Shown piece after piece: positions 1 to 47,843 of a stretch of DNA of 47,843 nucleotides (positions are counted from its first letter, which is position 1; the number at the start of each line of letters is the position of its first letter). The stretch lies in IMG/VR virus record IMGVR_UViG_3300025896_001214, positions 1 through 47,843 of that record. The stretch is one strand, 5' to 3'. The position numbers and the translations under genes are program-made. Source of the stretch: a virus. Under the pieces are notes generated by a model that saw nothing but the letters and a program-made list of their open reading frames with translations, did not search any database and had not been told where the DNA came from.

Positions 1-386
1 AAACTAGCAGGCATGTTACCATCGTAGTGTGCCTTGACTTCACGATTTGCACTCCATAGCCTAACTGAACGTATTTTAACAAATGGTAGCGTTTCAAAAA
101 TAGATTTAAGAAACTTGGGCTGACTGGCCGATAGTTCAGTTGATATTTTTGTAGCCCATGCTGCCTTGGCTAACAATGATAAATCTTCATACAGGGCTAG
201 GCCTTCCCATTGAGTAAAGGACATCACAGGATTATCTTTACCCAGAGCACCTCGATCGATATGCTGCCGTGCAACTGCTACAACTTCACTATTCCATATT
301 CGCCAAAACTCGTTTACATCATCTAACACAAACCTAGGCAAAGCCAATGGCACAGCACCAATGCTAGAATATTTCTTTACTAGCAT
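1..386 (-). CDS. Partial 2OG-Fe(II)-oxygenase-like protein, cut by the left edge
   Basis: An open minus-strand frame runs from an ATG at 386 (or a TTG at 419, directly after the ferredoxin stop) off the left edge, giving about 128 residues. Near the visible end the protein reads VKAHYDGNMP, an H-x-D arrangement like the iron-binding pair of 2-oxoglutarate/Fe(II) oxygenases, preceded by RLWSANREV. The distal His and the 2OG-binding Arg would lie outside the window, so the assignment is tentative. It is the last visible gene of the folE-fdxA transcription unit. Two other proteins at 39185 and 39889 show a similar HxD followed by a later H...R, so this may be a third member of that class. Confidence 0.45.
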   Translation of the reverse strand, partial: MLVKKYSSIGAVPLALPRFVLDDVNEFWRIWNSEVVAVARQHIDRGALGKDNPVMSFTQWEGLALYEDLSLLAKAAWATKISTELSASQPKFLKSIFETLPFVKIRSVRLWSANREVKAHYDGNMPAS

Positions 387-421
387 TGGTACTTGTGCAA
401 GATTGATTATGTTTTCCAAAC

Positions 422-739
422 TTATTCTTCAAGTAGATGACGTTTATCTTTAACTTCTTTAAACTCTACAGCACTGTCTAACTCGGCTTTTTTCTTTGTA
501 ATAGTTGGCCACTGTAACGCAAGCCTTGCATTAAGATCAGTCCAGTAAGGATCTTTTACTTCATGCCCTGGTACAATGGCATCAACTGGACACTCGGGCA
601 CACATACTGCACAGTCAATGCAACCATCGGGATCAATAACTAAAAAGTTAGGACCTTCTTTAAAACAATCAACCGGGCATACATCTACACAATCGGTGTA
701 CTTGCACTTAACACAGCTTTCAGTGACTACAAATGTCAT
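422..739 (-). CDS. fdxA: 7Fe ferredoxin, FdxA type
   Basis: This 105-aa protein starts [17 protein letters not shown] and continues VCPVDC, then [16 protein letters not shown]. That is the cysteine layout of bacterial FdxA ferredoxins, which carry one 3Fe-4S and one 4Fe-4S cluster, and the C-terminal tail ([16 protein letters not shown]) is also FdxA-like. It would act as a low-potential cytosolic electron carrier. The ATG at 739 is preferred over an upstream in-frame codon because it lies one base after the previous stop (741). A ferredoxin could supply electrons to the radical SAM enzymes elsewhere in the window, which is inference. FdxA is far commoner in proteobacterial chromosomes than in phages, so this looks like a host-derived auxiliary gene. 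Confidence 0.93.
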
Positions 740-740
740 T

Positions 741-1154
741 TTAGGTTTTCCAATTCGATTCAATATACTCTTTGTTATCTGGCTTATTGCCAGTCAGGCC
801 CAACATTCCGCGATAGGCTTGCCATGCTTCTTGTACCATTGGGTCTTCATGCCCACCTGTAGGTAACAAGTCGGCCCAAACACATTCTTCAGGCATTTGG
901 CTACGGTATGAACCAAAATTGCGCGGCTGGTGAATTTTACCTTCACGAAATAAGATGCTTGCTACACCTTGACAGGCAGCTTCATCCAATCCCATTAGAT
1001 AGTTATCCCGCCACATATAGTCAGTGACAATGCCAACTAACTGTTCTTGTGTTGTGAAACGTGTACCTGACACGATTACAATAACATCACTTTCTTCTAC
1101 GGTACCGTTGACAATGTCGCGGATGCAACGGCCCAAGCTAAATCCTACTTTCAT
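741..1154 (-). CDS. Conserved phage-type protein of unknown function
   Basis: A 137-aa soluble protein beginning [17 protein letters not shown], with a hydrophobic strand [12 protein letters not shown] and later blocks [18 protein letters not shown] and [10 protein letters not shown] do not recognise a named domain. The leading beta-strand followed by a glycine/arginine-rich turn could be a nucleotide-binding Rossmann-like start, but no full motif is visible. It overlaps the upstream phosphoribosyltransferase by an ATGA (1151-1154) and is followed after one base by fdxA, so the three are translationally coupled. Confidence 0.75.
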
Positions 1155-1651
1155 GTGTTTCTACTCCAAAAAGATTCCCAGGGAAAGTCAATCCAAACAT
1201 CGTTTTCAAGTTTGTTGACTGCGATACTATAATAATCACTATACTCTTTGCTACTTTCGTTCTCTACTAAACTGGCCCAACGAACACTATTATGCCAGAA
1301 TTTGTCAACAAAGTCAACCTCTATTCCTGCCACACTACTAGCCCAATCTGCTTTGAGCCAAGCCTGCGTTGAGCCTGCATCATTGATGTCATCTACCAAT
1401 AAAATCTTCTTACCACCAATGACTTCATCTGGTGCCCATAGCAAGGACTCAGTGTCGGGATTATTTCGCAATGAGACCTTGACGGTGGTATGGGGTACAT
1501 TCAGGTAATGACTAATCATAGTACTAACTACCAAACCGCCACGATCCACACCAATAATCAAGTCTGGTTGCCAGTTATCTAACTGTATACTGCGAACAAT
1601 ATTGAGTACGCCGTGTTCAACATCTTGCCAAGTAAGTGATTGTTTATTCAT
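1151..1651 (-). CDS. Phosphoribosyltransferase (xanthine/guanine type)
   Basis: The 166-aa protein contains the PRPP-binding signature KILLVDDINDAGST (two adjacent Asp in a hydrophobic strand followed by a G-S-T loop) and upstream IIGVDRGGLVVS, as in Gpt-like purine phosphoribosyltransferases. It would transfer a ribose-5-phosphate from PRPP to a nucleobase, i.e. purine salvage or remodelling during infection. The Met at 1651 is chosen because it overlaps the previous stop (ATGAATAA) and the first conserved helix follows soon after; the frame extends upstream but only inside the preceding gene. The C-terminus is rich in Trp/Phe and unlike Gpt, so the acceptor base cannot be named. Confidence 0.85.
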   Translation of the reverse strand: MNKQSLTWQDVEHGVLNIVRSIQLDNWQPDLIIGVDRGGLVVSTMISHYLNVPHTTVKVSLRNNPDTESLLWAPDEVIGGKKILLVDDINDAGSTQAWLKADWASSVAGIEVDFVDKFWHNSVRWASLVENESSKEYSDYYSIAVNKLENDVWIDFPWESFWSRNT

Positions 1652-2111
1652 TTGAGTCTGGTCCTGATAATAATGCTTCCATTGCTTTGTACTCATTGTA
1701 CATTTCCTTGAGCATGGGATATTTTTCATGCATTTCAAATTTTGGTGCAAGTATCAATAAACGCTTCTTTAGTGTTTCCATCATGTCAGCTAGTTCATCA
1801 ATATCAATTGTGTTCTTGGCAGTAGTGATAGTGGTCTTGCCATACGTAGTAGTGTCAGCATGCAGTGTACTAGAACCGGCAAATGAAATAGTAGAACCAT
1901 TTGACCAGTTATTGCTAACGCTTGCATGTCCAATAGACAATCCTGCATTGGCTACACTGTTTAGCATTGTATAGTCATTTAGATCAATTGTACCAATCTC
2001 TTGTGCAATGATGCCAACACTGGTATTAGTTTCATCCCAATGAAACTCAATAGGATCAATGGACGCCAGCACATCTTTTAGTTTGTCTTTATCGCTATTG
2101 TCCATTGTCAT
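1644..2111 (-). CDS. Unknown protein with S74-chaperone-like motif
   Basis: This 155-aa protein has DPIEFHWDE...VGIIAQEI near its N-terminus. That resembles the start of the intramolecular chaperone (peptidase S74) domain of phage tail fibres, where an aromatic/Asp strand is followed by GFIAQEV. The middle is Ser/Thr/Asn rich, and the C-terminus (EKYPMLKEMYNEYKAMEALL) resembles tails seen on small phage structural proteins. It is too short for a complete S74 domain and lies among metabolic genes, so a tail role is uncertain. The start ATG at 2111 shares bases with the folE stop (TGATG). Confidence 0.65.
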   Translation of the reverse strand: MTMDNSDKDKLKDVLASIDPIEFHWDETNTSVGIIAQEIGTIDLNDYTMLNSVANAGLSIGHASVSNNWSNGSTISFAGSSTLHADTTTYGKTTITTAKNTIDIDELADMMETLKKRLLILAPKFEMHEKYPMLKEMYNEYKAMEALLSGPDSNE

Positions 2112-2833
2112 CACCGTGGAGCAAATTCTTGTTGCATTTTGATATTGTCAAAGAATTCTTTCTTTGTACCTACATCGTCCTTGAACGAACCTTTGAGCAC
2201 TGTGGTCTGTGTTAAACTAGAGTGTGCCATGATGCCGCGATTTTCACAGCATCCGTGAGTGGCTTGAATGTATACGCCTAAGTCTGTTGCGCCTGTTGCT
2301 TTTTGGATTTCCCGAGCAATGTCATTGCAAAGTTCCTCCTGGAGAGTACCTCGACGGGCACACCACTGAGCGATCCTTGTATACTTGCTAAGTCCGATGA
2401 GTTTCTCAGCCGCAATAATACCAATATAAGCAACGCCAGTAACGGGTTGGTGATGATGGCTACACATACTGCGAAGCTCGCTACGAACAACCAGCATGCC
2501 TTCATAACGGTCCGCTGAGTCATTTGGAAATGCTGTTGCGTCTGGTGCTGGTTCATATCTACCTGCCATGATTTCATTGAAGTACATTTTAGCTAATCGT
2601 TTAGCAGTACCTTTGCTGTTGGGATCTGTTTCCCTGTCAATTAACAAACTGTCTAGCACTGTTTCAAATGCCAAAGCTGCTTCACTGATCAACGTGTCCT
2701 TTTCAACATCGCTAATGTATTCACTGATGTTGTCGCCTGCCCAAAACCGTTTGTTGTTTTGTTTAAGTCTATCGCGGATCACCTGGCTAAGAGGCTTACC
2801 GTCTTCTTCTTCTTTATAATGTAGTTGTGTCAA
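2111..2833 (-). CDS. folE: GTP cyclohydrolase I
   Basis: At 240 aa it matches FolE length and has both metal/active-site blocks: MCSHHHQP (C-x2-H-H, zinc Cys and catalytic His) and HGCCENRG (second zinc Cys in the H-G-C-x3-R-G motif), plus PKR-type NSKGTAKRLAKMY near the N-terminus. It converts GTP to 7,8-dihydroneopterin triphosphate, the entry to folate and to 7-deazaguanine synthesis. With the QueD-like and TGT-like genes at 7-10 kb, the 7-deazaguanine route is the more attractive role. The start is apparently TTG: an in-frame stop lies just upstream and a GGAG at 2843-2846 is 9 nt away. A promoter lies at 2878-2906. Confidence 0.95.
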   Translation of the reverse strand: MTQLHYKEEEDGKPLSQVIRDRLKQNNKRFWAGDNISEYISDVEKDTLISEAALAFETVLDSLLIDRETDPNSKGTAKRLAKMYFNEIMAGRYEPAPDATAFPNDSADRYEGMLVVRSELRSMCSHHHQPVTGVAYIGIIAAEKLIGLSKYTRIAQWCARRGTLQEELCNDIAREIQKATGATDLGVYIQATHGCCENRGIMAHSSLTQTTVLKGSFKDDVGTKKEFFDNIKMQQEFAPR

Positions 2834-2877
2834 TTTTCATTTCTCCGATGTTAAGGCAGTGGATTGCCGTATTGTTT

Positions 2878-2906
2878 ATTGTAGCATGTATTTAGGAATT
2901 AAGCAA
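2878..2906 (-). promoter_or_regulatory. Sigma70-like promoter upstream of folE
   Basis: Minus-strand -35 TTGCTT (2901-2906) and -10 TACAAT (2878-2883) are separated by exactly 17 nt, and TGC precedes the -10 (extended -10). The -35 hexamer lies just upstream of the preceding gene's stop codon. The layout is the same as the 6795 promoter. Confidence 0.65.
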
Positions 2907-3167
2907 GACTTCGCTTGGCCAAGTGAGCAAATAAAGCATTAAATCTTCTGGCTTCTTGAAGTGAATCAGGATGGTGATATCAAACATTTCATTTGAGTAC
3001 TTGGCTGATTCAATCTTGGCCAACTTACGCCAATTGAATGAATCACCCTTGTAGTCTGTTGCTGACCATCTATTCTTGCAATTATCAATCAACCACCGCC
3101 TAATGTCCTTTAGTGTGAACACATGGGCGGCAGTTTTTACCGAAAATACTTTATCCTTGGCCGGCAT
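2892..3167 (-). CDS. Small 'LTW' family protein
   Basis: A 91-aa protein ending KKPEDLMLYLLTWPSEVLLNS. The acidic-then-hydrophobic segment ending in LTW is the same C-terminal signature as the cluster at 14.3-17.2 kb and the protein at 38278, here with a nine-residue extension. N-terminal part: VFTLKDIRRWLIDN, then NRWSATDYKGDS. Function unknown. The Met at 3167 gives a 17-nt overlap with the glutaredoxin stop and is preferred over more upstream codons that would overlap further. A promoter for folE sits across its 3' end. Confidence 0.7.
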   Translation of the reverse strand: MPAKDKVFSVKTAAHVFTLKDIRRWLIDNCKNRWSATDYKGDSFNWRKLAKIESAKYSNEMFDITILIHFKKPEDLMLYLLTWPSEVLLNS

Positions 3168-3393
3168 AGAATTCACTCGCACGGAGATCATCCCAACCGC
3201 CAATTAGTTTTCCATCAATAATGATTTGCGGAACAGTACGTGCTGTGGGCACTGCTTCTAATAAATTTTCACGAGTAAAGCCATTATGTCCCACTTTGTG
3301 CTCTGTAAAGGTTAAGTCTTTACTGTTCAACCAAGCCTTGGCTTGATCGCAATAGGGACAGTGGTCCTTGCTATAAACTACAATTGTTGTCAT
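3151..3393 (-). CDS. Glutaredoxin
   Basis: An 80-aa thioredoxin-fold protein with the dithiol active site HCPYCDQAK near residue 10, the cis-proline segment RTVPQIIID and the C-terminal GGWDDL, all in the expected places for a bacterial/phage glutaredoxin. It would reduce disulfides using glutathione; in T4-like phages such proteins serve as electron donors to ribonucleotide reductase. No reductase gene is visible in this window. It overlaps the upstream gene by ATGA (3390-3393). Confidence 0.93.
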   Translation of the reverse strand: MTTIVVYSKDHCPYCDQAKAWLNSKDLTFTEHKVGHNGFTRENLLEAVPTARTVPQIIIDGKLIGGWDDLRASEFYAGQG

Positions 3394-3554
3394 ATTCCTG
3401 ATCCGTCTTCAAATAAATTCTTTTCGTATTCTTCTAATGCTATTTGAAATTCTTCTTCTGTTAGGCCGTGCCAGCCACGACACTTTCCATCTGGACTACG
3501 ACCGCAGCCGCAGTTACCAAATTCTTCTGGATTTTCTCTTACTCTGATTTGCAT
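3390..3554 (-). CDS. CDGSH-like small Fe-S candidate
   Basis: A 54-aa protein MQIRVRENPEEF with NCGCGRSPDGKCRGWHGL, followed by an acidic helix. The C-x-C-x2-S...C-x-G-x-H pattern resembles the CDGSH iron-sulfur motif, with three Cys and one His ligands, although the usual Pro-x-Cys-Asp spacing is shortened. A metal- or cluster-binding role is inference. The start at 3554 is favoured because it overlaps the stop of the 52-aa gene (3556-3558) and the conserved region begins immediately. Confidence 0.65.
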   Translation of the reverse strand: MQIRVRENPEEFGNCGCGRSPDGKCRGWHGLTEEEFQIALEEYEKNLFEDGSGI

Positions 3555-3555
3555 A

Positions 3556-3714
3556 TTATACACCTTTTTTAATTTTATCAATAATTGCTTTTGTAGATTC
3601 TACAATGGGCATATTTGGATAATCTTCTCTTAGTAGTCGCATGTAGTTAAAGTTGACCAACATGGCCATTTTTCTCTTACGATCAATGATATCTTGTTTA
3701 GTTAGTTTTTTCAT
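3556..3714 (-). CDS. Small 52-aa basic protein
   Basis: A short reading frame fills the space between the PGDYG gene and the CDGSH-like gene. It begins MKKLTKQDIIDRKRKMAMLV, continues with NFNYMRLLREDYP and ends DKIKKGV. Its ATG (3712-3714) shares bases with the previous TGA (3711-3713), and its TAA (3556-3558) abuts the next ATG (3552-3554), the packing used throughout this genome. The protein is strongly basic, predicted helical, and without a recognisable domain. Confidence 0.6.
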   Translation of the reverse strand: MKKLTKQDIIDRKRKMAMLVNFNYMRLLREDYPNMPIVESTKAIIDKIKKGV

Positions 3715-4142
3715 ACCGCACGACTGGTGTCGTAAGTTTGTGCAAAGATATCTTTCTTTACTGCACCGTAATCACCTGTACCATGGCGAACAATATAATC
3801 GTTGCCAGCAGTGTATGCTAAGTCGCCCCATGATGTATGGATAACACCATCATGGTCAGCAAGTTTAGCCGTCTTAATAATCTTCTTGGGAACAGCAATG
3901 CCGTTACCTTGATCATCTTTGAGTGTGTTAAACTTCTCGGCAGTAATTGGATACTGCTCGCCTTTGGGGCCAGTCATGATATAATGTCCTGCCGCATACT
4001 GTACAGGTCCTTCAAGAGTCTGTACAGTTCCTGCTTGTTGTGCAACTTCATACTTTTCTTGTGCAGGCTTTTTGAATGTATCAAACCCGCCTTGCTTGAA
4101 CCAAGCATCCGTGATGCCATTTTCTAATTCATTAATTTTCAT
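3711..4142 (-). CDS. PGDYG-type domain protein
   Basis: 143 aa. The C-terminal half contains YIVRHGTGDYGAVKKDIF followed by TYD, the hallmark of PGDYG domains. Two repeats of a 'YxAGxxYIxxG/H' theme are visible (QYAAGHYIMTGPKG and AYTAGNDYIVRHGTG), so the protein is probably an internal duplication of one beta-rich unit. The N-terminus MKINELENGI loosely resembles the capsid-targeting leaders discussed in the findings. Function unknown; it is coupled to the cytidylyltransferase by an ATGA overlap. Confidence 0.7.
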   Translation of the reverse strand: MKINELENGITDAWFKQGGFDTFKKPAQEKYEVAQQAGTVQTLEGPVQYAAGHYIMTGPKGEQYPITAEKFNTLKDDQGNGIAVPKKIIKTAKLADHDGVIHTSWGDLAYTAGNDYIVRHGTGDYGAVKKDIFAQTYDTSRAV

Positions 4143-4567
4143 TGTTGTTCCTTTTGTAGCTGTGCTTCGTACACTCGCTTACGAAGGCTGCTGGATGAGA
4201 AGCTATGGTCTCTGCCGTTGAAGTATAAATCAATATTTCGCTTGTGGCAGATTTCGCGACCAGTAAACTCTTTACCTTCATACTCTACTCCTAGTATACG
4301 CACATTGATTGGTAAAGTCAACAACAGGTCTTCTAGGTCTTTTTCAGTATTGTAAACCCATACTTCGTCAACATAGCGACTACCTTTGAGTTGCATTTGT
4401 CGTTCAACAATGGTCTGCACTGGTTTGTTTTTTGTACTTCGATCTAATGTGGGATCATTTTGTAATCCACAGATCAAGTAATCACATTTGGTCTTGGCTT
4501 CGGCCAGCATTGCTACATGACCTGCATGCATCAAGTCAAATGTACTGCAAGTAAATCCTACTTTCAT
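4139..4567 (-). CDS. Glycerol-3-phosphate cytidylyltransferase-like nucleotidyltransferase
   Basis: 142 aa, starting MKVGFTCSTFDLMHAGHVAML. It has the HxGH nucleotide-binding motif (HAGH) near residue 16 and a late SSSSLRKRV segment corresponding to the ISSTxLR motif. This is the TagD/RfaE-domain nucleotidyltransferase fold, which activates a phosphorylated polyol or sugar with CTP or ATP. It follows galE and a glycosyltransferase in one coupled operon, so it probably makes a nucleotide-activated precursor for glycan or base modification. The substrate cannot be deduced. Confidence 0.88.
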   Translation of the reverse strand: MKVGFTCSTFDLMHAGHVAMLAEAKTKCDYLICGLQNDPTLDRSTKNKPVQTIVERQMQLKGSRYVDEVWVYNTEKDLEDLLLTLPINVRILGVEYEGKEFTGREICHKRNIDLYFNGRDHSFSSSSLRKRVYEAQLQKEQQ

Positions 4568-5559
4568 GCTCTACCTTTGTACTCAGCAGAGTTGTACCAT
4601 GTCCATGCAGTCTTGACAATGTTATCAATACTACTGTTTGCAGGAGTCCATCCCATAGTTTTCTTTGCCTTATCAGCATACGCAACCAACGTTGCTGGAT
4701 CGCCGGCTCGCATAGGTCCTTTATGTACCAGTACGGTACGACCTGTAATGCGCTCAACTGAATTAATAATTTCAGTAATACTCACGCCTTTACCAGTGCC
4801 AAGATTCAATTCAATTGATGTACCAGGCTCAACGGATTCGCTGTACTTGGTTGCAAGAAAGTGTGCCTCGGCAATATCTTCTACGTGCAGATAGTCGCGA
4901 ACACAAGTACCATCCTGTGTGGGATAATCTGTACCATTCAAAGTAAACACACCCTTGTTAACAATAGTTTCCATGATACGAGCAATCACATGAGTTGCTG
5001 CCTTCAATTGTCCGTGTCTAACTTTACTGTCTGCACCACATGCATTAAAGTATCGTAGAGCAACAGTTTTAAAACCATACCCTTTAGCACAATCACGTAG
5101 CATCTGTTCGGCCATTAGCTTGCTGTGTCCATAAGGACTAAGTGGAACAGTGGGACTACTTTCTGTCAAAGTATTAACTTGTGGTTCACCATACACGGCT
5201 GCGCTAGATGAGAACACCACTGTCTTATGCCAACCACGCTCGGCCAGTGAAGACAAGAGTTTAGCAGTGTTACCAACATTGTTGGCATAGTATGGTGCTG
5301 GATCTGTTACGCTTGGACCAACCAAGCTGGTGCCAGCAATGTGAATCAATGCACTTGGATTTTTATCAATCAAGGAATTGATAAAAATAGCATTGGTGAA
5401 ATCTCCTTTGATTACTTGATCCAATTGTTCAGTGATCCACGGAGAAGTAGCATTACGATCTACGCCAAGAACTTTGTAGCCAAGATCTTTGAATCGTAAT
5501 GCTGTTTGGCCGCCAATGTATCCATTGCAGCCAGTAATGGCAACCCACTTATCTGTCAT
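4564..5559 (-). CDS. galE: UDP-glucose 4-epimerase
   Basis: 331 aa from the Met at 5559 (MTDKWVAITGCNGYIGGQ), which contains the Rossmann G-x2-G-x2-G NAD motif. Other SDR features are FSSSAAVYGEP (catalytic Ser strand), SPYGHSKLMAEQ (Tyr-x3-Lys), LRYFNACGAD and RDYLHVEDIA, all typical of GalE. It interconverts UDP-glucose and UDP-galactose (or the GlcNAc/GalNAc pair). The stop of the upstream glycosyltransferase overlaps the start (TAATG), supporting this start over an 18-codon extension. Likely supplies donor sugar to the neighbouring glycosyltransferase. Confidence 0.93.
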   Translation of the reverse strand: MTDKWVAITGCNGYIGGQTALRFKDLGYKVLGVDRNATSPWITEQLDQVIKGDFTNAIFINSLIDKNPSALIHIAGTSLVGPSVTDPAPYYANNVGNTAKLLSSLAERGWHKTVVFSSSAAVYGEPQVNTLTESSPTVPLSPYGHSKLMAEQMLRDCAKGYGFKTVALRYFNACGADSKVRHGQLKAATHVIARIMETIVNKGVFTLNGTDYPTQDGTCVRDYLHVEDIAEAHFLATKYSESVEPGTSIELNLGTGKGVSITEIINSVERITGRTVLVHKGPMRAGDPATLVAYADKAKKTMGWTPANSSIDNIVKTAWTWYNSAEYKGRA

Positions 5560-6773
5560 TAGTATTTTGCTCCTGCAACATGATCGCGATAGCGATTGCC
5601 TGCGCGGTTCCATTGAGTAGCTTTACAGCCAATTCCGCCTTCGGCAACTGTGTCAGCAGTTTCCACAATGTCGATAATGCGATCAATGGTGCCATTATTC
5701 CAATCACTAATCTTGCCCATGTTAGGACTTGGTTGGTGCAGTAGTACATCAAGTTTTGCCAGGGCATCTTCCATGCTCCACGGAACGTACATACGAGTAT
5801 GATCGTTTGCAAACGTTTCGGGAAAACTACGATATGCTGGATACAACACATTACATCCAAGTGCATCAGCTTCGCTTACTGTATTGCTTACCCAATCTTG
5901 TAGCGCACAGTTAAACATTACACGGCTATCATTTACAATAGCGTAATACTGATTCTTGTTCAAGTCCTTACGGATCTTTAACTTGCCTTCTGCTTCTAAT
6001 TTGTATGCACGATCCAAGTACTTGGAATTATTACTACGCAACGGTCCACCACTTAGTACTGCAAACTCAACACCACTGTTGGGATTACGGCGATGGTATT
6101 CTTCAATCAAGTCCATAAAGAAATCTGGCTGCTTCTCTTGATCAAAACGTGCGGCAAATACCACACGCAGAGCACGTTGATCAAATCTACGAATCTCAGA
6201 GGGACCACCAACTCGTTCAATTACTTCGTCTTTGCCAAACGCAAGGCCGCTGATGTTATAGATAGGAGCTTCGTAACCTGCAATACGCATATGAGCAACC
6301 ATCTCTTCATTTGTTGCTAACACAGTTGCAAATTCATTTACCATCTTTTCGTACAAGCCCATCCACTTGCCCATGCCCCAGACATGAACAAAGTCATCAG
6401 GGTCAATTGCCTGTGCAAGGCAACGTACAAATACACGCGGGCGTTGATGATGCGGAATCTGATCCATGATGTATGGCAGCGATTCAATTCCAGGCTGGAA
6501 CATGTCTTCAAAGTAGATCACATCTTCATGTGTCACGTCACCGCTGCGCATCATCTGAACCAAATTCATCATTTGGCTCATACCAAAGTAGCTTCGGCCA
6601 TGAGCGTCTAACACTTGCCCTACACTGATTGCTTTGGTGTTGTCAATGGTACTACCAGGCACTATAACATAGTCAATGCCACGGCGTTTGAATACAGCTT
6701 CATTCCAGTCTTGCAACTGTAGTGTGTATCGACCTTCATAAGGCTCTAGGCCCATATAAAATAATTTTCTCAT
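5559..6773 (-). CDS. GT4-like glycosyltransferase
   Basis: A 404-aa protein. The central segment RVVFAARFDQEKQPDFFMDLIEEY matches the second Rossmann domain entry of GT-B (family 4) glycosyltransferases, and VSNTVSEADALGCNVLYP corresponds to the donor-binding E-x7-E/G region (here reduced). The N-terminus (MRKLFYMGLEPYEGRYTLQL) and EDVIYFEDMFQPGIESL are like phage-encoded family members. Whether the acceptor is modified DNA base, virion protein or cell envelope is not visible. It is the first gene after a strong promoter (6795-6823) and heads the galE operon. Confidence 0.78.
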   Translation of the reverse strand: MRKLFYMGLEPYEGRYTLQLQDWNEAVFKRRGIDYVIVPGSTIDNTKAISVGQVLDAHGRSYFGMSQMMNLVQMMRSGDVTHEDVIYFEDMFQPGIESLPYIMDQIPHHQRPRVFVRCLAQAIDPDDFVHVWGMGKWMGLYEKMVNEFATVLATNEEMVAHMRIAGYEAPIYNISGLAFGKDEVIERVGGPSEIRRFDQRALRVVFAARFDQEKQPDFFMDLIEEYHRRNPNSGVEFAVLSGGPLRSNNSKYLDRAYKLEAEGKLKIRKDLNKNQYYAIVNDSRVMFNCALQDWVSNTVSEADALGCNVLYPAYRSFPETFANDHTRMYVPWSMEDALAKLDVLLHQPSPNMGKISDWNNGTIDRIIDIVETADTVAEGGIGCKATQWNRAGNRYRDHVAGAKY

Positions 6774-6794
6774 TAGTATAATCCTCTATATGAT

Positions 6795-6823
6795 ATTATA
6801 GCAGAGCGCAAATGAAAAAGCAA
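6795..6823 (-). promoter_or_regulatory. Strong sigma70-like promoter, overlaps terminator
   Basis: Minus strand -35 TTGCTT (6818-6823), 17-nt spacer, -10 TATAAT (6795-6800) with TGC directly upstream. An AGAGG about 13 nt before the ATG at 6773 could be the ribosome-binding site. The -35 hexamer lies in the distal arm of the terminator that closes the previous operon. Confidence 0.8.
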
Positions 6824-6845
6824 CGGCTTTTTACACCGTTGCTTT
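6811..6845 (-). terminator. Intrinsic terminator after the clamp/TGT operon
   Basis: Perfect 10-bp inverted repeat: AAAGCAACGG (6817-6826) and CCGTTGCTTT (6836-6845), loop 9 nt. On the minus strand the stem is followed by a run of T (6815-6819), 9 nt after the stop at 6854. Confidence 0.88.
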
Positions 6846-6853
6846 CACCAATA

Positions 6854-7327
6854 TTACAAGCGGTTAGGCATGCAACATAAACCATCTTCAGTATGCACAG
6901 TTTCCTGTGCCCAGATGCTCTTGTATAATCCAACGTGGATTTTAAGAGCCTTGTGAGCACGTTCGCGCCCACTTTGAATATTGACCGTGTAGGTAAAACT
7001 ACGGTCACCGCTGGCTTCGTGTGTACGAAGCTCCGGGGTATCAATAGAGTATGCAAAGATCATACCGCTATTGCACAAGTCCAGCAAGTACTGGTTGTAA
7101 AAATCTAGTGGCAAGTGCCCTAGTTCTGCTGTCAACACACCATCATACAACTCACTGATCTTCAACAAATCAAACTTGATGTGATTGATGTTAAGACCAG
7201 CACGTCGAGGTTGGTACTGAGTGTTGTTGTTATAACCACGCTGTTCACGTGGGCCACGGTTGTCGCGATTGCCGCGATCATTATTAAACTTAACGTGATT
7301 GTTAAGCGTATTGCTTGATGCATCCAT
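6854..7327 (-). CDS. Unknown protein with Asn/Arg-rich N-terminus
   Basis: 157 aa. The first ~45 residues are low-complexity and rich in N, R, G and Q (NNDRGNRDNRGPREQRGYNN), suggesting a flexible nucleic-acid-binding tail. A folded domain follows, with DLLKISELYDGVLTAELGHL, YNQYLLDLCNSGMIFAYS and SFTYTVNIQSGRERAHKAL. No family is recognised. The start at 7327 has GGAGG 9 nt upstream; another ATG at 7336 abuts that GGAGG and is less likely. It overlaps the QueD-like gene by 26 nt and ends at the operon terminator. Confidence 0.7.
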   Translation of the reverse strand: MDASSNTLNNHVKFNNDRGNRDNRGPREQRGYNNNTQYQPRRAGLNINHIKFDLLKISELYDGVLTAELGHLPLDFYNQYLLDLCNSGMIFAYSIDTPELRTHEASGDRSFTYTVNIQSGRERAHKALKIHVGLYKSIWAQETVHTEDGLCCMPNRL

Positions 7328-7673
7328 TTTCACCATCCTCCGAAACTTCAATCCAAATTTTACGATCTGTGTACTTTGATGAGATTTCCTTATGCAGGTC
7401 ATCGGCCATCATTTCGCAGGACTTATAATCCAATTCTAACGTGCCCTTGTTGTAAAGGTTTTCGAGCCAACGCTTGAACTGAATAAACTCAACATCTCTG
7501 TCATCATGGAAGACTTCGAGATACACTTTAAAGTGAAACATGTGTCGATGAGGATATTGTAAGAAACTTACATCATACTCATCGCCGCTTGCTAATTTGG
7601 GATCATGCCCTGCGGCAGGATACCTATGAATACCTTCCTTGCGAAAAGTAACCCAAATCATGTCTTGTGACAT
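7302..7673 (-). CDS. QueD/6-pyruvoyl-tetrahydropterin synthase-like protein
   Basis: 123 aa with the order of elements expected for the T-fold QueD/PTPS family. These are an N-terminal His (GIHRYPAA, ~16), a histidine cluster PHRHMFHFKVYLEV (~41-54) in place of HGH, VEFIQFKRWLENLY (like the 'viDF..lk' strand-helix), YKSCEMMADDLHKEI (like 'PTxE.lA..I') and IWIEVSEDGENG. The canonical C-x3-HGH catalytic Cys is not evident, so activity may differ from 6-carboxytetrahydropterin synthase. Together with folE and the TGT-like gene it fits a 7-deazaguanine pathway, but the family assignment is by pattern only. Confidence 0.6.
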   Translation of the reverse strand: MSQDMIWVTFRKEGIHRYPAAGHDPKLASGDEYDVSFLQYPHRHMFHFKVYLEVFHDDRDVEFIQFKRWLENLYNKGTLELDYKSCEMMADDLHKEISSKYTDRKIWIEVSEDGENGCIKQYA

Positions 7674-7681
7674 GTTACTCC

Positions 7682-7879
7682 TTAGTCAATGTAGTTGTTA
7701 GCTTTTAAATAAACCCACATCTTCCAGTCAATAGCCTGGAGATGCTTTAGTACTGCATCCAACTTTACATTAAGTTCTTCAACAGTAACAGCTGGCGCTT
7801 CCGCTTCAGCTACTTTACCTGGGACTGGTTTCTTAGTTGGCTTATTAAAATTACCAACTTTAACTTCTTCTTCGCTCAT
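7682..7879 (-). CDS. Small Ala/Glu-rich protein, unknown
   Basis: 65 aa. The N-terminal half is flexible and rich in Lys, Pro, Glu and Ala (KPTKKPVPGKVAEAEAPA). The C-terminal half is a predicted amphipathic helix (VEELNVKLDAVLKHLQAIDWKMWVYLKANNYID), possibly a dimerisation or docking helix. No known family. It lies 8 nt from its downstream neighbour within the clamp-TGT operon. Confidence 0.65.
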   Translation of the reverse strand: MSEEEVKVGNFNKPTKKPVPGKVAEAEAPAVTVEELNVKLDAVLKHLQAIDWKMWVYLKANNYID

Positions 7880-7888
7880 AATATTTCC

Positions 7889-8407
7889 TTAGTTTACGGG
7901 GTTATCGCCTACATAGGCATGCCAAGGTGTAAATGTCTTTCTATCCAAAAGGTCATGTAAAGAATGACACCATACTCCAGGGTTCGTTGCATTAAAATCT
8001 TTGTCGTCAATCTTAATCGTTGTATTGTAGTTAAGCAGTTTAGTATATGGCAGTTTGACCGAAATCATTGGAATTACACGATTATCTTCACTTGCACGAC
8101 TTTCTAAGAAGCCCTCAACCTGCGCCGAAGTAAAGTCTACTGTAACATAGGCAACACCAGACTCTAGTACACCTTCAATCATGCTATCCCACTCTCGCCA
8201 TGCAACGTGGTCATCATTTTCTATCCCATGTAAACTCATATTGGCACCAATGTAAACGTGCTGTGACTTTGAGTTTAACACATTTGCCAGGATCATGTCA
8301 ACCGGTTGAATGCCAACTACAAACAAGGTTCGCATACCTTTGGCAGGCGAGTTTTCAACTTCCGTTCCTGTAAAGAAATCTGGTGCTACACGTTCAATTG
8401 TCATCAT
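7889..8407 (-). CDS. Conserved unknown protein paired with the TGT-like gene
   Basis: 172 aa (or 171 from a second ATG at 8404; AGGAG lies 4-7 nt upstream). Characteristic segments are GMRTLFVVGIQPVDMIL, HVYIGANMSLHGIEND, VAYVTVDFTS and TTIKIDDKDFNATNPGVW. The alternating strand/helix pattern suggests an alpha/beta fold, but no catalytic motif is recognised and there is no CxxxCxxC as in QueE. It overlaps the TGT-like gene and may be its partner; that is inference from position only. Confidence 0.7.
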   Translation of the reverse strand: MMTIERVAPDFFTGTEVENSPAKGMRTLFVVGIQPVDMILANVLNSKSQHVYIGANMSLHGIENDDHVAWREWDSMIEGVLESGVAYVTVDFTSAQVEGFLESRASEDNRVIPMISVKLPYTKLLNYNTTIKIDDKDFNATNPGVWCHSLHDLLDRKTFTPWHAYVGDNPVN

Positions 8408-9962
8408 CTAACTCCTGTTCAAGTGCTGTTAAGTTTTCGTCATCGAGGCTTGCCATGTCTTCTTCGTCTGGAACTTCTTCGGCAGTATCAAAAATGTCTT
8501 TGCTCTTTGCTTTACGTGCAGCTTCGACACCACCAAAACTAATTGAGTTAAGGAATGTTGTGTTATCAGAAATCATTTGGCGCCTGTCTGCCATAGATGT
8601 AGCAGGATCAAATAACACTTCTACAAAATTGTTAAAGTACAAAATGTCGTTTGGAAGGAATTCACTTAGATTAGCAGCCTTTTTGCCATATCCTGTTGCA
8701 TCCCGATAATCAACGTTGGGGTTACGTGCATACTCGATATCAGCTAGACGCAATGTTTCCTGCACTGCTTGAATATGGTTGTACACATTATGCGCCATGA
8801 TAAACAGGTAGGATAGAGTGTCCCAACTTGTTTTACCAACCTTGCCATTCTTATTAGGATCGTTTGGTCCAAGGTAGCAAATGTCACCTGCTACCAAGCG
8901 TTCCATAATAGGACCCTGATGTGGCATCTCCAACTGCGAACCCTTCATATCCTTGTTATCAACACTCTTACTCATAGAGTAAGTTAGCTTGTTTGGTGTA
9001 AAGTAGTTGTAATTGTAGCTTAATGCATAACCACCAGCCGCCACAAACGGACTGGCTGCATCAAAACTAACATTGATGTTTGGATTGTAATGCTTTTGCA
9101 ATTGGCGCTTGATAGAAGTCAAGTAACAGGCCCACTTCAATCGACCAATGCCTAGAAAGTGAATCCAATCTTTAGTAGCAATTAAATCATCTTCAATCAA
9201 GTCCAACATACGATGCAACACCGTTGGCATGTGCTTCATATTGATACCAGCAAACGCCCAACCTTCTAGTGTACGATCCTCGGTAAATCCCATTTCTTTT
9301 ACAGAACTTGGAATACTAAAGTGTTTGATTGTGTCATACCACAGCTTAGAGTTATCAGGTGTGCTACCGGAACAAACATTTAGGAACTTAGTAGCGCCAG
9401 GCACACGATGCTTCATAAAGTAATGAAGGTTGTGTACTGAAATGTCCAGTGTATCTTCAAACTTGGTCAGCCCAGTTCTTGCACTATACGGTGCTACTGC
9501 GGCAAACGCAGGAACGTCAAGTGTCATTGACCAATCAGAAGTGTGTTCAAGATAGCGCAAGATTTCCTCACGGAACTTGTCGCCAGCTGCACCTTTAATG
9601 TTTGCCCAATCCATTTTGATAACACCAGTTGCCAATTGGAAACCAGAGCTGTCGCCTACAATAATAGTCTTAGTACGATCGCGCTTGTGAATCATTGGCT
9701 CCTTATCATCACAACGTGTAAGATTGCGGTCAGCATGTCCTGCTGAGTACAATGCTACACCATAGTGATAGTAAGAGTTTTCTGGATCCAAGAAGTTAGT
9801 GCCAGCCATACCTTTTTCAAACTTAGCAGGTACACGACCTGGTGGTAGGAAGTTAGGATCGGCAGCAATCTTACCCAGCGTCTTAGTGTAGAAACCACTA
9901 ATGGCTGGCAAGTAGAAGGCGTAATTGCCTTCCATTGCTCTTTTAGTTAAATCAATGCTCAT
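8394..9962 (-). CDS. tRNA-guanine transglycosylase/DpdA-like protein
   Basis: 522 aa. TGT-family landmarks appear in order: TIIVGDSSGFQLATG (~100-113, catalytic-Asp region equivalent to DSGGFQ), WSMTLDVPAF (~144-153), FLNVCSGST, GWAFAGINM, WIHFLGIGRLKW and VSFDAASPF (~298-306, equivalent to the nucleophilic-Asp segment). A zinc-binding Cys cluster of bacterial TGT is not obvious. The tail is strongly acidic. Phage members of this superfamily (DpdA) exchange guanine in DNA for a 7-deazaguanine; tRNA as substrate cannot be excluded. It overlaps the sliding clamp gene by ATGA, which favours a role at the replication fork or on DNA. Confidence 0.78.
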   Translation of the reverse strand: MSIDLTKRAMEGNYAFYLPAISGFYTKTLGKIAADPNFLPPGRVPAKFEKGMAGTNFLDPENSYYHYGVALYSAGHADRNLTRCDDKEPMIHKRDRTKTIIVGDSSGFQLATGVIKMDWANIKGAAGDKFREEILRYLEHTSDWSMTLDVPAFAAVAPYSARTGLTKFEDTLDISVHNLHYFMKHRVPGATKFLNVCSGSTPDNSKLWYDTIKHFSIPSSVKEMGFTEDRTLEGWAFAGINMKHMPTVLHRMLDLIEDDLIATKDWIHFLGIGRLKWACYLTSIKRQLQKHYNPNINVSFDAASPFVAAGGYALSYNYNYFTPNKLTYSMSKSVDNKDMKGSQLEMPHQGPIMERLVAGDICYLGPNDPNKNGKVGKTSWDTLSYLFIMAHNVYNHIQAVQETLRLADIEYARNPNVDYRDATGYGKKAANLSEFLPNDILYFNNFVEVLFDPATSMADRRQMISDNTTFLNSISFGGVEAARKAKSKDIFDTAEEVPDEEDMASLDDENLTALEQELDDDN

Positions 9963-10678
9963 TGCTGTGCAATTACTAGATATTCGTATGCAATAACGCC
10001 ACTATCAAATTCGATCTTGGCAACTTTTTCTGAGATACTGATAATCGGAGTACCTTGGCTTGCTGTTTTAAGAGCTAACAACAAACTCTGGATTGGCAAC
10101 GTCACTGGACGCTTCAATGTTTGTGTAGTGTCTGCAAATACAAACTTACCACTATGGCCGCCACCTGCTGAACCACCAAACGTAAAGATCAACTTACCAT
10201 TGTCTGTGGTAGCTACCAAGTTAGGATCAATACTAGCATACAAACTTGCACGTTGGCTTAGTTCGCTAATCTTAGTAGCGGCTGGCTTGACTACCACATC
10301 CCATGTAGTACCCTTGAATGAACGTGTCTTTGTTTTCATTAAGTTAGTCGGAGTCAGACGATATTCATCTTTGTTCCCGTCAACACCACTGAATGCTAAA
10401 CGATCAATTTCGCTCTTGGCATTTGTGCCTGTTGCTACCTTGCTATCCTCTGAACGATATAAACCGCTTAGACCCACCAGGAAGCCCAAGTTAAGCATAC
10501 CAAACGCATCTGGCAACTCACTTACTTTGTCTTTGCTGGTAGCAAGAACAGTAATAGTAGAATCTTCGGGGTACGCCGTGAACTTAGTAGTGTCAGTGTC
10601 CTGTTCAACTAGGATCTCGTCAAAGGTTCCCAGACTTGCGATGTTTTTTGCTACATCAAGCACGATATCTTTTAGCAT
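9959..10678 (-). CDS. 45: Sliding clamp, T4 gp45-like
   Basis: 239 aa, close to the 228 aa of T4 gp45. The pattern of long amphipathic strands with an early acidic region, LKRPVTLPIQSLLLALKTA in the second domain and the C-terminal VIAYEYLVIAQ strand fits the two-domain clamp subunit that trimerises around DNA. The identification also rests on position between a DNA polymerase B and its own strong promoter. It would tether DNA polymerase and, in T4-like phages, activates late transcription. A GGAG lies 7 nt before the ATG. Confidence 0.7.
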   Translation of the reverse strand: MLKDIVLDVAKNIASLGTFDEILVEQDTDTTKFTAYPEDSTITVLATSKDKVSELPDAFGMLNLGFLVGLSGLYRSEDSKVATGTNAKSEIDRLAFSGVDGNKDEYRLTPTNLMKTKTRSFKGTTWDVVVKPAATKISELSQRASLYASIDPNLVATTDNGKLIFTFGGSAGGGHSGKFVFADTTQTLKRPVTLPIQSLLLALKTASQGTPIISISEKVAKIEFDSGVIAYEYLVIAQQ

Positions 10679-10701
10679 TGCTATTCTCCAGTTATGTTAC
10701 A

Positions 10702-10730
10702 ATTATAGTTTAAAAAGTTTGTAAAGTCAA
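10702..10730 (-). promoter_or_regulatory. Strong sigma70-like promoter for the clamp operon
   Basis: Minus strand -35 TTGACT (10725-10730), 17-nt spacer, -10 TATAAT (10702-10707) in the 57-nt gap between the polymerase stop and the clamp start. Confidence 0.85.
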
Positions 10731-10735
10731 GTGAT

Positions 10736-13384
10736 TTAGGAGAACAAGTCATCCACAAATCCCCTATCTTTACTTAGATTTAGGTCCCAGTTAAGTACAC
10801 CCAAAAGGTTCTCAATCTTAGAGTCAATGATCTTTTCTTCCATTGCTCCATGATCAAATGGTAGAGCCTTGAACCAGTCTGGCAGGTTCATCTCATCAAT
10901 TGGATAAGCAATTGAATTGATCTGTAAAGGATTATTCTTTAGCTTGCATACAATAGCTTTCTGTCCATCAGTGATGTCCATACTACGTCTATCGCTGTAG
11001 GCTTCTTTGATACGGTTCCAGTTGATAGATGCCATTGCATGGCCCACACCACACTTGCCTGTTTTCTTATAAACATCGGTGTGCTTGGTCAAGTTATTGA
11101 CACGTTTAGGTGTACCCTTTTCCCAACCTGGTCGGCTCTTAAATTCCTCACGGAACTCTTTTACACGAGCCATAACCGTTTCCATAGATGCACCTTCCAA
11201 TGTCATTGTAAGTGCTTCTTCTAAGAACCGTTGCATAAACTCTGGAGTATCTGCTCGCTTCATGTCCAAGCCCATGGCTTTGAGTTCGCCTTTGGACCCA
11301 TCCTTGTCTTTACGCTTGCCTTCCTTATCAACAATAAGAACAGCATAACGCTTCTTGGTCATAAAGATACCTTTACTAGCAACCAATTCTCGACCTGCTT
11401 TGATAATCTCACCTTGACTAGCAGGAGCATTGAATGCAGTGTTCATGAATACCGGGAACGTATCATTGACCTGATCAGAGATTGCATCATACAACTCGAT
11501 GATCTTGTCAGTACTCCAATCAATCTCTCCCGATTCAATTTGATCTTTAAAGATGGGCACTGCACTAAAGTAAACAGAGTCAGTGTCACCATAGATAATA
11601 GCCTTGCCCATGTGATCCTTCTCACCTGTCAAACAATCATTTACACTTGCGGCCATGTGCCTTGCTACAAGCCGTCCGCATAGTGTAGTACTCTGTCCAA
11701 GTCGTTGATCAAAGAACCTTGAACCTGCGTTCAACAACGCACCGTAAGCACTGTTCAAGTTAATCTTCTTAACCAGCTGTCGCTTGTCCCAGAAGTCGTA
11801 CATGTCTGTGCCGTACGCTTCTTTGGCCTTGGCTTGCAATACTTTACGTTCTGCATACCAGCGTTCCAACAACCCTGGAATAACTCCTCTTGTATCGTAT
11901 TTAAAGATTGTACCATTGCCACTAATCATCAAGGGTTGACCACCGTGGAACACATAGTCGTACACTTGTGCCGAACTCATCGATGTGCTGGTACCATCAG
12001 CCCAGTCAATATGTTCTGTTTGCCCAATGTCACGTGCCATTACTGACTCGTATTCAAAGCAAGCAAACTTGCCCTCCCAAAAATCAGCAATGCCCTTGCC
12101 GCTGGCAATGAACTCGTCAATGCCTGCAAGTGTTCGACTCTGGCGAACCTGACCAACAATTGTTTCGGGACTCATGTTCAACGCACGAATCAACGATGGA
12201 TACAGCGAGTTAATGTCCATGCTGCCAATCCACTCATGCATGCCTGCTTTGGGCACAGCAACATACGCACCAGCCGCGGCATTGTCCTTGGCATCTTCAC
12301 TGCGTCTTGGACGATCTGGAACTACCATACCAAGTCTATGGGCTTCATTGATAACAGCCTGATCAGTAACTGCTACTGCACCTAGTGTAGCACGAAGTCC
12401 TACAGTGTTTGCATGGCTAATCAGATTGGTAAGCTCAATGAACTTCAGCTTGTCATCTAGTTTCTTCAACAACAGTACGTCTTGTTTGTTGTAGGCAATG
12501 AACTTTTCAAAGTCATTGTTGTACAACTGATCTAAGGTACCTTCATAGTGAATTTTGTTTTCACCAAGTTCAATCTCACCAACATAGTCTAGCCGATAAC
12601 TTGGCAACTCGTGATAGTTGTACTTGCGATACAGTTCAAGATAGTCCAGGTGAACACGACCAACTGGATCATATGTTTCCAGAGTCTTGCCATACTTTTC
12701 ATATTCGCGTCGTTTGGGATACTGATCCCACAAGCAGATCCGGCGTGTTTGCTCTTTGCCTAGCACTCGTGTAATACGATTGGTAGTGTATGGAATATCA
12801 AAGCCTTCTGAGTTCCAACCGCTTAGGACATCAGCATCTTCAATCAGCTCTAGCCACATGTCCAGCATTTGCTTTTCATTTTCACACAGGATTGTGTTTT
12901 CAAATTTAGCACAGATTTCTTTTGCAACTTGCTCGCTCATGGCTTCTGGCTTCAAGCACAGTGTGATGTTGACATCCATCCACATTAGATATGTGCTGAT
13001 AGCAGTGATGTAGTTGAACGGATCACTTGGTGGCGCAAAGCCTTTTACTTTGTCGTAAGAGACTTCAATGTCGAAAAACGCCACATTAAGATTGGGAGCG
13101 TCCTGGCCGCCATACTGTTCTTCCAAACAACGATTCAGTGGGCGATAATCACTTTCGCATAATTTCTTATTGCTATGAATTCTGCGTTCTTTATCAAAGG
13201 CTGTAGCGTTACCAAGGATGACTCGGCTAACACGGTCACCAGCAATGTTAGTAAACTTGCCTTGTTTGTCAGGATAGTACAGCACATACTTTGCAGGATA
13301 CTCTTTGAGAACCCTTTTACCATCTACACGTTCTACAACGTGGACGATCTCTTTCTTCTTGTCAATATAAGCATCAATGAACAT
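10736..13384 (-). CDS. 43: Family B DNA polymerase, T4 gp43-like
   Basis: 882 aa, the size of T4 gp43 (898). Exonuclease motifs: AFFDIEVSYD (Asp105/Glu107), SGWNSEGFDIPY and YNKQDVLLLKKLD. Polymerase motifs: MDINSLYPSLIRALN (motif A), KKINLNSAYGALLN (motif B), IYGDTDSVYF (motif C) and KKRYAVLIVDKEG. All metal-binding aspartates are present, so both synthesis and proofreading should be active. The extreme C-terminus (LSKDRGFVDDLFS) looks like a clamp-binding peptide, as in gp43. This is the replicative polymerase. It is transcribed with the two small genes upstream. Confidence 0.98.
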   Translation of the reverse strand: MFIDAYIDKKKEIVHVVERVDGKRVLKEYPAKYVLYYPDKQGKFTNIAGDRVSRVILGNATAFDKERRIHSNKKLCESDYRPLNRCLEEQYGGQDAPNLNVAFFDIEVSYDKVKGFAPPSDPFNYITAISTYLMWMDVNITLCLKPEAMSEQVAKEICAKFENTILCENEKQMLDMWLELIEDADVLSGWNSEGFDIPYTTNRITRVLGKEQTRRICLWDQYPKRREYEKYGKTLETYDPVGRVHLDYLELYRKYNYHELPSYRLDYVGEIELGENKIHYEGTLDQLYNNDFEKFIAYNKQDVLLLKKLDDKLKFIELTNLISHANTVGLRATLGAVAVTDQAVINEAHRLGMVVPDRPRRSEDAKDNAAAGAYVAVPKAGMHEWIGSMDINSLYPSLIRALNMSPETIVGQVRQSRTLAGIDEFIASGKGIADFWEGKFACFEYESVMARDIGQTEHIDWADGTSTSMSSAQVYDYVFHGGQPLMISGNGTIFKYDTRGVIPGLLERWYAERKVLQAKAKEAYGTDMYDFWDKRQLVKKINLNSAYGALLNAGSRFFDQRLGQSTTLCGRLVARHMAASVNDCLTGEKDHMGKAIIYGDTDSVYFSAVPIFKDQIESGEIDWSTDKIIELYDAISDQVNDTFPVFMNTAFNAPASQGEIIKAGRELVASKGIFMTKKRYAVLIVDKEGKRKDKDGSKGELKAMGLDMKRADTPEFMQRFLEEALTMTLEGASMETVMARVKEFREEFKSRPGWEKGTPKRVNNLTKHTDVYKKTGKCGVGHAMASINWNRIKEAYSDRRSMDITDGQKAIVCKLKNNPLQINSIAYPIDEMNLPDWFKALPFDHGAMEEKIIDSKIENLLGVLNWDLNLSKDRGFVDDLFS

Positions 13385-13401
13385 GTATTATGTATTTCTC
13401 T

Positions 13402-13797
13402 TTAGTAGAAGTATTTTGCCAAGGCTTCAGTTAACTTTTCGTCATCAACTTCTAATTCAAGTTCTTTGAGTGTGTTCTTAAACACAGTTTCCAAATCTTC
13501 AAATCGGTAAATGCTATTGTGTAGGCCCAAGAAGCCAGCGCATTGAGCAGCCGCATACGATTCTGGCCCCCAACCGAAAGTTTCATATAGGATACCGCGG
13601 TAGCTACGATTCTCGTCCAACTCGCCTTTGCTTAGTTTTTCAACAATGGAACAGAACGCCCATAACTGTTCTTCTGGCTCAAGTCCAGAGTAGTAGGAAT
13701 TGGCCATTTGCTGGTACTCATCCATGGCCTTAGCAAAGGCATTGCCAGTCTCGTGTAATGCATCCATTACTTCTTGTTTTTTAATTTCATCAGTCAT
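13402..13797 (-). CDS. Conserved small protein, unknown
   Basis: 131 aa, acidic, predicted mainly helical: NAFAKAMDEYQQMANSYYSGL, EEQLWAFCSIVEKLSKGEL, then a Gly/Trp-rich SYRGILYETFGWGPESYAAAQCAGFLGLHN and a helical tail. No domain recognised. It sits 17 nt before the polymerase gene and overlaps the upstream gene by ATGA, so it is co-expressed with replication. Confidence 0.7.
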   Translation of the reverse strand: MTDEIKKQEVMDALHETGNAFAKAMDEYQQMANSYYSGLEPEEQLWAFCSIVEKLSKGELDENRSYRGILYETFGWGPESYAAAQCAGFLGLHNSIYRFEDLETVFKNTLKELELEVDDEKLTEALAKYFY

Positions 13798-14069
13798 TCT
13801 TCTTCTCCAAAGAAATGTTCTCTAATTGCTACATAACTATCAACACCACACTGAACATAACCATCCCAATGCGTGTCCTTCATCATTTCGGTATCTTCCA
13901 GCACAGGCTTGTATTGTTCTTCAACCTGCCGCATACATTCCTGCACAATCAACTGGGCGAACTTTTCTGCAAATGCATTGAGTTCAGCATTGTATGATAT
14001 CTGTCGATTGATATCTTCCTCGGCCATAAATTTAGCCTGTTCGGCAAGTTGTTTAATTCGTTCAGTCAT
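13794..14069 (-). CDS. Conserved small helical protein, unknown
   Basis: 91 aa. The N-terminus MTERIKQLAEQAKFM is followed by AFAEKFAQLIVQECMRQVEEQY and ends DGYVQCGVDSYVAIREHFFGEEE. Proteins with this 'ERI.eLAeqA...FA.LIv.EC' pattern are common in T4-like phages, but the function is unknown. The ATG is only 5 nt beyond the -10 of a consensus promoter and there is no Shine-Dalgarno sequence, so the transcript may be leaderless. Confidence 0.75.
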   Translation of the reverse strand: MTERIKQLAEQAKFMAEEDINRQISYNAELNAFAEKFAQLIVQECMRQVEEQYKPVLEDTEMMKDTHWDGYVQCGVDSYVAIREHFFGEEE

Positions 14070-14074
14070 ATAAT

Positions 14075-14103
14075 ATTATAGCATCATTGTTTAAGTTTGT
14101 CAA
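14075..14103 (-). promoter_or_regulatory. Consensus sigma70 promoter for the polymerase operon
   Basis: Minus strand -35 TTGACA (14098-14103) and -10 TATAAT (14075-14080), both perfect hexamers, spaced 17 nt, with TGC before the -10. The -35 is inside the end of the preceding small gene. Confidence 0.9.
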
Positions 14104-14305
14104 GCATTTCGGCTTCGGCATGTTCCCGCCATTCTTTAAGCCATGAACTATTATCACATTCCCTTACATGGGCCATAACCCTCTTTCGGCCTGCCCCTTC
14201 CATTGCTTCTCCAATGAAGAAATGCATGACCACATGTCCATGGTGCATGATTTCAACAATCATCGCATCGTGTTTGGCAGTGCGCCAACTAAATTCTTCG
14301 TACAT
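14084..14305 (-). CDS. Small His-rich protein, unknown
   Basis: 73 aa: MYEEFSWRTAKHDAMIVEIMHHGHVVMHFF, then EGAGRKRVMAHVRECDNSSWLKEW and a helical tail. Several His/Met residues are clustered, but no metal motif is clear. The upstream gene's TGG-AGT codons provide a GGAG 5 nt before this ATG. It lacks the LTW ending of its neighbours and closes the array operon. Confidence 0.65.
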   Translation of the reverse strand: MYEEFSWRTAKHDAMIVEIMHHGHVVMHFFIGEAMEGAGRKRVMAHVRECDNSSWLKEWREHAEAEMLDKLKQ

Positions 14306-14306
14306 A

Positions 14307-14582
14307 TTAACTCCATGTTAGTTTTATCAATACCAATAGTTCTTGGTGAACATCAAACATCATTTGTCTAGGCTCATGAAACGTATATCGGTCTGGTTGT
14401 ATATAAGGATGCTCATACCATTGGTCCCGAAGTTGCGCCCTGCACCAAACTGATAATTCCCCACTACATTTTATTGTATACCACATTGTTCCGTCTACTG
14501 TAGCCTGGTCGTATACAATAAAATGCGGGGCATCGGGCTGCATTATATTCCATTGCTGTTGAATCGCAGTCTTTACAATCAT
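14307..14582 (-). CDS. LTW-family small protein
   Basis: 91 aa ending FDVHQELLVLIKLTWS. The block VDGTMWYTIKCSGELSVWCRAQ...WYEHPYI is clearly related to the C-terminal half of the 16247 protein (VDGVPWYTVSCRKEVSMWIRENG...WYSHID), and both end with MFD..QE....KLxW. This is direct evidence of paralogy inside the array. Function unknown. The start overlaps the membrane-protein stop by ATGA. Confidence 0.72.
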   Translation of the reverse strand: MIVKTAIQQQWNIMQPDAPHFIVYDQATVDGTMWYTIKCSGELSVWCRAQLRDQWYEHPYIQPDRYTFHEPRQMMFDVHQELLVLIKLTWS

Positions 14583-14944
14583 ACGGTCACAAGTGCAACA
14601 AGCCCAACATAAGTTAAGGAGTGCAGGAATTGATCAAGTCCAAGTAAGATCCAAAATTCTTCGTGCGTGTCAGCTTTCCAACCATACTTTGCATTGAGAT
14701 TCATTTTGGCCCAATCAATATGATAGTGGACAAACATATCAATAATGCCCAAGTAGATAGCTGCCATCGGTGCATACCAATAAAAACAAAGTAATGTGCC
14801 GATACCATGTAGCCCTGCATGAAGCACACCGCCCGGGTGGCCATACGTGCCTTTGTTCATCCATTGGTATGGCTTTTGCATTGGAAAGTCAATAATAAAG
14901 TGCTTGGTAAAAAGCAGGCTTATTAAGATAAGTGTTTCGTTCAT
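14579..14944 (-). CDS. DUF3307-like membrane protein
   Basis: 121 aa from MNETLILISLLFTKHFIIDF, with a GGAG 6 nt upstream, favoured over an ATG four codons earlier. Features include HFIIDFPMQKPYQWMNKGTYG and HAGLHGIGTLLCFYWY with conserved His, and three to four predicted transmembrane helices including a C-terminal one (FLHSLTYVGLVALVTV). This is the pattern of DUF3307 proteins, found in bacteria and phages; their function is unknown. Confidence 0.75.
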   Translation of the reverse strand: MNETLILISLLFTKHFIIDFPMQKPYQWMNKGTYGHPGGVLHAGLHGIGTLLCFYWYAPMAAIYLGIIDMFVHYHIDWAKMNLNAKYGWKADTHEEFWILLGLDQFLHSLTYVGLVALVTV

Positions 14945-14946
14945 AT

Positions 14947-15324
14947 TCAGCTCCACATTAGTTTTGCAATTATAGCATACTCATGATGCTTTTTCCTAAT
15001 CTTTATTGTGAGTCTGTTATCCGAAGCATCTCGATTGGCCATGCCCCAGTTCCAATCCCAACCTTGTTGACCCACATGCTGTTCCATCCAAGGTCTATAG
15101 TGATCGTTTGGGTCGGCGCTGTCAACGTATTCAAATTCTGGACCATAACCACTCCAACCGTCTCTGTGGCTGGGCCCAACTTTAATCTGTCCTTTGGGCC
15201 ATGCTACATTGATAACAACTCCGGGCATGTATCGCCACCATAGCTTGTCCCTAAAGTTTAACCCGCACGGCAGATGAATGCCATTGGGTAAAGTATACAG
15301 ACCTTTTATTTCAAACCGACTCAT
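14947..15324 (-). CDS. LTW-family small protein, Trp-rich
   Basis: 125 aa, start at the ATG overlapping the upstream TGA (ATGA at 15321-15324). It ends KKHHEYAIIAKLMWS, a variant of the array C-terminus. The body is rich in Trp/Gly/Asp (WWRYMPGVVINVAW, GWSGYGPEFEYVD, GQQGWDWNWGMANRD), suggesting a beta-rich, possibly ligand-binding domain. No family recognised. Confidence 0.65.
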   Translation of the reverse strand: MSRFEIKGLYTLPNGIHLPCGLNFRDKLWWRYMPGVVINVAWPKGQIKVGPSHRDGWSGYGPEFEYVDSADPNDHYRPWMEQHVGQQGWDWNWGMANRDASDNRLTIKIRKKHHEYAIIAKLMWS

Positions 15325-15581
15325 ACGCACGATAATGCAAACATGGCCGCATCCTCATCACATTCAAACTCAATAAACTTTTCTCTAAGATAGCCGGGAC
15401 TATGATAGTATGGGTGCCGGCAGTTGTATTTGAGCCAACTATCCACCAAATGATCCTTATAACTGCGTTGATACATGGCCAGTAACTGATCTACTGTATC
15501 AGCATACTTGACTCTGTGCAATACAGGAACTTTGAACTGCGGCAGTGTGTCGGGCCAAGGATTGGTATAAGTTATAGTCAT
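15321..15581 (-). CDS. LTW-array protein, degenerate C-terminus
   Basis: 86 aa, start at 15581 overlapping the upstream stop (ATGA). It ends ECDEDAAMFALSCV: the acidic D-E-D-A-A-x-F approach to the motif is kept, but the terminal K-L-x-W is replaced by A-L-S-C-V. N-terminus MTITYTNPWPDTLPQFK. Function unknown. Confidence 0.62.
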   Translation of the reverse strand: MTITYTNPWPDTLPQFKVPVLHRVKYADTVDQLLAMYQRSYKDHLVDSWLKYNCRHPYYHSPGYLREKFIEFECDEDAAMFALSCV

Positions 15582-15769
15582 GCACCCCACCTCAATTTAA
15601 AATATGCAGCATCTTCTACGTTATAAAAAAAATAATCAATCTTAGTATGATCATATGTGTTATAACCATCCTGATGCAGATCATTGGTGATATAACTGGG
15701 ACAATGTTCTTTGGCCCAGCTCAGGGGCTTCCAAAACGGAGAGTACGGCAATGTAACTACTGTACTCAT
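15578..15769 (-). CDS. LTW-array protein
   Basis: 63 aa ending FYNVEDAAYFKLRWGA, a model case of the array C-terminus. The last codons (AGG TGG GGT GCA TGA) contain a purine-rich AGGTGGGG directly before the next gene's ATG. N-terminal half MSTVVTLPYSPFWKPLSWAK is aromatic rich. An alternative ATG lies two codons upstream. Confidence 0.62.
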   Translation of the reverse strand: MSTVVTLPYSPFWKPLSWAKEHCPSYITNDLHQDGYNTYDHTKIDYFFYNVEDAAYFKLRWGA

Positions 15770-16050
15770 GCCCATGTCAATCTAAATAATGCCGCTTCGG
15801 TGCAGTCTTCAAATATAACTGTTCGACCGTTGCGTCTCCAATGTGCAGTACATTCGATATGTAACCAGTTGGTTATATCAACTGCTCGATCATTTGGACC
15901 AATGGTATCAAGTATTATTCGAGTCCATCCACCTTCATTTATAAGCATGGAGGAGAGTATCTCAAAGTCAATTTCATCTGCTATTGATTTTGATGCCCTG
16001 TACATAAGATCTTCTTCAAGCACTTGGGTTGCAGTTTTGTTTATGCCCAT
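15766..16050 (-). CDS. LTW-array protein
   Basis: 94 aa, MGINKTATQVLEEDL, with a helical N-terminal half and C-terminus RTVIFEDCTEAALFRLTWA. The ATG lies within the W codon region of the upstream gene (10-nt overlap). A 19-bp stretch around its 3' end (15768-15786) is identical to the corresponding 3' end of the next array member (16043-16061), a footprint of duplication or recombination. Confidence 0.65.
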   Translation of the reverse strand: MGINKTATQVLEEDLMYRASKSIADEIDFEILSSMLINEGGWTRIILDTIGPNDRAVDITNWLHIECTAHWRRNGRTVIFEDCTEAALFRLTWA

Positions 16051-16250
16051 GTCAATCTAAACATCATCAGATCATCCTGTTCGCGAAAGTAAAAATCAGT
16101 GCAATTTGATTGGTAAACTGCATTCCATTGACTTTTAAAGGCGCCAAGATTCTCACCTAACCATTTTTCAATCTCATCAATTTTCATAGTAGTGTCGTCA
16201 ACGCCATACCGTGTCTTATAAGGCCACAACTCTTTTTTTAGTACTCTCAT
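16041..16250 (-). CDS. LTW-array protein
   Basis: 69 aa from the ATG at 16250 (ATGA overlap). KIDEIEKWLGENLGAFKSQWNAV, then DFYFREQDDLMMFRLTWA. The alternation of one helix, a strand and the terminal acidic-FRLTWA strand is the minimal form of the array fold. Function unknown. Confidence 0.63.
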   Translation of the reverse strand: MRVLKKELWPYKTRYGVDDTTMKIDEIEKWLGENLGAFKSQWNAVYQSNCTDFYFREQDDLMMFRLTWA

Positions 16251-16666
16251 GTACCCCACCTTAGTTTAGTCATAGCAAACATTTCTTGCGACATGTCAAA
16301 CACATTGCGGTCAGCCATCCACCGGCTGTCAATGTGACTGTACCATTCTCGATCTTCTACACCGTTTTCTCGAATCCACATAGAAACTTCTTTGCGGCAT
16401 GAAACGGTGTACCAAGGCACACCATCAACCTCAGCAGTGGATAAGACTTCAAACAGTGGCATTAGCCTGGCCATTTCTTTACAAAGATTATCAAGCATGG
16501 CAGCGGTAAACATAGACTTACCAGTGTTGCGACCTGAGGCAAATGTCATCATTTCCCCACGTTTGATTCCGCCATAAACAGTGTTGAGTGTTTGCTTTTG
16601 CCAAGGCGCCAGGCTCTCGCCCAGCATTGTTTCAAGATCAATTGTAGTGAAATCAGGATCATTCAT
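16247..16666 (-). CDS. P-loop stub fused to an LTW-family domain
   Basis: 139 aa. Residues ~20-60 read APWQKQTLNTVYGG...MMTFASGRNTGKSMFTAAML, a Walker A motif (GRNTGKS) with preceding strand and following helix as in terminase- or helicase-type ATPases, but no Walker B or rest of the ATPase core follows. Residues ~70-139 (VDGVPWYTVSCRKEVSMWIRENG to MFAMTKLRWGT) are homologous to the 14307 protein. Whether the stub still binds nucleotide is unknown. It is the longest array member and looks like a chimera. Confidence 0.72.
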   Translation of the reverse strand: MNDPDFTTIDLETMLGESLAPWQKQTLNTVYGGIKRGEMMTFASGRNTGKSMFTAAMLDNLCKEMARLMPLFEVLSTAEVDGVPWYTVSCRKEVSMWIRENGVEDREWYSHIDSRWMADRNVFDMSQEMFAMTKLRWGT

Positions 16667-16667
16667 A

Positions 16668-16910
16668 TTAGGTCCATGTTAGCTTATACAGCATTATAAA
16701 CTGTTCCACTTCATCGCGCGACCTAAATTTCCAAGTATCGTAGCTGATTCTGGTGGCATTTGCGTTTTCTTCAGTCCATTTTAGGATCGCGTCAACTGCT
16801 TCAGTGTTAACTACCTTACCAAACTCAGCATGTTCGTAGTACGGATCTTTGAGACTAACAGTATGTCCCCAGCTTTTTCGCAATGCGTACTTTGGCTCAA
16901 GCCAGGTCAC
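16668..16910 (-). CDS. LTW-array protein
   Basis: 80 aa beginning MTWLEPKYALRKSWGHTVSL and ending KFRSRDEVEQFIMLYKLTWT. Same helix plus acidic-strand-KLTW organisation. The next gene's ATG follows with only 1 nt between (16667). Function unknown. Confidence 0.63.
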   Translation of the reverse strand: MTWLEPKYALRKSWGHTVSLKDPYYEHAEFGKVVNTEAVDAILKWTEENANATRISYDTWKFRSRDEVEQFIMLYKLTWT

Positions 16911-17188
16911 GATATACTGCCTCCAAACCGTAGCTTGGCCAGCAGTGCATCTTCTATGTTCTTAAAGCTGAGCAGTGTTATAGTATCATTTGCACTACCG
17001 CTGACATCACTTACATCAGTAGAGTGCATGATCCATAAATCTCGATCTCCGTGATACATATCATAATAATCGTATTCGGCTTGTGTAGTCATAAGCAATG
17101 GTGCAATGCTTTCGCATAGCCAAGCATATACATCTTCTTCTACTGCATCGCCAATGTATAGGTTATAGTTTAGCCATCTGTCAGACAT
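16907..17188 (-). CDS. LTW-array protein, diverged
   Basis: 93 aa, MSDRWLNYNLYIGDAVEEDVYAWLCESIAPLL. The C-terminus is LSFKNIEDALLAKLRFGGSIS, in which the usual Trp is Phe and a short Gly/Ser tail is added. The start codon lies inside the end of the upstream gene (8-nt overlap). Function unknown. Confidence 0.62.
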   Translation of the reverse strand: MSDRWLNYNLYIGDAVEEDVYAWLCESIAPLLMTTQAEYDYYDMYHGDRDLWIMHSTDVSDVSGSANDTITLLSFKNIEDALLAKLRFGGSIS

Positions 17189-17468
17189 CAAAATTCAGCA
17201 TGAAATATGCTGCCTCATCTTTGTTGGTGATATTTACAGTGACCATTGGATCACCACTGTTGAATCTAGGCGAGCAGTCAGCACCGGGACAATGTTCCTC
17301 CATCCATTCAATGAATGCATGATGGTCTTCACAGTACGCCCAGCAGTGCCAACCAACAATTTCTTCACGGAACTCACGCTCGGCTTCGCCAGGCTTACGT
17401 AGAACAGCAGGCACATTATGCCAACCGTCATCATAGCGCCAATGATGTATTACAACTCGCTGATCCAT
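17181..17468 (-). CDS. Diverged array protein with HNVPA/RFNSGDP motifs
   Basis: 95 aa from the ATG at 17468, one base after the previous stop. It reads RYDDGWHNVPAVLRKPGEAEREFREEIVGWHCWAY, then WMEEHCPGADCSPRFNSGDPMVTVNITNKDEAAYFMLNFDV. The ending (DEAAYFMLNF) is a clear though diverged version of the array C-terminus, which ties this longer and better-ordered domain to the short members. No enzyme motif recognised. Confidence 0.66.
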   Translation of the reverse strand: MDQRVVIHHWRYDDGWHNVPAVLRKPGEAEREFREEIVGWHCWAYCEDHHAFIEWMEEHCPGADCSPRFNSGDPMVTVNITNKDEAAYFMLNFDV

Positions 17469-17469
17469 G

Positions 17470-17760
17470 TCATGACATCCACATTTTAACCAAGGCAATC
17501 GAATCGATTGTGACTAACAATACATAGTTGGCCAGCATGCCAACACTGCCGCGAGTGCGAGCGGCCCATGCAAAAATTATACATTGGATTATAAACAACG
17601 GGTACAAAATTAGGAAAGGTGGATTGGGTACTGTTAGTGCCATTGTCAATGCACAGCCAATACTCAAGAACCAAGCGAAAATTTCCAATACACATCGTAA
17701 GGGATTTTCTCGCCAGTCTTCCCTAATGTAGTTGCCTACACTAGATAACAGTTTGTTCAT
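17470..17760 (-). CDS. Small membrane protein, unknown
   Basis: 96 aa with two or three predicted transmembrane helices (VLEIFAWFLSIGCALTMAL, PFLILYPLFIIQCIIFAW, MLANYVLLVTIDSIALV). The N-terminus is charged and presumably cytoplasmic. No family recognised. It follows the DsbA-like gene directly (shared base at 17760) and precedes the array. Confidence 0.68.
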   Translation of the reverse strand: MNKLLSSVGNYIREDWRENPLRCVLEIFAWFLSIGCALTMALTVPNPPFLILYPLFIIQCIIFAWAARTRGSVGMLANYVLLVTIDSIALVKMWMS

Positions 17761-18011
17761 TACACCTTGTTGCCAGTAACTTCTAGAATTTCTTCCATTG
17801 CTTCAAAGTCCGATTGGTCTTTGTCAAAGTCGCCCTTGAATGCTTTGGTGATTACTTTGTTCAGCACTGCTGGCTTAATTTCCATTTCTTCTGCAATGGC
17901 TGCAACAGTTTCTTTGAGTCCTACACTAAGGTCGTCAATCTCACGTTTGACTTGGACGCCTTCTTGGATCACTCGTTTTAGTTTTGCAATTTGGTCTGGG
18001 GAAAAGCTCAT
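17760..18011 (-). CDS. dsbA: DsbA-like late transcription DNA-binding protein
   Basis: 83 aa, the size of T4 DsbA (89 aa). The helical pattern (FSPDQIAKLKRVIQEGVQVKREIDDLSVGLKETVAAIAEEMEIKPAVLNKVITKAFKGDFD...FEAMEEILEVTG) matches the family: an N-terminal helix pair followed by a helix-turn-helix with K-P-x-x-L-N-K and a final acidic helix. T4 DsbA binds double-stranded DNA near late promoters. It has its own strong promoter and a GGAG 6 nt before the ATG. Assignment rests on pattern similarity. Confidence 0.75.
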   Translation of the reverse strand: MSFSPDQIAKLKRVIQEGVQVKREIDDLSVGLKETVAAIAEEMEIKPAVLNKVITKAFKGDFDKDQSDFEAMEEILEVTGNKV

Positions 18012-18045
18012 GTAAATCTCCGGTTAGTTAATGTCTTACCTAGTA

Positions 18046-18074
18046 AGTATACAACAAATCCAGAGCGTTGTCAA
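18046..18074 (-). promoter_or_regulatory. Strong sigma70-like promoter for dsbA and the array
   Basis: Minus strand -35 TTGACA (18069-18074), 17-nt spacer, -10 TATACT (18046-18051), in the 68-nt gap upstream of dsbA. Confidence 0.88.
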
Positions 18075-18079
18075 GAACT

Positions 18080-18433
18080 TTATGCCACTGGTCCCCAATT
18101 ACTTTTGGCTCTAACGGCAAACGCTAACTCTTTCATACGACCAAATTCCTTTGAGCCTTTTGGATGTGGTCCTGTTGCTTTTAGATTGTTGTACGCTGTT
18201 AACAGTTCGGCTTTGGTCTTGCCTTCATACTTGCCGCGTTCGCTCGGACTAACCTGTGTGTCAGTGTCCCAGGCTTCTTCGATGTCTTTGCTGATCTCTT
18301 TACGTCGATTTTTAAGATACTGATCTGACTTGTTGACTTTGCCATCATTGTTTATATCGCTATCTTCTTTGCCAACTGGGTCAAGACCCTCATTGATAAT
18401 ATCGATATATTTTCTTAATAAATTACCACTCAT
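18080..18433 (-). CDS. Protein with EF-hand/dockerin-like loop and capsid-leader-like N-terminus
   Basis: 117 aa from [21 protein letters not shown] (ATG at 18433 with AGGAGG 9 nt upstream). A calcium-binding-type loop [15 protein letters not shown] (~28-40) resembles a dockerin or EF-hand repeat. The rest ([49 protein letters not shown]) is basic and helical. The leader ends I-N-E-G, which fits a T4-type prohead-protease site. A TAAATA box lies upstream. Possibly a capsid-packaged small protein. Confidence 0.62.
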
Positions 18434-18488
18434 GGTGCGCATCCTCCTAGCAATATTTAGGATACATTACACACAAGTGGATCGTACT

Positions 18489-19229
18489 TTAGTTGGCTTT
18501 TCTCTCGATATCTTCTTCGACACATTGCAAGCCGTATTGGATCTCAATCATTCGACATGGCTCATCAAATGGATTGGTTAATTGATGCCATTGCCCAACA
18601 GGAATATGTTGAAACTGGTGCAGTGTGCGATCCTGTTCACCGTCACCAAATTTGACCACACAGCGGCCTTCGGAAACATGCCAGTGCTCCGCACGATGTT
18701 GATGGCGTTGCATACTTAGACTCTGGCCGGGCATGACTATGAGTTCTTTAACTTTGGTCCCGGGCATTTCATGTAGCACACGATAGTAACCCCATGGACG
18801 TAAAGTTTTAGGGGCTTTCCATTCTTCCAAGATCCAGCTACTTGAATTGGCCTTGTCTTCTCCACCAACACCAAATTTGAATAGTATATTTTTAACAGCC
18901 ATTTCGGGAATGTTATCAGCTGTCCTATCTCCGCCATTGGCAAAGACGATTTCGGCATAAGAATAGCTACGTTGTATGCTTTCCAGCAATTTGACAGCAC
19001 TGCCATCCGTGTCATCAAACGCCACAACTTCGTCCACACACCGTAGCCCTTCAAGTACTGCTCGACGTTCCGCAAAAGGCATAAACGGTCTGCCTTTTTT
19101 ACGCTCTAACCAAGCATCAGAATTAAGTCCAACAACCAGCTTATCGCCGTGCAGGCGAGCAGCTTGTAAATATTTTATGTGTCCTGAATGCACAGGATCA
19201 AATCCACCAGTGGCAATTACTATTTTCAT
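18489..19229 (-). CDS. Nucleotidyltransferase-cupin fusion
   Basis: 246 aa. Residues 1-~130 are a cytidylyltransferase-like domain (ATGGFDPVHSGHIKYL with HxGH; the substrate loop GLNSDAWLERKKGRPFMPF is typical of RfaE/HldE C-terminal domains that activate heptose-1-phosphate). Residues ~135-246 are a type II phosphomannose-isomerase-like cupin (LRPWGYYRVL, VKELIVMPGQSLSMQRHQHRAEHW, IPVGQWHQLTNP, EIQYGLQCVEEDIER). Joining sugar activation and isomerisation in one chain suggests production of an activated sugar for the island's glycosyltransferases. It overlaps the methyltransferase by ATGA. Confidence 0.86.
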   Translation of the reverse strand: MKIVIATGGFDPVHSGHIKYLQAARLHGDKLVVGLNSDAWLERKKGRPFMPFAERRAVLEGLRCVDEVVAFDDTDGSAVKLLESIQRSYSYAEIVFANGGDRTADNIPEMAVKNILFKFGVGGEDKANSSSWILEEWKAPKTLRPWGYYRVLHEMPGTKVKELIVMPGQSLSMQRHQHRAEHWHVSEGRCVVKFGDGEQDRTLHQFQHIPVGQWHQLTNPFDEPCRMIEIQYGLQCVEEDIERKAN

Positions 19230-19831
19230 TTATTTTTTCTTATTAAGACTACTCCGTGGTCTTTGTTTAACACTACATCAAAACCTAGGGTTTCGAGATA
19301 TGGTATAACAGCACCACATTTGCCAGTATATGTTCCATATTCATTGGCCCAATATGTGTCATCACATACTATCATGGCTTCATCCGTTAACATCTGACTA
19401 AGCCGTAGTGCTTGTTTAAGATGGGTCAATTGACTCTGATGGTTATTCATTTCCAAGTTAAATTGTTCGCGATATCTAATCTGCTGAGCAACTATACTGG
19501 AATCGGTGTTTTGCGGATTCCAGTCCCAGTCAAAATTGTCAAGTAACACAATACTAAACTTCAGATCCTTGTTTGCATCTAAAAAATCTTCACCAGTCTG
19601 GTTAAAAAACTCAACAGGCAAACTAAATGGTAACCGACTAAATTCTTCTTGGTTGTGGTCAATAATATCCTTATCTACATCAACTGAAAATAATTTGCGG
19701 TCAAGATTTTTAGCAAGCGTTGCAAAAATATAGGTACTACCATCTCCACGGTCTGATCCAATTTCCAACAGATCTCCCTCAATTGTAATTTCTTTAATAA
19801 ATTGTAGCGTTTCAGTAAATTTCATAGCCAT
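19226..19831 (-). CDS. Class I SAM-dependent methyltransferase
   Basis: 201 aa (or 199 from MKFTETLQF at 19825). The SAM-binding motif I reads LLEIGSDRGDGSTYIF and motif II KLFSVDVDKDI; SIVLLDNFDWDWNP and AMIVCDDTYW follow. The layout resembles TylF/macrocin- or cephalosporin-hydroxylase-like O-methyltransferases that act on sugars or small molecules. It is a paralog of the 22160 protein (same G-S-x-R-G-x-G-S-T, LDNFDW and C-G-A-x-I-P segments). It diverges from the 19872 gene across only ~25-45 nt. Confidence 0.82.
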   Translation of the reverse strand: MAMKFTETLQFIKEITIEGDLLEIGSDRGDGSTYIFATLAKNLDRKLFSVDVDKDIIDHNQEEFSRLPFSLPVEFFNQTGEDFLDANKDLKFSIVLLDNFDWDWNPQNTDSSIVAQQIRYREQFNLEMNNHQSQLTHLKQALRLSQMLTDEAMIVCDDTYWANEYGTYTGKCGAVIPYLETLGFDVVLNKDHGVVLIRKNK

Positions 19832-19858
19832 CTGACAGATTCCTGGGTTGACATGAAT

Positions 19859-19866
19859 GATAAGTA
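19859..19866 (+). promoter_or_regulatory. T4-late-like promoter box
   Basis: GATAAGTA on the plus strand, five nt before the ATG at 19872. It has the same spacing as TATAAGTA before the 30621 gene on the minus strand (32111-32118). Confidence 0.45.
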
Positions 19867-19871
19867 TTCAT

Positions 19872-20792
19872 ATGAAGCTATTTACTGAATTTTTTAACTG
19901 CAAATACCCAATTGTAATAATGGCAATGAATCGAGTAAGCGATGTCAAATTAGCAGTTGCTGGTGCTAAGGCCGGTATCTTACCAAGTTTGTCAATTTTT
20001 AACTACTATGTTGGGCCAGGCCAATTTGGATTAGAGAAATTCAAACAGGCAGTTAACGAATATAACACTTTGACAGATTATGCGCCATTATTAGTAAGCG
20101 TAGCAGTTGATACTATCATCGACGATGATTCATTCAAACTACTAATCGATTGTCAAATAAAAGTTTTGGAAATAGTGTTTGACGCACCAAATGAAGTAGA
20201 AATTACAGATGAACGCATTGCAAAACGAAATGCTCGTCTGTTAGAGCTTAGAGCAAACAATGTACTTGTACTCTGTAAAGCATTACACTTGGAAGACTTA
20301 GAAGAAACACTTGTTGATGGTGTTATCCTTAAGGGGCCAGATGCCGCAGGCCGTGTGATCGACGATGGTACATCATTGATTGCCAGAATTAAAAAATGCA
20401 AAGAGTTGTATCCACACTTGCATATAATTGCATCAGGCGGAATTGGAACGTCGGCTCAAATTCAAGAGTGCATTGATGCTGGCGCAGTTGGTGTTGGATT
20501 GGGCACAATATTTGCTGCTGCTGAAGAAAGTTCTATCTCCAATGAAACAAAACTCAAAATGATATCTGCAAGTGCCAATGACATTGGCAAACTTAAAAAT
20601 GGTGCCAAGCAACATGCACTCATTTTCAATGAATGGCATAAAGATGTAAACAACAATACACATGGATTGGCTGCTGGAATTAGAAATCCAACCACTGGGC
20701 ATGTGTTTGCTGGTAAGGGAATTGACCATATTATGGACATTCTACCAGTACAAGATATAGTAAATGCGCTAACAAAGGATTTAACTGCATGA
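19872..20792 (+). CDS. Nitronate monooxygenase-like flavin TIM-barrel
   Basis: 306 aa from MKLFTEFFNCKYPIVIMAMNRVSD. The phosphate-binding end of the barrel, HIIASGGIGTSAQIQECIDAGAVGVGLGTIFAAAEES, is diagnostic of nitronate monooxygenase/2-nitropropane dioxygenase-type FMN enzymes, and GAKAGILPSLS fits the first active-site loop. Related folds include IMPDH, but its Cys loop is absent. Substrate unknown; in this setting an amine or nitrogen-sugar oxidation is conceivable. The chosen Met sits 5 nt after a late-promoter-like box; an upstream ATG at 19857 is the alternative. Overlaps the next gene by ATGA. Confidence 0.78.
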   Translation: MKLFTEFFNCKYPIVIMAMNRVSDVKLAVAGAKAGILPSLSIFNYYVGPGQFGLEKFKQAVNEYNTLTDYAPLLVSVAVDTIIDDDSFKLLIDCQIKVLEIVFDAPNEVEITDERIAKRNARLLELRANNVLVLCKALHLEDLEETLVDGVILKGPDAAGRVIDDGTSLIARIKKCKELYPHLHIIASGGIGTSAQIQECIDAGAVGVGLGTIFAAAEESSISNETKLKMISASANDIGKLKNGAKQHALIFNEWHKDVNNNTHGLAAGIRNPTTGHVFAGKGIDHIMDILPVQDIVNALTKDLTA

Positions 20793-22156
20793 CATATAAT
20801 AAAGAAAGCTTCTGTCCCGAGGCATGGAGTCAAATTGAAGTAAGCATGGCCGGGGATTACACCATTTGCTGTTTAGCAAACTATGATGCAGATTTTGGAA
20901 TGGCCCGTGACGACAACGACGTTGTTATGAACGTGCTCACCCATTCATTTGAAGAAGCAATAAACAGTAAAACTCATCGAGAGCACCGCATGCAATTGAG
21001 CAGAGGAGAAAAGCCGCAGCGATGCCGCAATTGCTATGATGCTGAAGAATCAAGTAGGGATGTTACTGAATGGAAAAGCCTGGCTTCTCCTAATAGAATC
21101 TTTCAAGGACGATCAAAACGTCAACGTGTTATACAAAGTACTGCACGAGTTGCCAAATATGTAAAGTTGTCAACGGTAGAACAGTATACCAATGCTGAGA
21201 CTGGTGCTGTTACTTCTCCAATTGTAAACTTGCATCTGAGATTTGGTAATTTATGTAATTTACAATGTACAATGTGTAGCCCACAGCATAGTAATATGTG
21301 GTATGATGATTGGATGAAATTGTATGATAAGCCGTTTAACCTGGGCAAGTTCCGTCAATTTAAAATTGAAAAAGACGTTCACGGACGTAATAAACTAGGC
21401 TTTGACAAGTGGTGGGAAAGCCCAATTTGGTGGGAAAACTTCAAACGTATTATGCCACAGCTTAACCATATTTATTTTACAGGTGGTGAACCTTTCCTGG
21501 TGCCGGCGTTAAACACTTGTTTGGATATGCTCATTGAAGCCAAACTCAACTTCAATATCGCATTGCGATTTGACACAAACTTAACAGTGCTTAATCCAAA
21601 GATCTTAGATAAGCTGAAACTATTCCGCAGTGCGGCACTTTGCGTGAGTGTTGACGAAACTGACGAACGATATCATTTGATACGGAATCCGGGAAATTAC
21701 GATCGCTTTTTAGAAAATTTACAAACGCTCAATGAACAGAAAATTCCAATTGAGTACGTTTCTAGTTGCATTGGTATCGCTACAATTTATGCTATCCCGC
21801 GTGTATGCGAGATGGCTGCAAAATATAATGTCAAGCCTGAATTTCGTTTCTTGGAAGGCCCTAAATGGTTAGACGTGCGTTACTTGCCGCGATCAGCCAA
21901 AGAAGAAATTATTGCAGTTTACAAAAACTTACCAGTTGTGAGTACTGCGCAACAGGCCTGGCATACAACAATGATCAACCTATTAGAAAAGTACATTGAT
22001 GATTCAAATACTGATTATACTTTTCTAAATGACTTTGTGCAGTACATGGATGTGTTAGACGAGAGCCGCGGTACTAATTGGAGAACAACATTGCACGATG
22101 TATGTGATCTATTACGCAGACATTGCGACGATGATAAGATGCATCACAAGCCATAA
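20789..22156 (+). CDS. Radical SAM protein with N-terminal twitch/SPASM-like Cys cluster
   Basis: 455 aa. The radical SAM 4Fe-4S motif is C156-x3-C160-x2-C163 (LCNLQCTMCSP), followed by IYFTGGEPFLV (SAM-binding GGEP). An N-terminal cluster (C9PEAW, C27-C28, and C79-x2-C82-YDAEE) probably binds a second Fe-S cluster, as in 'twitch' radical SAM proteins of phages. Such enzymes abstract hydrogen with a deoxyadenosyl radical; the substrate is unknown. It is on the plus strand with the nitronate monooxygenase-like gene and converges with the methyltransferase at 22160. Confidence 0.88.
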   Translation: MTYNKESFCPEAWSQIEVSMAGDYTICCLANYDADFGMARDDNDVVMNVLTHSFEEAINSKTHREHRMQLSRGEKPQRCRNCYDAEESSRDVTEWKSLASPNRIFQGRSKRQRVIQSTARVAKYVKLSTVEQYTNAETGAVTSPIVNLHLRFGNLCNLQCTMCSPQHSNMWYDDWMKLYDKPFNLGKFRQFKIEKDVHGRNKLGFDKWWESPIWWENFKRIMPQLNHIYFTGGEPFLVPALNTCLDMLIEAKLNFNIALRFDTNLTVLNPKILDKLKLFRSAALCVSVDETDERYHLIRNPGNYDRFLENLQTLNEQKIPIEYVSSCIGIATIYAIPRVCEMAAKYNVKPEFRFLEGPKWLDVRYLPRSAKEEIIAVYKNLPVVSTAQQAWHTTMINLLEKYIDDSNTDYTFLNDFVQYMDVLDESRGTNWRTTLHDVCDLLRRHCDDDKMHHKP

Positions 22157-22172
22157 ACTTTAAAAGTTTATT
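22153..22172. terminator. Bidirectional AT-rich hairpin between convergent genes
   Basis: Inverted repeat ATAAACTTT and AAAGTTTAT separated by one A spans both stop codons (plus TAA 22154-22156, minus TAA 22160-22162). The stem is AT-rich and stability is modest. Confidence 0.4.
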
Positions 22173-22783
22173 TCACGATAGCAAACAATACCCTGTGTTG
22201 TATTTGCTATTGTGTATCCAGCTGCAAGCATCAATGGAATAGCAGTGCCGCATTTACCGCCCCAACCTGTTGTAGAAGTGACATCTTGATAACTGTCATC
22301 AATGAGAATAATGCTTTGTGGTGCCATGTATGGCAAGCAATATAGTGTTTGCAGTCTGTGTTCTTCTTGACTGTTCTCATTACTCATAACAACTCCGCGC
22401 TCGGCATAGGCAGCAATCTGGTCATGTAGCCATTGGTACTGTAAATTGACAGGATCAATCCAATCAAAGTTATCTAAGTACAGCACTGCAATTTGTTTGC
22501 TCAGGGTTGGTAGTACATCCCTGCACCAAGCATGCCCTGTGTCAACAGTGTGAAAGTTGGTGTTGCCTGCGCCACCAAATGCAGGGTTGTTGGTAAAGTG
22601 GGTTTGTGCATCGTCTGTAACATCCACAGTGTGGAATGCTACATTACGTGCTTGTGACCAGTCCCTGAAATAAGCAGTGCTGCCTTCCCCGCGTTCGCTT
22701 CCAATTTCTACTACACACTTTGCATCATCAGTGATTAGATCCTGAAAGTGAATGTCTAGCATTTTATAAGGTGACATGCCCAT
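22160..22783 (-). CDS. Class I SAM-dependent methyltransferase, paralog of 19226
   Basis: 207 aa with VVEIGSERGEGSTAYF (motif I), VAFHTVDVTDD (motif II), IAVLYLDNFDWIDP and SIILIDDSYQ. It shares these positions with the 19226 protein but little sequence between them. Likely an O-methyltransferase acting on a sugar or similar. It overlaps the upstream gene (start ATGGGCATGTC inside the final codons) and is the last gene of the five-gene minus-strand unit 22160-28959. Confidence 0.8.
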   Translation of the reverse strand: MGMSPYKMLDIHFQDLITDDAKCVVEIGSERGEGSTAYFRDWSQARNVAFHTVDVTDDAQTHFTNNPAFGGAGNTNFHTVDTGHAWCRDVLPTLSKQIAVLYLDNFDWIDPVNLQYQWLHDQIAAYAERGVVMSNENSQEEHRLQTLYCLPYMAPQSIILIDDSYQDVTSTTGWGGKCGTAIPLMLAAGYTIANTTQGIVCYREINF

Positions 22784-23882
22784 GATTTAAAAAATCCTTT
22801 ATTTGATTGTGCGCAACTTCTAATGCTGTGGCATGATATGTTTTAATACACTGATAGTTATGTGATAGTCGTTGTTCTATATTTGGAATAGACCTAAAGT
22901 AATCAAACCCCCGATTATATGTAGTCTCAACTTGAACAGCAACAGCTTGTATACGTTCTAGCGGATCGTCTATGTTATCATAGCCATGATCAACTATATC
23001 GTCAAACAAATCTAATCCAATGGATCGCAAGTGTTGAACATGGTGCTTGACTGTATTAAAAATTGGGATCTGCTGCATTGCAATTGCTTTGATTGTTTTT
23101 TCTGTTACAAATACTCGTTCCCATTGGTGCAGTCCGTCTGGCGCATGCAAGCTGTTACATTCATTAAAATAACGTTGTAGCTCAGATTGTCTGAATGGAA
23201 ATACATTATGACTTGATTCAGACACAAGATTGATGTATGCACTGCTAAACTCCAATCCGTTTGAAGTATATTCTTCTTCGCGAGTAATGGTTCCGTCTAC
23301 TGTCATTGGAAAGTACTTGTGGTAGTCTGGCTTGGCAAATAAATTAATCCAACCGTCATCGCCAAACGTAGAATCGGTGCCACAGCTGACTATGGAATGC
23401 TCCAGTAAATTACGTTTAATCAACTCTTGGGTTATAGCTACCCTGAACCAACACGGCCTACGTGATAAACTAATCAGTAACTTTTCTCGATTGGCCCAAG
23501 GCACTACGTTATTATTTTGGTAGCCTAACAAACGACCATTACTAATATCATAGAAAGTTGGATATGCAATAACATTGGGGGCGATTGCTTCTCCACCATT
23601 AACAAACACAATGTTATTTCGACTAATACCACATTCAGTCTCGATGCTGTTGATTAGTTGTTCAACTTTGTCAAGTGAAATAGCTTCAGTAAAGTCGTCA
23701 ACAATGACACGATCTACTGCGTCAAATGCTTTTAACTTATTTGTAATGTACGAAATGAATTGGCCATCATAGCCAGGTTCGGGTATTCGCATTGGACAAA
23801 CAACAATTTTTAAATTCGCAAATTCGTTAAACACTTCTGTATAAGGAATTGGATTCACATCTTCGTGCGAATACAACAACAT
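22764..23882 (-). CDS. Putative glycosyltransferase, SEKT-type C-terminus
   Basis: 372 aa from the ATG at 23882, one base after the previous stop (the frame is open further upstream, inside the preceding gene). Segments: KLLISLSRRPCWFRVAITQELIKRNLLEHSIVSCG (~130-165) and, near the C-terminus, VFVTEKTIKAIAMQQIPIFN...HLRSIGLDLFDDIVDHGYD. The TEKT-x-K-A-I block resembles the donor-site motif of GT10-like enzymes (TEK-x2-D/A). The same two blocks recur in the 23884 C-terminal half and the 27685 protein. Enzyme activity is inference. Confidence 0.6.
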   Translation of the reverse strand: MLLYSHEDVNPIPYTEVFNEFANLKIVVCPMRIPEPGYDGQFISYITNKLKAFDAVDRVIVDDFTEAISLDKVEQLINSIETECGISRNNIVFVNGGEAIAPNVIAYPTFYDISNGRLLGYQNNNVVPWANREKLLISLSRRPCWFRVAITQELIKRNLLEHSIVSCGTDSTFGDDGWINLFAKPDYHKYFPMTVDGTITREEEYTSNGLEFSSAYINLVSESSHNVFPFRQSELQRYFNECNSLHAPDGLHQWERVFVTEKTIKAIAMQQIPIFNTVKHHVQHLRSIGLDLFDDIVDHGYDNIDDPLERIQAVAVQVETTYNRGFDYFRSIPNIEQRLSHNYQCIKTYHATALEVAHNQIKDFLNHGHVTL

Positions 23883-23883
23883 G

Positions 23884-26238
23884 TTACTGCGCCAATGAGT
23901 TGGCAAATAGCCAAAATTTACTTTGATTCTTATCCTGTGTAAAGGTATCAAACTTAGTTTTATTACGGTTAGCAACTTCCATCAGCTTATGGTACAGGTC
24001 AAGCCTGCTGTCCTCGTCCAATGAATCGATTCGTTTTAGCTCTGCAATGATCTTATCCATACGAGGGACCGGTTCATACTCTGTATCATATGACTCATCA
24101 ATGACATCGCTAAATGTTTCAAATCCCATTCGTCGAAGCACTTGCAGAGATTCTGCTGGTCCCACAATGATAAACGGATGTCCGTGTGCAATGGCCTTAA
24201 AAGTCTTTTCACTAATAAACACATCACCTTCTTCATAAGTTGTTTCAGTGATAACACTTAGCAAGGATTGTTCAAAGTGATTGCCTACTGTGGGACCATT
24301 CTGAGTAACATCATACTCATCAATTGTCAATGACTCATCTAACAAGGGAATAATACGTTCTTTAACGGCAGGCGTCATGTAAAGTGAACCCTGCACAACT
24401 TCTACTGCTGTTTTATCCACCCCCGGATATAATTCGCCACTGTGTACAAAACTAATCATATTGCCGTCAACTAAATCATTCAGTAACATTTCCCCCACCA
24501 AGTGGCAACGGTGACCTTTAATAACACGATTATAGCTTAGGAAGTTTGCAGTTTTATTTTCGTATTCGTGCGTGGCAGTTGTACTCCTCTCCACCCACTT
24601 ATCAATGGATACAAAGTTTAGCAGATTAATTTCACTTTCACTTACGCCAGCTAATGCCAATGCTTGCCCTGCACTTTGCAATTCATTTGCATAGTACCAC
24701 TGGTCGCTGGTCAATTCGGGCCAGAACTTCTTTAGTTGGTCTCTCCACATAAATGCATGAGCAATCATGCCTTCGTTTGGCGTAATAAACACAATACGAT
24801 CATCTGACTTAAACAGCCCAATACGAGCCCGTGTCGCTGCAATGTATTCGGCTGCGGCCAACGGCTTGTTAACTGCTTCAATTGGGGCCAATGCAAAGTA
24901 TGTCATTGGTTCATTACGTTTGGATGCAAACTTAAATTGCGAATACAATTCAACAAAGATATCACAACTGTTAACAGGATTTAAAATGCGTCCATTGATA
25001 GTAGGCAGGCTAAATTTGGGATTACCATAATGGACAACACGGCATCCTGGGAACTCTTTAATAGTGCGCCATGGGTCAACAATGATACTGCCTGGAACAA
25101 TGTCATAATAAAATTCATCAGGTTTAATTTCAACACCTGTTCCAGCGTATGTAATTGCCGGATTGTGCGCCATTAATACAACTGCTGGCACAGTTGGTCC
25201 TTCAACGTCGTCAGTCAGAGGATCTACATAAATCAATTCAACACCAGCATGTTCGATAAAGTGGCCCACCAATAGGCTATAACTGCCAATGGTGTAGGGA
25301 ACATAAGGCTTGTATGCCTTTCCGTGAATCACCACTGGCATTTCATGCTCTTGTGCAAGTCGTACCAGCTTTGAGGCCATTGCGTGTGCTTGACTATCAC
25401 GAGCACTCATAATAGCATGGAACATATCGTAACCCAAATCCAACTTGCCACTTAGCCAACGTAGTGCAATGTTGTCACGTGGATGGCAAGCGCCTGCATC
25501 ACCTAGGCCTGCTGTCAAATAACGTGGTCCTGTGATACGCTGTGTTGCAGCCTTCAGTGCATCTGTTACTACATCTACATTGATGTTGCCGTTCTTTTCT
25601 GCAACGTCTTGGATCATATTGACAAGACCAATTTTAGCACTAATAAATGTATTGTAGAAAATCTTAATGGCTTCTGCTTCATCCCATGTGCCCACGTTAA
25701 CACGTGGTTCATTCTTCATCAGTGGCTTATAAAATTCAATTAGTTCTTGTGCATCACCAGTGATGGATCCATCTTCAGTTCCAATGATAAGACATTCTGG
25801 ATTGACCATATCCCACTTGACACTGCCCATGGCAATAAGATATGGATTGTAAATGAAACGTGCATTGGTCAAATAGCCAATTAAACTGTCTCTAACTGTG
25901 CCAGGCAATACTGTAGAGATTAACACTACCAATTGATCCTGAGTCACGTGTGGATTAATTTGCTCAAAGACTCGAATAACAGGAGTATAGTCAAAGTCAC
26001 ATGGCGTCATATTAGAGATGGGAGTTTCTCCACCATACTGCGGATTGTGTGGTGTTGGTACTGCAACAAAAATAATGTCAGCACCCTTTACCGCTTCTTT
26101 GATTGAGCTTTTAATAGTGACTGTTTGTGTCGGGTCTACTGTATTAATATCAAACCCGCAAACATCGTAATGTTCGGCCATTACTTCTGCGCAGGGCAAA
26201 CCCAGCTTGCCCAATCCAATCATTGCTACACGTTTCAT
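23884..26238 (-). CDS. UDP-sugar dehydrogenase fused to SEKT-type glycosyltransferase-like domain
   Basis: 784 aa, much longer than the ~400-450 aa of a nucleotide-sugar dehydrogenase. Residues 1-~415: [18 protein letters not shown] (Rossmann G-x-G-x2-G), [19 protein letters not shown] and [11 protein letters not shown] with catalytic Cys251, so the oxidising site is intact. Residues ~430-784: [21 protein letters not shown], then [21 protein letters not shown] and [17 protein letters not shown], homologous to the 22764 and 27685 proteins. A dehydrogenase plus putative transferase in one chain could couple UDP-uronate formation to transfer. Confidence 0.82.
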
Positions 26239-27698
26239 GTTTCTTCTTTTTCATTAATAGTCGCTTCTCTAGCAACTTGCGAATCTTCGTATTCTTGTTG
26301 ACATTGATCGTAAAAATATGCAATCTCCGGAAACACTGTTTTAAAGTCAGTAGCGTTTCTACGATCATGTTCTGTAATATACAAATAAAAGTCACGTCTA
26401 CTTATCTGACTCTGCAGACTGCCTTGCCATTCTGCAGACGCAATGTTGTACACACGCTGTAAGTTTTCTACTTCGTGTGGATAAAAGCCATCATGGTAAT
26501 CAACTTGCTGGAATGTGGCAGTGTTGTGACGCATAAACTGTATAGAACGATCCAGTAACACCAACATATAAGGATCTGCAATAAGCGAACTTAGGTAACG
26601 CGGATGACGCAGATACGGAAAGTCTAATCCAACACCACGCATACCTGAATTGTTTATTTCAACACTGGCAGATGAACGCAAGGCCAACATATCACGAAGG
26701 AATGATTCAAATCGCGGAATACTCAACAAGTTAAACGTGACCATGACAGTGATACTCAGCGCAGGATAACGTAATGTAATATCCCACAATCTAGCGTACC
26801 ATTGTTTGTAATTCAATCCAGTACGAATGTATTCAGCCTGCTTGCCCCATGTATCACAAGACGTAAAAATCTTTAGGCTCTTTACCAGGTTGTTTTTTTG
26901 AATGTGGTTGGCTTTTTCTAAAAACTCTTTTAGCAACTTTTCGTCAACACCCAAATTACTGTTGATAGCAAGATCAAGTTCGGGGTTAGGGTTCGCAATA
27001 ATCCAATCTAATACTTTAAAAGTATCCTTGGCCATCAGGGGTTCGCCACCAGTGATGCGGAATACTTTTAGCTTGGGGTACAGTGTAGGCCACCAGGCCC
27101 AAAATGCATCAATGTAAGGATTGTGTTCCCTGTTGGGAATAGGCATGCGGCCTTGTTGCTCTAATTTAATAATGTCACGATCAACACGTCCACCATCAAG
27201 TTTAACGGGGCCGTAGCGTTTGGCTTCTTGCATAATTGTACTGCTGATGTCTGGACTGCAATACGCACATCCAAAGTTGCATACATTACTAAACGATACT
27301 TCTACATAAGCAGGGACTACGTCAGCGTCCCATGGCATGGCTGCTGACTCTTTAAGGAATGGTTTGCCCCAGACTGGGTCAGCACTTTTGTGAACTCGAT
27401 CACTGTAATGATCGCCAGGCGAGTCCTCAGCTTTCCAGCAGTAGTCACACTCTCTAGGGCGCTCGCCAGCCAGCATCTTTCGACGTTGTTCTTTTTTAAA
27501 CTTGGTATTATGTAGCGCAGAAGGATTGATTGCAATTTCTTCCAAGGGAATATGATGAGTAGCTGGATGGTGGCAACTGTGCGTTTGGCCCGTTGCCAAG
27601 TGTATAGTAACCTGTTGCCATTTGGCCACGCAATATGCGCTGCTGACTTCATCTAGTTGTTGTTTAACTCGATTCAAATGAATTTTAATTGGTTCCAT
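26235..27698 (-). CDS. Radical SAM protein
   Basis: 487 aa. Radical SAM core: [17 protein letters not shown] (C140-x3-C144-x2-C147) and [14 protein letters not shown]. The N-terminal Cys set (C23, C42, C84-x2-C87) parallels that of the 20789 protein, suggesting a second cluster and common ancestry. The C-terminal 250 residues form the remainder of the barrel. Substrate unknown. It overlaps both neighbours (ATGA at 26235, 14 nt at 27685), so it is stoichiometrically coupled to the dehydrogenase-transferase fusion. Confidence 0.88.
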
Positions 27699-28959
27699 GT
27701 TTGCCTTCTAAATTATTAACTAAGTCACAGGCCGCAGTAGCTTTTATTTTGTTTTGGTCCGTGATCAACTTTTGATTGTGCTGTATAATATCCTGACATT
27801 GAGCCAAGATATTGTCAAATTCTTCGTCACTGATACTTATCAGGCGTTGCAATTCGCGAGCTACCAAATTGGCACGAGCAATTGGTTCAGTCTCTTCATC
27901 GTATTCCTCATTGATGAACGGAGCAAATGTGCGAAAGCCACTACGGCGTAGGCCACGCAAGTAGTATGGTCCACTTAGTACTAAAAAGATCTGTCCTGCT
28001 GCCATTGGCTTCCATATCTTCTCTGACGCAAATGCACTAGTGGTAAAACACAGAGTTTCTGTTATTAAATTAACAGGGTGTTCGCTGTACAAGTCTGTAT
28101 TAAAATCTAATGCATGATTAGTTTCAAAGTCAGTTCTGTCAGCTATCAATGGTAAACGCTTGCACAATGATTCAAACGCAGGTTCATAGTGGTCTAAGAA
28201 TCCTGTTTGTAGATCTTTTAACTCGTCCCATAATCTACGCAAGTCCCATTGATCTGCAGACCACCCAATGTCCGGCTCTGTAAAGTCTCGGGGCATGCTG
28301 ATAGTACCGTGTTCTAATAGGCCACGACGTTCAAGTATGGTCATCATCATGATACGATGATAGTGTGGCCTACGATTCAAACTCATATAACGTCGACGTC
28401 TTGTGATCTGTGCAGTTGCTTGTAGTTGCCTACTGCCCCAGACTGCAAAATAACCATAGTACACTGCTGACATTGCAGGACGAACACGATGTCGAGCACA
28501 CCATGCACGATAGTTGTCTTTGATGATCATGTCGCCGGACACATATATAAGTCTATCCTCTAATCCATATGTCCGACTCCAGTTATATAAATCTCCAAAG
28601 GCTTCTTTACCAAAGCCCTCCATGCTGTAGTCAAGTACTATGCGACAAGACTCATCTTGCCAGGCCTGTAGTCGATTATGATCAGATATGAACCATTTGG
28701 TAATTAGTTCAAGTTTGATCACATCCCAGCCACCGTGCAGTCCAATAACAACAACGCCATTAGAATTGGCCGTATAGTCCGGAAACGTTTTGACTTTAAT
28801 AGCAGAAGCAAACTCAGCGAGTATGGTTAGATCAATTGTGGGCTGTACAGTAAAGTGATCTATGTCGTCAGTATCGTTTGTAATAAACTGCTGTAGGTAG
28901 CTGTGCAACTCAAAGGGATTATCATTCTTGTGGTCGCAGTACCAAATCATTTCTTTCAT
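27685..28959 (-). CDS. Putative glycosyltransferase, SEKI-type C-terminus
   Basis: 424 aa (or 421 from the ATG at 28950). RRRRYMSLNRRPHYHRIMMMTILERRGLLEHGTIS lies mid-protein. The C-terminal half has VNLITETLCFTTSAFASEKIWKPMAAGQIFLVLSGPYYLRGLRRSGFRTFAPFINEEYDEETEP, the most typical version of the module shared with 22764 and 23884. This architecture is common among phage-encoded proteins of unknown activity and resembles GT10-like transferases. It is the first gene of the five-gene unit, 4 nt downstream of a TAAATA late-type box (28964-28969). Confidence 0.62.
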   Translation of the reverse strand: MKEMIWYCDHKNDNPFELHSYLQQFITNDTDDIDHFTVQPTIDLTILAEFASAIKVKTFPDYTANSNGVVVIGLHGGWDVIKLELITKWFISDHNRLQAWQDESCRIVLDYSMEGFGKEAFGDLYNWSRTYGLEDRLIYVSGDMIIKDNYRAWCARHRVRPAMSAVYYGYFAVWGSRQLQATAQITRRRRYMSLNRRPHYHRIMMMTILERRGLLEHGTISMPRDFTEPDIGWSADQWDLRRLWDELKDLQTGFLDHYEPAFESLCKRLPLIADRTDFETNHALDFNTDLYSEHPVNLITETLCFTTSAFASEKIWKPMAAGQIFLVLSGPYYLRGLRRSGFRTFAPFINEEYDEETEPIARANLVARELQRLISISDEEFDNILAQCQDIIQHNQKLITDQNKIKATAACDLVNNLEGKHGTN

Positions 28960-28963
28960 GCTT

Positions 28964-28969
28964 TATTTA
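28964..28969 (-). promoter_or_regulatory. T4-late-like promoter box (TAAATA)
   Basis: TAAATA on the minus strand, 4 nt upstream of the ATG at 28959 (or 13 nt upstream of the ATG at 28950), in the gap after the endolysin terminator. Confidence 0.45.
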
Positions 28970-29001
28970 TTATGTGTGTAGTTAAAGATATTGCAGCCAA
29001 G

Positions 29002-29045
29002 AAAAACCCCAACGTGCATGGGTAATTAATCCGCAGTGGTTGGGG
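29002..29045 (-). terminator. Intrinsic terminator after the endolysin gene
   Basis: CCCCAAC (minus, from 29045) pairs with GTTGGGG and is followed by TTTTT (29002-29006 region). The loop contains a further short helix. It lies ~16 nt after the endolysin stop. Confidence 0.8.
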
Positions 29046-29060
29046 CCGTGTTAATATTAC

Positions 29061-29693
29061 TTAGTCTTCTAATGCGTGAAGTACTTCCAAAATGTGCTCA
29101 TAATGCTTTTTACGATCTGCTAAGCCAATGGTGCCACCATTGATCTTTTTAGTCACAGTGGTAATATCGCCTTTGTCAGCCCACTCGTTCAGTCTACGTG
29201 TGTTCCAGAACCAACCGGCACTTAGCACAGCAACTGGATTTTCTTCCACTTGTGCAGGATCAGTTAATAAATCCAACTCCAATGACTTGCCGCATGCAGT
29301 GTAGTTGTCTTTGCCTGTTAGTTGTATTAGGCCACGTCCACAGTATTTGAATCCTTCACCTGATGATTCTGGCCCGTTGCCCATACGCGAACCATACACA
29401 CGATTGGCAATCTTTTCTGGCTTACGTGCGTATGATGTTGCTGAATCTTCTGTGGGGAAATACTTCTTAAATGTACCAGTCAAACCCTTGGCACTGTAGT
29501 TCAAGTTTTCGCGAGTGGTACCAAAGTTGCCGCTTTCGTGGGCACATTGTGCAATGAACATGGCCATTCGTTCAGGCGTGTCAATTTCAAAGTGTTCAAA
29601 TGTTTCATTTAAACCTTCAATAAACTTTTCTAAATTACTACGCTTGGCGTCTGGCAAGCACTCTACTAATACATCAATTGTGACTTCGATCAT
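29061..29693 (-). CDS. Endolysin, GH19 chitinase-like
   Basis: 210 aa. AMFIAQCAHESGNFGTTRENLNYSAKGL contains the catalytic Glu of GH19-type lysozymes (E53 in AHES) and the second Glu (E62). YCGRGLIQLTGKDNY, SAGWFWNTRRLNEWAD and KKINGGTIGLADRKKHY complete the fold. It would cleave the glycan strands of peptidoglycan for lysis. There is no signal peptide, so export would require a holin. AGGAG lies upstream of the ATG and the gene is 12 nt downstream of the 29706 gene, suggesting co-transcription. Confidence 0.93.
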   Translation of the reverse strand: MIEVTIDVLVECLPDAKRSNLEKFIEGLNETFEHFEIDTPERMAMFIAQCAHESGNFGTTRENLNYSAKGLTGTFKKYFPTEDSATSYARKPEKIANRVYGSRMGNGPESSGEGFKYCGRGLIQLTGKDNYTACGKSLELDLLTDPAQVEENPVAVLSAGWFWNTRRLNEWADKGDITTVTKKINGGTIGLADRKKHYEHILEVLHALED

Positions 29694-29705
29694 TATGATC
29701 TCCTG

Positions 29706-30593
29706 TTATTCGTCTTTTTCAATCGCACGAGCAATTTTATGTGCTTTGTTAATTGTGCTTTTCTTCAATGGTGGCTTATCACCAGTACTCTTCATTGCAG
29801 AAGCCATACCAATTGCATAAGCATTGCTAGCTTCTTTAATTTTTAAACCCACGTTGATACCAGTCTTGGCCTGAAAGCGTTTTAACACATCAAGCTCTTG
29901 TGGTGTAATTTTACCCACACGATACATTTTATTGATTATAATCTGAATCTCTGATGGTACATTTGCTGGCTTTTTACGCTCTGGCGCACCATACTCATTA
30001 TCAACTGCCACAGTATTGTTATCGGGTTGACTAAAGTAGTCACGCATGGATGCTAAACTGGCTTCGTCAACATCTGCATTATTAAATGCTTTGTTAAGTA
30101 TGTCCGTAGCTTTTTTAGTTGTTTGACCTGGAGTAATCGCTTTAGCAGTATATTCTTTTTCGTGACCAAGTTCATAATCGTCTCTTGAACCGTAAGTACT
30201 TTTACTCTTATTATCACGGCTACCAGTGTAACCCTGCGAGTCCATCTCCGCCACACCTTGCTCAGACATTGAACTCAATTCAATGTAGCCTTTTTGCTGT
30301 GCGTCACTCCATCTTGCCCATTCACGGCCATCAATTGATACTGTACTGCGACCTGTTTGACCAGTGTACTCGCTGTTGTCATCATATTTTGAACTATTGA
30401 TATCATTAACTGCTCGTTCCCACTGTTTTTTATCAGTGAAGAATTTTTTAGTGGGTGCTGATGGTAAGTTGATACCTCGTGGTCCGTTCATATGATCCAC
30501 ATCCGGAAACCCACCGTTGAATTTGAGTCCTGCTTCTGCCACACCTTGCAGTTTGAATTGTGGTCCTTTATCGCCGAGATCTGTAAATTTCAT
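29706..30593 (-). CDS. Candidate capsid-packaged protein with GVAE motifs
   Basis: 295 aa. The N-terminus MKFTDLGDKGPQFKLQGVAEAGLKF carries a leader-like segment followed by GVAE-A at ~17-21, and a second QGVAEMDSQGYTG occurs at ~112. Middle parts are hydrophilic and low in Cys; the C-terminal ~100 residues (IQIIINKMYRVGKITPQELDVLKRFQAKTGI and ANAYAIGMASAMKSTG) are helical and basic. A TAAATA box (30615-30620) and AAGGA site precede the ATG. No domain recognised; the packaged-cargo idea is inference. Confidence 0.65.
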   Translation of the reverse strand: MKFTDLGDKGPQFKLQGVAEAGLKFNGGFPDVDHMNGPRGINLPSAPTKKFFTDKKQWERAVNDINSSKYDDNSEYTGQTGRSTVSIDGREWARWSDAQQKGYIELSSMSEQGVAEMDSQGYTGSRDNKSKSTYGSRDDYELGHEKEYTAKAITPGQTTKKATDILNKAFNNADVDEASLASMRDYFSQPDNNTVAVDNEYGAPERKKPANVPSEIQIIINKMYRVGKITPQELDVLKRFQAKTGINVGLKIKEASNAYAIGMASAMKSTGDKPPLKKSTINKAHKIARAIEKDE

Positions 30594-30614
30594 AGTGTTA
30601 ATCCTTATTGAATG

Positions 30615-30620
30615 TATTTA
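30615..30620 (-). promoter_or_regulatory. T4-late-like promoter box (TAAATA)
   Basis: ATAAATAC on the minus strand in the 27-nt gap after the upstream stop (30621), with a 21-nt leader containing AAGGA before the ATG at 30593. Confidence 0.5.
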
Positions 30621-32105
30621 TTACTGAGACAACAATTTTGCAACGTATGTGTCAATGAATTGCTGGCCTTTTGCCAGTTGCTCTAATTGGCTCCATTTTG
30701 AGTTATTTTCCTTAAGAAATGCGTCCCGTTCATAACCCATTTGTCTTAACTGCATAATTTTCCAGCTGCCGTGCCGTGCATTTGATGGATCTGTCACAGG
30801 ATTTAATTCAGCTTTGACAAAGTCTGTAGCAGTAATATCTGTCCAGTGTTCGTTTTTCCAATTGAATCTACCTGACAGTGTGTAACCATAACTTTCAGCA
30901 TTGCGTTCAAATTCGCTGGCATTTTTAATATTACCAGACCCCAAGCCCAAGGGATGCCAAGATATGTTATACAAGTCGTTTTCATTAAACCATTTGGCAG
31001 TGTTTAAAAGACTATCAGCAGTGTCACCGGGTAAGCCCACAATGAAGCTAAGTGTTTGGAACACTTGTTTTTTCCATACATTGTGGTATAAATGCGGAAT
31101 GTATTCGCTGGCTTCTTTACCACTCCAGCCTTTTCCAATCACTTGAGATGCACGTTCGCCTAGGGTTTCAATTCCATGATAACATGAAAACAATCCAGTC
31201 TCTGCCAGCATATGCGGCACATCAGGGAATCTATGTAACAAGTCCGCTCTAAGGTACGATGTCCAATTTATTTTAAATGGCAAGGATGTTACCATCTGAT
31301 GCCAGGCCTTCATTTTATATTCAGTGTCATTAAACGTATCGCAAATTACAAAATAGTTAGTGGTACCCCACTTTTCATAATTGTGTACAATTTCCTCGCG
31401 TACCAATTCAAAGTCTCGCAAGTAATCAAGTTTGCCGCGGCCCAACAGCAAGTGATTACAAAACTTACATTTAAAAATACAACCCCTGCTGATCTCAATT
31501 GGCAGTGTTTCATTGGGCATAACAGCATCATGCTCGGTGAATTTAAATGCATCAGTCTCAATGTTATATCGTACTGCTGACGGTGCCGCATATTGTTTGA
31601 TTGTTTTCTTAAAGCGGTTTACATTACTAGTGGGAGCAATGGACCAGACTGGCTCCGGACCCTTTCCTCTTAGATGATCCAGCACATCAACAAATGTATC
31701 TTCACCGTACTGTTGTATCACTGCGTATGGGTTCTTAACAAAATCTTTACACACTGTGGTGGTGACCAAGTATGTGCCGTACCCTCCAAAAATCAATTTG
31801 ACATTTGGGAACTGTTCAGAAATTTCGTTTAATACTGTAATAAGGTGTGGCGGTAATGACTGTTGTGGCCTATCGGGATCGCGCATGAATGTAGTGCTGA
31901 CGCCAATTGCTAATGTGGTATTTGAAATGTATTTTAATATACACTGTCTTAGTTGTTGCTCAGTCTGAAACATCACATGATCTATTACTTGTGTGTCGTA
32001 ACCAGCGGCGCGAGCATAATGTGCAATTTTGTATGCGCCCAGGGTTCTATAGGGTGAGATTTGATTTAAATCTCGAGGCCCGCTGTTTAAAAGTATAACA
32101 TCCAT
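30621..32105 (-). CDS. B12-binding-domain radical SAM protein
   Basis: 494 aa. The N-terminal ~140 residues (LNQISPYRTLGAYKIAHYARAAGYDTQVIDHVMF, KLIFGGYGTYL) look like a cobalamin-binding Rossmann domain as in B12-dependent radical SAM enzymes. The core motif is EISRGCIFKCKFCNH (C-x3-C-x2-C), with later LSFIVGLPGDT typical of the class. The canonical DxHxxG cobalamin ligand is not evident, so B12 use is uncertain. The start at 32105 lies 5 nt after a TATAAGTA box; an ATG two codons upstream lies inside that box. Confidence 0.86.
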   Translation of the reverse strand: MDVILLNSGPRDLNQISPYRTLGAYKIAHYARAAGYDTQVIDHVMFQTEQQLRQCILKYISNTTLAIGVSTTFMRDPDRPQQSLPPHLITVLNEISEQFPNVKLIFGGYGTYLVTTTVCKDFVKNPYAVIQQYGEDTFVDVLDHLRGKGPEPVWSIAPTSNVNRFKKTIKQYAAPSAVRYNIETDAFKFTEHDAVMPNETLPIEISRGCIFKCKFCNHLLLGRGKLDYLRDFELVREEIVHNYEKWGTTNYFVICDTFNDTEYKMKAWHQMVTSLPFKINWTSYLRADLLHRFPDVPHMLAETGLFSCYHGIETLGERASQVIGKGWSGKEASEYIPHLYHNVWKKQVFQTLSFIVGLPGDTADSLLNTAKWFNENDLYNISWHPLGLGSGNIKNASEFERNAESYGYTLSGRFNWKNEHWTDITATDFVKAELNPVTDPSNARHGSWKIMQLRQMGYERDAFLKENNSKWSQLEQLAKGQQFIDTYVAKLLSQ

Positions 32106-32110
32106 AGACA

Positions 32111-32118
32111 TACTTATA
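32111..32118 (-). promoter_or_regulatory. T4-late-like promoter box (TATAAGTA)
   Basis: Minus-strand TATAAGTA, 7/8 match to the T4 late consensus TATAAATA, five nt before the ATG at 32105. Confidence 0.55.
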
Positions 32119-32136
32119 CGTTAATCTTGCCAAAGA

Positions 32137-32159
32137 AATTGCCGCATTAAGCGGCAATT
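32137..32159 (-). terminator. Hairpin terminator after the 1417-aa gene
   Basis: Perfect 9-bp arms AATTGCCGC (32137-32145) and GCGGCAATT (32151-32159), 5-nt loop, 16 nt after the stop at 32176. The following T tract on the minus strand is short (TCTTT), so termination may be partial. Confidence 0.7.
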
Positions 32160-32175
32160 CTATGTCATCAGTTGT

Positions 32176-35100
32176 TTACGCTGTTTTGTCGTTGGGGTTA
32201 GTAGTTAACATAAACTCTTTGCCCTGATTAAACAATTTAGCCTGCATTGTTAGTGCGGCTTTATTTGCAGCTGCCTTGCCACGGAATGTATACGGCTCAC
32301 CTGCTTTGTCTCTAATGAGTTTTCCATTAAGGCGAATGTACCAAGTACCTGACTGTGTTTGTTGTTCGCGACGAGCATCACCTGCATGATCTTCATCGTT
32401 AGCACCACCGTCTTGTTGATATGCTTGCGACTGATGCTTGCCCATACCTGCTACACTTGAATCATAATCACGTTGATAAGCATCGCGACGATCATAACGA
32501 CTTTCTTTTTGTGCAGTTGGCATAATTGGTTTAGACATCATTGCCAGTGCTTTCTTAACGTTTGCAATACCCACATCCCACGCTTGTCCAGCTGCGCTTG
32601 CTGCAGAACTTAGTGAGTTAGCCCAAACGTCTTTGAACGCCATCATAAATGCACTTTGAATTTTAATGTCGCTTGATTGCTGTTCAACATCAACTTCTTT
32701 TTGCATTACTTCAACTCTTGCTTTTGTTTCAGAATCAATCAAGGCCAACTGCTTGGCCTTTTCGGCGTTGATCTGATCAAGTCTGCCTTTGCGTTCTTCA
32801 GCGTTATCAATGTTGTCGAGTTGTTTAATTTGAATTTGATAATCAGCTTCTAATTTTGCTTTCTTGTACTCGCCTTGTGCAGTAGCATCAATAACAGCAA
32901 TTTCGTGTTTATAGCCAGCTTGCGCCATTTCTAACTCGTGCTTGCGAACATCTTCACGTTCTTTACGATCTTCGATTTCTCGTTCAATCTGTACTAAACG
33001 TTCTTTGGCATCAAGCTCTAAATCTTGCTTCATCTTTACAATGGCCAATCGTGCTTCCATATCAAGATCTAATAACTCTTTCTGGTCTGCTTGATCTAAT
33101 TCAACTTTGTTTAGCAATGCTTGAACTGATAATTCATGTTGCAATGGAACATTTTCCAACTCTAATCTGTTTTGAATAGAAGTTATGTTTTGCTGATGTA
33201 TTGTGTCAGGTTGTTGTGCCAGTACTTTACGCATTTCAGCCATACTTGGTGCTTGTGCTACTAACTTTTCAACTTCGTAAGCCAAATATTGGGAACGTTC
33301 AGCACTGTCTGGATCGGTAGCATAGTCTTCTACAAATTTTTGCAAACTGTTTCTATCTGTAATGTTATTAGCTTTTGCAACTAATGCCATCTGTTTTTTC
33401 CAAATAATGTTACGGTAAGCATCGCTAAATTTTAAAGATTCAGGTGCTCCATTGTTCTTGGCCAATGCTTTGTATGCTGGCAACCAATCTTCAGTGTCTT
33501 CTTTCATGATAGCTACTGGGGCATCAGCGTCAGTAGCTGTTGGCTTTGTTGATAGTTCCTTGTATGGATTTTGAATTTCCAAATCTTTCATTGGACCAAT
33601 AGTGATAACAGGGCTACCATTATTTTGAGCAATCATTTTTGGGCTTGTAACGCTGACCATAGCAAAGCCACCACTCATTAATTTTAGAACCTTGGCTTTG
33701 ATGGGCATCATTTTTGAGCCAGGCACTTTATAACCAATGATGTCACCAGCTTTTAATTCAGCGGGCGCTTCTGCTGCGGCAGGTGCAGTGTATGGTGGCA
33801 CTGGTGGGCGAGGAGTTGTTGGTAAATTAGCAGCTGACTTGGCAGGCGGATTACGTCTAGCGTCCATTCGTGCTCTAACATCATCTAAAGGGCCTTCGTT
33901 TAAACCAGCTTCAGCCATTGCTGATTGCATAATTTTGCCAGCGCGGGCCGCTGCTTGTTCACGTACACCGCCACCAAAGTAAGCTAAAATTTCTTTAAAG
34001 CCCTCTTCTGTGTTCAATGTATTTTGTAACAGTGCCTTGCTTTCTGGCTTCATTTTTTCAAATTTGGCCAGTAACTGCTTGGCAATGTTTGGAGCAATAA
34101 TGCTTTCAGTCCCGTCAGCTAATTTAATACGAGCTGGACGCTCATAATCGCTGGCCTTGCGGATTTGCATGATGATGTTTTGATCTGCGGCTGCTTGATC
34201 GCCAGGGGTGGCTTCCTCTTCTTCAGCTTCAACTAAACCGTGACCACCTTTGATGATATCTTCTAATTCTACAGTTAGTTCATGTTGAACATCTTCAAAT
34301 TCTTCTTCTGGATCAAGGCCATGTGCTTTAGCAGTTGCCATGAACATGTCGTGCAAGCCCGGGATACCTTCGTCAAACAGGTCAGTCAGTGTGACTGCGC
34401 CATCACTATTGTAAATTTGATCCAGTACATATTTTGCCCAGTTAGGAGTCATTGACTCAACAGCTTCTGCAACTGGACTAATGCCGCTTTCCTGATCTAA
34501 CCGATCAGTGATCCATTCATAAGGATCGCCATCACGTGCTTTCTTTACACCATATGGCATCTCATCAAAGTAGTATTCGTACAGTGCATCAAAGAAGTCT
34601 TGGTTCTCATCAATGTCACCACCAGCTTTAAACTTGGCATAGTCTGTGCTAAACTTACTCAGAATACCATCTAGTGTATCTGTGCCTTCAGTTACTGATT
34701 CTTGCATGTTGCCCAGCAACTGCTCAACGTGCTTGACCCAACCTGATACATCGCTACTTCCAATTTCTTCTACATCGCCAACAAAGTCAGCAACTTCGTC
34801 AACAGCCTGTGTTACCAAAACTGGACCGTATTGTTTTAATAAATCTAAACGTTGGCTCATGATACGACGAACAATAGCACCGGCTACTGGACTGTCTTCG
34901 TTTTCTTTGATCTGTACACCAGCCTGCTGTAATTGTTTTACTGCCGCTGGATCTAAATTGACACTACCGTCTGCTTCTTGTTCAGTGTCTAATTCAATTT
35001 GACCATTCTTGTTGAACTTGGCATTGGTTGTTTTGCCTGTTGGGGCGAACTGTGTACGCTGACCCATGCTGCCAGACGTACCAACTGTACCACTTGCAGG

Positions 35101-36429
35101 AATAGTACCCACTGTGGCATCTTCAACTACTCCTTGCTTACTTTCACCAATTTGCTTGACTGTGGCTACGGCAGCTTTTTGTTGTTCTGGAGGTAATGTA
35201 GCAATCTTACTGCTTGTATATTGTGCAACTTTGTCATCGCCCCCCAATTTCTCTGAGGCCAAGTCCCATAGCTGTTCTACACCTCGGATGCCCAATTTGG
35301 CAGCACTATAAGCGGCGTATGCAGCAAATGGGATACCAAGTAAAGGACCTAAGATAGCAACAAGAGCCGGAGCGCCTGCGGCTGCTACTCCACCTAAAGC
35401 CAAGCCAGCGGCTGCTTTAACTAAACCTGGTGCGGCTTCGTCCATTTTAGCATAGTCATCGTGTCCAATGTAAAAGTCAGTGTCAGGATCATAGTACTTG
35501 CCTTCTGTCTTGTCGTAATAAACAACTTTACCAGATTTGGTGCTAAACGGGCCTTCTAAGCCTGGACGCTCTTGATAACGCTCCTTGTCAATACCGCGTG
35601 TGACTGTGTAGCCTTCGGCTACTTTTTTTGCTGGAAAACGTGCTACTGTCTTACCGTCAACTGTAACAAATCCAGTTGGAGCAGATCTAGCTGTTGCAAT
35701 TTTGCCATTTGGATATTTCTTTTCCATTGAAGCGACCCAAGCGTCACGAGCTGTATATTGGTCTTTGGATCCACCAATGCTTTCTGCTACACCGGTCACT
35801 GCATGTGGATGGCGAACATACAATACGCTACCACCACTGGTAATGTAGTGTGGCAAACGTTGACTATCACCTACCATGTATTCAGTACCTGCAACTGGAA
35901 TGCGTCGAACCTTGTTGTCAATGCCGTAGATAATGTATGACTTGCCGTCTTGACTTAATCTGCTTTGATCATAAATCACCGGCTGTTGTCCACCGCCTGC
36001 ACTGGCACGAGCTCCTGCAACACGTTGCTTACGGATTTCATCTTGTTCAGCATTCCAAACTTGGCGCTCCGTACTACGATTATGTTCACGTTGACGCAGT
36101 TTTTCTTTGTAATTTGGGCTAAAGATATCACTCATGTGTTGACCAACACTGTAGTTCATACCTGGGTAGTTGGGATTAGCACCACCCTGTGCTTGCGCAG
36201 GCCCTGCGCCGCTCATTGCTACACCTGCTGCCATTGCTGCCGGGATAATCTTACGAGCCACATGTTGCAACATGCTTTTGGCATCTTCGCTTAGTTCACC
36301 TTCTACAATTTGAATTGTGTCAAATGGATCTTTGTACTTGTTAATTTGTTCAAGTACTACACCTTCGTGTACACGACTTGTAATCTGTTTAACTACTCGT
36401 CCTTCGTTGATTAATCTAATGCGAATCAT
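32176..36429 (-). CDS. Large (1417 aa) coiled-coil, probably virion-associated protein
   Basis: N-terminus MIRIRLINEGRVVKQIT, then SMLQHVARKIIPAAMAAGVAMSG. Repeated acidic cleavage-like motifs are scattered through the protein: TGVAES (~227), KVAEGY, QGVVEDAT, SPVAEAVES and SVTEGT. Around 350-390 there is a hydrophobic Ala/Gly-rich segment that may insert in a membrane (AGLALGGVAAAGAPALVAIL). Residues ~1090-1270 form a long charged coiled coil (KMKQDLELDAKERLVQIERE, KHELEMAQAGYKHEIAVID). The C-terminus (GTWYIRLNGKLIRDKAGEP) is a compact module related to repeats in the 45313 protein. No enzyme recognised. It shares the late-region strand and lies next to 36442. Confidence 0.75.
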   Translation of the reverse strand: MIRIRLINEGRVVKQITSRVHEGVVLEQINKYKDPFDTIQIVEGELSEDAKSMLQHVARKIIPAAMAAGVAMSGAGPAQAQGGANPNYPGMNYSVGQHMSDIFSPNYKEKLRQREHNRSTERQVWNAEQDEIRKQRVAGARASAGGGQQPVIYDQSRLSQDGKSYIIYGIDNKVRRIPVAGTEYMVGDSQRLPHYITSGGSVLYVRHPHAVTGVAESIGGSKDQYTARDAWVASMEKKYPNGKIATARSAPTGFVTVDGKTVARFPAKKVAEGYTVTRGIDKERYQERPGLEGPFSTKSGKVVYYDKTEGKYYDPDTDFYIGHDDYAKMDEAAPGLVKAAAGLALGGVAAAGAPALVAILGPLLGIPFAAYAAYSAAKLGIRGVEQLWDLASEKLGGDDKVAQYTSSKIATLPPEQQKAAVATVKQIGESKQGVVEDATVGTIPASGTVGTSGSMGQRTQFAPTGKTTNAKFNKNGQIELDTEQEADGSVNLDPAAVKQLQQAGVQIKENEDSPVAGAIVRRIMSQRLDLLKQYGPVLVTQAVDEVADFVGDVEEIGSSDVSGWVKHVEQLLGNMQESVTEGTDTLDGILSKFSTDYAKFKAGGDIDENQDFFDALYEYYFDEMPYGVKKARDGDPYEWITDRLDQESGISPVAEAVESMTPNWAKYVLDQIYNSDGAVTLTDLFDEGIPGLHDMFMATAKAHGLDPEEEFEDVQHELTVELEDIIKGGHGLVEAEEEEATPGDQAAADQNIIMQIRKASDYERPARIKLADGTESIIAPNIAKQLLAKFEKMKPESKALLQNTLNTEEGFKEILAYFGGGVREQAAARAGKIMQSAMAEAGLNEGPLDDVRARMDARRNPPAKSAANLPTTPRPPVPPYTAPAAAEAPAELKAGDIIGYKVPGSKMMPIKAKVLKLMSGGFAMVSVTSPKMIAQNNGSPVITIGPMKDLEIQNPYKELSTKPTATDADAPVAIMKEDTEDWLPAYKALAKNNGAPESLKFSDAYRNIIWKKQMALVAKANNITDRNSLQKFVEDYATDPDSAERSQYLAYEVEKLVAQAPSMAEMRKVLAQQPDTIHQQNITSIQNRLELENVPLQHELSVQALLNKVELDQADQKELLDLDMEARLAIVKMKQDLELDAKERLVQIEREIEDRKEREDVRKHELEMAQAGYKHEIAVIDATAQGEYKKAKLEADYQIQIKQLDNIDNAEERKGRLDQINAEKAKQLALIDSETKARVEVMQKEVDVEQQSSDIKIQSAFMMAFKDVWANSLSSAASAAGQAWDVGIANVKKALAMMSKPIMPTAQKESRYDRRDAYQRDYDSSVAGMGKHQSQAYQQDGGANDEDHAGDARREQQTQSGTWYIRLNGKLIRDKAGEPYTFRGKAAANKAALTMQAKLFNQGKEFMLTTNPNDKTA

Positions 36430-36441
36430 TTCTTTATCCCT

Positions 36442-37680
36442 TTATGCTTTATCGTGAATTTCTGGCTGATCATTCGTACCGCCAATTATTTTGTATGTTA
36501 GACCCATCTTTTTAATTTTGGCCAACATTTCTTTGTATTCTTCGTCGCCTTGTGCAACCATAACAGTATCACTATCGTCCTGGCCAAATTCATGCGGATC
36601 AATTATTTTATTGTGCCAATATGTGCCAATTTTATACCAATCTAAATCGCCCGGGGTATTTACTACAATTGTATACTTGGGGTTAGTCAACTTATCTTTG
36701 GCATAGCCTTTAGGATCTGGTTCTTTTGTTAAACCTTCCATCAAGCGATAGTTTTGTGTAGCCTGCTCTACCACACGAATACATTCGCGAATAAAGTTTG
36801 CGTCTTCATCTGTGATACCGCGACTGCCACGGCCACCTTTGCGTCTTAATCTGGCCAGTTCATTGTAGGCCGCAACAATGGTATTAATTGTGTTTGTCAA
36901 CTGCTTGATATTTGTAGCACTGCGTCTAAATGCTCCGCCATGTTCAACGCTTAGATCCTGTGCCAACTCTGCGGCTTCACGACGTGCTTTGTCACGTAGA
37001 GCCTTTAGGCTATAACGGCCTGCTCCACCAAGTACAGCTACTTCTGTGTCGCTCATTGGGTTTTCGCGATCCAAGCGATAGATAACATTATCGTTACCTA
37101 CAACATGTGCTTCGTCAAAGCCTTCTGCTACACCTTGCTCGTCTTCGTCTGCATAATCGCTTAAATCAATGTCATGATATGTACTAATTGCTTCGTCTGC
37201 AATTTCTGAAGCACTGGCCAAAGTCATTGGTAACTCTTGCTTATCAAGCATTTCAGCTTTGCCAAACGGATCAACAAACCCGTTTGTAGCAGAGACCCAG
37301 CCGTCCTGTACCTTGGCAACAATTAACATAGATCGAACATTGTAATCATTCATTGCAGAAAATAAGAATACATCATCATCACGCTTGCTCATTTTCCAAC
37401 CAATGGATCTATTTTTGGCATGTAGTATATGTTCAATTTGTCCAACTAAGTCGGGAAAAGATAATACTTTGCCTAACGGAAAGCCTTCAAATACGCCTGT
37501 ACCAACACCCTTAGGGCCCGGCACGTATTTTTGACCAACAGCGGCTCTAGCGTTTTTACGCTTGGCTTTATTGCTCTTACCACGCACAAATAACGGATAA
37601 GCTACAGTGGCAATGTCACCGGATGTGGTTGCTACACCAGCTTCCCCATCCTCCATCATAATTAATTCACGTAGTTTCAT
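36442..37680 (-). CDS. Candidate capsid-packaged protein, unknown function
   Basis: 412 aa with leader MKLRELIMMEDGEAG, an early basic stretch (RGKSNKAKRKNARAAVGQKYVPG), GVFEGFPLG at ~62 and QGVAEGFDEAHVVG at ~184. Then YRLDRENPMSDTEVAVLGGAGRYSLKALRDKARREAAELAQDL and a helical IKQLTNTINTIVAAYNELARLRRKGGRG region. Both Glu motifs would suit T4-type prohead-protease cleavage, leaving discrete fragments. No catalytic domain recognised. A TAAATA box (37686-37691) is 5 nt before the ATG. Confidence 0.68.
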   Translation of the reverse strand: MKLRELIMMEDGEAGVATTSGDIATVAYPLFVRGKSNKAKRKNARAAVGQKYVPGPKGVGTGVFEGFPLGKVLSFPDLVGQIEHILHAKNRSIGWKMSKRDDDVFLFSAMNDYNVRSMLIVAKVQDGWVSATNGFVDPFGKAEMLDKQELPMTLASASEIADEAISTYHDIDLSDYADEDEQGVAEGFDEAHVVGNDNVIYRLDRENPMSDTEVAVLGGAGRYSLKALRDKARREAAELAQDLSVEHGGAFRRSATNIKQLTNTINTIVAAYNELARLRRKGGRGSRGITDEDANFIRECIRVVEQATQNYRLMEGLTKEPDPKGYAKDKLTNPKYTIVVNTPGDLDWYKIGTYWHNKIIDPHEFGQDDSDTVMVAQGDEEYKEMLAKIKKMGLTYKIIGGTNDQPEIHDKA

Positions 37681-37685
37681 AGATA

Positions 37686-37691
37686 TATTTA
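37686..37691 (-). promoter_or_regulatory. T4-late-like promoter box (TAAATA)
   Basis: ATAAATAT on the minus strand, 5 nt upstream of the 36442 gene's ATG (37680). The 110-nt divergent gap also carries TTATAAAGG about 15 nt before the plus-strand ATG at 37791. Confidence 0.5.
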
Positions 37692-37790
37692 TTGTTTTTG
37701 CACAATAACCTTCACTCTATTTACCGTTATTAAAACTGCACCATTTTTTAAGCCATTTCAATAAGTAGTACATTATAAAGGATTACCAAG

Positions 37791-38072
37791 ATGGGTGAGT
37801 TTTTCAAATTAGTAGCAGAAGTGGGCTTTCCCATTGCAGCCGCTATTGCAGCCGGGTATTTTGTGTTTTTGACATTGAAGTTCATCTTGGCTGGTGTTAC
37901 TTCCAGCGTCAGTGGTCTTAAAAACATCATTGAAGCACTAGACAACCGTGTTAAAACAATGAATCATGATGTAATACGTATTGACACTGTGGTGAGCAAT
38001 GCACTGGGCTTAAAGCCAGATGTATCGCGTATTGCAAGAGCTGATGGCAAAACTGATGCGAGACGCGACTAA
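37791..38072 (+). CDS. Small single-span membrane protein
   Basis: 93 aa: MGEFFKLVAEVGFPIAAAIAAGYFVFLTLKFIL (one transmembrane helix, ~10-33) followed by a soluble helical tail (SGLKNIIEALDNRVKTMNHDVIRIDTVVSNAL) with heptad character. A diverged paralog (38489) has the same layout (KYGFPIVAAAGMGYLIFYVWQW, then IALIDRVRMLDNDLIRLNQKVDVVLHL). A one-helix protein with a periplasmic or cytoplasmic coiled coil could be a holin, spanin-like or lysis-regulating protein, but this is inference. First gene of a four-gene plus-strand operon. Confidence 0.68.
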   Translation: MGEFFKLVAEVGFPIAAAIAAGYFVFLTLKFILAGVTSSVSGLKNIIEALDNRVKTMNHDVIRIDTVVSNALGLKPDVSRIARADGKTDARRD

Positions 38073-38281
38073 TGAAACACTACGAGTACGAATGGGATCT
38101 AAATCCCGGTGGCATTATACTTGATCCAGAATTAAACATTGACCGGTTAGGCTGGAGAGCCGGTGACTGTTTTAAACTTACTAATATAAATGGGCAAGCC
38201 ATGTTGGTTAAAGTAGATCCATTAGTGGGACTAATGCGTGACATTGCTGAAGATATTAAAAATGAAAAAGTAAAGATATGA
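38072..38281 (+). CDS. Small soluble protein, unknown
   Basis: 69 aa, MKHYEYEWDLNPGGIILDPELNIDRLGWRAGDCFKLTNINGQAMLVKVDPLVGL. The W-R-x-G-D-x-F-K-L/x-N-x-N-G-Q-A pattern is typical of small beta-barrel (AbrB- or SH3-like) phage proteins. Start shares one base with the previous stop; the end overlaps the next start (ATGA). Confidence 0.65.
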   Translation: MKHYEYEWDLNPGGIILDPELNIDRLGWRAGDCFKLTNINGQAMLVKVDPLVGLMRDIAEDIKNEKVKI

Positions 38282-38511
38282 TACAATACTACGTGCTAAC
38301 ACTTGATGAGCAGTTTCGTAACGTTGTCAAATGGATCAAAGAGAATAAAATCATGTTTGAAGCTCACCTTAACCGCACAAGATTTTGGGTTGCTGAAGGC
38401 GAGGAACATGCTGTGTTCTTACTGACATGGGGCCATGTATGTACACCAGTATACGACGATGAAGATTTAATAACAGGAATAAGAACTTATGGATTTAGCC
38501 AACTTAATTAA
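38278..38511 (+). CDS. LTW-family protein with C-terminal extension
   Basis: 77 aa. WVAEGEEHAVFLLTWGHVCTPVYDDEDLITGIRTYGFSQLN: the E-x-H-A-x-F-L-L-T-W block matches the array C-terminus, here followed by 29 extra residues. N-terminal part VLTLDEQFRNVVKWIKENKIMFEAHLNRTRF. It is the only plus-strand member and is embedded between two paralogous membrane proteins. Confidence 0.62.
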   Translation: MIQYYVLTLDEQFRNVVKWIKENKIMFEAHLNRTRFWVAEGEEHAVFLLTWGHVCTPVYDDEDLITGIRTYGFSQLN

Positions 38512-38812
38512 CAAATACGGTTTCCCTATTGTGGCCGCTGCTGGCATGGGATATTTGATATTCTATGTATGGCAATGGGCAACACAAGAAGTTAAGCCAG
38601 TATTGAGTGCGGCCAGTAATACTCTTATTGCCTTGATTGATCGTGTACGCATGTTAGATAACGATTTAATCAGACTAAATCAAAAGGTTGATGTGGTACT
38701 ACACTTGCGTGGTAAAATCATTGACGGTGAACGTGTAGTAGAACAGCAAAAAGTAGATCGCGAAGCAGATGAAAAGTTTCGAGACGCTGCCAATATTGAT
38801 TCTAAGAAATAA
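38489..38812 (+). CDS. Small single-span membrane protein, paralog of 37791
   Basis: 107 aa with one transmembrane helix (GFPIVAAAGMGYLIFYVW) then a helical tail with heptads and a charged end (RVVEQQKVDREADEKFRDAANIDSKK). It overlaps the previous gene by 23 nt and its end overlaps the convergent 38802 gene by 11 nt. A holin- or lysis-regulator-like role is possible but unproven. Confidence 0.66.
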   Translation: MDLANLINKYGFPIVAAAGMGYLIFYVWQWATQEVKPVLSAASNTLIALIDRVRMLDNDLIRLNQKVDVVLHLRGKIIDGERVVEQQKVDREADEKFRDAANIDSKK

Positions 38813-39185
38813 CTAGCCCGTCTTGGGCAAAGCCTTCAACTACTGAATTATAGTAATGCTCGCTGGGCTTTACACCAGTCAGCTTTGTTCTATAATGCGG
38901 TGTCATGTAATATACCCAGGCCTGCTTTCGTTGACGATCGTGCTCTACAACTGTTGTAATACGATCATAAAATGTAGGATAGCCTTCGCGATAGTCTAGG
39001 TCCTGCAACTCAATCTCGTCAATTTCCCATAGAATGCCAATGGCAGCATTGCCCCGAGATTCAAACACATTGGCAAACTGTAACATTTCCCATTTGTAAT
39101 CTAATAGGTTTGCCGGACCTAGTCGTATACTGGACTTGTTCATGGCATTGTTGTTGGTATTCATACCGTATGCAAAATATAACAT
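38802..39185 (-). CDS. Gamma-glutamylcyclotransferase-like protein
   Basis: 127 aa from MLYFAYGMNTN (AGGAG 4-5 nt upstream; TAATG overlap with the preceding stop). The fold signature YFAYG-x-N is followed by RLGPANLLDYKW, AIGILWEIDEIELQDLDYREGYPTFYDR, where the Glu of REGYP fits the conserved catalytic acid, and KQAWVYYM. Members cyclise gamma-glutamyl peptides or amines or reverse such modifications. It may relate to gamma-glutamyl/amido chemistry of the amidoligase-like gene at 45313, which is inference. Confidence 0.83.
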   Translation of the reverse strand: MLYFAYGMNTNNNAMNKSSIRLGPANLLDYKWEMLQFANVFESRGNAAIGILWEIDEIELQDLDYREGYPTFYDRITTVVEHDRQRKQAWVYYMTPHYRTKLTGVKPSEHYYNSVVEGFAQDGLVIS

Positions 39186-39892
39186 TAAACTCCTAATTTG
39201 TAAATATTGTTTTCGATGTGTTGCCACACTCCTGCTGGATTGCCATCTGCAAATACCAACTGACAACTGATAGTGATCCTAAAGCCCGAGCCCTGTATAA
39301 CTGTATGAGGCTGATTGGTTCTAAGAATAGCACTGGGCACATTGGATTCAACTTCAAACACAGGCCCTGGCAGATCATGCCACTGTATTAGGCCCGCTTG
39401 TAAATCTTCTACACAATCAGCCATCACGTTGATTCGAGCCTGTGAGTATTCAGTGGCTGGATACTCGCGCATGGTCACAGGCAGGTCTTTGCTATCCCAC
39501 CAACACAATTTGCCCGGGGCTGTGGCTAATTCATAATAGCTTAGTCGTGCTTCTAATAACGTAGGCTTACGATTGTAATAAACACCATCAGCATGAATAG
39601 CGTACGATGTTGAATCTGCATCACCTGCAAATAATGTAACTGCTCTTGTACGCAAGCCCAGGGTTTCAACCAGTTGATCTGTTTGTTGAATAGTACGGGG
39701 GAATAACTCTGTCACAGTTCCCACATTCACAAGACTATGTCCAGTGCCTGCATACTTCTCATACAGGCCGGGCAATTGATTCTTTATAAATGATTCTTTT
39801 TCTTCGGGATCAATTGCTAGTAGCAATGGATAAAAATAGTTGTCGTTGCGTGTAGGGGTTTGTGCAAAGTTGTAATTTAATTGTTGTGTCAT
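39185..39892 (-). CDS. 2OG-Fe(II) oxygenase-like protein A
   Basis: 235 aa. YAIHADGVYYN (His-x-Asp) and NQPHTVIQGSGFRITISC (distal His, then Arg nine residues later) are the order and approximate spacing of Fe(II)/2-oxoglutarate oxygenase ligands. LEARLSYYEL sits between, on a conserved strand. The N-terminus (NYFYPLLLAIDPEEKESFI) matches the neighbouring protein. Substrate unknown; hydroxylation of protein, nucleic acid or a small molecule is possible. Tail-to-head ATGA overlap with 39889. Confidence 0.6.
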   Translation of the reverse strand: MTQQLNYNFAQTPTRNDNYFYPLLLAIDPEEKESFIKNQLPGLYEKYAGTGHSLVNVGTVTELFPRTIQQTDQLVETLGLRTRAVTLFAGDADSTSYAIHADGVYYNRKPTLLEARLSYYELATAPGKLCWWDSKDLPVTMREYPATEYSQARINVMADCVEDLQAGLIQWHDLPGPVFEVESNVPSAILRTNQPHTVIQGSGFRITISCQLVFADGNPAGVWQHIENNIYKLGV

Positions 39893-40590
39893 TGTAGTTG
39901 ATTAATATTGTTTTGAGCATGTTCCCATACTCCGATTAATTCGCCAGACTGAAATGCAATACTTAAACTTAATGTGACTCGAACACCATTGGATTGAACA
40001 ATGTGATGCGGCAGATTGGTGCGGACAAATGCACTTGGACTTACTATAGTAGTGCTAAAATTTGGTATTGGAATTTGGTCCCAGCTTAGTGTACCGTTTC
40101 TTAAATCATGTCTAAACGGTGGCAAGCAAATAACAAACGGATGTGCCCCACTTAGATTTTCAATTAACCGAGGTATTTTCCACCAAGGTAGATTGCCATC
40201 ATCAATGGGAATCCTATTAGGTAAATGATCCCACCATTCAATTGTATTTTGACCCAACGACATTTCATACAGGTTAATTCTTGCTTCTAGCATTCCAACA
40301 TTCCCTGCTTGGTCTACCATGCCATCACAATGTATATTTTTACCAACAATGTTTCCACTACTCATAAACATTGTTGGCTTGTATACTACAAGACCAATTG
40401 GTGCTAATACTGCATTAATTGCGTCGATTGTAGAATGGAACTGATGTTCCATTCTAGAACCAACATGGGTCAAATCTGAATCAGACTGTGCAAATTGCTC
40501 AATTAAATCGGGCAATAGAGTACTTGTAAAGCGCAATCGTTCAACAGGATCTATTGTTAAATTTAAAGGAAAGAAATAGTTGGATTGCAT
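39889..40590 (-). CDS. 2OG-Fe(II) oxygenase-like protein B, paralog of A
   Basis: 233 aa from MQSNYFFPLNLTIDPVERLRF. The HxD is in NIHCDGMVDQAGNVGMLEARINLYEM, and the distal part is LPHHIVQSNGVRVTLSLSI (His ... Arg). Alignment with protein A over the whole length is visible (IH[AC]DG...LEAR[LI].[YL]YE[LM]; R.T[NL][QL]PH.[VI]Q..G.R.T.S). The two arose by tandem duplication. The start at 40590 is 7 nt after the previous stop; a TAAATA box overlaps the intergenic region. Confidence 0.58.
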   Translation of the reverse strand: MQSNYFFPLNLTIDPVERLRFTSTLLPDLIEQFAQSDSDLTHVGSRMEHQFHSTIDAINAVLAPIGLVVYKPTMFMSSGNIVGKNIHCDGMVDQAGNVGMLEARINLYEMSLGQNTIEWWDHLPNRIPIDDGNLPWWKIPRLIENLSGAHPFVICLPPFRHDLRNGTLSWDQIPIPNFSTTIVSPSAFVRTNLPHHIVQSNGVRVTLSLSIAFQSGELIGVWEHAQNNINQLQ

Positions 40591-40597
40591 CTGGTAT

Positions 40598-42634
40598 TTA
40601 TTTACTTGTAGCTCTAAATGTGCCGTCCCAATTAGCTGGGAGTCCTTCATTCATACGCTCTAGCATATTTACATAATATTGATGCAGTGAATTATCTAGC
40701 TTGACTAACTTTTCACATGCTTTGATTGCACGAGCCCAATCACCGCGATAGTATGCAGTTAGATAGATATCGTGTAGTGTTATATCTGTTGTTCCTAGTG
40801 TAAAGATTCGAACTCCAATGTTCTTACCTTTGACAGCAATGCAATCAAGTTCTACTACAGAGTACTCGTCTTTAACTAATTCTGCTGTACGTTGTCCTAG
40901 AACAATCTTGACACCATACGGCTTAGACTGGCCCTCGAGTCTGCTTGCCAAATTAACACCGTCGCCAAGGCAAGTGTAATCAAACCGCTGATCACTACCC
41001 ATATTACCCACAACAACGGCGGCAGTATTAATGCCAAGACCCATACCAAAAGCTGGTACACCTTCTGCTGTAACTTCTTTATTAAACGCATCTAAACTCT
41101 CCATCATCTCTAATGCTGTCTTAACTGCCATGTGTGCGTGACGTGCTTCGTCAACTGGAGCATTCCAGAATGCCATCTGGGCATCGCCAATATACTTGTC
41201 TAATGTTCCGTTATTGTCAATAATTTTCTTGGTCATTGCAGTCATGTAACGGTTCATGATCTTTGTAAGTCCTTGTACGTCTTTACCATAGTGTTCAGAG
41301 ATTGTAGTAAAGCCACGAACGTCAGTGAACATAATTGATAGTTCACGTTCGTCGCCGCCCAACTGCAACATCTCAGGATTCTTTTGTAGCTTGGCAACCA
41401 AGGCAGGACTCAGGTAAGTGCCAAACTGTTTCTTGATCTGTTGCTTTTGTTTGAACTCAATTACAAAACGTGCAAACAGTGCATGTCCATACAGCATAAC
41501 ACTGGCAATTGTTAGATAATAAATGTCCCAGAGCTGACTATAATGATTCCATGCATAGAAGCTTCCGCCCGCTACTGATCCAATGGTAACAACCAGTGCC
41601 GCTCCCACTGCCCAAAAAGGTAATCGGGGCATAACGAAAATTAGTACTAACGCTATCAGTATAATTGCTAATAACTCCGCAGTGTTTGCAAACGCTGGCC
41701 TAACGGGACTGCTGCCATCTAGTAGTGTTTGCACAGTTTGAGCTTGAATGTCATGTGCCCATCGTTCTCCTTGTGGAGTGGCAATAATTGTGCCCAGTCC
41801 TTCAGCGCCTAGCCCCAGTACAACAATTTTATTCTCTAAGTTGATGTTGTTCTTGGCCAGTTCTGACAACTCATAACGTTCAAATTTCTTGTTCCAACGT
41901 AGCCAAACCCTAGCATGTTGATCTGTAGTAATAATAGGCTGGCCTGCAATGCGAACCTTTTCAATTCCTGCGGAACTTATTTTGACTTGATAGCTTTGTT
42001 CTCCTGTAGCAACACGAAGTGCTTCAATTGGCAAGCTGGGATAAATTTGGTCGCCTACAGCAACTATTAATGGCATGCGACGAACAACACCGTCTACTTC
42101 AGGTGCCACCACACTGGTGCCAACGCCAGCTGCACTGTCGGCCAAGATCTTATAAGGGCTTAATGCTCCGGGCCAAGCAAATACCCAATCCTGGGCCAAG
42201 CCACCAATCACAGCTACTCCTCGACGAACAGCATCGGGACGTTTGTTTTGTGTAGTAGGTGCTTGTGCAATAACACTGTTGGTCAGTTTTAGGGCAGCGG
42301 CTAGTTCTTTGTCTTGCCCCATTCTATCTGCTTCGCTCATGATGACAGGAACAACAATTACAGATGCCCCAAGAGCCTGTATACGATCAATAGCTTGTGC
42401 TAGATTCCTGCGAGGCCACGGCCATTGACCCAGACGTTCTATACTGGCTTCTCCAATATCAATGATGACAACATTGTCTGACTCGACAGGAGTGTCGATA
42501 CTCAGCAGAGTATCAAAGCCTTTTAATTGTATGCTTTCAACAGGCGCAGGGTTAGAGATTTTTAATGCCACTAGTACAACTGCTGTAACAGTTACCCATG
42601 CAATACTCCATGGTCCGGGAATAAAGTTCTTCAT
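40598..42634 (-). CDS. CHASE2-domain class III adenylate/guanylate cyclase
   Basis: 678 aa. The N-terminal helix (WSIAWVTVTAVVLVALKI) is followed by a ~290-aa CHASE2 extracellular sensor (FDTLLSIDTPVESDNVVIIDIGEASIERLGQWPWPR; YELSELAKNNINLENKIVVLG), then three transmembrane helices and the cyclase domain. Cyclase residues: SIMFTDVRGFTTISE and GTLDKYIGDAQMAFWNAP (two metal Asp), and RFDYTCLGDGVNLASRLEG with the transition-state Asn and Arg, so it appears catalytically complete. It would be an inner-membrane enzyme making cAMP or a related cyclic nucleotide. A TTGACT-N17-TAAATT promoter places the start site at or next to the ATG. Confidence 0.93.
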   Translation of the reverse strand: MKNFIPGPWSIAWVTVTAVVLVALKISNPAPVESIQLKGFDTLLSIDTPVESDNVVIIDIGEASIERLGQWPWPRRNLAQAIDRIQALGASVIVVPVIMSEADRMGQDKELAAALKLTNSVIAQAPTTQNKRPDAVRRGVAVIGGLAQDWVFAWPGALSPYKILADSAAGVGTSVVAPEVDGVVRRMPLIVAVGDQIYPSLPIEALRVATGEQSYQVKISSAGIEKVRIAGQPIITTDQHARVWLRWNKKFERYELSELAKNNINLENKIVVLGLGAEGLGTIIATPQGERWAHDIQAQTVQTLLDGSSPVRPAFANTAELLAIILIALVLIFVMPRLPFWAVGAALVVTIGSVAGGSFYAWNHYSQLWDIYYLTIASVMLYGHALFARFVIEFKQKQQIKKQFGTYLSPALVAKLQKNPEMLQLGGDERELSIMFTDVRGFTTISEHYGKDVQGLTKIMNRYMTAMTKKIIDNNGTLDKYIGDAQMAFWNAPVDEARHAHMAVKTALEMMESLDAFNKEVTAEGVPAFGMGLGINTAAVVVGNMGSDQRFDYTCLGDGVNLASRLEGQSKPYGVKIVLGQRTAELVKDEYSVVELDCIAVKGKNIGVRIFTLGTTDITLHDIYLTAYYRGDWARAIKACEKLVKLDNSLHQYYVNMLERMNEGLPANWDGTFRATSK

Positions 42635-42639
42635 ACTAT

Positions 42640-42673
42640 AATTTAGCATATTTTTCAACAAAAGTCAAGTCAA
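42640..42673 (-). promoter_or_regulatory. Promoter of the cyclase gene
   Basis: Minus strand TTGACT (42663-42668) and TAAATT (42640-42645) are spaced 17 nt. An overlapping second TTGACT (42668-42673) pairs with TATGCT (42646-42651) at 16 nt. The first predicts transcription starting about at the ATG (leaderless). Confidence 0.6.
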
Positions 42674-42835
42674 ATAAGTTGGACCACAATGATCCGTAAA
42701 TATTCATTAGTAGCCATATACTCAATGTTCATCTGTTAACCATATTTTTGCGGCATCATAAAATTTTACGGTACAAGTAAGTAGATCCATATTTTTGCGG
42801 GTTAATTATTTGTGTATTGTGTTTTTGGTTAACAC
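42674..42835. repeat. AT-rich intergenic segment with 14-bp direct repeat
   Basis: No gene is seen. CCATATTTTTGCGG occurs at 42740-42753 and again at 42787-42800. CCGTAAA near 42701-42707 and TTTACGG near 42765 form a dispersed inverted pair. A GTGTT...AACAC hairpin lies at about 42817-42835. The segment lies between the end of the structured RNA and the cyclase promoter. Confidence 0.5.
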
Positions 42836-43312
42836 GAAAAATTTGATTCTAAGATGAATCAAATAGTGATAGTTTTGCTAGATTGGGAGGCCATACGACA
42901 CCCTGTAAAGGATGCCGGATGAGATGTTTGCTTAGACGATCAGCCACACTGAGACAATAGGTATTTGGGTTTCCGCATCTCTGGGCTCTGTAACTTACCC
43001 TACCTATTACGATTTTTAAAACAACTTCGGTGTCATATGTTGTTATGGATGCATTGGAACTAAGTCGGCTTACACCGCACTCAACCTGTATACTAGTATT
43101 CAAACGTAAAACCCTGAGGGGCAACATTTTAAGGCATCCGTACTGAGACGGGTAGTGAATACGAGTCCGTGGTGTACTCACAGAATTGGGCATCGGCACA
43201 CACTTAGATGCTTACCCAGCGGAATATTATCTGGCCCGCTAACCTTACGTTACACTTGATTATTGTGCAGTACTTACGACTGCTGTAGCAGGACCAATCG
43301 CCAGAGATAGCG
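42836..43312 (-). ncRNA. Putative large structured non-coding RNA (~480 nt)
   Basis: No credible protein is encoded here. Reading the minus strand, several stems are visible: GTGAGTAC with GTATTCAC (8 bp; 43174-43181 and 43155-43162); AATAGGTA with TACCTATT (8 bp; 42956-42963 and 43001-43008) extended inward by GGGT/ACCC; an 8-bp GU-containing stem at 42896-42903/42910-42917; and small hairpins near 43272-43290. The 3' end is the terminator at 42837-42864. The segment 43201-43220 contains AAGCATCTAAG inside a CGCT...AGTG stem, like helix 97 of bacterial 23S rRNA. The 5' end and class are unknown; large ornate phage RNAs such as GOLLD or ROOL are possible relatives. Confidence 0.6.
42837..42864 (-). 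terminator. Intrinsic terminator of the structured RNA
   Basis: Perfect 9-bp arms ATTTGATTC (42841-42849) and GAATCAAAT (42856-42864), 6-nt loop. On the minus strand the stem runs into TTTTT (42837-42841). No CDS precedes it within ~450 nt, so it most simply ends a non-coding transcript. Confidence 0.85.
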
Positions 43313-44647
43313 TTATTGGGGTGACTGAGTCTGTTGCGCTCGATACCATTCCCATGCTTGATTGTTTATTTCTCTGCCAACCGTTCTTCTATAGTAGCCT
43401 ATTAGGCCCACTAGCTTTTGATTTTCATCCCATACGGCTGAAGCATCTTTACCAAGCCATGGTTTAAAATCAGCGCCCTTGGCCCATTCTTTACAATGCT
43501 GTCTAAGTTTACTGCCATCTGGATCCCATGCTTGCCAAGCCTTACTGCTGGCCAACTCTACATCTAAGTTATCAAACAGGGTTTTTTCAATCAAGGCAGG
43601 TGTAATTACTCCCGACGATTTCTTATTACTAATAGTCTTGAGTTGTTTGATAATTCTTGGATCTAATACAACACCTTGTGTGGGTTCGTTGTGGGCAATC
43701 CATCCATGACCAGGATCAAATACACTAGTAAAGCCCAAGTCGCGCAGGACTTTATTCCAACGAACAACATTAGTTTCGTCGCTTTTTCCCAGTCTGCTTA
43801 AACAATCGTAAATGAAATAATATGGCGTACCATCGTATTCGGGTTCGTCTATGGCCTGTTGAATTACATCTTCAGGACAATATTGAAGCAATGCTTGTTT
43901 TAGTTTGTTTTCGTCTACAGATGTTTCTTTTGTCATTTCACCTGAACGGTCATATTGAAACAACTGAATATAAGGATAGTCACTGCCCCAGGGTAATTTT
44001 TTACCACGGCGTGCTAGGTCTACAGCATAGTCTAGGGGATAGAAGTAAATGCCTTTAGGTGTATCTTCACTGATGCCCACTTGCGGGTTGATACCCAACT
44101 TGGGTTCACTGGTCATACTGATGGCCCAGTTTTGTGGATCTGCAATGGTGTCAGCAACAGCCACCAATTCTTTCATGCCTGATTCATACCTGACACTCTG
44201 TTCTGGATTGGTTCGTGCTTCATCAACTGTTTCCCAAGCCATACTTTTACTGCCCTTAACTGTAGGCTTAAAGCCTTGTCCTCGATAGAACTTTGTTAGT
44301 TTAGCCTGACTTACTTGTCCCTTATCCCACGGGAATAGTGTAAGCGCAATGCCATCTGCACGTGCCATAGACTGTAGTTCCTGCATAGCTTTGCTGCCTA
44401 CACCTTGACGTAGAGGATATGCTTGGAACCATTTAACTTCAACTGCTCCACGCTTGCTAAAACTTGGCACTAACTCAAACATGGCAAACTGCTGCTCATC
44501 ACCCGAGCCCCAGACCATAACGTGATTGTTTTGCATTGTATGCGGGTACTTTGCGTAGACTCGTTCAATCCATGCTTTAGCTGCTTCGTTATTGCCTAGC
44601 CTGATTCTAACTGGCTCGTCGTTTTCAATTAAGTCTCTTATTAGCAT
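43313..44647 (-). CDS. GNAT acetyltransferase-domain protein, candidate packaged effector
   Basis: 444 aa from MLIRDLIENDEPVRIRLGNNE (4 nt after the previous stop; a longer frame upstream has no better start). The leader resembles MKLRELI/MKIYDIL of neighbours and L-I-E-N fits a hydrophobic-x-Glu cleavage site. Residues ~60-135 form a GNAT domain: WFQAYPLRQGVGSKAMQEL (acetyl-CoA pyrophosphate loop R-Q-G-V-G-S) and KLTKFYRGQGFKP. Residues ~165-320 (MTSEPKLGINPQVG, TPKGIYFYPLDYAVDLARRGKKLPWGSDYPYIQLF) are a module also seen in phage proteins of unknown function. The C-terminal third is unassigned. Confidence 0.78.
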   Translation of the reverse strand: MLIRDLIENDEPVRIRLGNNEAAKAWIERVYAKYPHTMQNNHVMVWGSGDEQQFAMFELVPSFSKRGAVEVKWFQAYPLRQGVGSKAMQELQSMARADGIALTLFPWDKGQVSQAKLTKFYRGQGFKPTVKGSKSMAWETVDEARTNPEQSVRYESGMKELVAVADTIADPQNWAISMTSEPKLGINPQVGISEDTPKGIYFYPLDYAVDLARRGKKLPWGSDYPYIQLFQYDRSGEMTKETSVDENKLKQALLQYCPEDVIQQAIDEPEYDGTPYYFIYDCLSRLGKSDETNVVRWNKVLRDLGFTSVFDPGHGWIAHNEPTQGVVLDPRIIKQLKTISNKKSSGVITPALIEKTLFDNLDVELASSKAWQAWDPDGSKLRQHCKEWAKGADFKPWLGKDASAVWDENQKLVGLIGYYRRTVGREINNQAWEWYRAQQTQSPQ

Positions 44648-44651
44648 TTTC

Positions 44652-45311
44652 TTATCCTGTAAACGGATCTGTAATAACTGGAGTATCACCGCGTCGCATT
44701 ACATTTTCAGTGTGTAAATCCCAGCCTAGCCCACGACTTCTTCCAAATTGGAATAGCTGTTGCATTACTACAAATAAACTTGCGTACATTTTTTCTACTG
44801 CTGGATCACTTAGCCCCTTTGCAATGTCGCTTTCTCGCCCAGGTCCAGAAAAGTGTTCCCAGAACTCGGGCTTGATTAGTTGCGCCTTAGCATCACGCCA
44901 TTTCATAAAAGGTATAATGGACAAGTCACTAAGTCCCCACACCATCTGTTCCATAAAACTGTTATTGACAATGGGCTCAAGATTCTCCATTGATATTTGT
45001 CTATAGTCTACTCCATTGAGTGTAAACACAGTATGATCAAAACCGCCAATACTGATAAATCTTGGCAGGAACGGTGACTTCTTATGTGCTGTATAAAACT
45101 CATAAAACGCTAAAAACGATGCGTCTCCTTCAGCCCGAGACAACTCTTGCGGCATGATGATTTTAATAACACTGCCTTCTTCTTTGGTCCATACAGTTGC
45201 GTCATAGCCGCTGCCAACACTCTTGTATCCAAGTTGCTTTAGCTTTGCTATAATTTGTTTACTATTGGTAGAGTCTTGATCGTACTCGTACAGGATGTCG
45301 TATATTTTCAT
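44652..45311 (-). CDS. Protein-kinase-like protein, candidate packaged effector
   Basis: 219 aa. Glycine loop GSGYDATV (~33-40), ATP Lys in SVIKII (K50), hinge-like SMENLEPI (~107), catalytic-loop equivalent WDLHTENVM (D198, N203) and a TDPF segment (D215) replacing DFG. Sequence order and spacing fit a minimal, C-terminally truncated eukaryotic-like or aminoglycoside-kinase-like fold; the protein ends four residues past DPF. The N-terminus MKIYDILYEYDQ is a candidate capsid-targeting leader. The phosphoryl acceptor is unknown. Start one base after the previous stop. Confidence 0.75.
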   Translation of the reverse strand: MKIYDILYEYDQDSTNSKQIIAKLKQLGYKSVGSGYDATVWTKEEGSVIKIIMPQELSRAEGDASFLAFYEFYTAHKKSPFLPRFISIGGFDHTVFTLNGVDYRQISMENLEPIVNNSFMEQMVWGLSDLSIIPFMKWRDAKAQLIKPEFWEHFSGPGRESDIAKGLSDPAVEKMYASLFVVMQQLFQFGRSRGLGWDLHTENVMRRGDTPVITDPFTG

Positions 45312-45312
45312 A

Positions 45313-47331
45313 TTATCTCATCTCTGGCACTACGCTCACTTCTGTTCCATGACCATATCCGTTTTGTGTTAACCATTGTATAGCAACTCTATTGGCATCT
45401 GCTTGACTGTTGCCAATGCCATTGAATCTATGTAGTCCTGCGCCGCTTCCATCTTTGATGATCCACCAGCCAGTCCATTCATTACCAGCGGCCCGTGCAG
45501 TATTGGCGGCGCCAGGTTCTTGTCCCGGCATTATCTTACCATACTGGTGTTGGTCCCCGCCATTGTTTTGAGCTTTCCAACGTTGTAAGTATTCAAATGC
45601 ATCGCTGCTGTTGGCCGCATAGTATTTCTCAATAATTTGCCCAGTGTCACGATCAGAAATGTACCAATTTGGTTCTTGTCCAGCAGGTTTAAGTTCGTTG
45701 TAGGTATCTTTTAAACCTTGACGCTCTAACTGTGCTTGACGAACAAAGCTCTTTAGTGCAGCCTTGGGCATTTGACCTGCGGCATACTGTGCAAAGTACG
45801 CCATTGTGTTGTTGTGACTTTTAGGTTGTAAAATTGCATACAACTTTTTCAAGTACTCTTGTTTGTACTTTTCTGGATCTACTGCGGCATCTAGTGCTAC
45901 AACGAAACGCAATAGTGTATTGGTAATTGTTCCGGGATCAGCTGCATACTCGCCTAACCAATCGCCGCCAGGACTACGAAACTCAACGTAGCCATCCTTG
46001 GTGTTGATACTGGTGAACTTGGCAGTGACGCCAGAGTGAATAGACTTACTGGCCAATCCATCTAATCCAGTTTTCATTTTTTGTAATAACGCACCTGCGT
46101 CTTCGGGACGTTGTCCAACGCGAGTTTTAATTTCTTCCATTGCACTTTTGCAATAGGTATTACCAGCACGGCCAAACTTTTCCAAGATATACTTGTCGCC
46201 CATTAGTAATGCTAGTTTAACATAATCTAACTTGCCAATATCTCCTGCCCAACCTTCAACACTGACGTTGATGTGCAGGCCAGTTGATGAATTTGTATAA
46301 CATCCATACACGCCGGCCCATTTGGCAACTTTATCTAAATCAGAAAGTAGTTCGCCAATAGGCAATGCCGGACTTACAAACTCCAAGCCACGATCGGCAC
46401 TGTCGTCTGCATCCAAGCTGCCGTCTGGCTCCACAACATAGTGCGAGTTACTGGCATCGGGCCTTGCTACACTACCAGAGTGATACGCACCGCTGGCCTG
46501 TACTGTACGTCCAATGGCCTTGGCAAAGTCTTCGGCTACTTCTTCTGCACTAACGCCATCACCATCACCACCTGATGAAGTCCAATACGGCCAGGTAATG
46601 CTAAACTCACTTGAAATATCACTCATGTAACGATAGCGAGCATCTTCTAAGAAGTCGCCCTCGTCTGCATTACCTTGATTTTCTTCACGATATTCATCTA
46701 GCGCAGAATCGTGCATGCTGCCATGATCATTCCATTCGGTACTTACTAATTCTTCAAGCTCTTCGTCTGCGGCACGATCAGCTTCTATATAGTTGTTGTA
46801 ATTTTCATCTGCTTCGCGAGCAGCCTTTAATTCACTGGATTTGTTGTACGTTGGAGCCTTATTATAAGCATCGAATGCCGCATCAATGCCTTCTTCATCT
46901 AGACCCATTGCTTCTAAATGTTCGCGTACCTTGTCTTCTTGAATCCACTCGTTGTTGTTGATCCAAGTGCGAAGATAATCTTCCCCGTCTGACGCCCAGT
47001 CATTGTCAATCTTTTCGCTTTCCCACTCAAAATAAGCTTCTTGTAATTTTTCAATCAAGCGTCGGACTTCATCACGGCTGTTGTAGTCGCCATCATTGAA
47101 GAATTCTTCAATGTCACTAAAGCTACGAGTGCGCTGATCTTCATCGTAATCAGGCTCTTGGTCGCCATCATCCCCGGTGCTGGCCCCTGGTACAATCATT
47201 TCAAATTCCATGCCAGCCCTGGCATTGATTTTACTAGCCAATTGCTTTAGGCTTGACGGGCTCATGTTGATTTCGTCTAGCTGTTGTTCAACTAAGACAG
47301 GTGGTTGGGGATTGACATCACGTAATTTCAT
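45313..47331 (-). CDS. Amidoligase-like protein with leader and WYI repeats
   Basis: 672 aa. The start MKLRDVNPQPPVLVEQQLDEI resembles the packaged-protein leaders. AGMEFEMIVPG (~40), YVVEPDGSLDADDSADRGLEFVSPALPIGE (~295-325), CYTNSSTGLHINVSVEG and SGVTAKFTSINTKDGYVEFRSPGGDW match the ordered metal/substrate motifs of the amidoligase (COOH-NH2 ligase, glutamine-synthetase-like) family. A long acidic helical insert occupies ~60-250. The C-terminus has two related WYI/WWI modules (PNWYISDRDTGQIIEKY; TGWWIIKDGSGAGLHRF). It might ligate amino groups to glutamyl carboxylates. A TAAATA box is 7 nt upstream. Confidence 0.78.
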   Translation of the reverse strand: MKLRDVNPQPPVLVEQQLDEINMSPSSLKQLASKINARAGMEFEMIVPGASTGDDGDQEPDYDEDQRTRSFSDIEEFFNDGDYNSRDEVRRLIEKLQEAYFEWESEKIDNDWASDGEDYLRTWINNNEWIQEDKVREHLEAMGLDEEGIDAAFDAYNKAPTYNKSSELKAAREADENYNNYIEADRAADEELEELVSTEWNDHGSMHDSALDEYREENQGNADEGDFLEDARYRYMSDISSEFSITWPYWTSSGGDGDGVSAEEVAEDFAKAIGRTVQASGAYHSGSVARPDASNSHYVVEPDGSLDADDSADRGLEFVSPALPIGELLSDLDKVAKWAGVYGCYTNSSTGLHINVSVEGWAGDIGKLDYVKLALLMGDKYILEKFGRAGNTYCKSAMEEIKTRVGQRPEDAGALLQKMKTGLDGLASKSIHSGVTAKFTSINTKDGYVEFRSPGGDWLGEYAADPGTITNTLLRFVVALDAAVDPEKYKQEYLKKLYAILQPKSHNNTMAYFAQYAAGQMPKAALKSFVRQAQLERQGLKDTYNELKPAGQEPNWYISDRDTGQIIEKYYAANSSDAFEYLQRWKAQNNGGDQHQYGKIMPGQEPGAANTARAAGNEWTGWWIIKDGSGAGLHRFNGIGNSQADANRVAIQWLTQNGYGHGTEVSVVPEMR

Positions 47332-47338
47332 AGTATGA

Positions 47339-47344
47339 TATTTA
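47339..47344 (-). promoter_or_regulatory. T4-late-like promoter box (TAAATA)
   Basis: CTAAATATC on the minus strand, 7 nt before the ATG at 47331 and 2 nt after the curlin-repeat gene's stop (47347-47349). Confidence 0.5.
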
Positions 47345-47346
47345 GC

Positions 47347-47843
47347 TTACTGTCCTTGCTGTACAGTAATCTTGGCGCAACCACCAGCTGTGGCACAGTT
47401 AAATTGTATACTATAGAAGTGCTGAACAGCACCAGATTGAGTTAAACTTAAATCAGTTGGGTTTCCAGTTAGGCCCACACTTGCCACATGGCTTGCAGAT
47501 CCTTGCTGTAATATATCTACATTCTTGTTGCCGCCGCTTAATGTTACTTCTGCATAATGGCTACCACTGTCCTTCTGTGTCAATAATAAACTATTGTTGT
47601 TGTCATTTATTTTTACAAACGCACCCTTTAGCCCGGTGCCCTGTTGCACGATTGACACACTGTTGTTATTGCCTACTATTCCAAGATCTGTGTAGTTTGA
47701 TGCGGTGGTATCTCCTGATTGCAAAATGCTAACTGTATTGTTATTGCCAGTGCTGGCATACTCAGCATGGTTATCTTTGGTCCCAGTTTGCTCAATTGTG
47801 GTAATATTGTTTGATCCAATTTGTTCAATGTATATCTGTGCAT
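47347..47843 (-). CDS. Curlin-like repeat protein, partial (5' end outside)
   Basis: At least 164 residues in frame to the right edge; the N-terminus is missing. The visible chain is made of repeating units with the CsgA/curlin spacing: IYIEQIGSNN..TTIEQTGTKDNHAEYASTG; NNNTVSILQSGD; NNNSVSIVQQGTG.KGAFVKI; NNNSLLLTQKDSGSHYAEVTL; NKNVDILQQGSASHVASVGL; LSLTQSGAVQHFYSI. The alternating N-x-V-x-I-x-Q-x-G with Asn ladders predicts a beta-solenoid fibre. It ends CATAGGCAKITVQQGQ. Likely an extracellular or virion fibre; whether it is a fibre segment or an amyloid-like adhesin is unknown. Confidence 0.78.
   Translation of the reverse strand, partial: AQIYIEQIGSNNITTIEQTGTKDNHAEYASTGNNNTVSILQSGDTTASNYTDLGIVGNNNSVSIVQQGTGLKGAFVKINDNNNSLLLTQKDSGSHYAEVTLSGGNKNVDILQQGSASHVASVGLTGNPTDLSLTQSGAVQHFYSIQFNCATAGGCAKITVQQGQ

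What the first reader, a model, noticed from the sequence alone, without database searches (positions are those of the whole stretch)
14307..17468. Tandem array of small proteins sharing an acidic-F-x-K/R-L-x-W C-terminus
About ten consecutive small genes end in related strings (KLTWS, KLMWS, KLRWGA, RLTWA twice, KLRWGT, KLTWT, KLRFGG, MLNF), usually preceded by an E/D-D-A-x-x-F segment. Paralogy is direct between 14307 and 16247. Two further members occur at 2892 and 38278. Such diversified arrays are often counter-defence or host-takeover proteins; the conserved tail could be a common docking or fold-closing strand.
Basis: partly seen in the sequence, partly recalled or inferred. Interest (0 to 1): 0.72.

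Follow-up and report, generated by a model that had tools for sequence, protein, structure and literature searches.

The report
Giant undescribed phage small-protein family
A row of ten small phage genes turns out to belong to one undescribed protein family built on a single small fold, which some giant phages carry in dozens of copies; what these proteins do is not known, but they look like early-made binding proteins.

Summary
Ten of eleven genes at 14307-17498 (minus strand), plus 2892-3203 and 38278-38511, share one domain. Each of the 12 is recovered by a profile built without its own cluster (E 1.7e-10 to 0.0042; best non-member in any run 0.077). AlphaFold2 predicts a compact beta-alpha-beta-beta-alpha fold in two separate runs: the conserved tail is the last helix, not a strand. 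No family in Pfam, PHROGs, NCBIfam or PADLOC describes it. It is much larger than the window suggests: 4-21 genes beside the polymerase in close relatives, 68 ORFs in Sinorhizobium phage Phosso, 89 in 400 kb of one metagenomic phage, including runs of 21 and 30. Ortholog groups evolve under purifying selection (dN/dS 0.10-0.28). A sigma-70-like promoter conserved in relatives precedes the array, suggesting early expression. Best reading: early-expressed non-enzymatic binders on one scaffold with diverged surfaces, probably host-takeover or counter-defence proteins. Family and predicted fold are well supported; function is inferred (about 0.5).

The parts
17181..17498 (-). array member 1 (tail MLNFDV); true start probably the ATG at 17468
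   Evidence: hold-out E 4.9e-7
16907..17191 (-). array member 2 (tail KLRFGGSIS)
   Evidence: 1.7e-5
16668..16910 (-). array member 3 (tail KLTWT)
   Evidence: 0.0042, the weakest
16247..16666 (-). array member 4 (tail KLRWGT); residues ~70-137 are the domain, residues ~18-64 a Walker-A stub like phage primase-helicase
   Evidence: PHROG 239 E 6.4e-5; 1.7e-4
16041..16259 (-). array member 5 (tail RLTWA)
   Evidence: 1.7e-10
15766..16050 (-). array member 6 (tail RLTWA)
   Evidence: 8.8e-8
15578..15775 (-). array member 7 (tail KLRWGA); structure predicted
   Evidence: 5.5e-9
   Evidence: 8e-6
14947..15330 (-). array member 9 (tail KLMWS)
   Evidence: 5.8e-4
14579..14956 (-). non-member inside the array: DUF3307 protein
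   Evidence: Pfam E 6.1e-7, above its cut-off
14307..14582 (-). array member 10 (tail KLTWS), same cluster as 16247
   Evidence: 1.3e-4
2892..3203 (-). distant member (tail LLTWPSEVLLNS)
   Evidence: 3.6e-8
38278..38511 (+). distant member, motif ~25 residues before the end
   Evidence: 5.2e-6
18046..18074 (-). sigma-70-like promoter TTGACA-17-TATACT upstream of the operon
17760..18011 (-). first gene of the unit, weakly like Phage_DsbA
   Evidence: E 0.0042, below cut-off; homolog in 73 of the fetched loci
17470..17760 (-). second gene, hydrophobic small protein, no family
14075..14103 (-). 12-of-12 sigma-70 promoter match (TTGACA-17-TATAAT) that starts the next unit after the array

Best explanation
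SHOWN: the array is a set of old paralogs of one ~60-70 aa domain. PREDICTED: its fold is beta-alpha-beta-beta-alpha, with the W-[LC]-x-E-N motif in helix 1 and the E-D-A-x-x-F-K-L-x-W tail as helix 2. SHOWN: the genes overlap or abut on one strand, sit behind a near-consensus sigma-70 site conserved in relatives, keep a common order with genes gained and lost, and are held by purifying selection. INFERRED: they are made early by host RNA polymerase and are binders rather than enzymes, because outside the acidic helix cap and a Lys the family-wide conserved positions are mostly hydrophobic and no catalytic set is conserved. INFERRED, weaker: each ortholog group presents its own surface to a different host target, so the array is a repertoire of host-takeover or counter-defence proteins on one scaffold.
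For: Family: hold-out test 12 of 12. Fold: mean pLDDT 85 for 15578-15775 with 102 rows; pLDDT about 90 over most of the domain of 16247 using only its own ortholog group, 22 rows. Selection: median dN/dS per group 0.10-0.28 against 0.08 for longer phage genes. Variable repertoire: 4 to 21 members upstream of polymerase in the 19 examined loci with polymerase 79-100% identical, order largely kept. Promoter: at most 2 mismatches in 30 of 34 distinct upstream regions of loci with 2 or more members, against 44 of 262 upstream regions of other long ORFs. Protein-level constraint: six synonymous codons are used for the near-invariant Leu.
Against: Nothing ties any member to a host target or a defence system; PADLOC and the other libraries give only chance-level hits. 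The same kind of promoter also stands at 10730 and 14103, before replication-linked genes, so early timing is not specific to takeover genes. Purifying selection within groups is not what a fast arms race would leave. Expression was not measured. A conserved exposed surface cannot be judged without coordinates.
Confidence: 0.5

Rival explanations
1. Constant-docking model: the conserved C-terminal domain or helix binds one shared partner (another member, the host RNA polymerase or a protease), and the variable N-terminal part recruits different clients, as an adaptor family would.
For: Helix 2 is hydrophobic at six of eight positions, facing nearly all round (fractions 0.92-1.00 at positions 65-68, 70, 72), more than packing on one sheet needs; the motif sits within 5 residues of the end in most members; one ortholog group has exchanged N-termini, including two different P-loop stubs.
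Against: Many members are barely longer than the domain (62-75 aa), leaving no separate client-binding part. No partner is known. Burial was not computed.
Confidence: 0.2
2. RNA- or DNA-binding proteins that tune host or phage transcripts: the fold is RRM/ferredoxin-like and Trp-rich, so an exposed sheet could stack on bases.
For: Structure matches are of that generic class, including RRM and KH domains (best Z 6.5, 57 residues, rmsd 2.2, E. coli Pol II residues 37-98; RRMs at Z 4.6-5.5); Trp is 5.1% against 1.8% in other ORFs.
Against: Z under 8 may mean only a common arrangement; mean net charge is about -2, not basic; I saw no RNP-type motif in the column statistics.
Confidence: 0.18
3. Virion or ejected internal proteins: a large set packaged in the head and delivered with the DNA.
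For: The Atu_ph07 paper reports many virion proteins of unknown function (PMC6102473, abstract and passages).
Against: The array sits beside replication genes behind a sigma-70-type promoter; I could not check the supplementary protein list.
Confidence: 0.08
4. Neutral or selfish tandem duplication without function.
For: Copy number varies strongly between relatives.
Against: dN/dS 0.10-0.28 within groups; order largely kept.
Confidence: 0.03

Closest known systems
Zinc-ribbon expansion of Bacillus phage G (~35 copies; PMC7824862, passage seen)
   Same: Large lineage-specific expansion of one small domain in a jumbo phage, function unknown
   Different: Different domain (no conserved Cys/His set here); fewer copies than the 68 and 89 counted here
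Ferredoxin-like / RRM-like small domains (structure class)
   Same: Order of helices and strands, generic structural matches
   Different: No sequence match; ends after helix 2 with no final strand; no Z above 6.5
Uncharacterized proteins of uncultured Caudovirales phages in BFVD (A0A6J7WHX3, A0A6J5T136 and others)
   Same: Probably members: best E 1.8e-5 at 61% identity and 9.9e-7 at 30% identity
   Different: Unnamed; nothing known of function
Host-takeover gene modules of large phages (recalled, e.g. SPO1; from no call)
   Same: Clusters of small, overlapping, early-type genes
   Different: Those modules are not built from one domain, as far as I recall; no takeover activity tested here

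Membership tests
The new family itself (one domain, window array) | Recovered by a profile that excludes its own ortholog cluster | tested here: met
   12 of 12 window members
The new family itself (one domain, window array) | Common predicted fold | tested here: met
   two models, same order beta-alpha-beta-beta-alpha; no direct superposition was made, and only two of the clusters were modelled
RRM / ferredoxin-like domains | Sequence relationship to a solved or curated member | tested here: not met
   Pfam none convincing; PDB profile search best E 0.66
RRM / ferredoxin-like domains | Clear structural match | tested here: inconclusive
   best Z 6.5, below the level that stands out
Anti-defence / host-takeover proteins | Inhibits a host defence system or host process | not testable with these tools
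   needs expression in a host
Anti-defence / host-takeover proteins | Early expression | tested here: inconclusive
   conserved sigma-70-like promoter only
Acidic DNA-mimic inhibitors | Strongly negative charge | tested here: not met
   mean net charge -2.0, per residue the same as other ORFs
Zinc-ribbon expansions (phage G type) | Conserved metal-binding Cys/His | tested here: not met
   no conserved Cys/His set in column statistics

The most novel reading that the evidence does not exclude
Giant phages of the Phosso kind use one small fold as a general-purpose binder scaffold, much as other systems use repeat proteins, and devote roughly a tenth of their genes to a repertoire of such binders; the hydrophobic C-terminal helix is the constant part through which members pair or dock, so arrays could work combinatorially.
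Probability: 0.2. Interest if true: 0.85.

Novelty: new variant of a known kind. Interest (0 to 1): 0.62.

Why it matters
Much of a jumbo phage genome is unannotated. Here one undescribed domain accounts for 68 ORFs in a cultured phage whose record has 735 annotated features, and 89 in most of a metagenomic one. Defining it names a sizeable share of that dark matter at once, gives a profile to annotate it, and makes its function testable in a cultured Sinorhizobium phage. If the members bind different host targets, they are a ready-made library of host inhibitors.

Tried and rejected
Single-member tblastn against 50,697 phage records found no relative of the domain; a Phosso member found only itself. 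Library scans with the 102-row and 77-row alignments gave only scattered hits at about the level expected by chance for that many scans; the PDB profile search gave nothing better than E 0.66.

Structure searches: no PDB match above Z 6.5 or better than Foldseek E 0.28. Escherichia phage Lw1 and Citrobacter phage Merlin appear in the viral structure list at E 0.86-0.99, but the profile finds nothing in those genomes, so I do not count them; RaK2 likewise.

Considered and dropped: that the tail is conserved only as DNA, because it overlaps the next gene's start. Overlaps of 4 to 13 nt are real, and 62 of 134 ATGA junctions carry a Shine-Dalgarno-like string in the tail (no control run), but the near-invariant Leu uses six codons, so the protein is what is kept. 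DNA mimicry: charge does not fit.

Search for copies in bacterial genomes: 17181 had none confirmed (12 stretches, 0 relatives). A strict motif pattern found two, each with two members in the fetched stretch; the Rhizobium pair also appears in a 33.5-kb IMG/VR record, so it is probably a prophage.

Rows dropped: A2 uses 101 of 107 selected domain sequences plus one window protein; A3 uses 60 of the A2 rows plus 17 Phosso sequences; A4 uses 22 chosen rows of one cluster. L001 and L073 (copies of the window) were left out of cluster counts; several loci overlap the same contigs, hence 438 ORFs but 337 distinct. L010 was mis-scored in the promoter list (start too near the locus end) and is excluded. 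In one search pairs outside set limits of divergence were left out, so some groups rest on very few pairs (1 to 4 for five groups).

Papers: PMC7824862, PMC6102473 and PMC11242549 were read as passages only; general searches for a described paralog array of this kind, two on takeover or anti-defence genes, and those for Phosso and Atu_ph07 (63, 64) listed nothing whose title or abstract describes it. That is not proof that none is in print.
Full report
What the window is. The window is a 47.8-kb virus record. Its DNA polymerase is closest to that of Sinorhizobium phage Phosso (48%), followed by jumbo phages such as Kaldavass, XbC2, RaK2 and Atu_ph07. So it is a fragment of a T4-related, probably large phage. 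The array lies on the minus strand upstream of the polymerase (10736-13384), with three small genes between.

The observation. I gathered 71 loci by polymerase and 8 by the 16247 protein from IMG/VR, built a profile from ORFs with the tail motif and iterated it. It is 72 positions long and matches 12 window ORFs. The fair test is the hold-out: with a member's whole cluster and all BLAST relatives removed, the rebuilt profile still finds it, 12 times of 12, at E 1.7e-10 to 0.0042 against 301 window ORFs; the best non-member over the 12 runs lies between 0.077 and 1.8. So ten array genes plus two distant ones are one family.

The domain. Column statistics on 339 matched stretches and, separately, on 68 from Phosso give nearly the same pattern: a Trp in strand 1, helix 1 with E-x-V-x-x-W-[LC]-x-E-N, a Trp in a later strand, then h-x-F-x-x-x-[E]-[DH]-A-[AM]-[LM]-F-K-L-[TR]-[WF]. 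AlphaFold2 on 15578-15775 with 102 family rows: mean pLDDT 85, beta 5-10, alpha 15-24, short strands, beta 45-50, alpha 53-63. On 16247-16666 with only its own ortholog group: beta 72-80, beta 83-91, alpha 92-101, beta 108-110, beta 120-126, alpha 127-137, block mean pLDDT 82-92 over most of the domain (one block 62), while the N-terminal stub is poor. The tail is therefore a helix. Its positions 65-68, 70 and 72 are 92-100% hydrophobic and only 69 (often Lys) and 71 are polar, which suggests a second contact besides its own sheet; this is inference, as I had no coordinates.

How large the family is. In the fetched loci there are 438 ORFs, 337 distinct, in 38 clusters of which 20 have several members. 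Among 26 loci examined for gene order, the 19 with polymerase 79-100% identical have 4 to 21 members upstream of it in a partly fixed order; the 7 with 49-71% have none there. A search of whole named genomes found 42 matches in Phosso, 5 in Atu_ph07 and none in RaK2. In 14 named records (two of them, Atu_ph07 and RaK2, repeats) four gave anything at E 0.05, and only Atu_ph07 more than one match (7, best 3.1e-5). With an iterated profile Phosso has 68 members in 3280 ORFs (0 in shuffled, 1 in reversed decoys). I compared by eye the 50 of these that lie in the three stretches whose annotation I had fetched: all 50 share the stop codon of an annotated gene, all called hypothetical protein. Twelve of 12 virus records searched have matches, up to 78 at E 0.001. 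One of them has 89 in its first 400 kb (decoys 0 and 0), including a run of 21 on one strand meeting a run of 30 on the other. These copies are old: median identity to the best paralog in the same genome is 38% in Phosso and 33% in that record, and 28 of 89 have a homolog in another genome at E below 1e-10 against 2 of 89 within their own. Single or paired copies also occur in small virus records and in two alphaproteobacterial genomes, Rhizobium sp. 2MFCol3.1 and Novosphingobium guangzhouense.

Selection and expression. Pairwise dN/dS within ortholog groups has medians of 0.10 to 0.28, against 0.08 for a sample of longer phage ORFs; the sequences are kept, only more loosely. Nine of the ten junctions in the array overlap, by 4 to 13 nt with the starts as listed, and one has a gap of 1 nt. 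Sixty-three bases before gene 17760-18011 begins TTGACA-17-TATACT. In relatives the spacer sequence differs but the hexamers stay: at most 2 mismatches in 30 of 34 distinct upstream regions from loci with two or more members, 28 of them 58-72 nt upstream, against 44 of 262 upstream regions of other long ORFs. A 12-of-12 match at 14103 starts the next unit. Overall, though, promoter-like sites in 8000-20000 are no more frequent than in shuffles (29 found, 30 expected), so the evidence rests on the best sites and on conservation. In T4-like phages such sites mark transcription by the host enzyme (general knowledge).

Function. No enzyme-like residue set is conserved, no known family matches, and charge does not suggest DNA mimicry. 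Small, overlapping, early-type genes with a variable repertoire fit host-directed binders best; I put this at about 0.5. A shared docking role for the last helix (0.2) and nucleic-acid binding (0.18) are the main rivals. The Walker-A stub in 16247 and its exchange for other N-termini in relatives shows that N-terminal parts are swapped, which bears on the docking model but is not proof.

Novelty. Expansions of one small domain in a jumbo phage are known in kind (phage G zinc ribbons, about 35 copies, PMC7824862, passage read). This domain and its scale are not described in the libraries searched or in the paper listings I could search.

Noticed in passing
window 16247-16666 (residues 18-64): Walker-A stub resembling phage primase-helicase fused before the domain; relatives carry the same stub, a different P-loop stub (L006) or a KTAxQQQW N-terminus instead.
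   Followed up: partly
window 14075-14103 and 10702-10730, minus strand: A perfect and a near-perfect sigma-70 promoter match upstream of small genes before the polymerase and of the gene at 9959-10678.
   Followed up: partly
window 17760-18011: Small protein weakly like T4 DsbA (Pfam E 0.0042, below cut-off), with a homolog in 73 of the fetched loci.
   Followed up: partly
window 14579-14956: DUF3307 gene embedded in an otherwise single-family array.
   Followed up: no
L212:4566-5245, L213:2034-3295, L185:7280-7585: One or two family members in a probable Rhizobium prophage, a Novosphingobium contig and a 36-kb virus record; in L185 near tail-fibre-assembly-like and homing-endonuclease-like genes.
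   Followed up: partly
virus record G008, 194581-210864 (loci L143, L144): Two runs of members, 21 on plus and 30 on minus, meeting tail to tail.
   Followed up: partly
L082:5995-8964: The Atu_ph07 polymerase is annotated as two adjacent genes.
   Followed up: no

Follow-up and report, generated by a model that had tools for sequence, protein, structure and literature searches.

Why should a phage encode a membrane-bound sensor cyclase, and what might such an enzyme sense and signal? We addressed this question for a gene in the IMG/VR virus record IMGVR_UViG_3300025896_001214, of which the whole stretch of DNA that was analysed (47,843 nucleotides) is referred to as the window. The predicted protein (Table 1) has 678 residues and begins MKNFIPGPW when read from the ATG at 42634; the open frame is longer (40598-42661, 687 residues, TTG start), and the region of the ATG start is kept in close relatives. 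Pfam searches identified a CHASE2 domain (PF05226, 4e-44) and a class III cyclase domain (Guanylate_cyc, PF00211, 4e-20), and hydropathy analysis predicted one N-terminal membrane segment and two or three more between these two domains, which would place CHASE2 N-terminal to the catalytic domain and between membrane segments. A first-pass annotation, made from the letters alone, had described the product as a transmembrane CHASE2 cyclase of class III, encoded by a phage and with its catalytic residues intact, and this description held, as Pfam and the PHROG family phrog_35576 both matched, hydropathy segments were found before and after CHASE2, and all six residues were present. The sequence shows the domain architecture, and the membrane topology is a prediction from it.

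The six active-site residues comprise the metal-binding Asp pair D438 and D484, which is invariant across the aligned phage sets, the base residues K480 and T554, which are of the adenylate type as in the alignment with CyaB, and the transition-state residues N561 and R565. The nearest solved structures are those of adenylate cyclases, namely the chimera 6fht, CyaB (3r5g) and CyaC (1wc1). Because this adenylate-type site is intact, the earlier proposal that the enzyme could raise cAMP in the infected cell is plausible, with cAMP as the presumed product. Pairwise dN/dS values against nine relatives were about 0.08-0.13, showing strong purifying selection and therefore that the cyclase protein has been maintained.

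Table 1. Features of the cyclase gene and its upstream neighbours in the window (positions are those of the window)
Feature	Position	Strand	Evidence and remarks
CHASE2-class III adenylate cyclase, coding sequence	40598..42634	-	Open reading frame; Pfam; phrog_35576 over full length
CHASE2 extracytoplasmic sensor domain (PF05226)	41639..42580	-	Pfam; residues 28-341, counted from the TTG start
Class III nucleotidyl cyclase domain (PF00211), with D438, K480, D484, T554, N561 and R565	40820..41344	-	Pfam and alignment
Conserved C-terminal tail behind the cyclase domain	40601..40819	-	Sequence comparison; stand-alone paralogue before CsgF in some relatives
Probable structured RNA before the cyclase (conserved non-coding block)	42860..43290	-	Conservation and covariation; lies beside the module but is not a constant component of it
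458-aa gene between curlin and cyclase	43313..44689	-	No family assigned by PHROG or Pfam
219-aa gene, same insert	44652..45311	-	Weak match to phage protein-kinase family phrog_15752 (9e-7)
672-aa gene, same insert	45313..47331	-	Weak scaffold match below cut-off; no confident family
Second curlin-repeat gene, cut by the window end	47347..47843	-	Pfam Curlin_rpt (4.4e-11); synteny with L002-L006, in which CsgF, CsgG, the first curlin gene and FecR lie beyond

CHASE2 cyclases are common in bacteria, and the best plasmid match to the present one is 38% identical, observations that would fit a mis-assembled piece of bacterial DNA, the outcome that the first-pass annotation had regarded as fatal to its reading. 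We consider the probability of this to be negligible. The window comes from a virus record and carries phage DNA polymerase and endolysin genes, and genes 86% identical to the cyclase are found on independent viral contigs, where they have phage curli neighbours. The isolates HTVC008M (infecting Pelagibacter) and Melnitz (infecting OM43) encode homologues with 40-42% identity that are annotated as cyclases, and in two trees all sampled phage cyclases grouped together, apart from the bacterial copies (SH-aLRT 100). In addition, phrog_35576 matched the protein over its full length (1.5e-233), such that neither chance nor mis-assembly accounts for the frame. Mis-assembly was thus ruled out by the isolates and the tree, and the cyclase is a true phage gene. 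Nor is it unusual in a phage, as had been supposed, since relatives were detected on at least 599 viral contig stretches.

A jumbo-phage genome is the most likely source of the window: its DNA polymerase shares 88% identity with the counterpart on a 285 kb contig and 57-59% with the polymerases of other large contigs (up to 372 kb in length) on which the curli module described below is also found. The module itself also occurs on jumbo-phage contigs of 280-372 kb. A scan of genome contigs returned only six loci, three of which (L084, L085 and L088, contigs in bacterial MAGs) carry the module. Because the module is present and their cyclases group with the phage copies in the trees, these three probably represent phage contigs binned into bacterial genomes and not bacterial relatives.

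We found that the main context of the gene, missing from the first-pass annotation, is a curli (type VIII secretion, T8SS)-FecR module that ends in the cyclase. Genes for CsgF, CsgG, a curlin-repeat protein and FecR were located upstream of the cyclase and on the same strand in all 48 viral loci for which 4 kb or more of upstream sequence was available, and the close relatives L002-L006 show this arrangement; the window retains only the second curlin gene of the module, which its end interrupts. In Melnitz and HTVC008M the gene order is CsgF, CsgG, curlin repeat, FecR, curlin repeat and, last, cyclase, the FecR and second curlin genes of HTVC008M being annotated as hypothetical and identified here by sequence match. 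Curlin-repeat genes flank FecR on both sides in most loci. When sampling was started from CsgG, FecR was present in every one of the 54 loci for which the downstream sequence extended to 5 kb or more, and the cyclase lay within 9 kb downstream in 46; five further loci had a cyclase on the contig (nearby on the other strand in L221, elsewhere in four), and the other three, which are fragments, were without a full copy. Protein distances of the cyclase correlated with those of CsgG (r = 0.75) and FecR (r = 0.70), with none of 999 permutations giving values as high. Both the linkage to CsgF, CsgG, curlin and FecR genes and a correlated history of the module are apparent from these comparisons. 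Since the gene is found in hundreds of related phages, usually as the final member of a curli cassette, it is probably the sensor of that cassette rather than a stand-alone anti-defence gene.

In the window, the curlin gene and the cyclase are separated by about 4 kb of other genes and the probable structured RNA, an arrangement shared with some close relatives and not with others, and therefore co-transcription is not certain. The non-coding block had a mean column identity of 87% among five sequences (the window, L002, L004, L005 and L006), with seven predicted pairs changed on both sides, and an exact 29-base piece of it was present in six viral contigs. With no match in Rfam, the block is likely to be an undescribed structured RNA. 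It was absent before the cyclase in L003, L007, L008 and L011, and is therefore a conserved element without being a constant companion of the gene. On the other side of the cyclase, genes 39185-39892 and 39889-40650, both on the minus strand, had no match in Pfam or PHROG and resemble paralogues of each other by eye. The window also contains genes of metabolic type, all on the minus strand, for a gamma-glutamyl cyclotransferase (38802-39266), a GTP cyclohydrolase (2111-2833), a phosphoribosyl transferase (1151-1750), a UDP-glucose dehydrogenase (23884-26238) and a radical SAM protein (30621-32111). Elsewhere in the family, a free-standing paralogue of the C-terminal tail of the cyclase, of about 110 residues, is encoded directly before CsgF in L165, L167, L168, L170, L178, L189 and L219, and one is also present on the contig of L195; several of these phages encode a full cyclase too.

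Among the bacterial relatives of the cyclase, which are from alphaproteobacteria, 19 of 74 had a FecR gene within 5 kb, compared with about 0.7 expected, an approximate figure that assumes a genome of 3.2 Mb. Genes for FecR and for CHASE2 cyclases neighbour each other in alphaproteobacterial genomes far more often than chance would predict, in agreement with published clusters, in which CHASE2 adenylate cyclases cluster with FecR in Campylobacterota (PMC9239204) and a biofilm operon contains FecR and a CHASE2 kinase (PMC5192318). The three best plasmid relatives were all in a cluster with a FecR gene, and in two of them, L134 and L135, the CHASE2 cyclase and FecR genes adjoin genes for NHLP export transporters and for a protein that binds cyclic nucleotides, a layout suggesting cyclase-controlled secretion in bacteria. 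Both FecR and cyclase were absent from the three alphaproteobacterial curli loci examined. In view of the bacterial pairing and of these loci, a small sample, a sensor pair from bacteria may have been combined with a secretion system, either in the phages or in their source.

We therefore propose, with a probability of about 60%, that the cyclase serves the phage curli module as a sensor that makes cAMP. The CHASE2 domain would lie on the outer side of the inner membrane and would sense the state of the envelope, for example the export or build-up of phage curlin-repeat protein via CsgG/CsgF, probably in concert with the FecR-domain protein of the module, its likely periplasmic partner. The membrane helices would relay the signal to the cytoplasmic cyclase domain, which is expected to act as a dimer in converting ATP to cAMP. 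No match to the cyclic-nucleotide-binding domain (PF00027) was found in any phage record searched, and a cAMP signal would therefore need the host, or a receptor of another kind, as its reader. We infer FecR or the state of the fibre as input and a host receptor as output, through which cAMP might alter host physiology or envelope gene expression during fibre production. What might have been taken for a curiosity, or guessed to be an anti-defence gene, would then be the conserved sensory end of an amyloid-secretion cassette in diverged phages, including jumbo phages. If the cyclase is active, infected cells would contain a second-messenger circuit made by the phage and coupled to the envelope, a prediction open to direct test in the isolates HTVC008M and Melnitz.

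Other roles may be considered for the same genes. The intact adenylate-type active site would also fit a general reprogramming of the host, in which cAMP steers carbon or transcription control via a host CRP-type regulator, and in which the cyclase adjoins curli genes for reasons of common ancestry or of a shared promoter, not of function; the reader of the cAMP signal would again be that of the host, no phage receptor having been found, and in some phages the cyclase is 10-15 kb from CsgG. However, the curli linkage persists across very diverged phages, and bacterial CHASE2 cyclases have FecR as a companion even where curli genes are lacking; we therefore favour a functional unit and regard general reprogramming as unlikely. 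A gated outer-membrane pore for lysis timing or uptake, with the cyclase reporting the envelope state to time the event, is highly unlikely; although a CsgGF pore has been proposed for Melnitz (PMC9004378) and CHASE2 is an extracytoplasmic sensor domain, the fact that most loci have curlin-repeat genes to either side of FecR favours fibre secretion, and a separate endolysin gene is present in the window.

A further suggestion of the first-pass annotation was that the cyclase could disturb or imitate the signalling of defence systems, such as Pycsar or other cyclic-nucleotide immunity, and PADLOC profiles for PycC did match the catalytic domain (5e-25). This match lacks specificity, as the same best-matching model gives stronger scores for ordinary CHASE2 cyclases from bacteria (2e-29 to 4e-31), and with this control the Pycsar identity was rejected. 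Clade D PycC also uses a Lys base residue (PMC11224242); the window cyclase has K480/T554, of the adenylate type. PADLOC detected nothing in the four window neighbours of the cyclase, the constant neighbours are curli and FecR genes and not defence genes, and the absence of a cyclic-nucleotide-binding gene from the phage records searched likewise argues against a defence link, which we consider extremely improbable. The role as sensor arm of the curli module remains the reading that we prefer.

Two types of active site were found among the phage cyclases. About half of those sampled are of a D/S type, with the paired replacement of T554 by Asp and of N561 by Ser, as for example in L082, L146, L164 and Melnitz, whereas the window cyclase is of the T/N type. 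Among the 63 rows classed as phage or phage-like, 32 showed the change, and a single clade accounted for 31 of these. One pattern of our first viral search (DAQMAFWN) lies in the catalytic domain and biased that set to the T/N type; the set started from CsgG was free of this bias, and it was there that the D/S type came to light. The catalytic half of the D/S type had dN/dS values of about 0.02-0.11, indicating purifying selection and hence that these cyclases are not decaying. As the transition-state Asn has been lost in about half of the sampled phage relatives, catalysis may differ across the family, and the intact catalytic residues are a property of the window cyclase and not of every phage relative. 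It is conceivable, though distinctly unlikely, that a FecR-CHASE2 cyclase unit senses amyloid secretion in both cases, the T/N type making cAMP and the D/S type having an altered rate or product, which would provide two cyclic-nucleotide signals for the same curli module. That about half of the sampled cyclases share this double substitution poses a clear question of enzymology.

Modules of this kind are already known, since phage curli-FecR-cyclase modules were published in 2022, when Wittmers et al. (PMC9599517) described a pelagiphage T8SS module with FecR and adenylate cyclase and reported a histidine kinase upstream of it; Zaragoza-Solas et al. 2020 (PMC7029224) and the Melnitz paper (PMC9004378) described the curli genes, with the cyclase absent from the main text. 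New here are the jumbo-phage module, the bacterial FecR-CHASE2 link, the T/N and D/S types, the absence of a cyclic-nucleotide-binding protein from the phage records searched and the tail paralogue. Compared with the pelagiphage T8SS module, the genes and their order, as read from the relatives, are the same, but the window is a probable fragment of a jumbo-phage lineage and has extra genes and a probable RNA between curlin and cyclase. Members of phrog_35576 share the CHASE2, membrane and cyclase parts over the full length, and the family, annotated as of unknown function, can be named from these domains. Pycsar PycC has in common with the window cyclase a class III cyclase domain, but differs in that the latter has curli/FecR neighbours, a non-specific profile match and no cyclic-nucleotide-binding effector found. 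The bacterial FecR and CHASE2 clusters, in Campylobacterota (PMC9239204) and alphaproteobacteria, likewise have a CHASE2 adenylate cyclase near a FecR-domain gene, although those examined adjoin other genes, such as NHLP export transporters, in place of curli, and the phage cyclases form a clade of their own. By sequence, the catalytic domain of the window cyclase belongs to the same family as those of CyaC (1wc1) and CyaB (3r5g), with the Lys/Thr base residues and the Asn/Arg pair in common, whereas the CHASE2 input domain and the conserved C-terminal tail set the enzyme apart from both.

Follow-up and report, generated by a model that had tools for sequence, protein, structure and literature searches.

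A structured RNA of large uncultured phages with two short identical motifs that evolve in lockstep

The window analysed here comprises a single linear virus record from IMG/VR, 47,843 bases in length. A stretch of 651 nt (42662-43312) carries no plausible gene and is flanked by two genes of the minus strand. The upstream gene (43313..44689, minus strand) ends at the 5′ flank of the RNA described below, and a PHROGs search with its product matched nothing. The downstream gene (40598..42661, minus strand) encodes a cyclase-like protein assigned to phrog_35576, the function of which is unknown in PHROGs. The original prediction placed a highly structured minus-strand RNA of about 480 nt in this gap and regarded the gap as the only large one. 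The gene-free stretch is longer than predicted and, with open reading frames of at least 90 aa as landmarks, is the widest in the window, but it is not strictly the sole one, since gaps of 507, 435 and 416 nt come next. Between the RNA and the cyclase gene lies the 14-bp direct repeat CCATATTTTTGCGG (42740-42753 and 42787-42800), which is kept in the close relatives (alignment A1) and may serve as a promoter or as a binding site. Positions 44652-45311, two genes upstream of the RNA, encode a phage protein that resembles protein kinases (E 9e-7 to phrog_15752, which is annotated as a host transcription inhibitor). The open reading frame at 47347-47843, which is open at the window end, was read by eye and contains putative curlin-like repeats (..NNNTVSILQSGDTT..); a phage-encoded amyloid-like protein would be unusual.

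Related loci were gathered by flanking-gene and motif searches and then with an HMM of the nearest relatives. The HMM matched the RNA, referred to as class A, in dozens of contigs (E-values between 1e-174 and 1e-22), and the contigs reach up to 354 kb. Forty distinct homologs from IMG/VR phage contigs were aligned with MAFFT. Conservation extends over approximately 42822-43321 in the close relatives, and the family-wide core, delimited by this alignment, by alignment A2 and by covariation, occupies 42874..43261 on the minus strand. The core is 388 nt long in the window and about 357-405 nt among the homologs. The class A covariance model R1 finds one copy in the window, and eight large class A contigs likewise yield a single copy apiece. 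Class A is a structured phage RNA that occurs in large uncultured phages, in which it stands beside varying genes. The perfect terminator with which the RNA was predicted to end is present in the window contig only, as a terminator-like hairpin of 9-10 bp with T5 (42835..42865, minus strand); it does not belong to the conserved RNA, because its 5′ arm is absent from the close relatives. In another class A phage contig a permuted tmRNA lies about 1 kb downstream of the RNA (L182:1154-1483, equal to L219:2826-3155); it matches RF04321 with 61.5 bits and, weakly, beta_tmRNA.

The fold cannot be recognised from the window sequence by its energy. The minimum free energy of the minus strand is -124.5, compared with -122.9 +/- 6.5 for shuffled sequences (z -0.24), which is no better than chance, and the plus strand gives z +0.44. 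Since the folding energy equals that of shuffles, the complementary arms on which the prediction relied are not evidence alone. The description "highly structured" thus fails on the single sequence; it is borne out by covariation among the 40 homologs. When all column pairs of the alignment are ranked by background-corrected covariation, with no structure given, complementary helices come out on top, and canonical pairs make up 80% of the 20 highest-ranked. The resulting structure of 71 pairs, including one pseudoknot, has 95.7% of its cells paired in alignment A2, and 46 of the 71 pairs show double changes. None of 500 shuffles reaches the class A values for the percentage of paired cells and the number of double-change pairs, and sliding the partners by 1-3 columns lowers the paired cells to 36-43%. 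The window sequence itself forms 67 of the 71 pairs, the remaining four falling in an alignment gap. Compensatory change among homologs had been proposed as a check of the predicted RNA, and these counts speak for it. The opposite reading, that the signal is due to chance or artefact and the locus is an ordinary gap without a functional RNA, agrees with the single-sequence folding energy; set against the compensatory changes in 40 distinct homologs and the presence of the RNA in many independent contigs, its probability is practically negligible.

The sole long open reading frame of the region encodes 116 aa (42849-43199). In each of the five close relatives (L081, L083, L084, L085 and L164) it is broken by a frameshift or a stop in frame, in agreement with the prediction that no protein is plausible here. 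Covariation, together with the disruption of this reading frame in all five relatives, shows that the locus encodes a structured non-coding RNA.

All elements of the RNA given here lie on the minus strand. The coordinates of the 5′ domain (43091..43248) are taken from the covariation structure, and its hairpins follow the order of the Rfam family RF01718. It comprises P2 (43236-43239/43219-43222), P3 (43215-43218/43187-43190), P4 (43179-43184/43166-43171), P5 (43156-43165/43093-43102), P7 (43125-43128/43103-43106) and P7b (43119-43122/43111-43114). The middle domain (42950..43060), defined by covariation and model R1, is the most conserved part. It contains P9 (43048-43052/42975-42979), the hairpin P10 (43039-43044/43020-43025) and P11 (42997-43000/42983-42986), and the stretches TTAAAA.TCGTA and GGGTAAG.TACAGAGCCCA are invariant in it. 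The pseudoknot helix P12 (42954..43010) joins GTAATAGGT (43002-43010) with ACCTATTGT (42954-42962); all nine pairs form in the window, 97.7% of the cells are paired, and four pairs show double changes. At 42984-43012 most class A RNAs have TAGTAGGTGGGGTAA, where the window has TAATAGGTAGGGTAA; the sequence TAGTAGGTGGGGTAA appears to occur in E. coli 16S rRNA as well, a likeness that is probably a coincidence. The 3′ hairpin P14 (GGCATCCT/AGGGTGTC, 42897..42916) pairs 42897-42904 with 42909-42916, and 93.6% of its cells are paired, the changes being mostly one-sided. Among the three 8-bp stems named in the prediction, 42956/43001 corresponds to one end of P12 and 42896/42910 to P14, while 43174/43155 is no conserved helix. 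P14 lies between two copies of the sequence AGCAAA, designated the twin motif. Copy 1 (42927..42932) follows GTCTA in the window and CTC in most other homologs, the window and its nearest relatives having one extra A before this copy. Copy 2 (42874..42879) follows ATCT and forms the 3′ end of the core.

An Rfam search of the window and of the RNA in 14 homolog loci revealed no family at its cut-off on the RNA; the only matches in the 14 loci were neighbouring tRNAs and one tmRNA. Class A is therefore a new family with respect to Rfam, and it may figure in published automatic catalogues of candidate viral structured RNAs. The suggestion of a new phage RNA class thus holds, the covariation being decisive. 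The alternative suggestion of a relative of GOLLD or ROOL does not, as neither model appears at gathering or even at E up to 5. Class A resembles these RNAs in being large, ornate, phage-encoded, pseudoknotted and of unknown function, whereas it is shorter and is matched by neither of their sequence and structure models. GOLLD is often located near tRNA islands. This is not the case for class A: the window has no tRNA, and of the 14 homolog loci scanned with Rfam no more than two, L174 and L209, have tRNAs.

The nearest known family is instead Polynucleobacter-1 (RF01718), and the likeness involves the 5′ domain only. The lead was a weak match in one divergent class A member in a permissive Rfam scan. 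The RF01718 model, the cut-off of which is 37 bits, was run over 43 records. No class A RNA reaches the cut-off and the window RNA has no match; two class A RNAs are matched over the full length of the model, one with 24.2 bits (G040, E 5e-5 per genome) and the other with 15 bits (G012). In the reverse direction, a model of the class A 5′ domain (R3) gave two hits only in 369 kb of class B loci (see below), with 9.3 and 8.0 bits, and both fall on the class B 5′ domain. Model alignments read against alignment A2 show the RF01718 order of hairpins in class A: two 5′ hairpins, a variable hairpin and a helix enclosing two hairpins, together with the motifs CACTAYCC and GGAYG that both RNAs have in common. 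The middle domain of Polynucleobacter-1 is unlike that of the window RNA. These model scores and the shared layout indicate a distant relationship between the class A 5′ domain and Polynucleobacter-1.

Strong matches to RF01718, of 46-112 bits, are found elsewhere in four large class A genomes, and these matches extend downstream as a longer RNA, referred to as class B. Its conserved middle motif is present in at least 120 viral contigs, and an RNA of about 380 nt was defined from 112 distinct sequences among the matches listed. The RF01718 cut-off is passed by 18 of 19 class B contigs. The known orphan motif RF01718, which as curated comprises 141 nt, is only the 5′ third of this phage RNA, and its full length, class B, had gone unrecognised. 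Class B has strong covariation of its own, and its pseudoknot is paired in 98.6% of cells with double changes in five of six pairs. The full-length versions end in a twin-motif 3′ domain, as class A does. Because this 3′ ending is shared, class A and class B are probably paralogs; the model scores behind this homology are weak, and the common architecture is its other basis. One copy of class B was found by its model in 4 of 36 class A records, most of which are fragments, and the two classes occur together in four of the largest class A phages. Model R1 finds no copy of class A in the 19 class B contigs. A GIY-YIG gene precedes class B in 98 of 106 loci among the matches listed. This gene is common in cultured T4-like phages, and no RNA-sized gap follows it in the five annotated cultured-phage loci inspected. 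Neither the four class A queries nor the single class B query matched the DNA of a named phage in INPHARED.

In the GTDB genomes a class A 19-mer had no exact match, and a class B pattern gave 17 hits, of which one is a real class B match and the others are due to chance. The real match is a partial class B-like RNA (L353:3202-3440, 78 bits) on a 153 kb contig of a Methylococcaceae MAG, possibly a phage contig in the bin. A weak RF01718 match of 14.9 bits (L221:1501-1641) could be due to chance or represent a degenerate class B copy; the class A RNA of L085 stands elsewhere in this contig. In most class B contigs the cow-rumen-2 family (RF02947) gives matches of 13-25 bits on the middle domain of the RNA, some 40 nt beyond the RF01718 match. 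None of 24 records exceeds its cut-off of 66 bits, the window class A RNA has no match, and a cow-rumen-2 pattern was not found in viral contigs. Because such sub-threshold hits recur in most class B contigs, cow-rumen-2 may be a relative of the class B middle.

The surroundings of the RNA bear on the question of whether it is a leader. Polynucleobacter-1 was marked as probably cis-regulatory by Weinberg 2010 (PMC2864571), and in the window and the close relatives the cyclase-like gene adjoins the RNA, about 160-175 nt downstream on the same strand. This arrangement is not found in most homologs. In the survey of class A neighbours the genes beside the RNA change from one homolog to the next and the one downstream is frequently convergent, the nearest gene downstream of class B is on the opposite strand in about half of the loci, and a constant class of same-strand downstream gene was not found for either RNA. 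Of 38 class A cores, 14 have the promoter-like sequence TTGG-N6-12-TGTATA[AC]T immediately upstream, where 0.09 would be expected; on both strands of all class A loci together it occurs only 16 times. The general sigma-70 score upstream of class A is slightly above that of shuffles, and simple terminators are present in 10 of 36 class A loci. The varying neighbours, the often convergent downstream gene and the promoter-like motif argue for a trans-acting gene rather than a leader. Judged from these sequence features, class A is likely to be transcribed independently, and a role as cis-regulatory leader of the downstream gene, the cyclase gene in the window, is very unlikely.

In both classes the twin motif consists of two segments of 6-7 nt, about 50-60 nt apart, around the 3′ hairpin, and in both the motif changes in the course of evolution, yet its two copies remain the same. 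In class B, CTC and the motif are followed 47-61 nt later by TCT and the motif. The two copies are identical in 107 of 109 sequences among the matches listed, and eight main forms occur: AGATAAT, GGATGAA, GGATAAT, GCATAAT, GGATGAT, AGATGAA, AGATGAG and AGATGAT. On a tree built without the motif columns, parsimony requires at least 35 changes per copy. The identity has sharp borders: it amounts to 99-100% at positions 1-7 and 10% at position 8, and the three positions before the motif, always CTC at one copy and TCT at the other, are 0% identical. The class A forms are AGCAAA, AACAAA, AGCGAA, AGATGA and GGATGA; the two copies are equal wherever both could be read, and at least nine changes have taken place. 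No third segment complementary to the twin motif was found in cis above chance. When class A and class B reside in one genome, their motifs differ. We know of no other RNA family with identical repeats that change in lockstep and have sharp borders, and a literature search, mainly of open-access papers, found none described.

Two explanations of the identical copies were considered and rejected. Gene conversion or slippage does not agree with an identity that stops sharply at 7 nt; as gene conversion would blur the borders, the constraint looks functional. Translational bypassing, known from T4 gene 60, involves a hairpin between identical codons; against it, in the class B sequence inspected an in-frame stop lies just upstream, and the stop is absent from most class A motifs.

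We propose that the RNA is a conserved phage RNA presenting two equivalent sites to one trans partner, an explanation to which, as a whole, we assign a probability of roughly 0.5. The RNA would be stable, independently transcribed and trans-acting, and its fold would serve as a scaffold that exposes two equivalent sites, both single-stranded. The same trans partner would bind at both sites, through base pairing if it is a nucleic acid, or else as a symmetric protein, and the RNA may act during infection as a bivalent guide, decoy or scaffold. Contact of both copies with one partner is the least demanding reading of their identity, and the RNA probably grips the same partner twice. Since the motif changes often, a nucleic-acid partner drifting with it is likelier than a protein of fixed specificity. 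The different motifs of class A and class B in one genome imply that the two RNAs would need different partners.

The identity of the motifs could instead reflect direct contact between them. This is compatible with an ornate self-assembling RNA that, like GOLLD or ROOL, forms a homo-oligomer and is produced abundantly during lysis; the twin motifs would then be symmetric points of contact, either within one copy or from copy to copy. The RNA is likewise phage-encoded, hundreds of nucleotides long and multi-helical with pseudoknots, and a protein partner is not evident. GOLLD, ROOL and OLE all form homo-oligomers, as seen by cryo-EM for GOLLD and ROOL, but the ROOL example has 659 nt and GOLLD often more than 800 nt (PMC12286853), so that the present RNA is shorter than both. 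Homotypic contact normally needs no sequence identity, and the failure of the GOLLD and ROOL models also speaks against such an oligomer, which we regard as unlikely, although it is the most probable of the alternatives. To our knowledge, no feature like the twin motif has been described for GOLLD or ROOL.

Distinctly less probable is a ribozyme or a (self-)processed RNA, with the twin motifs as equivalent sites of cleavage, ligation or exchange at the borders of the 3′ hairpin. The strongly conserved core with its invariant unpaired stretches would suit a catalyst, and identical short sequences around a hairpin, with borders sharp at 7 nt, recall the junctions of excised segments; against this, the Rfam ribozyme and intron models gave no match, and no homolog was seen without the segment. 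It is similarly improbable that the motifs are two identical single-stranded 7-nt guides, set in one scaffold, which bridge or sequester two copies of a target by holding both at once, the target being for example phage genomic DNA or a transcript, or that they contact each other like with like. We know of no described RNA family with such a contact, the rule of which is identity and not complementarity. Two guide segments in one RNA hold two nucleic-acid partners in the IS110 bridge RNA; those guides are not known to us as identical copies, and the likeness is an analogy only, no recombinase gene having been noted beside the window RNA.

With these results, the orphan Rfam motif RF01718 of 141 nt becomes the 5′ third of a long RNA, and a second, paralogous class is added to it. 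Class A and class B are both phage RNAs, and some very large phages carry them together. The twin motif is a pair of RNA positions that covaries by identity, not by complementarity, with at least 35 lockstep changes, and it provides the first testable handle on function. If the partner is found from the motif sequence, the role of the whole superfamily of large phage RNAs would become testable.
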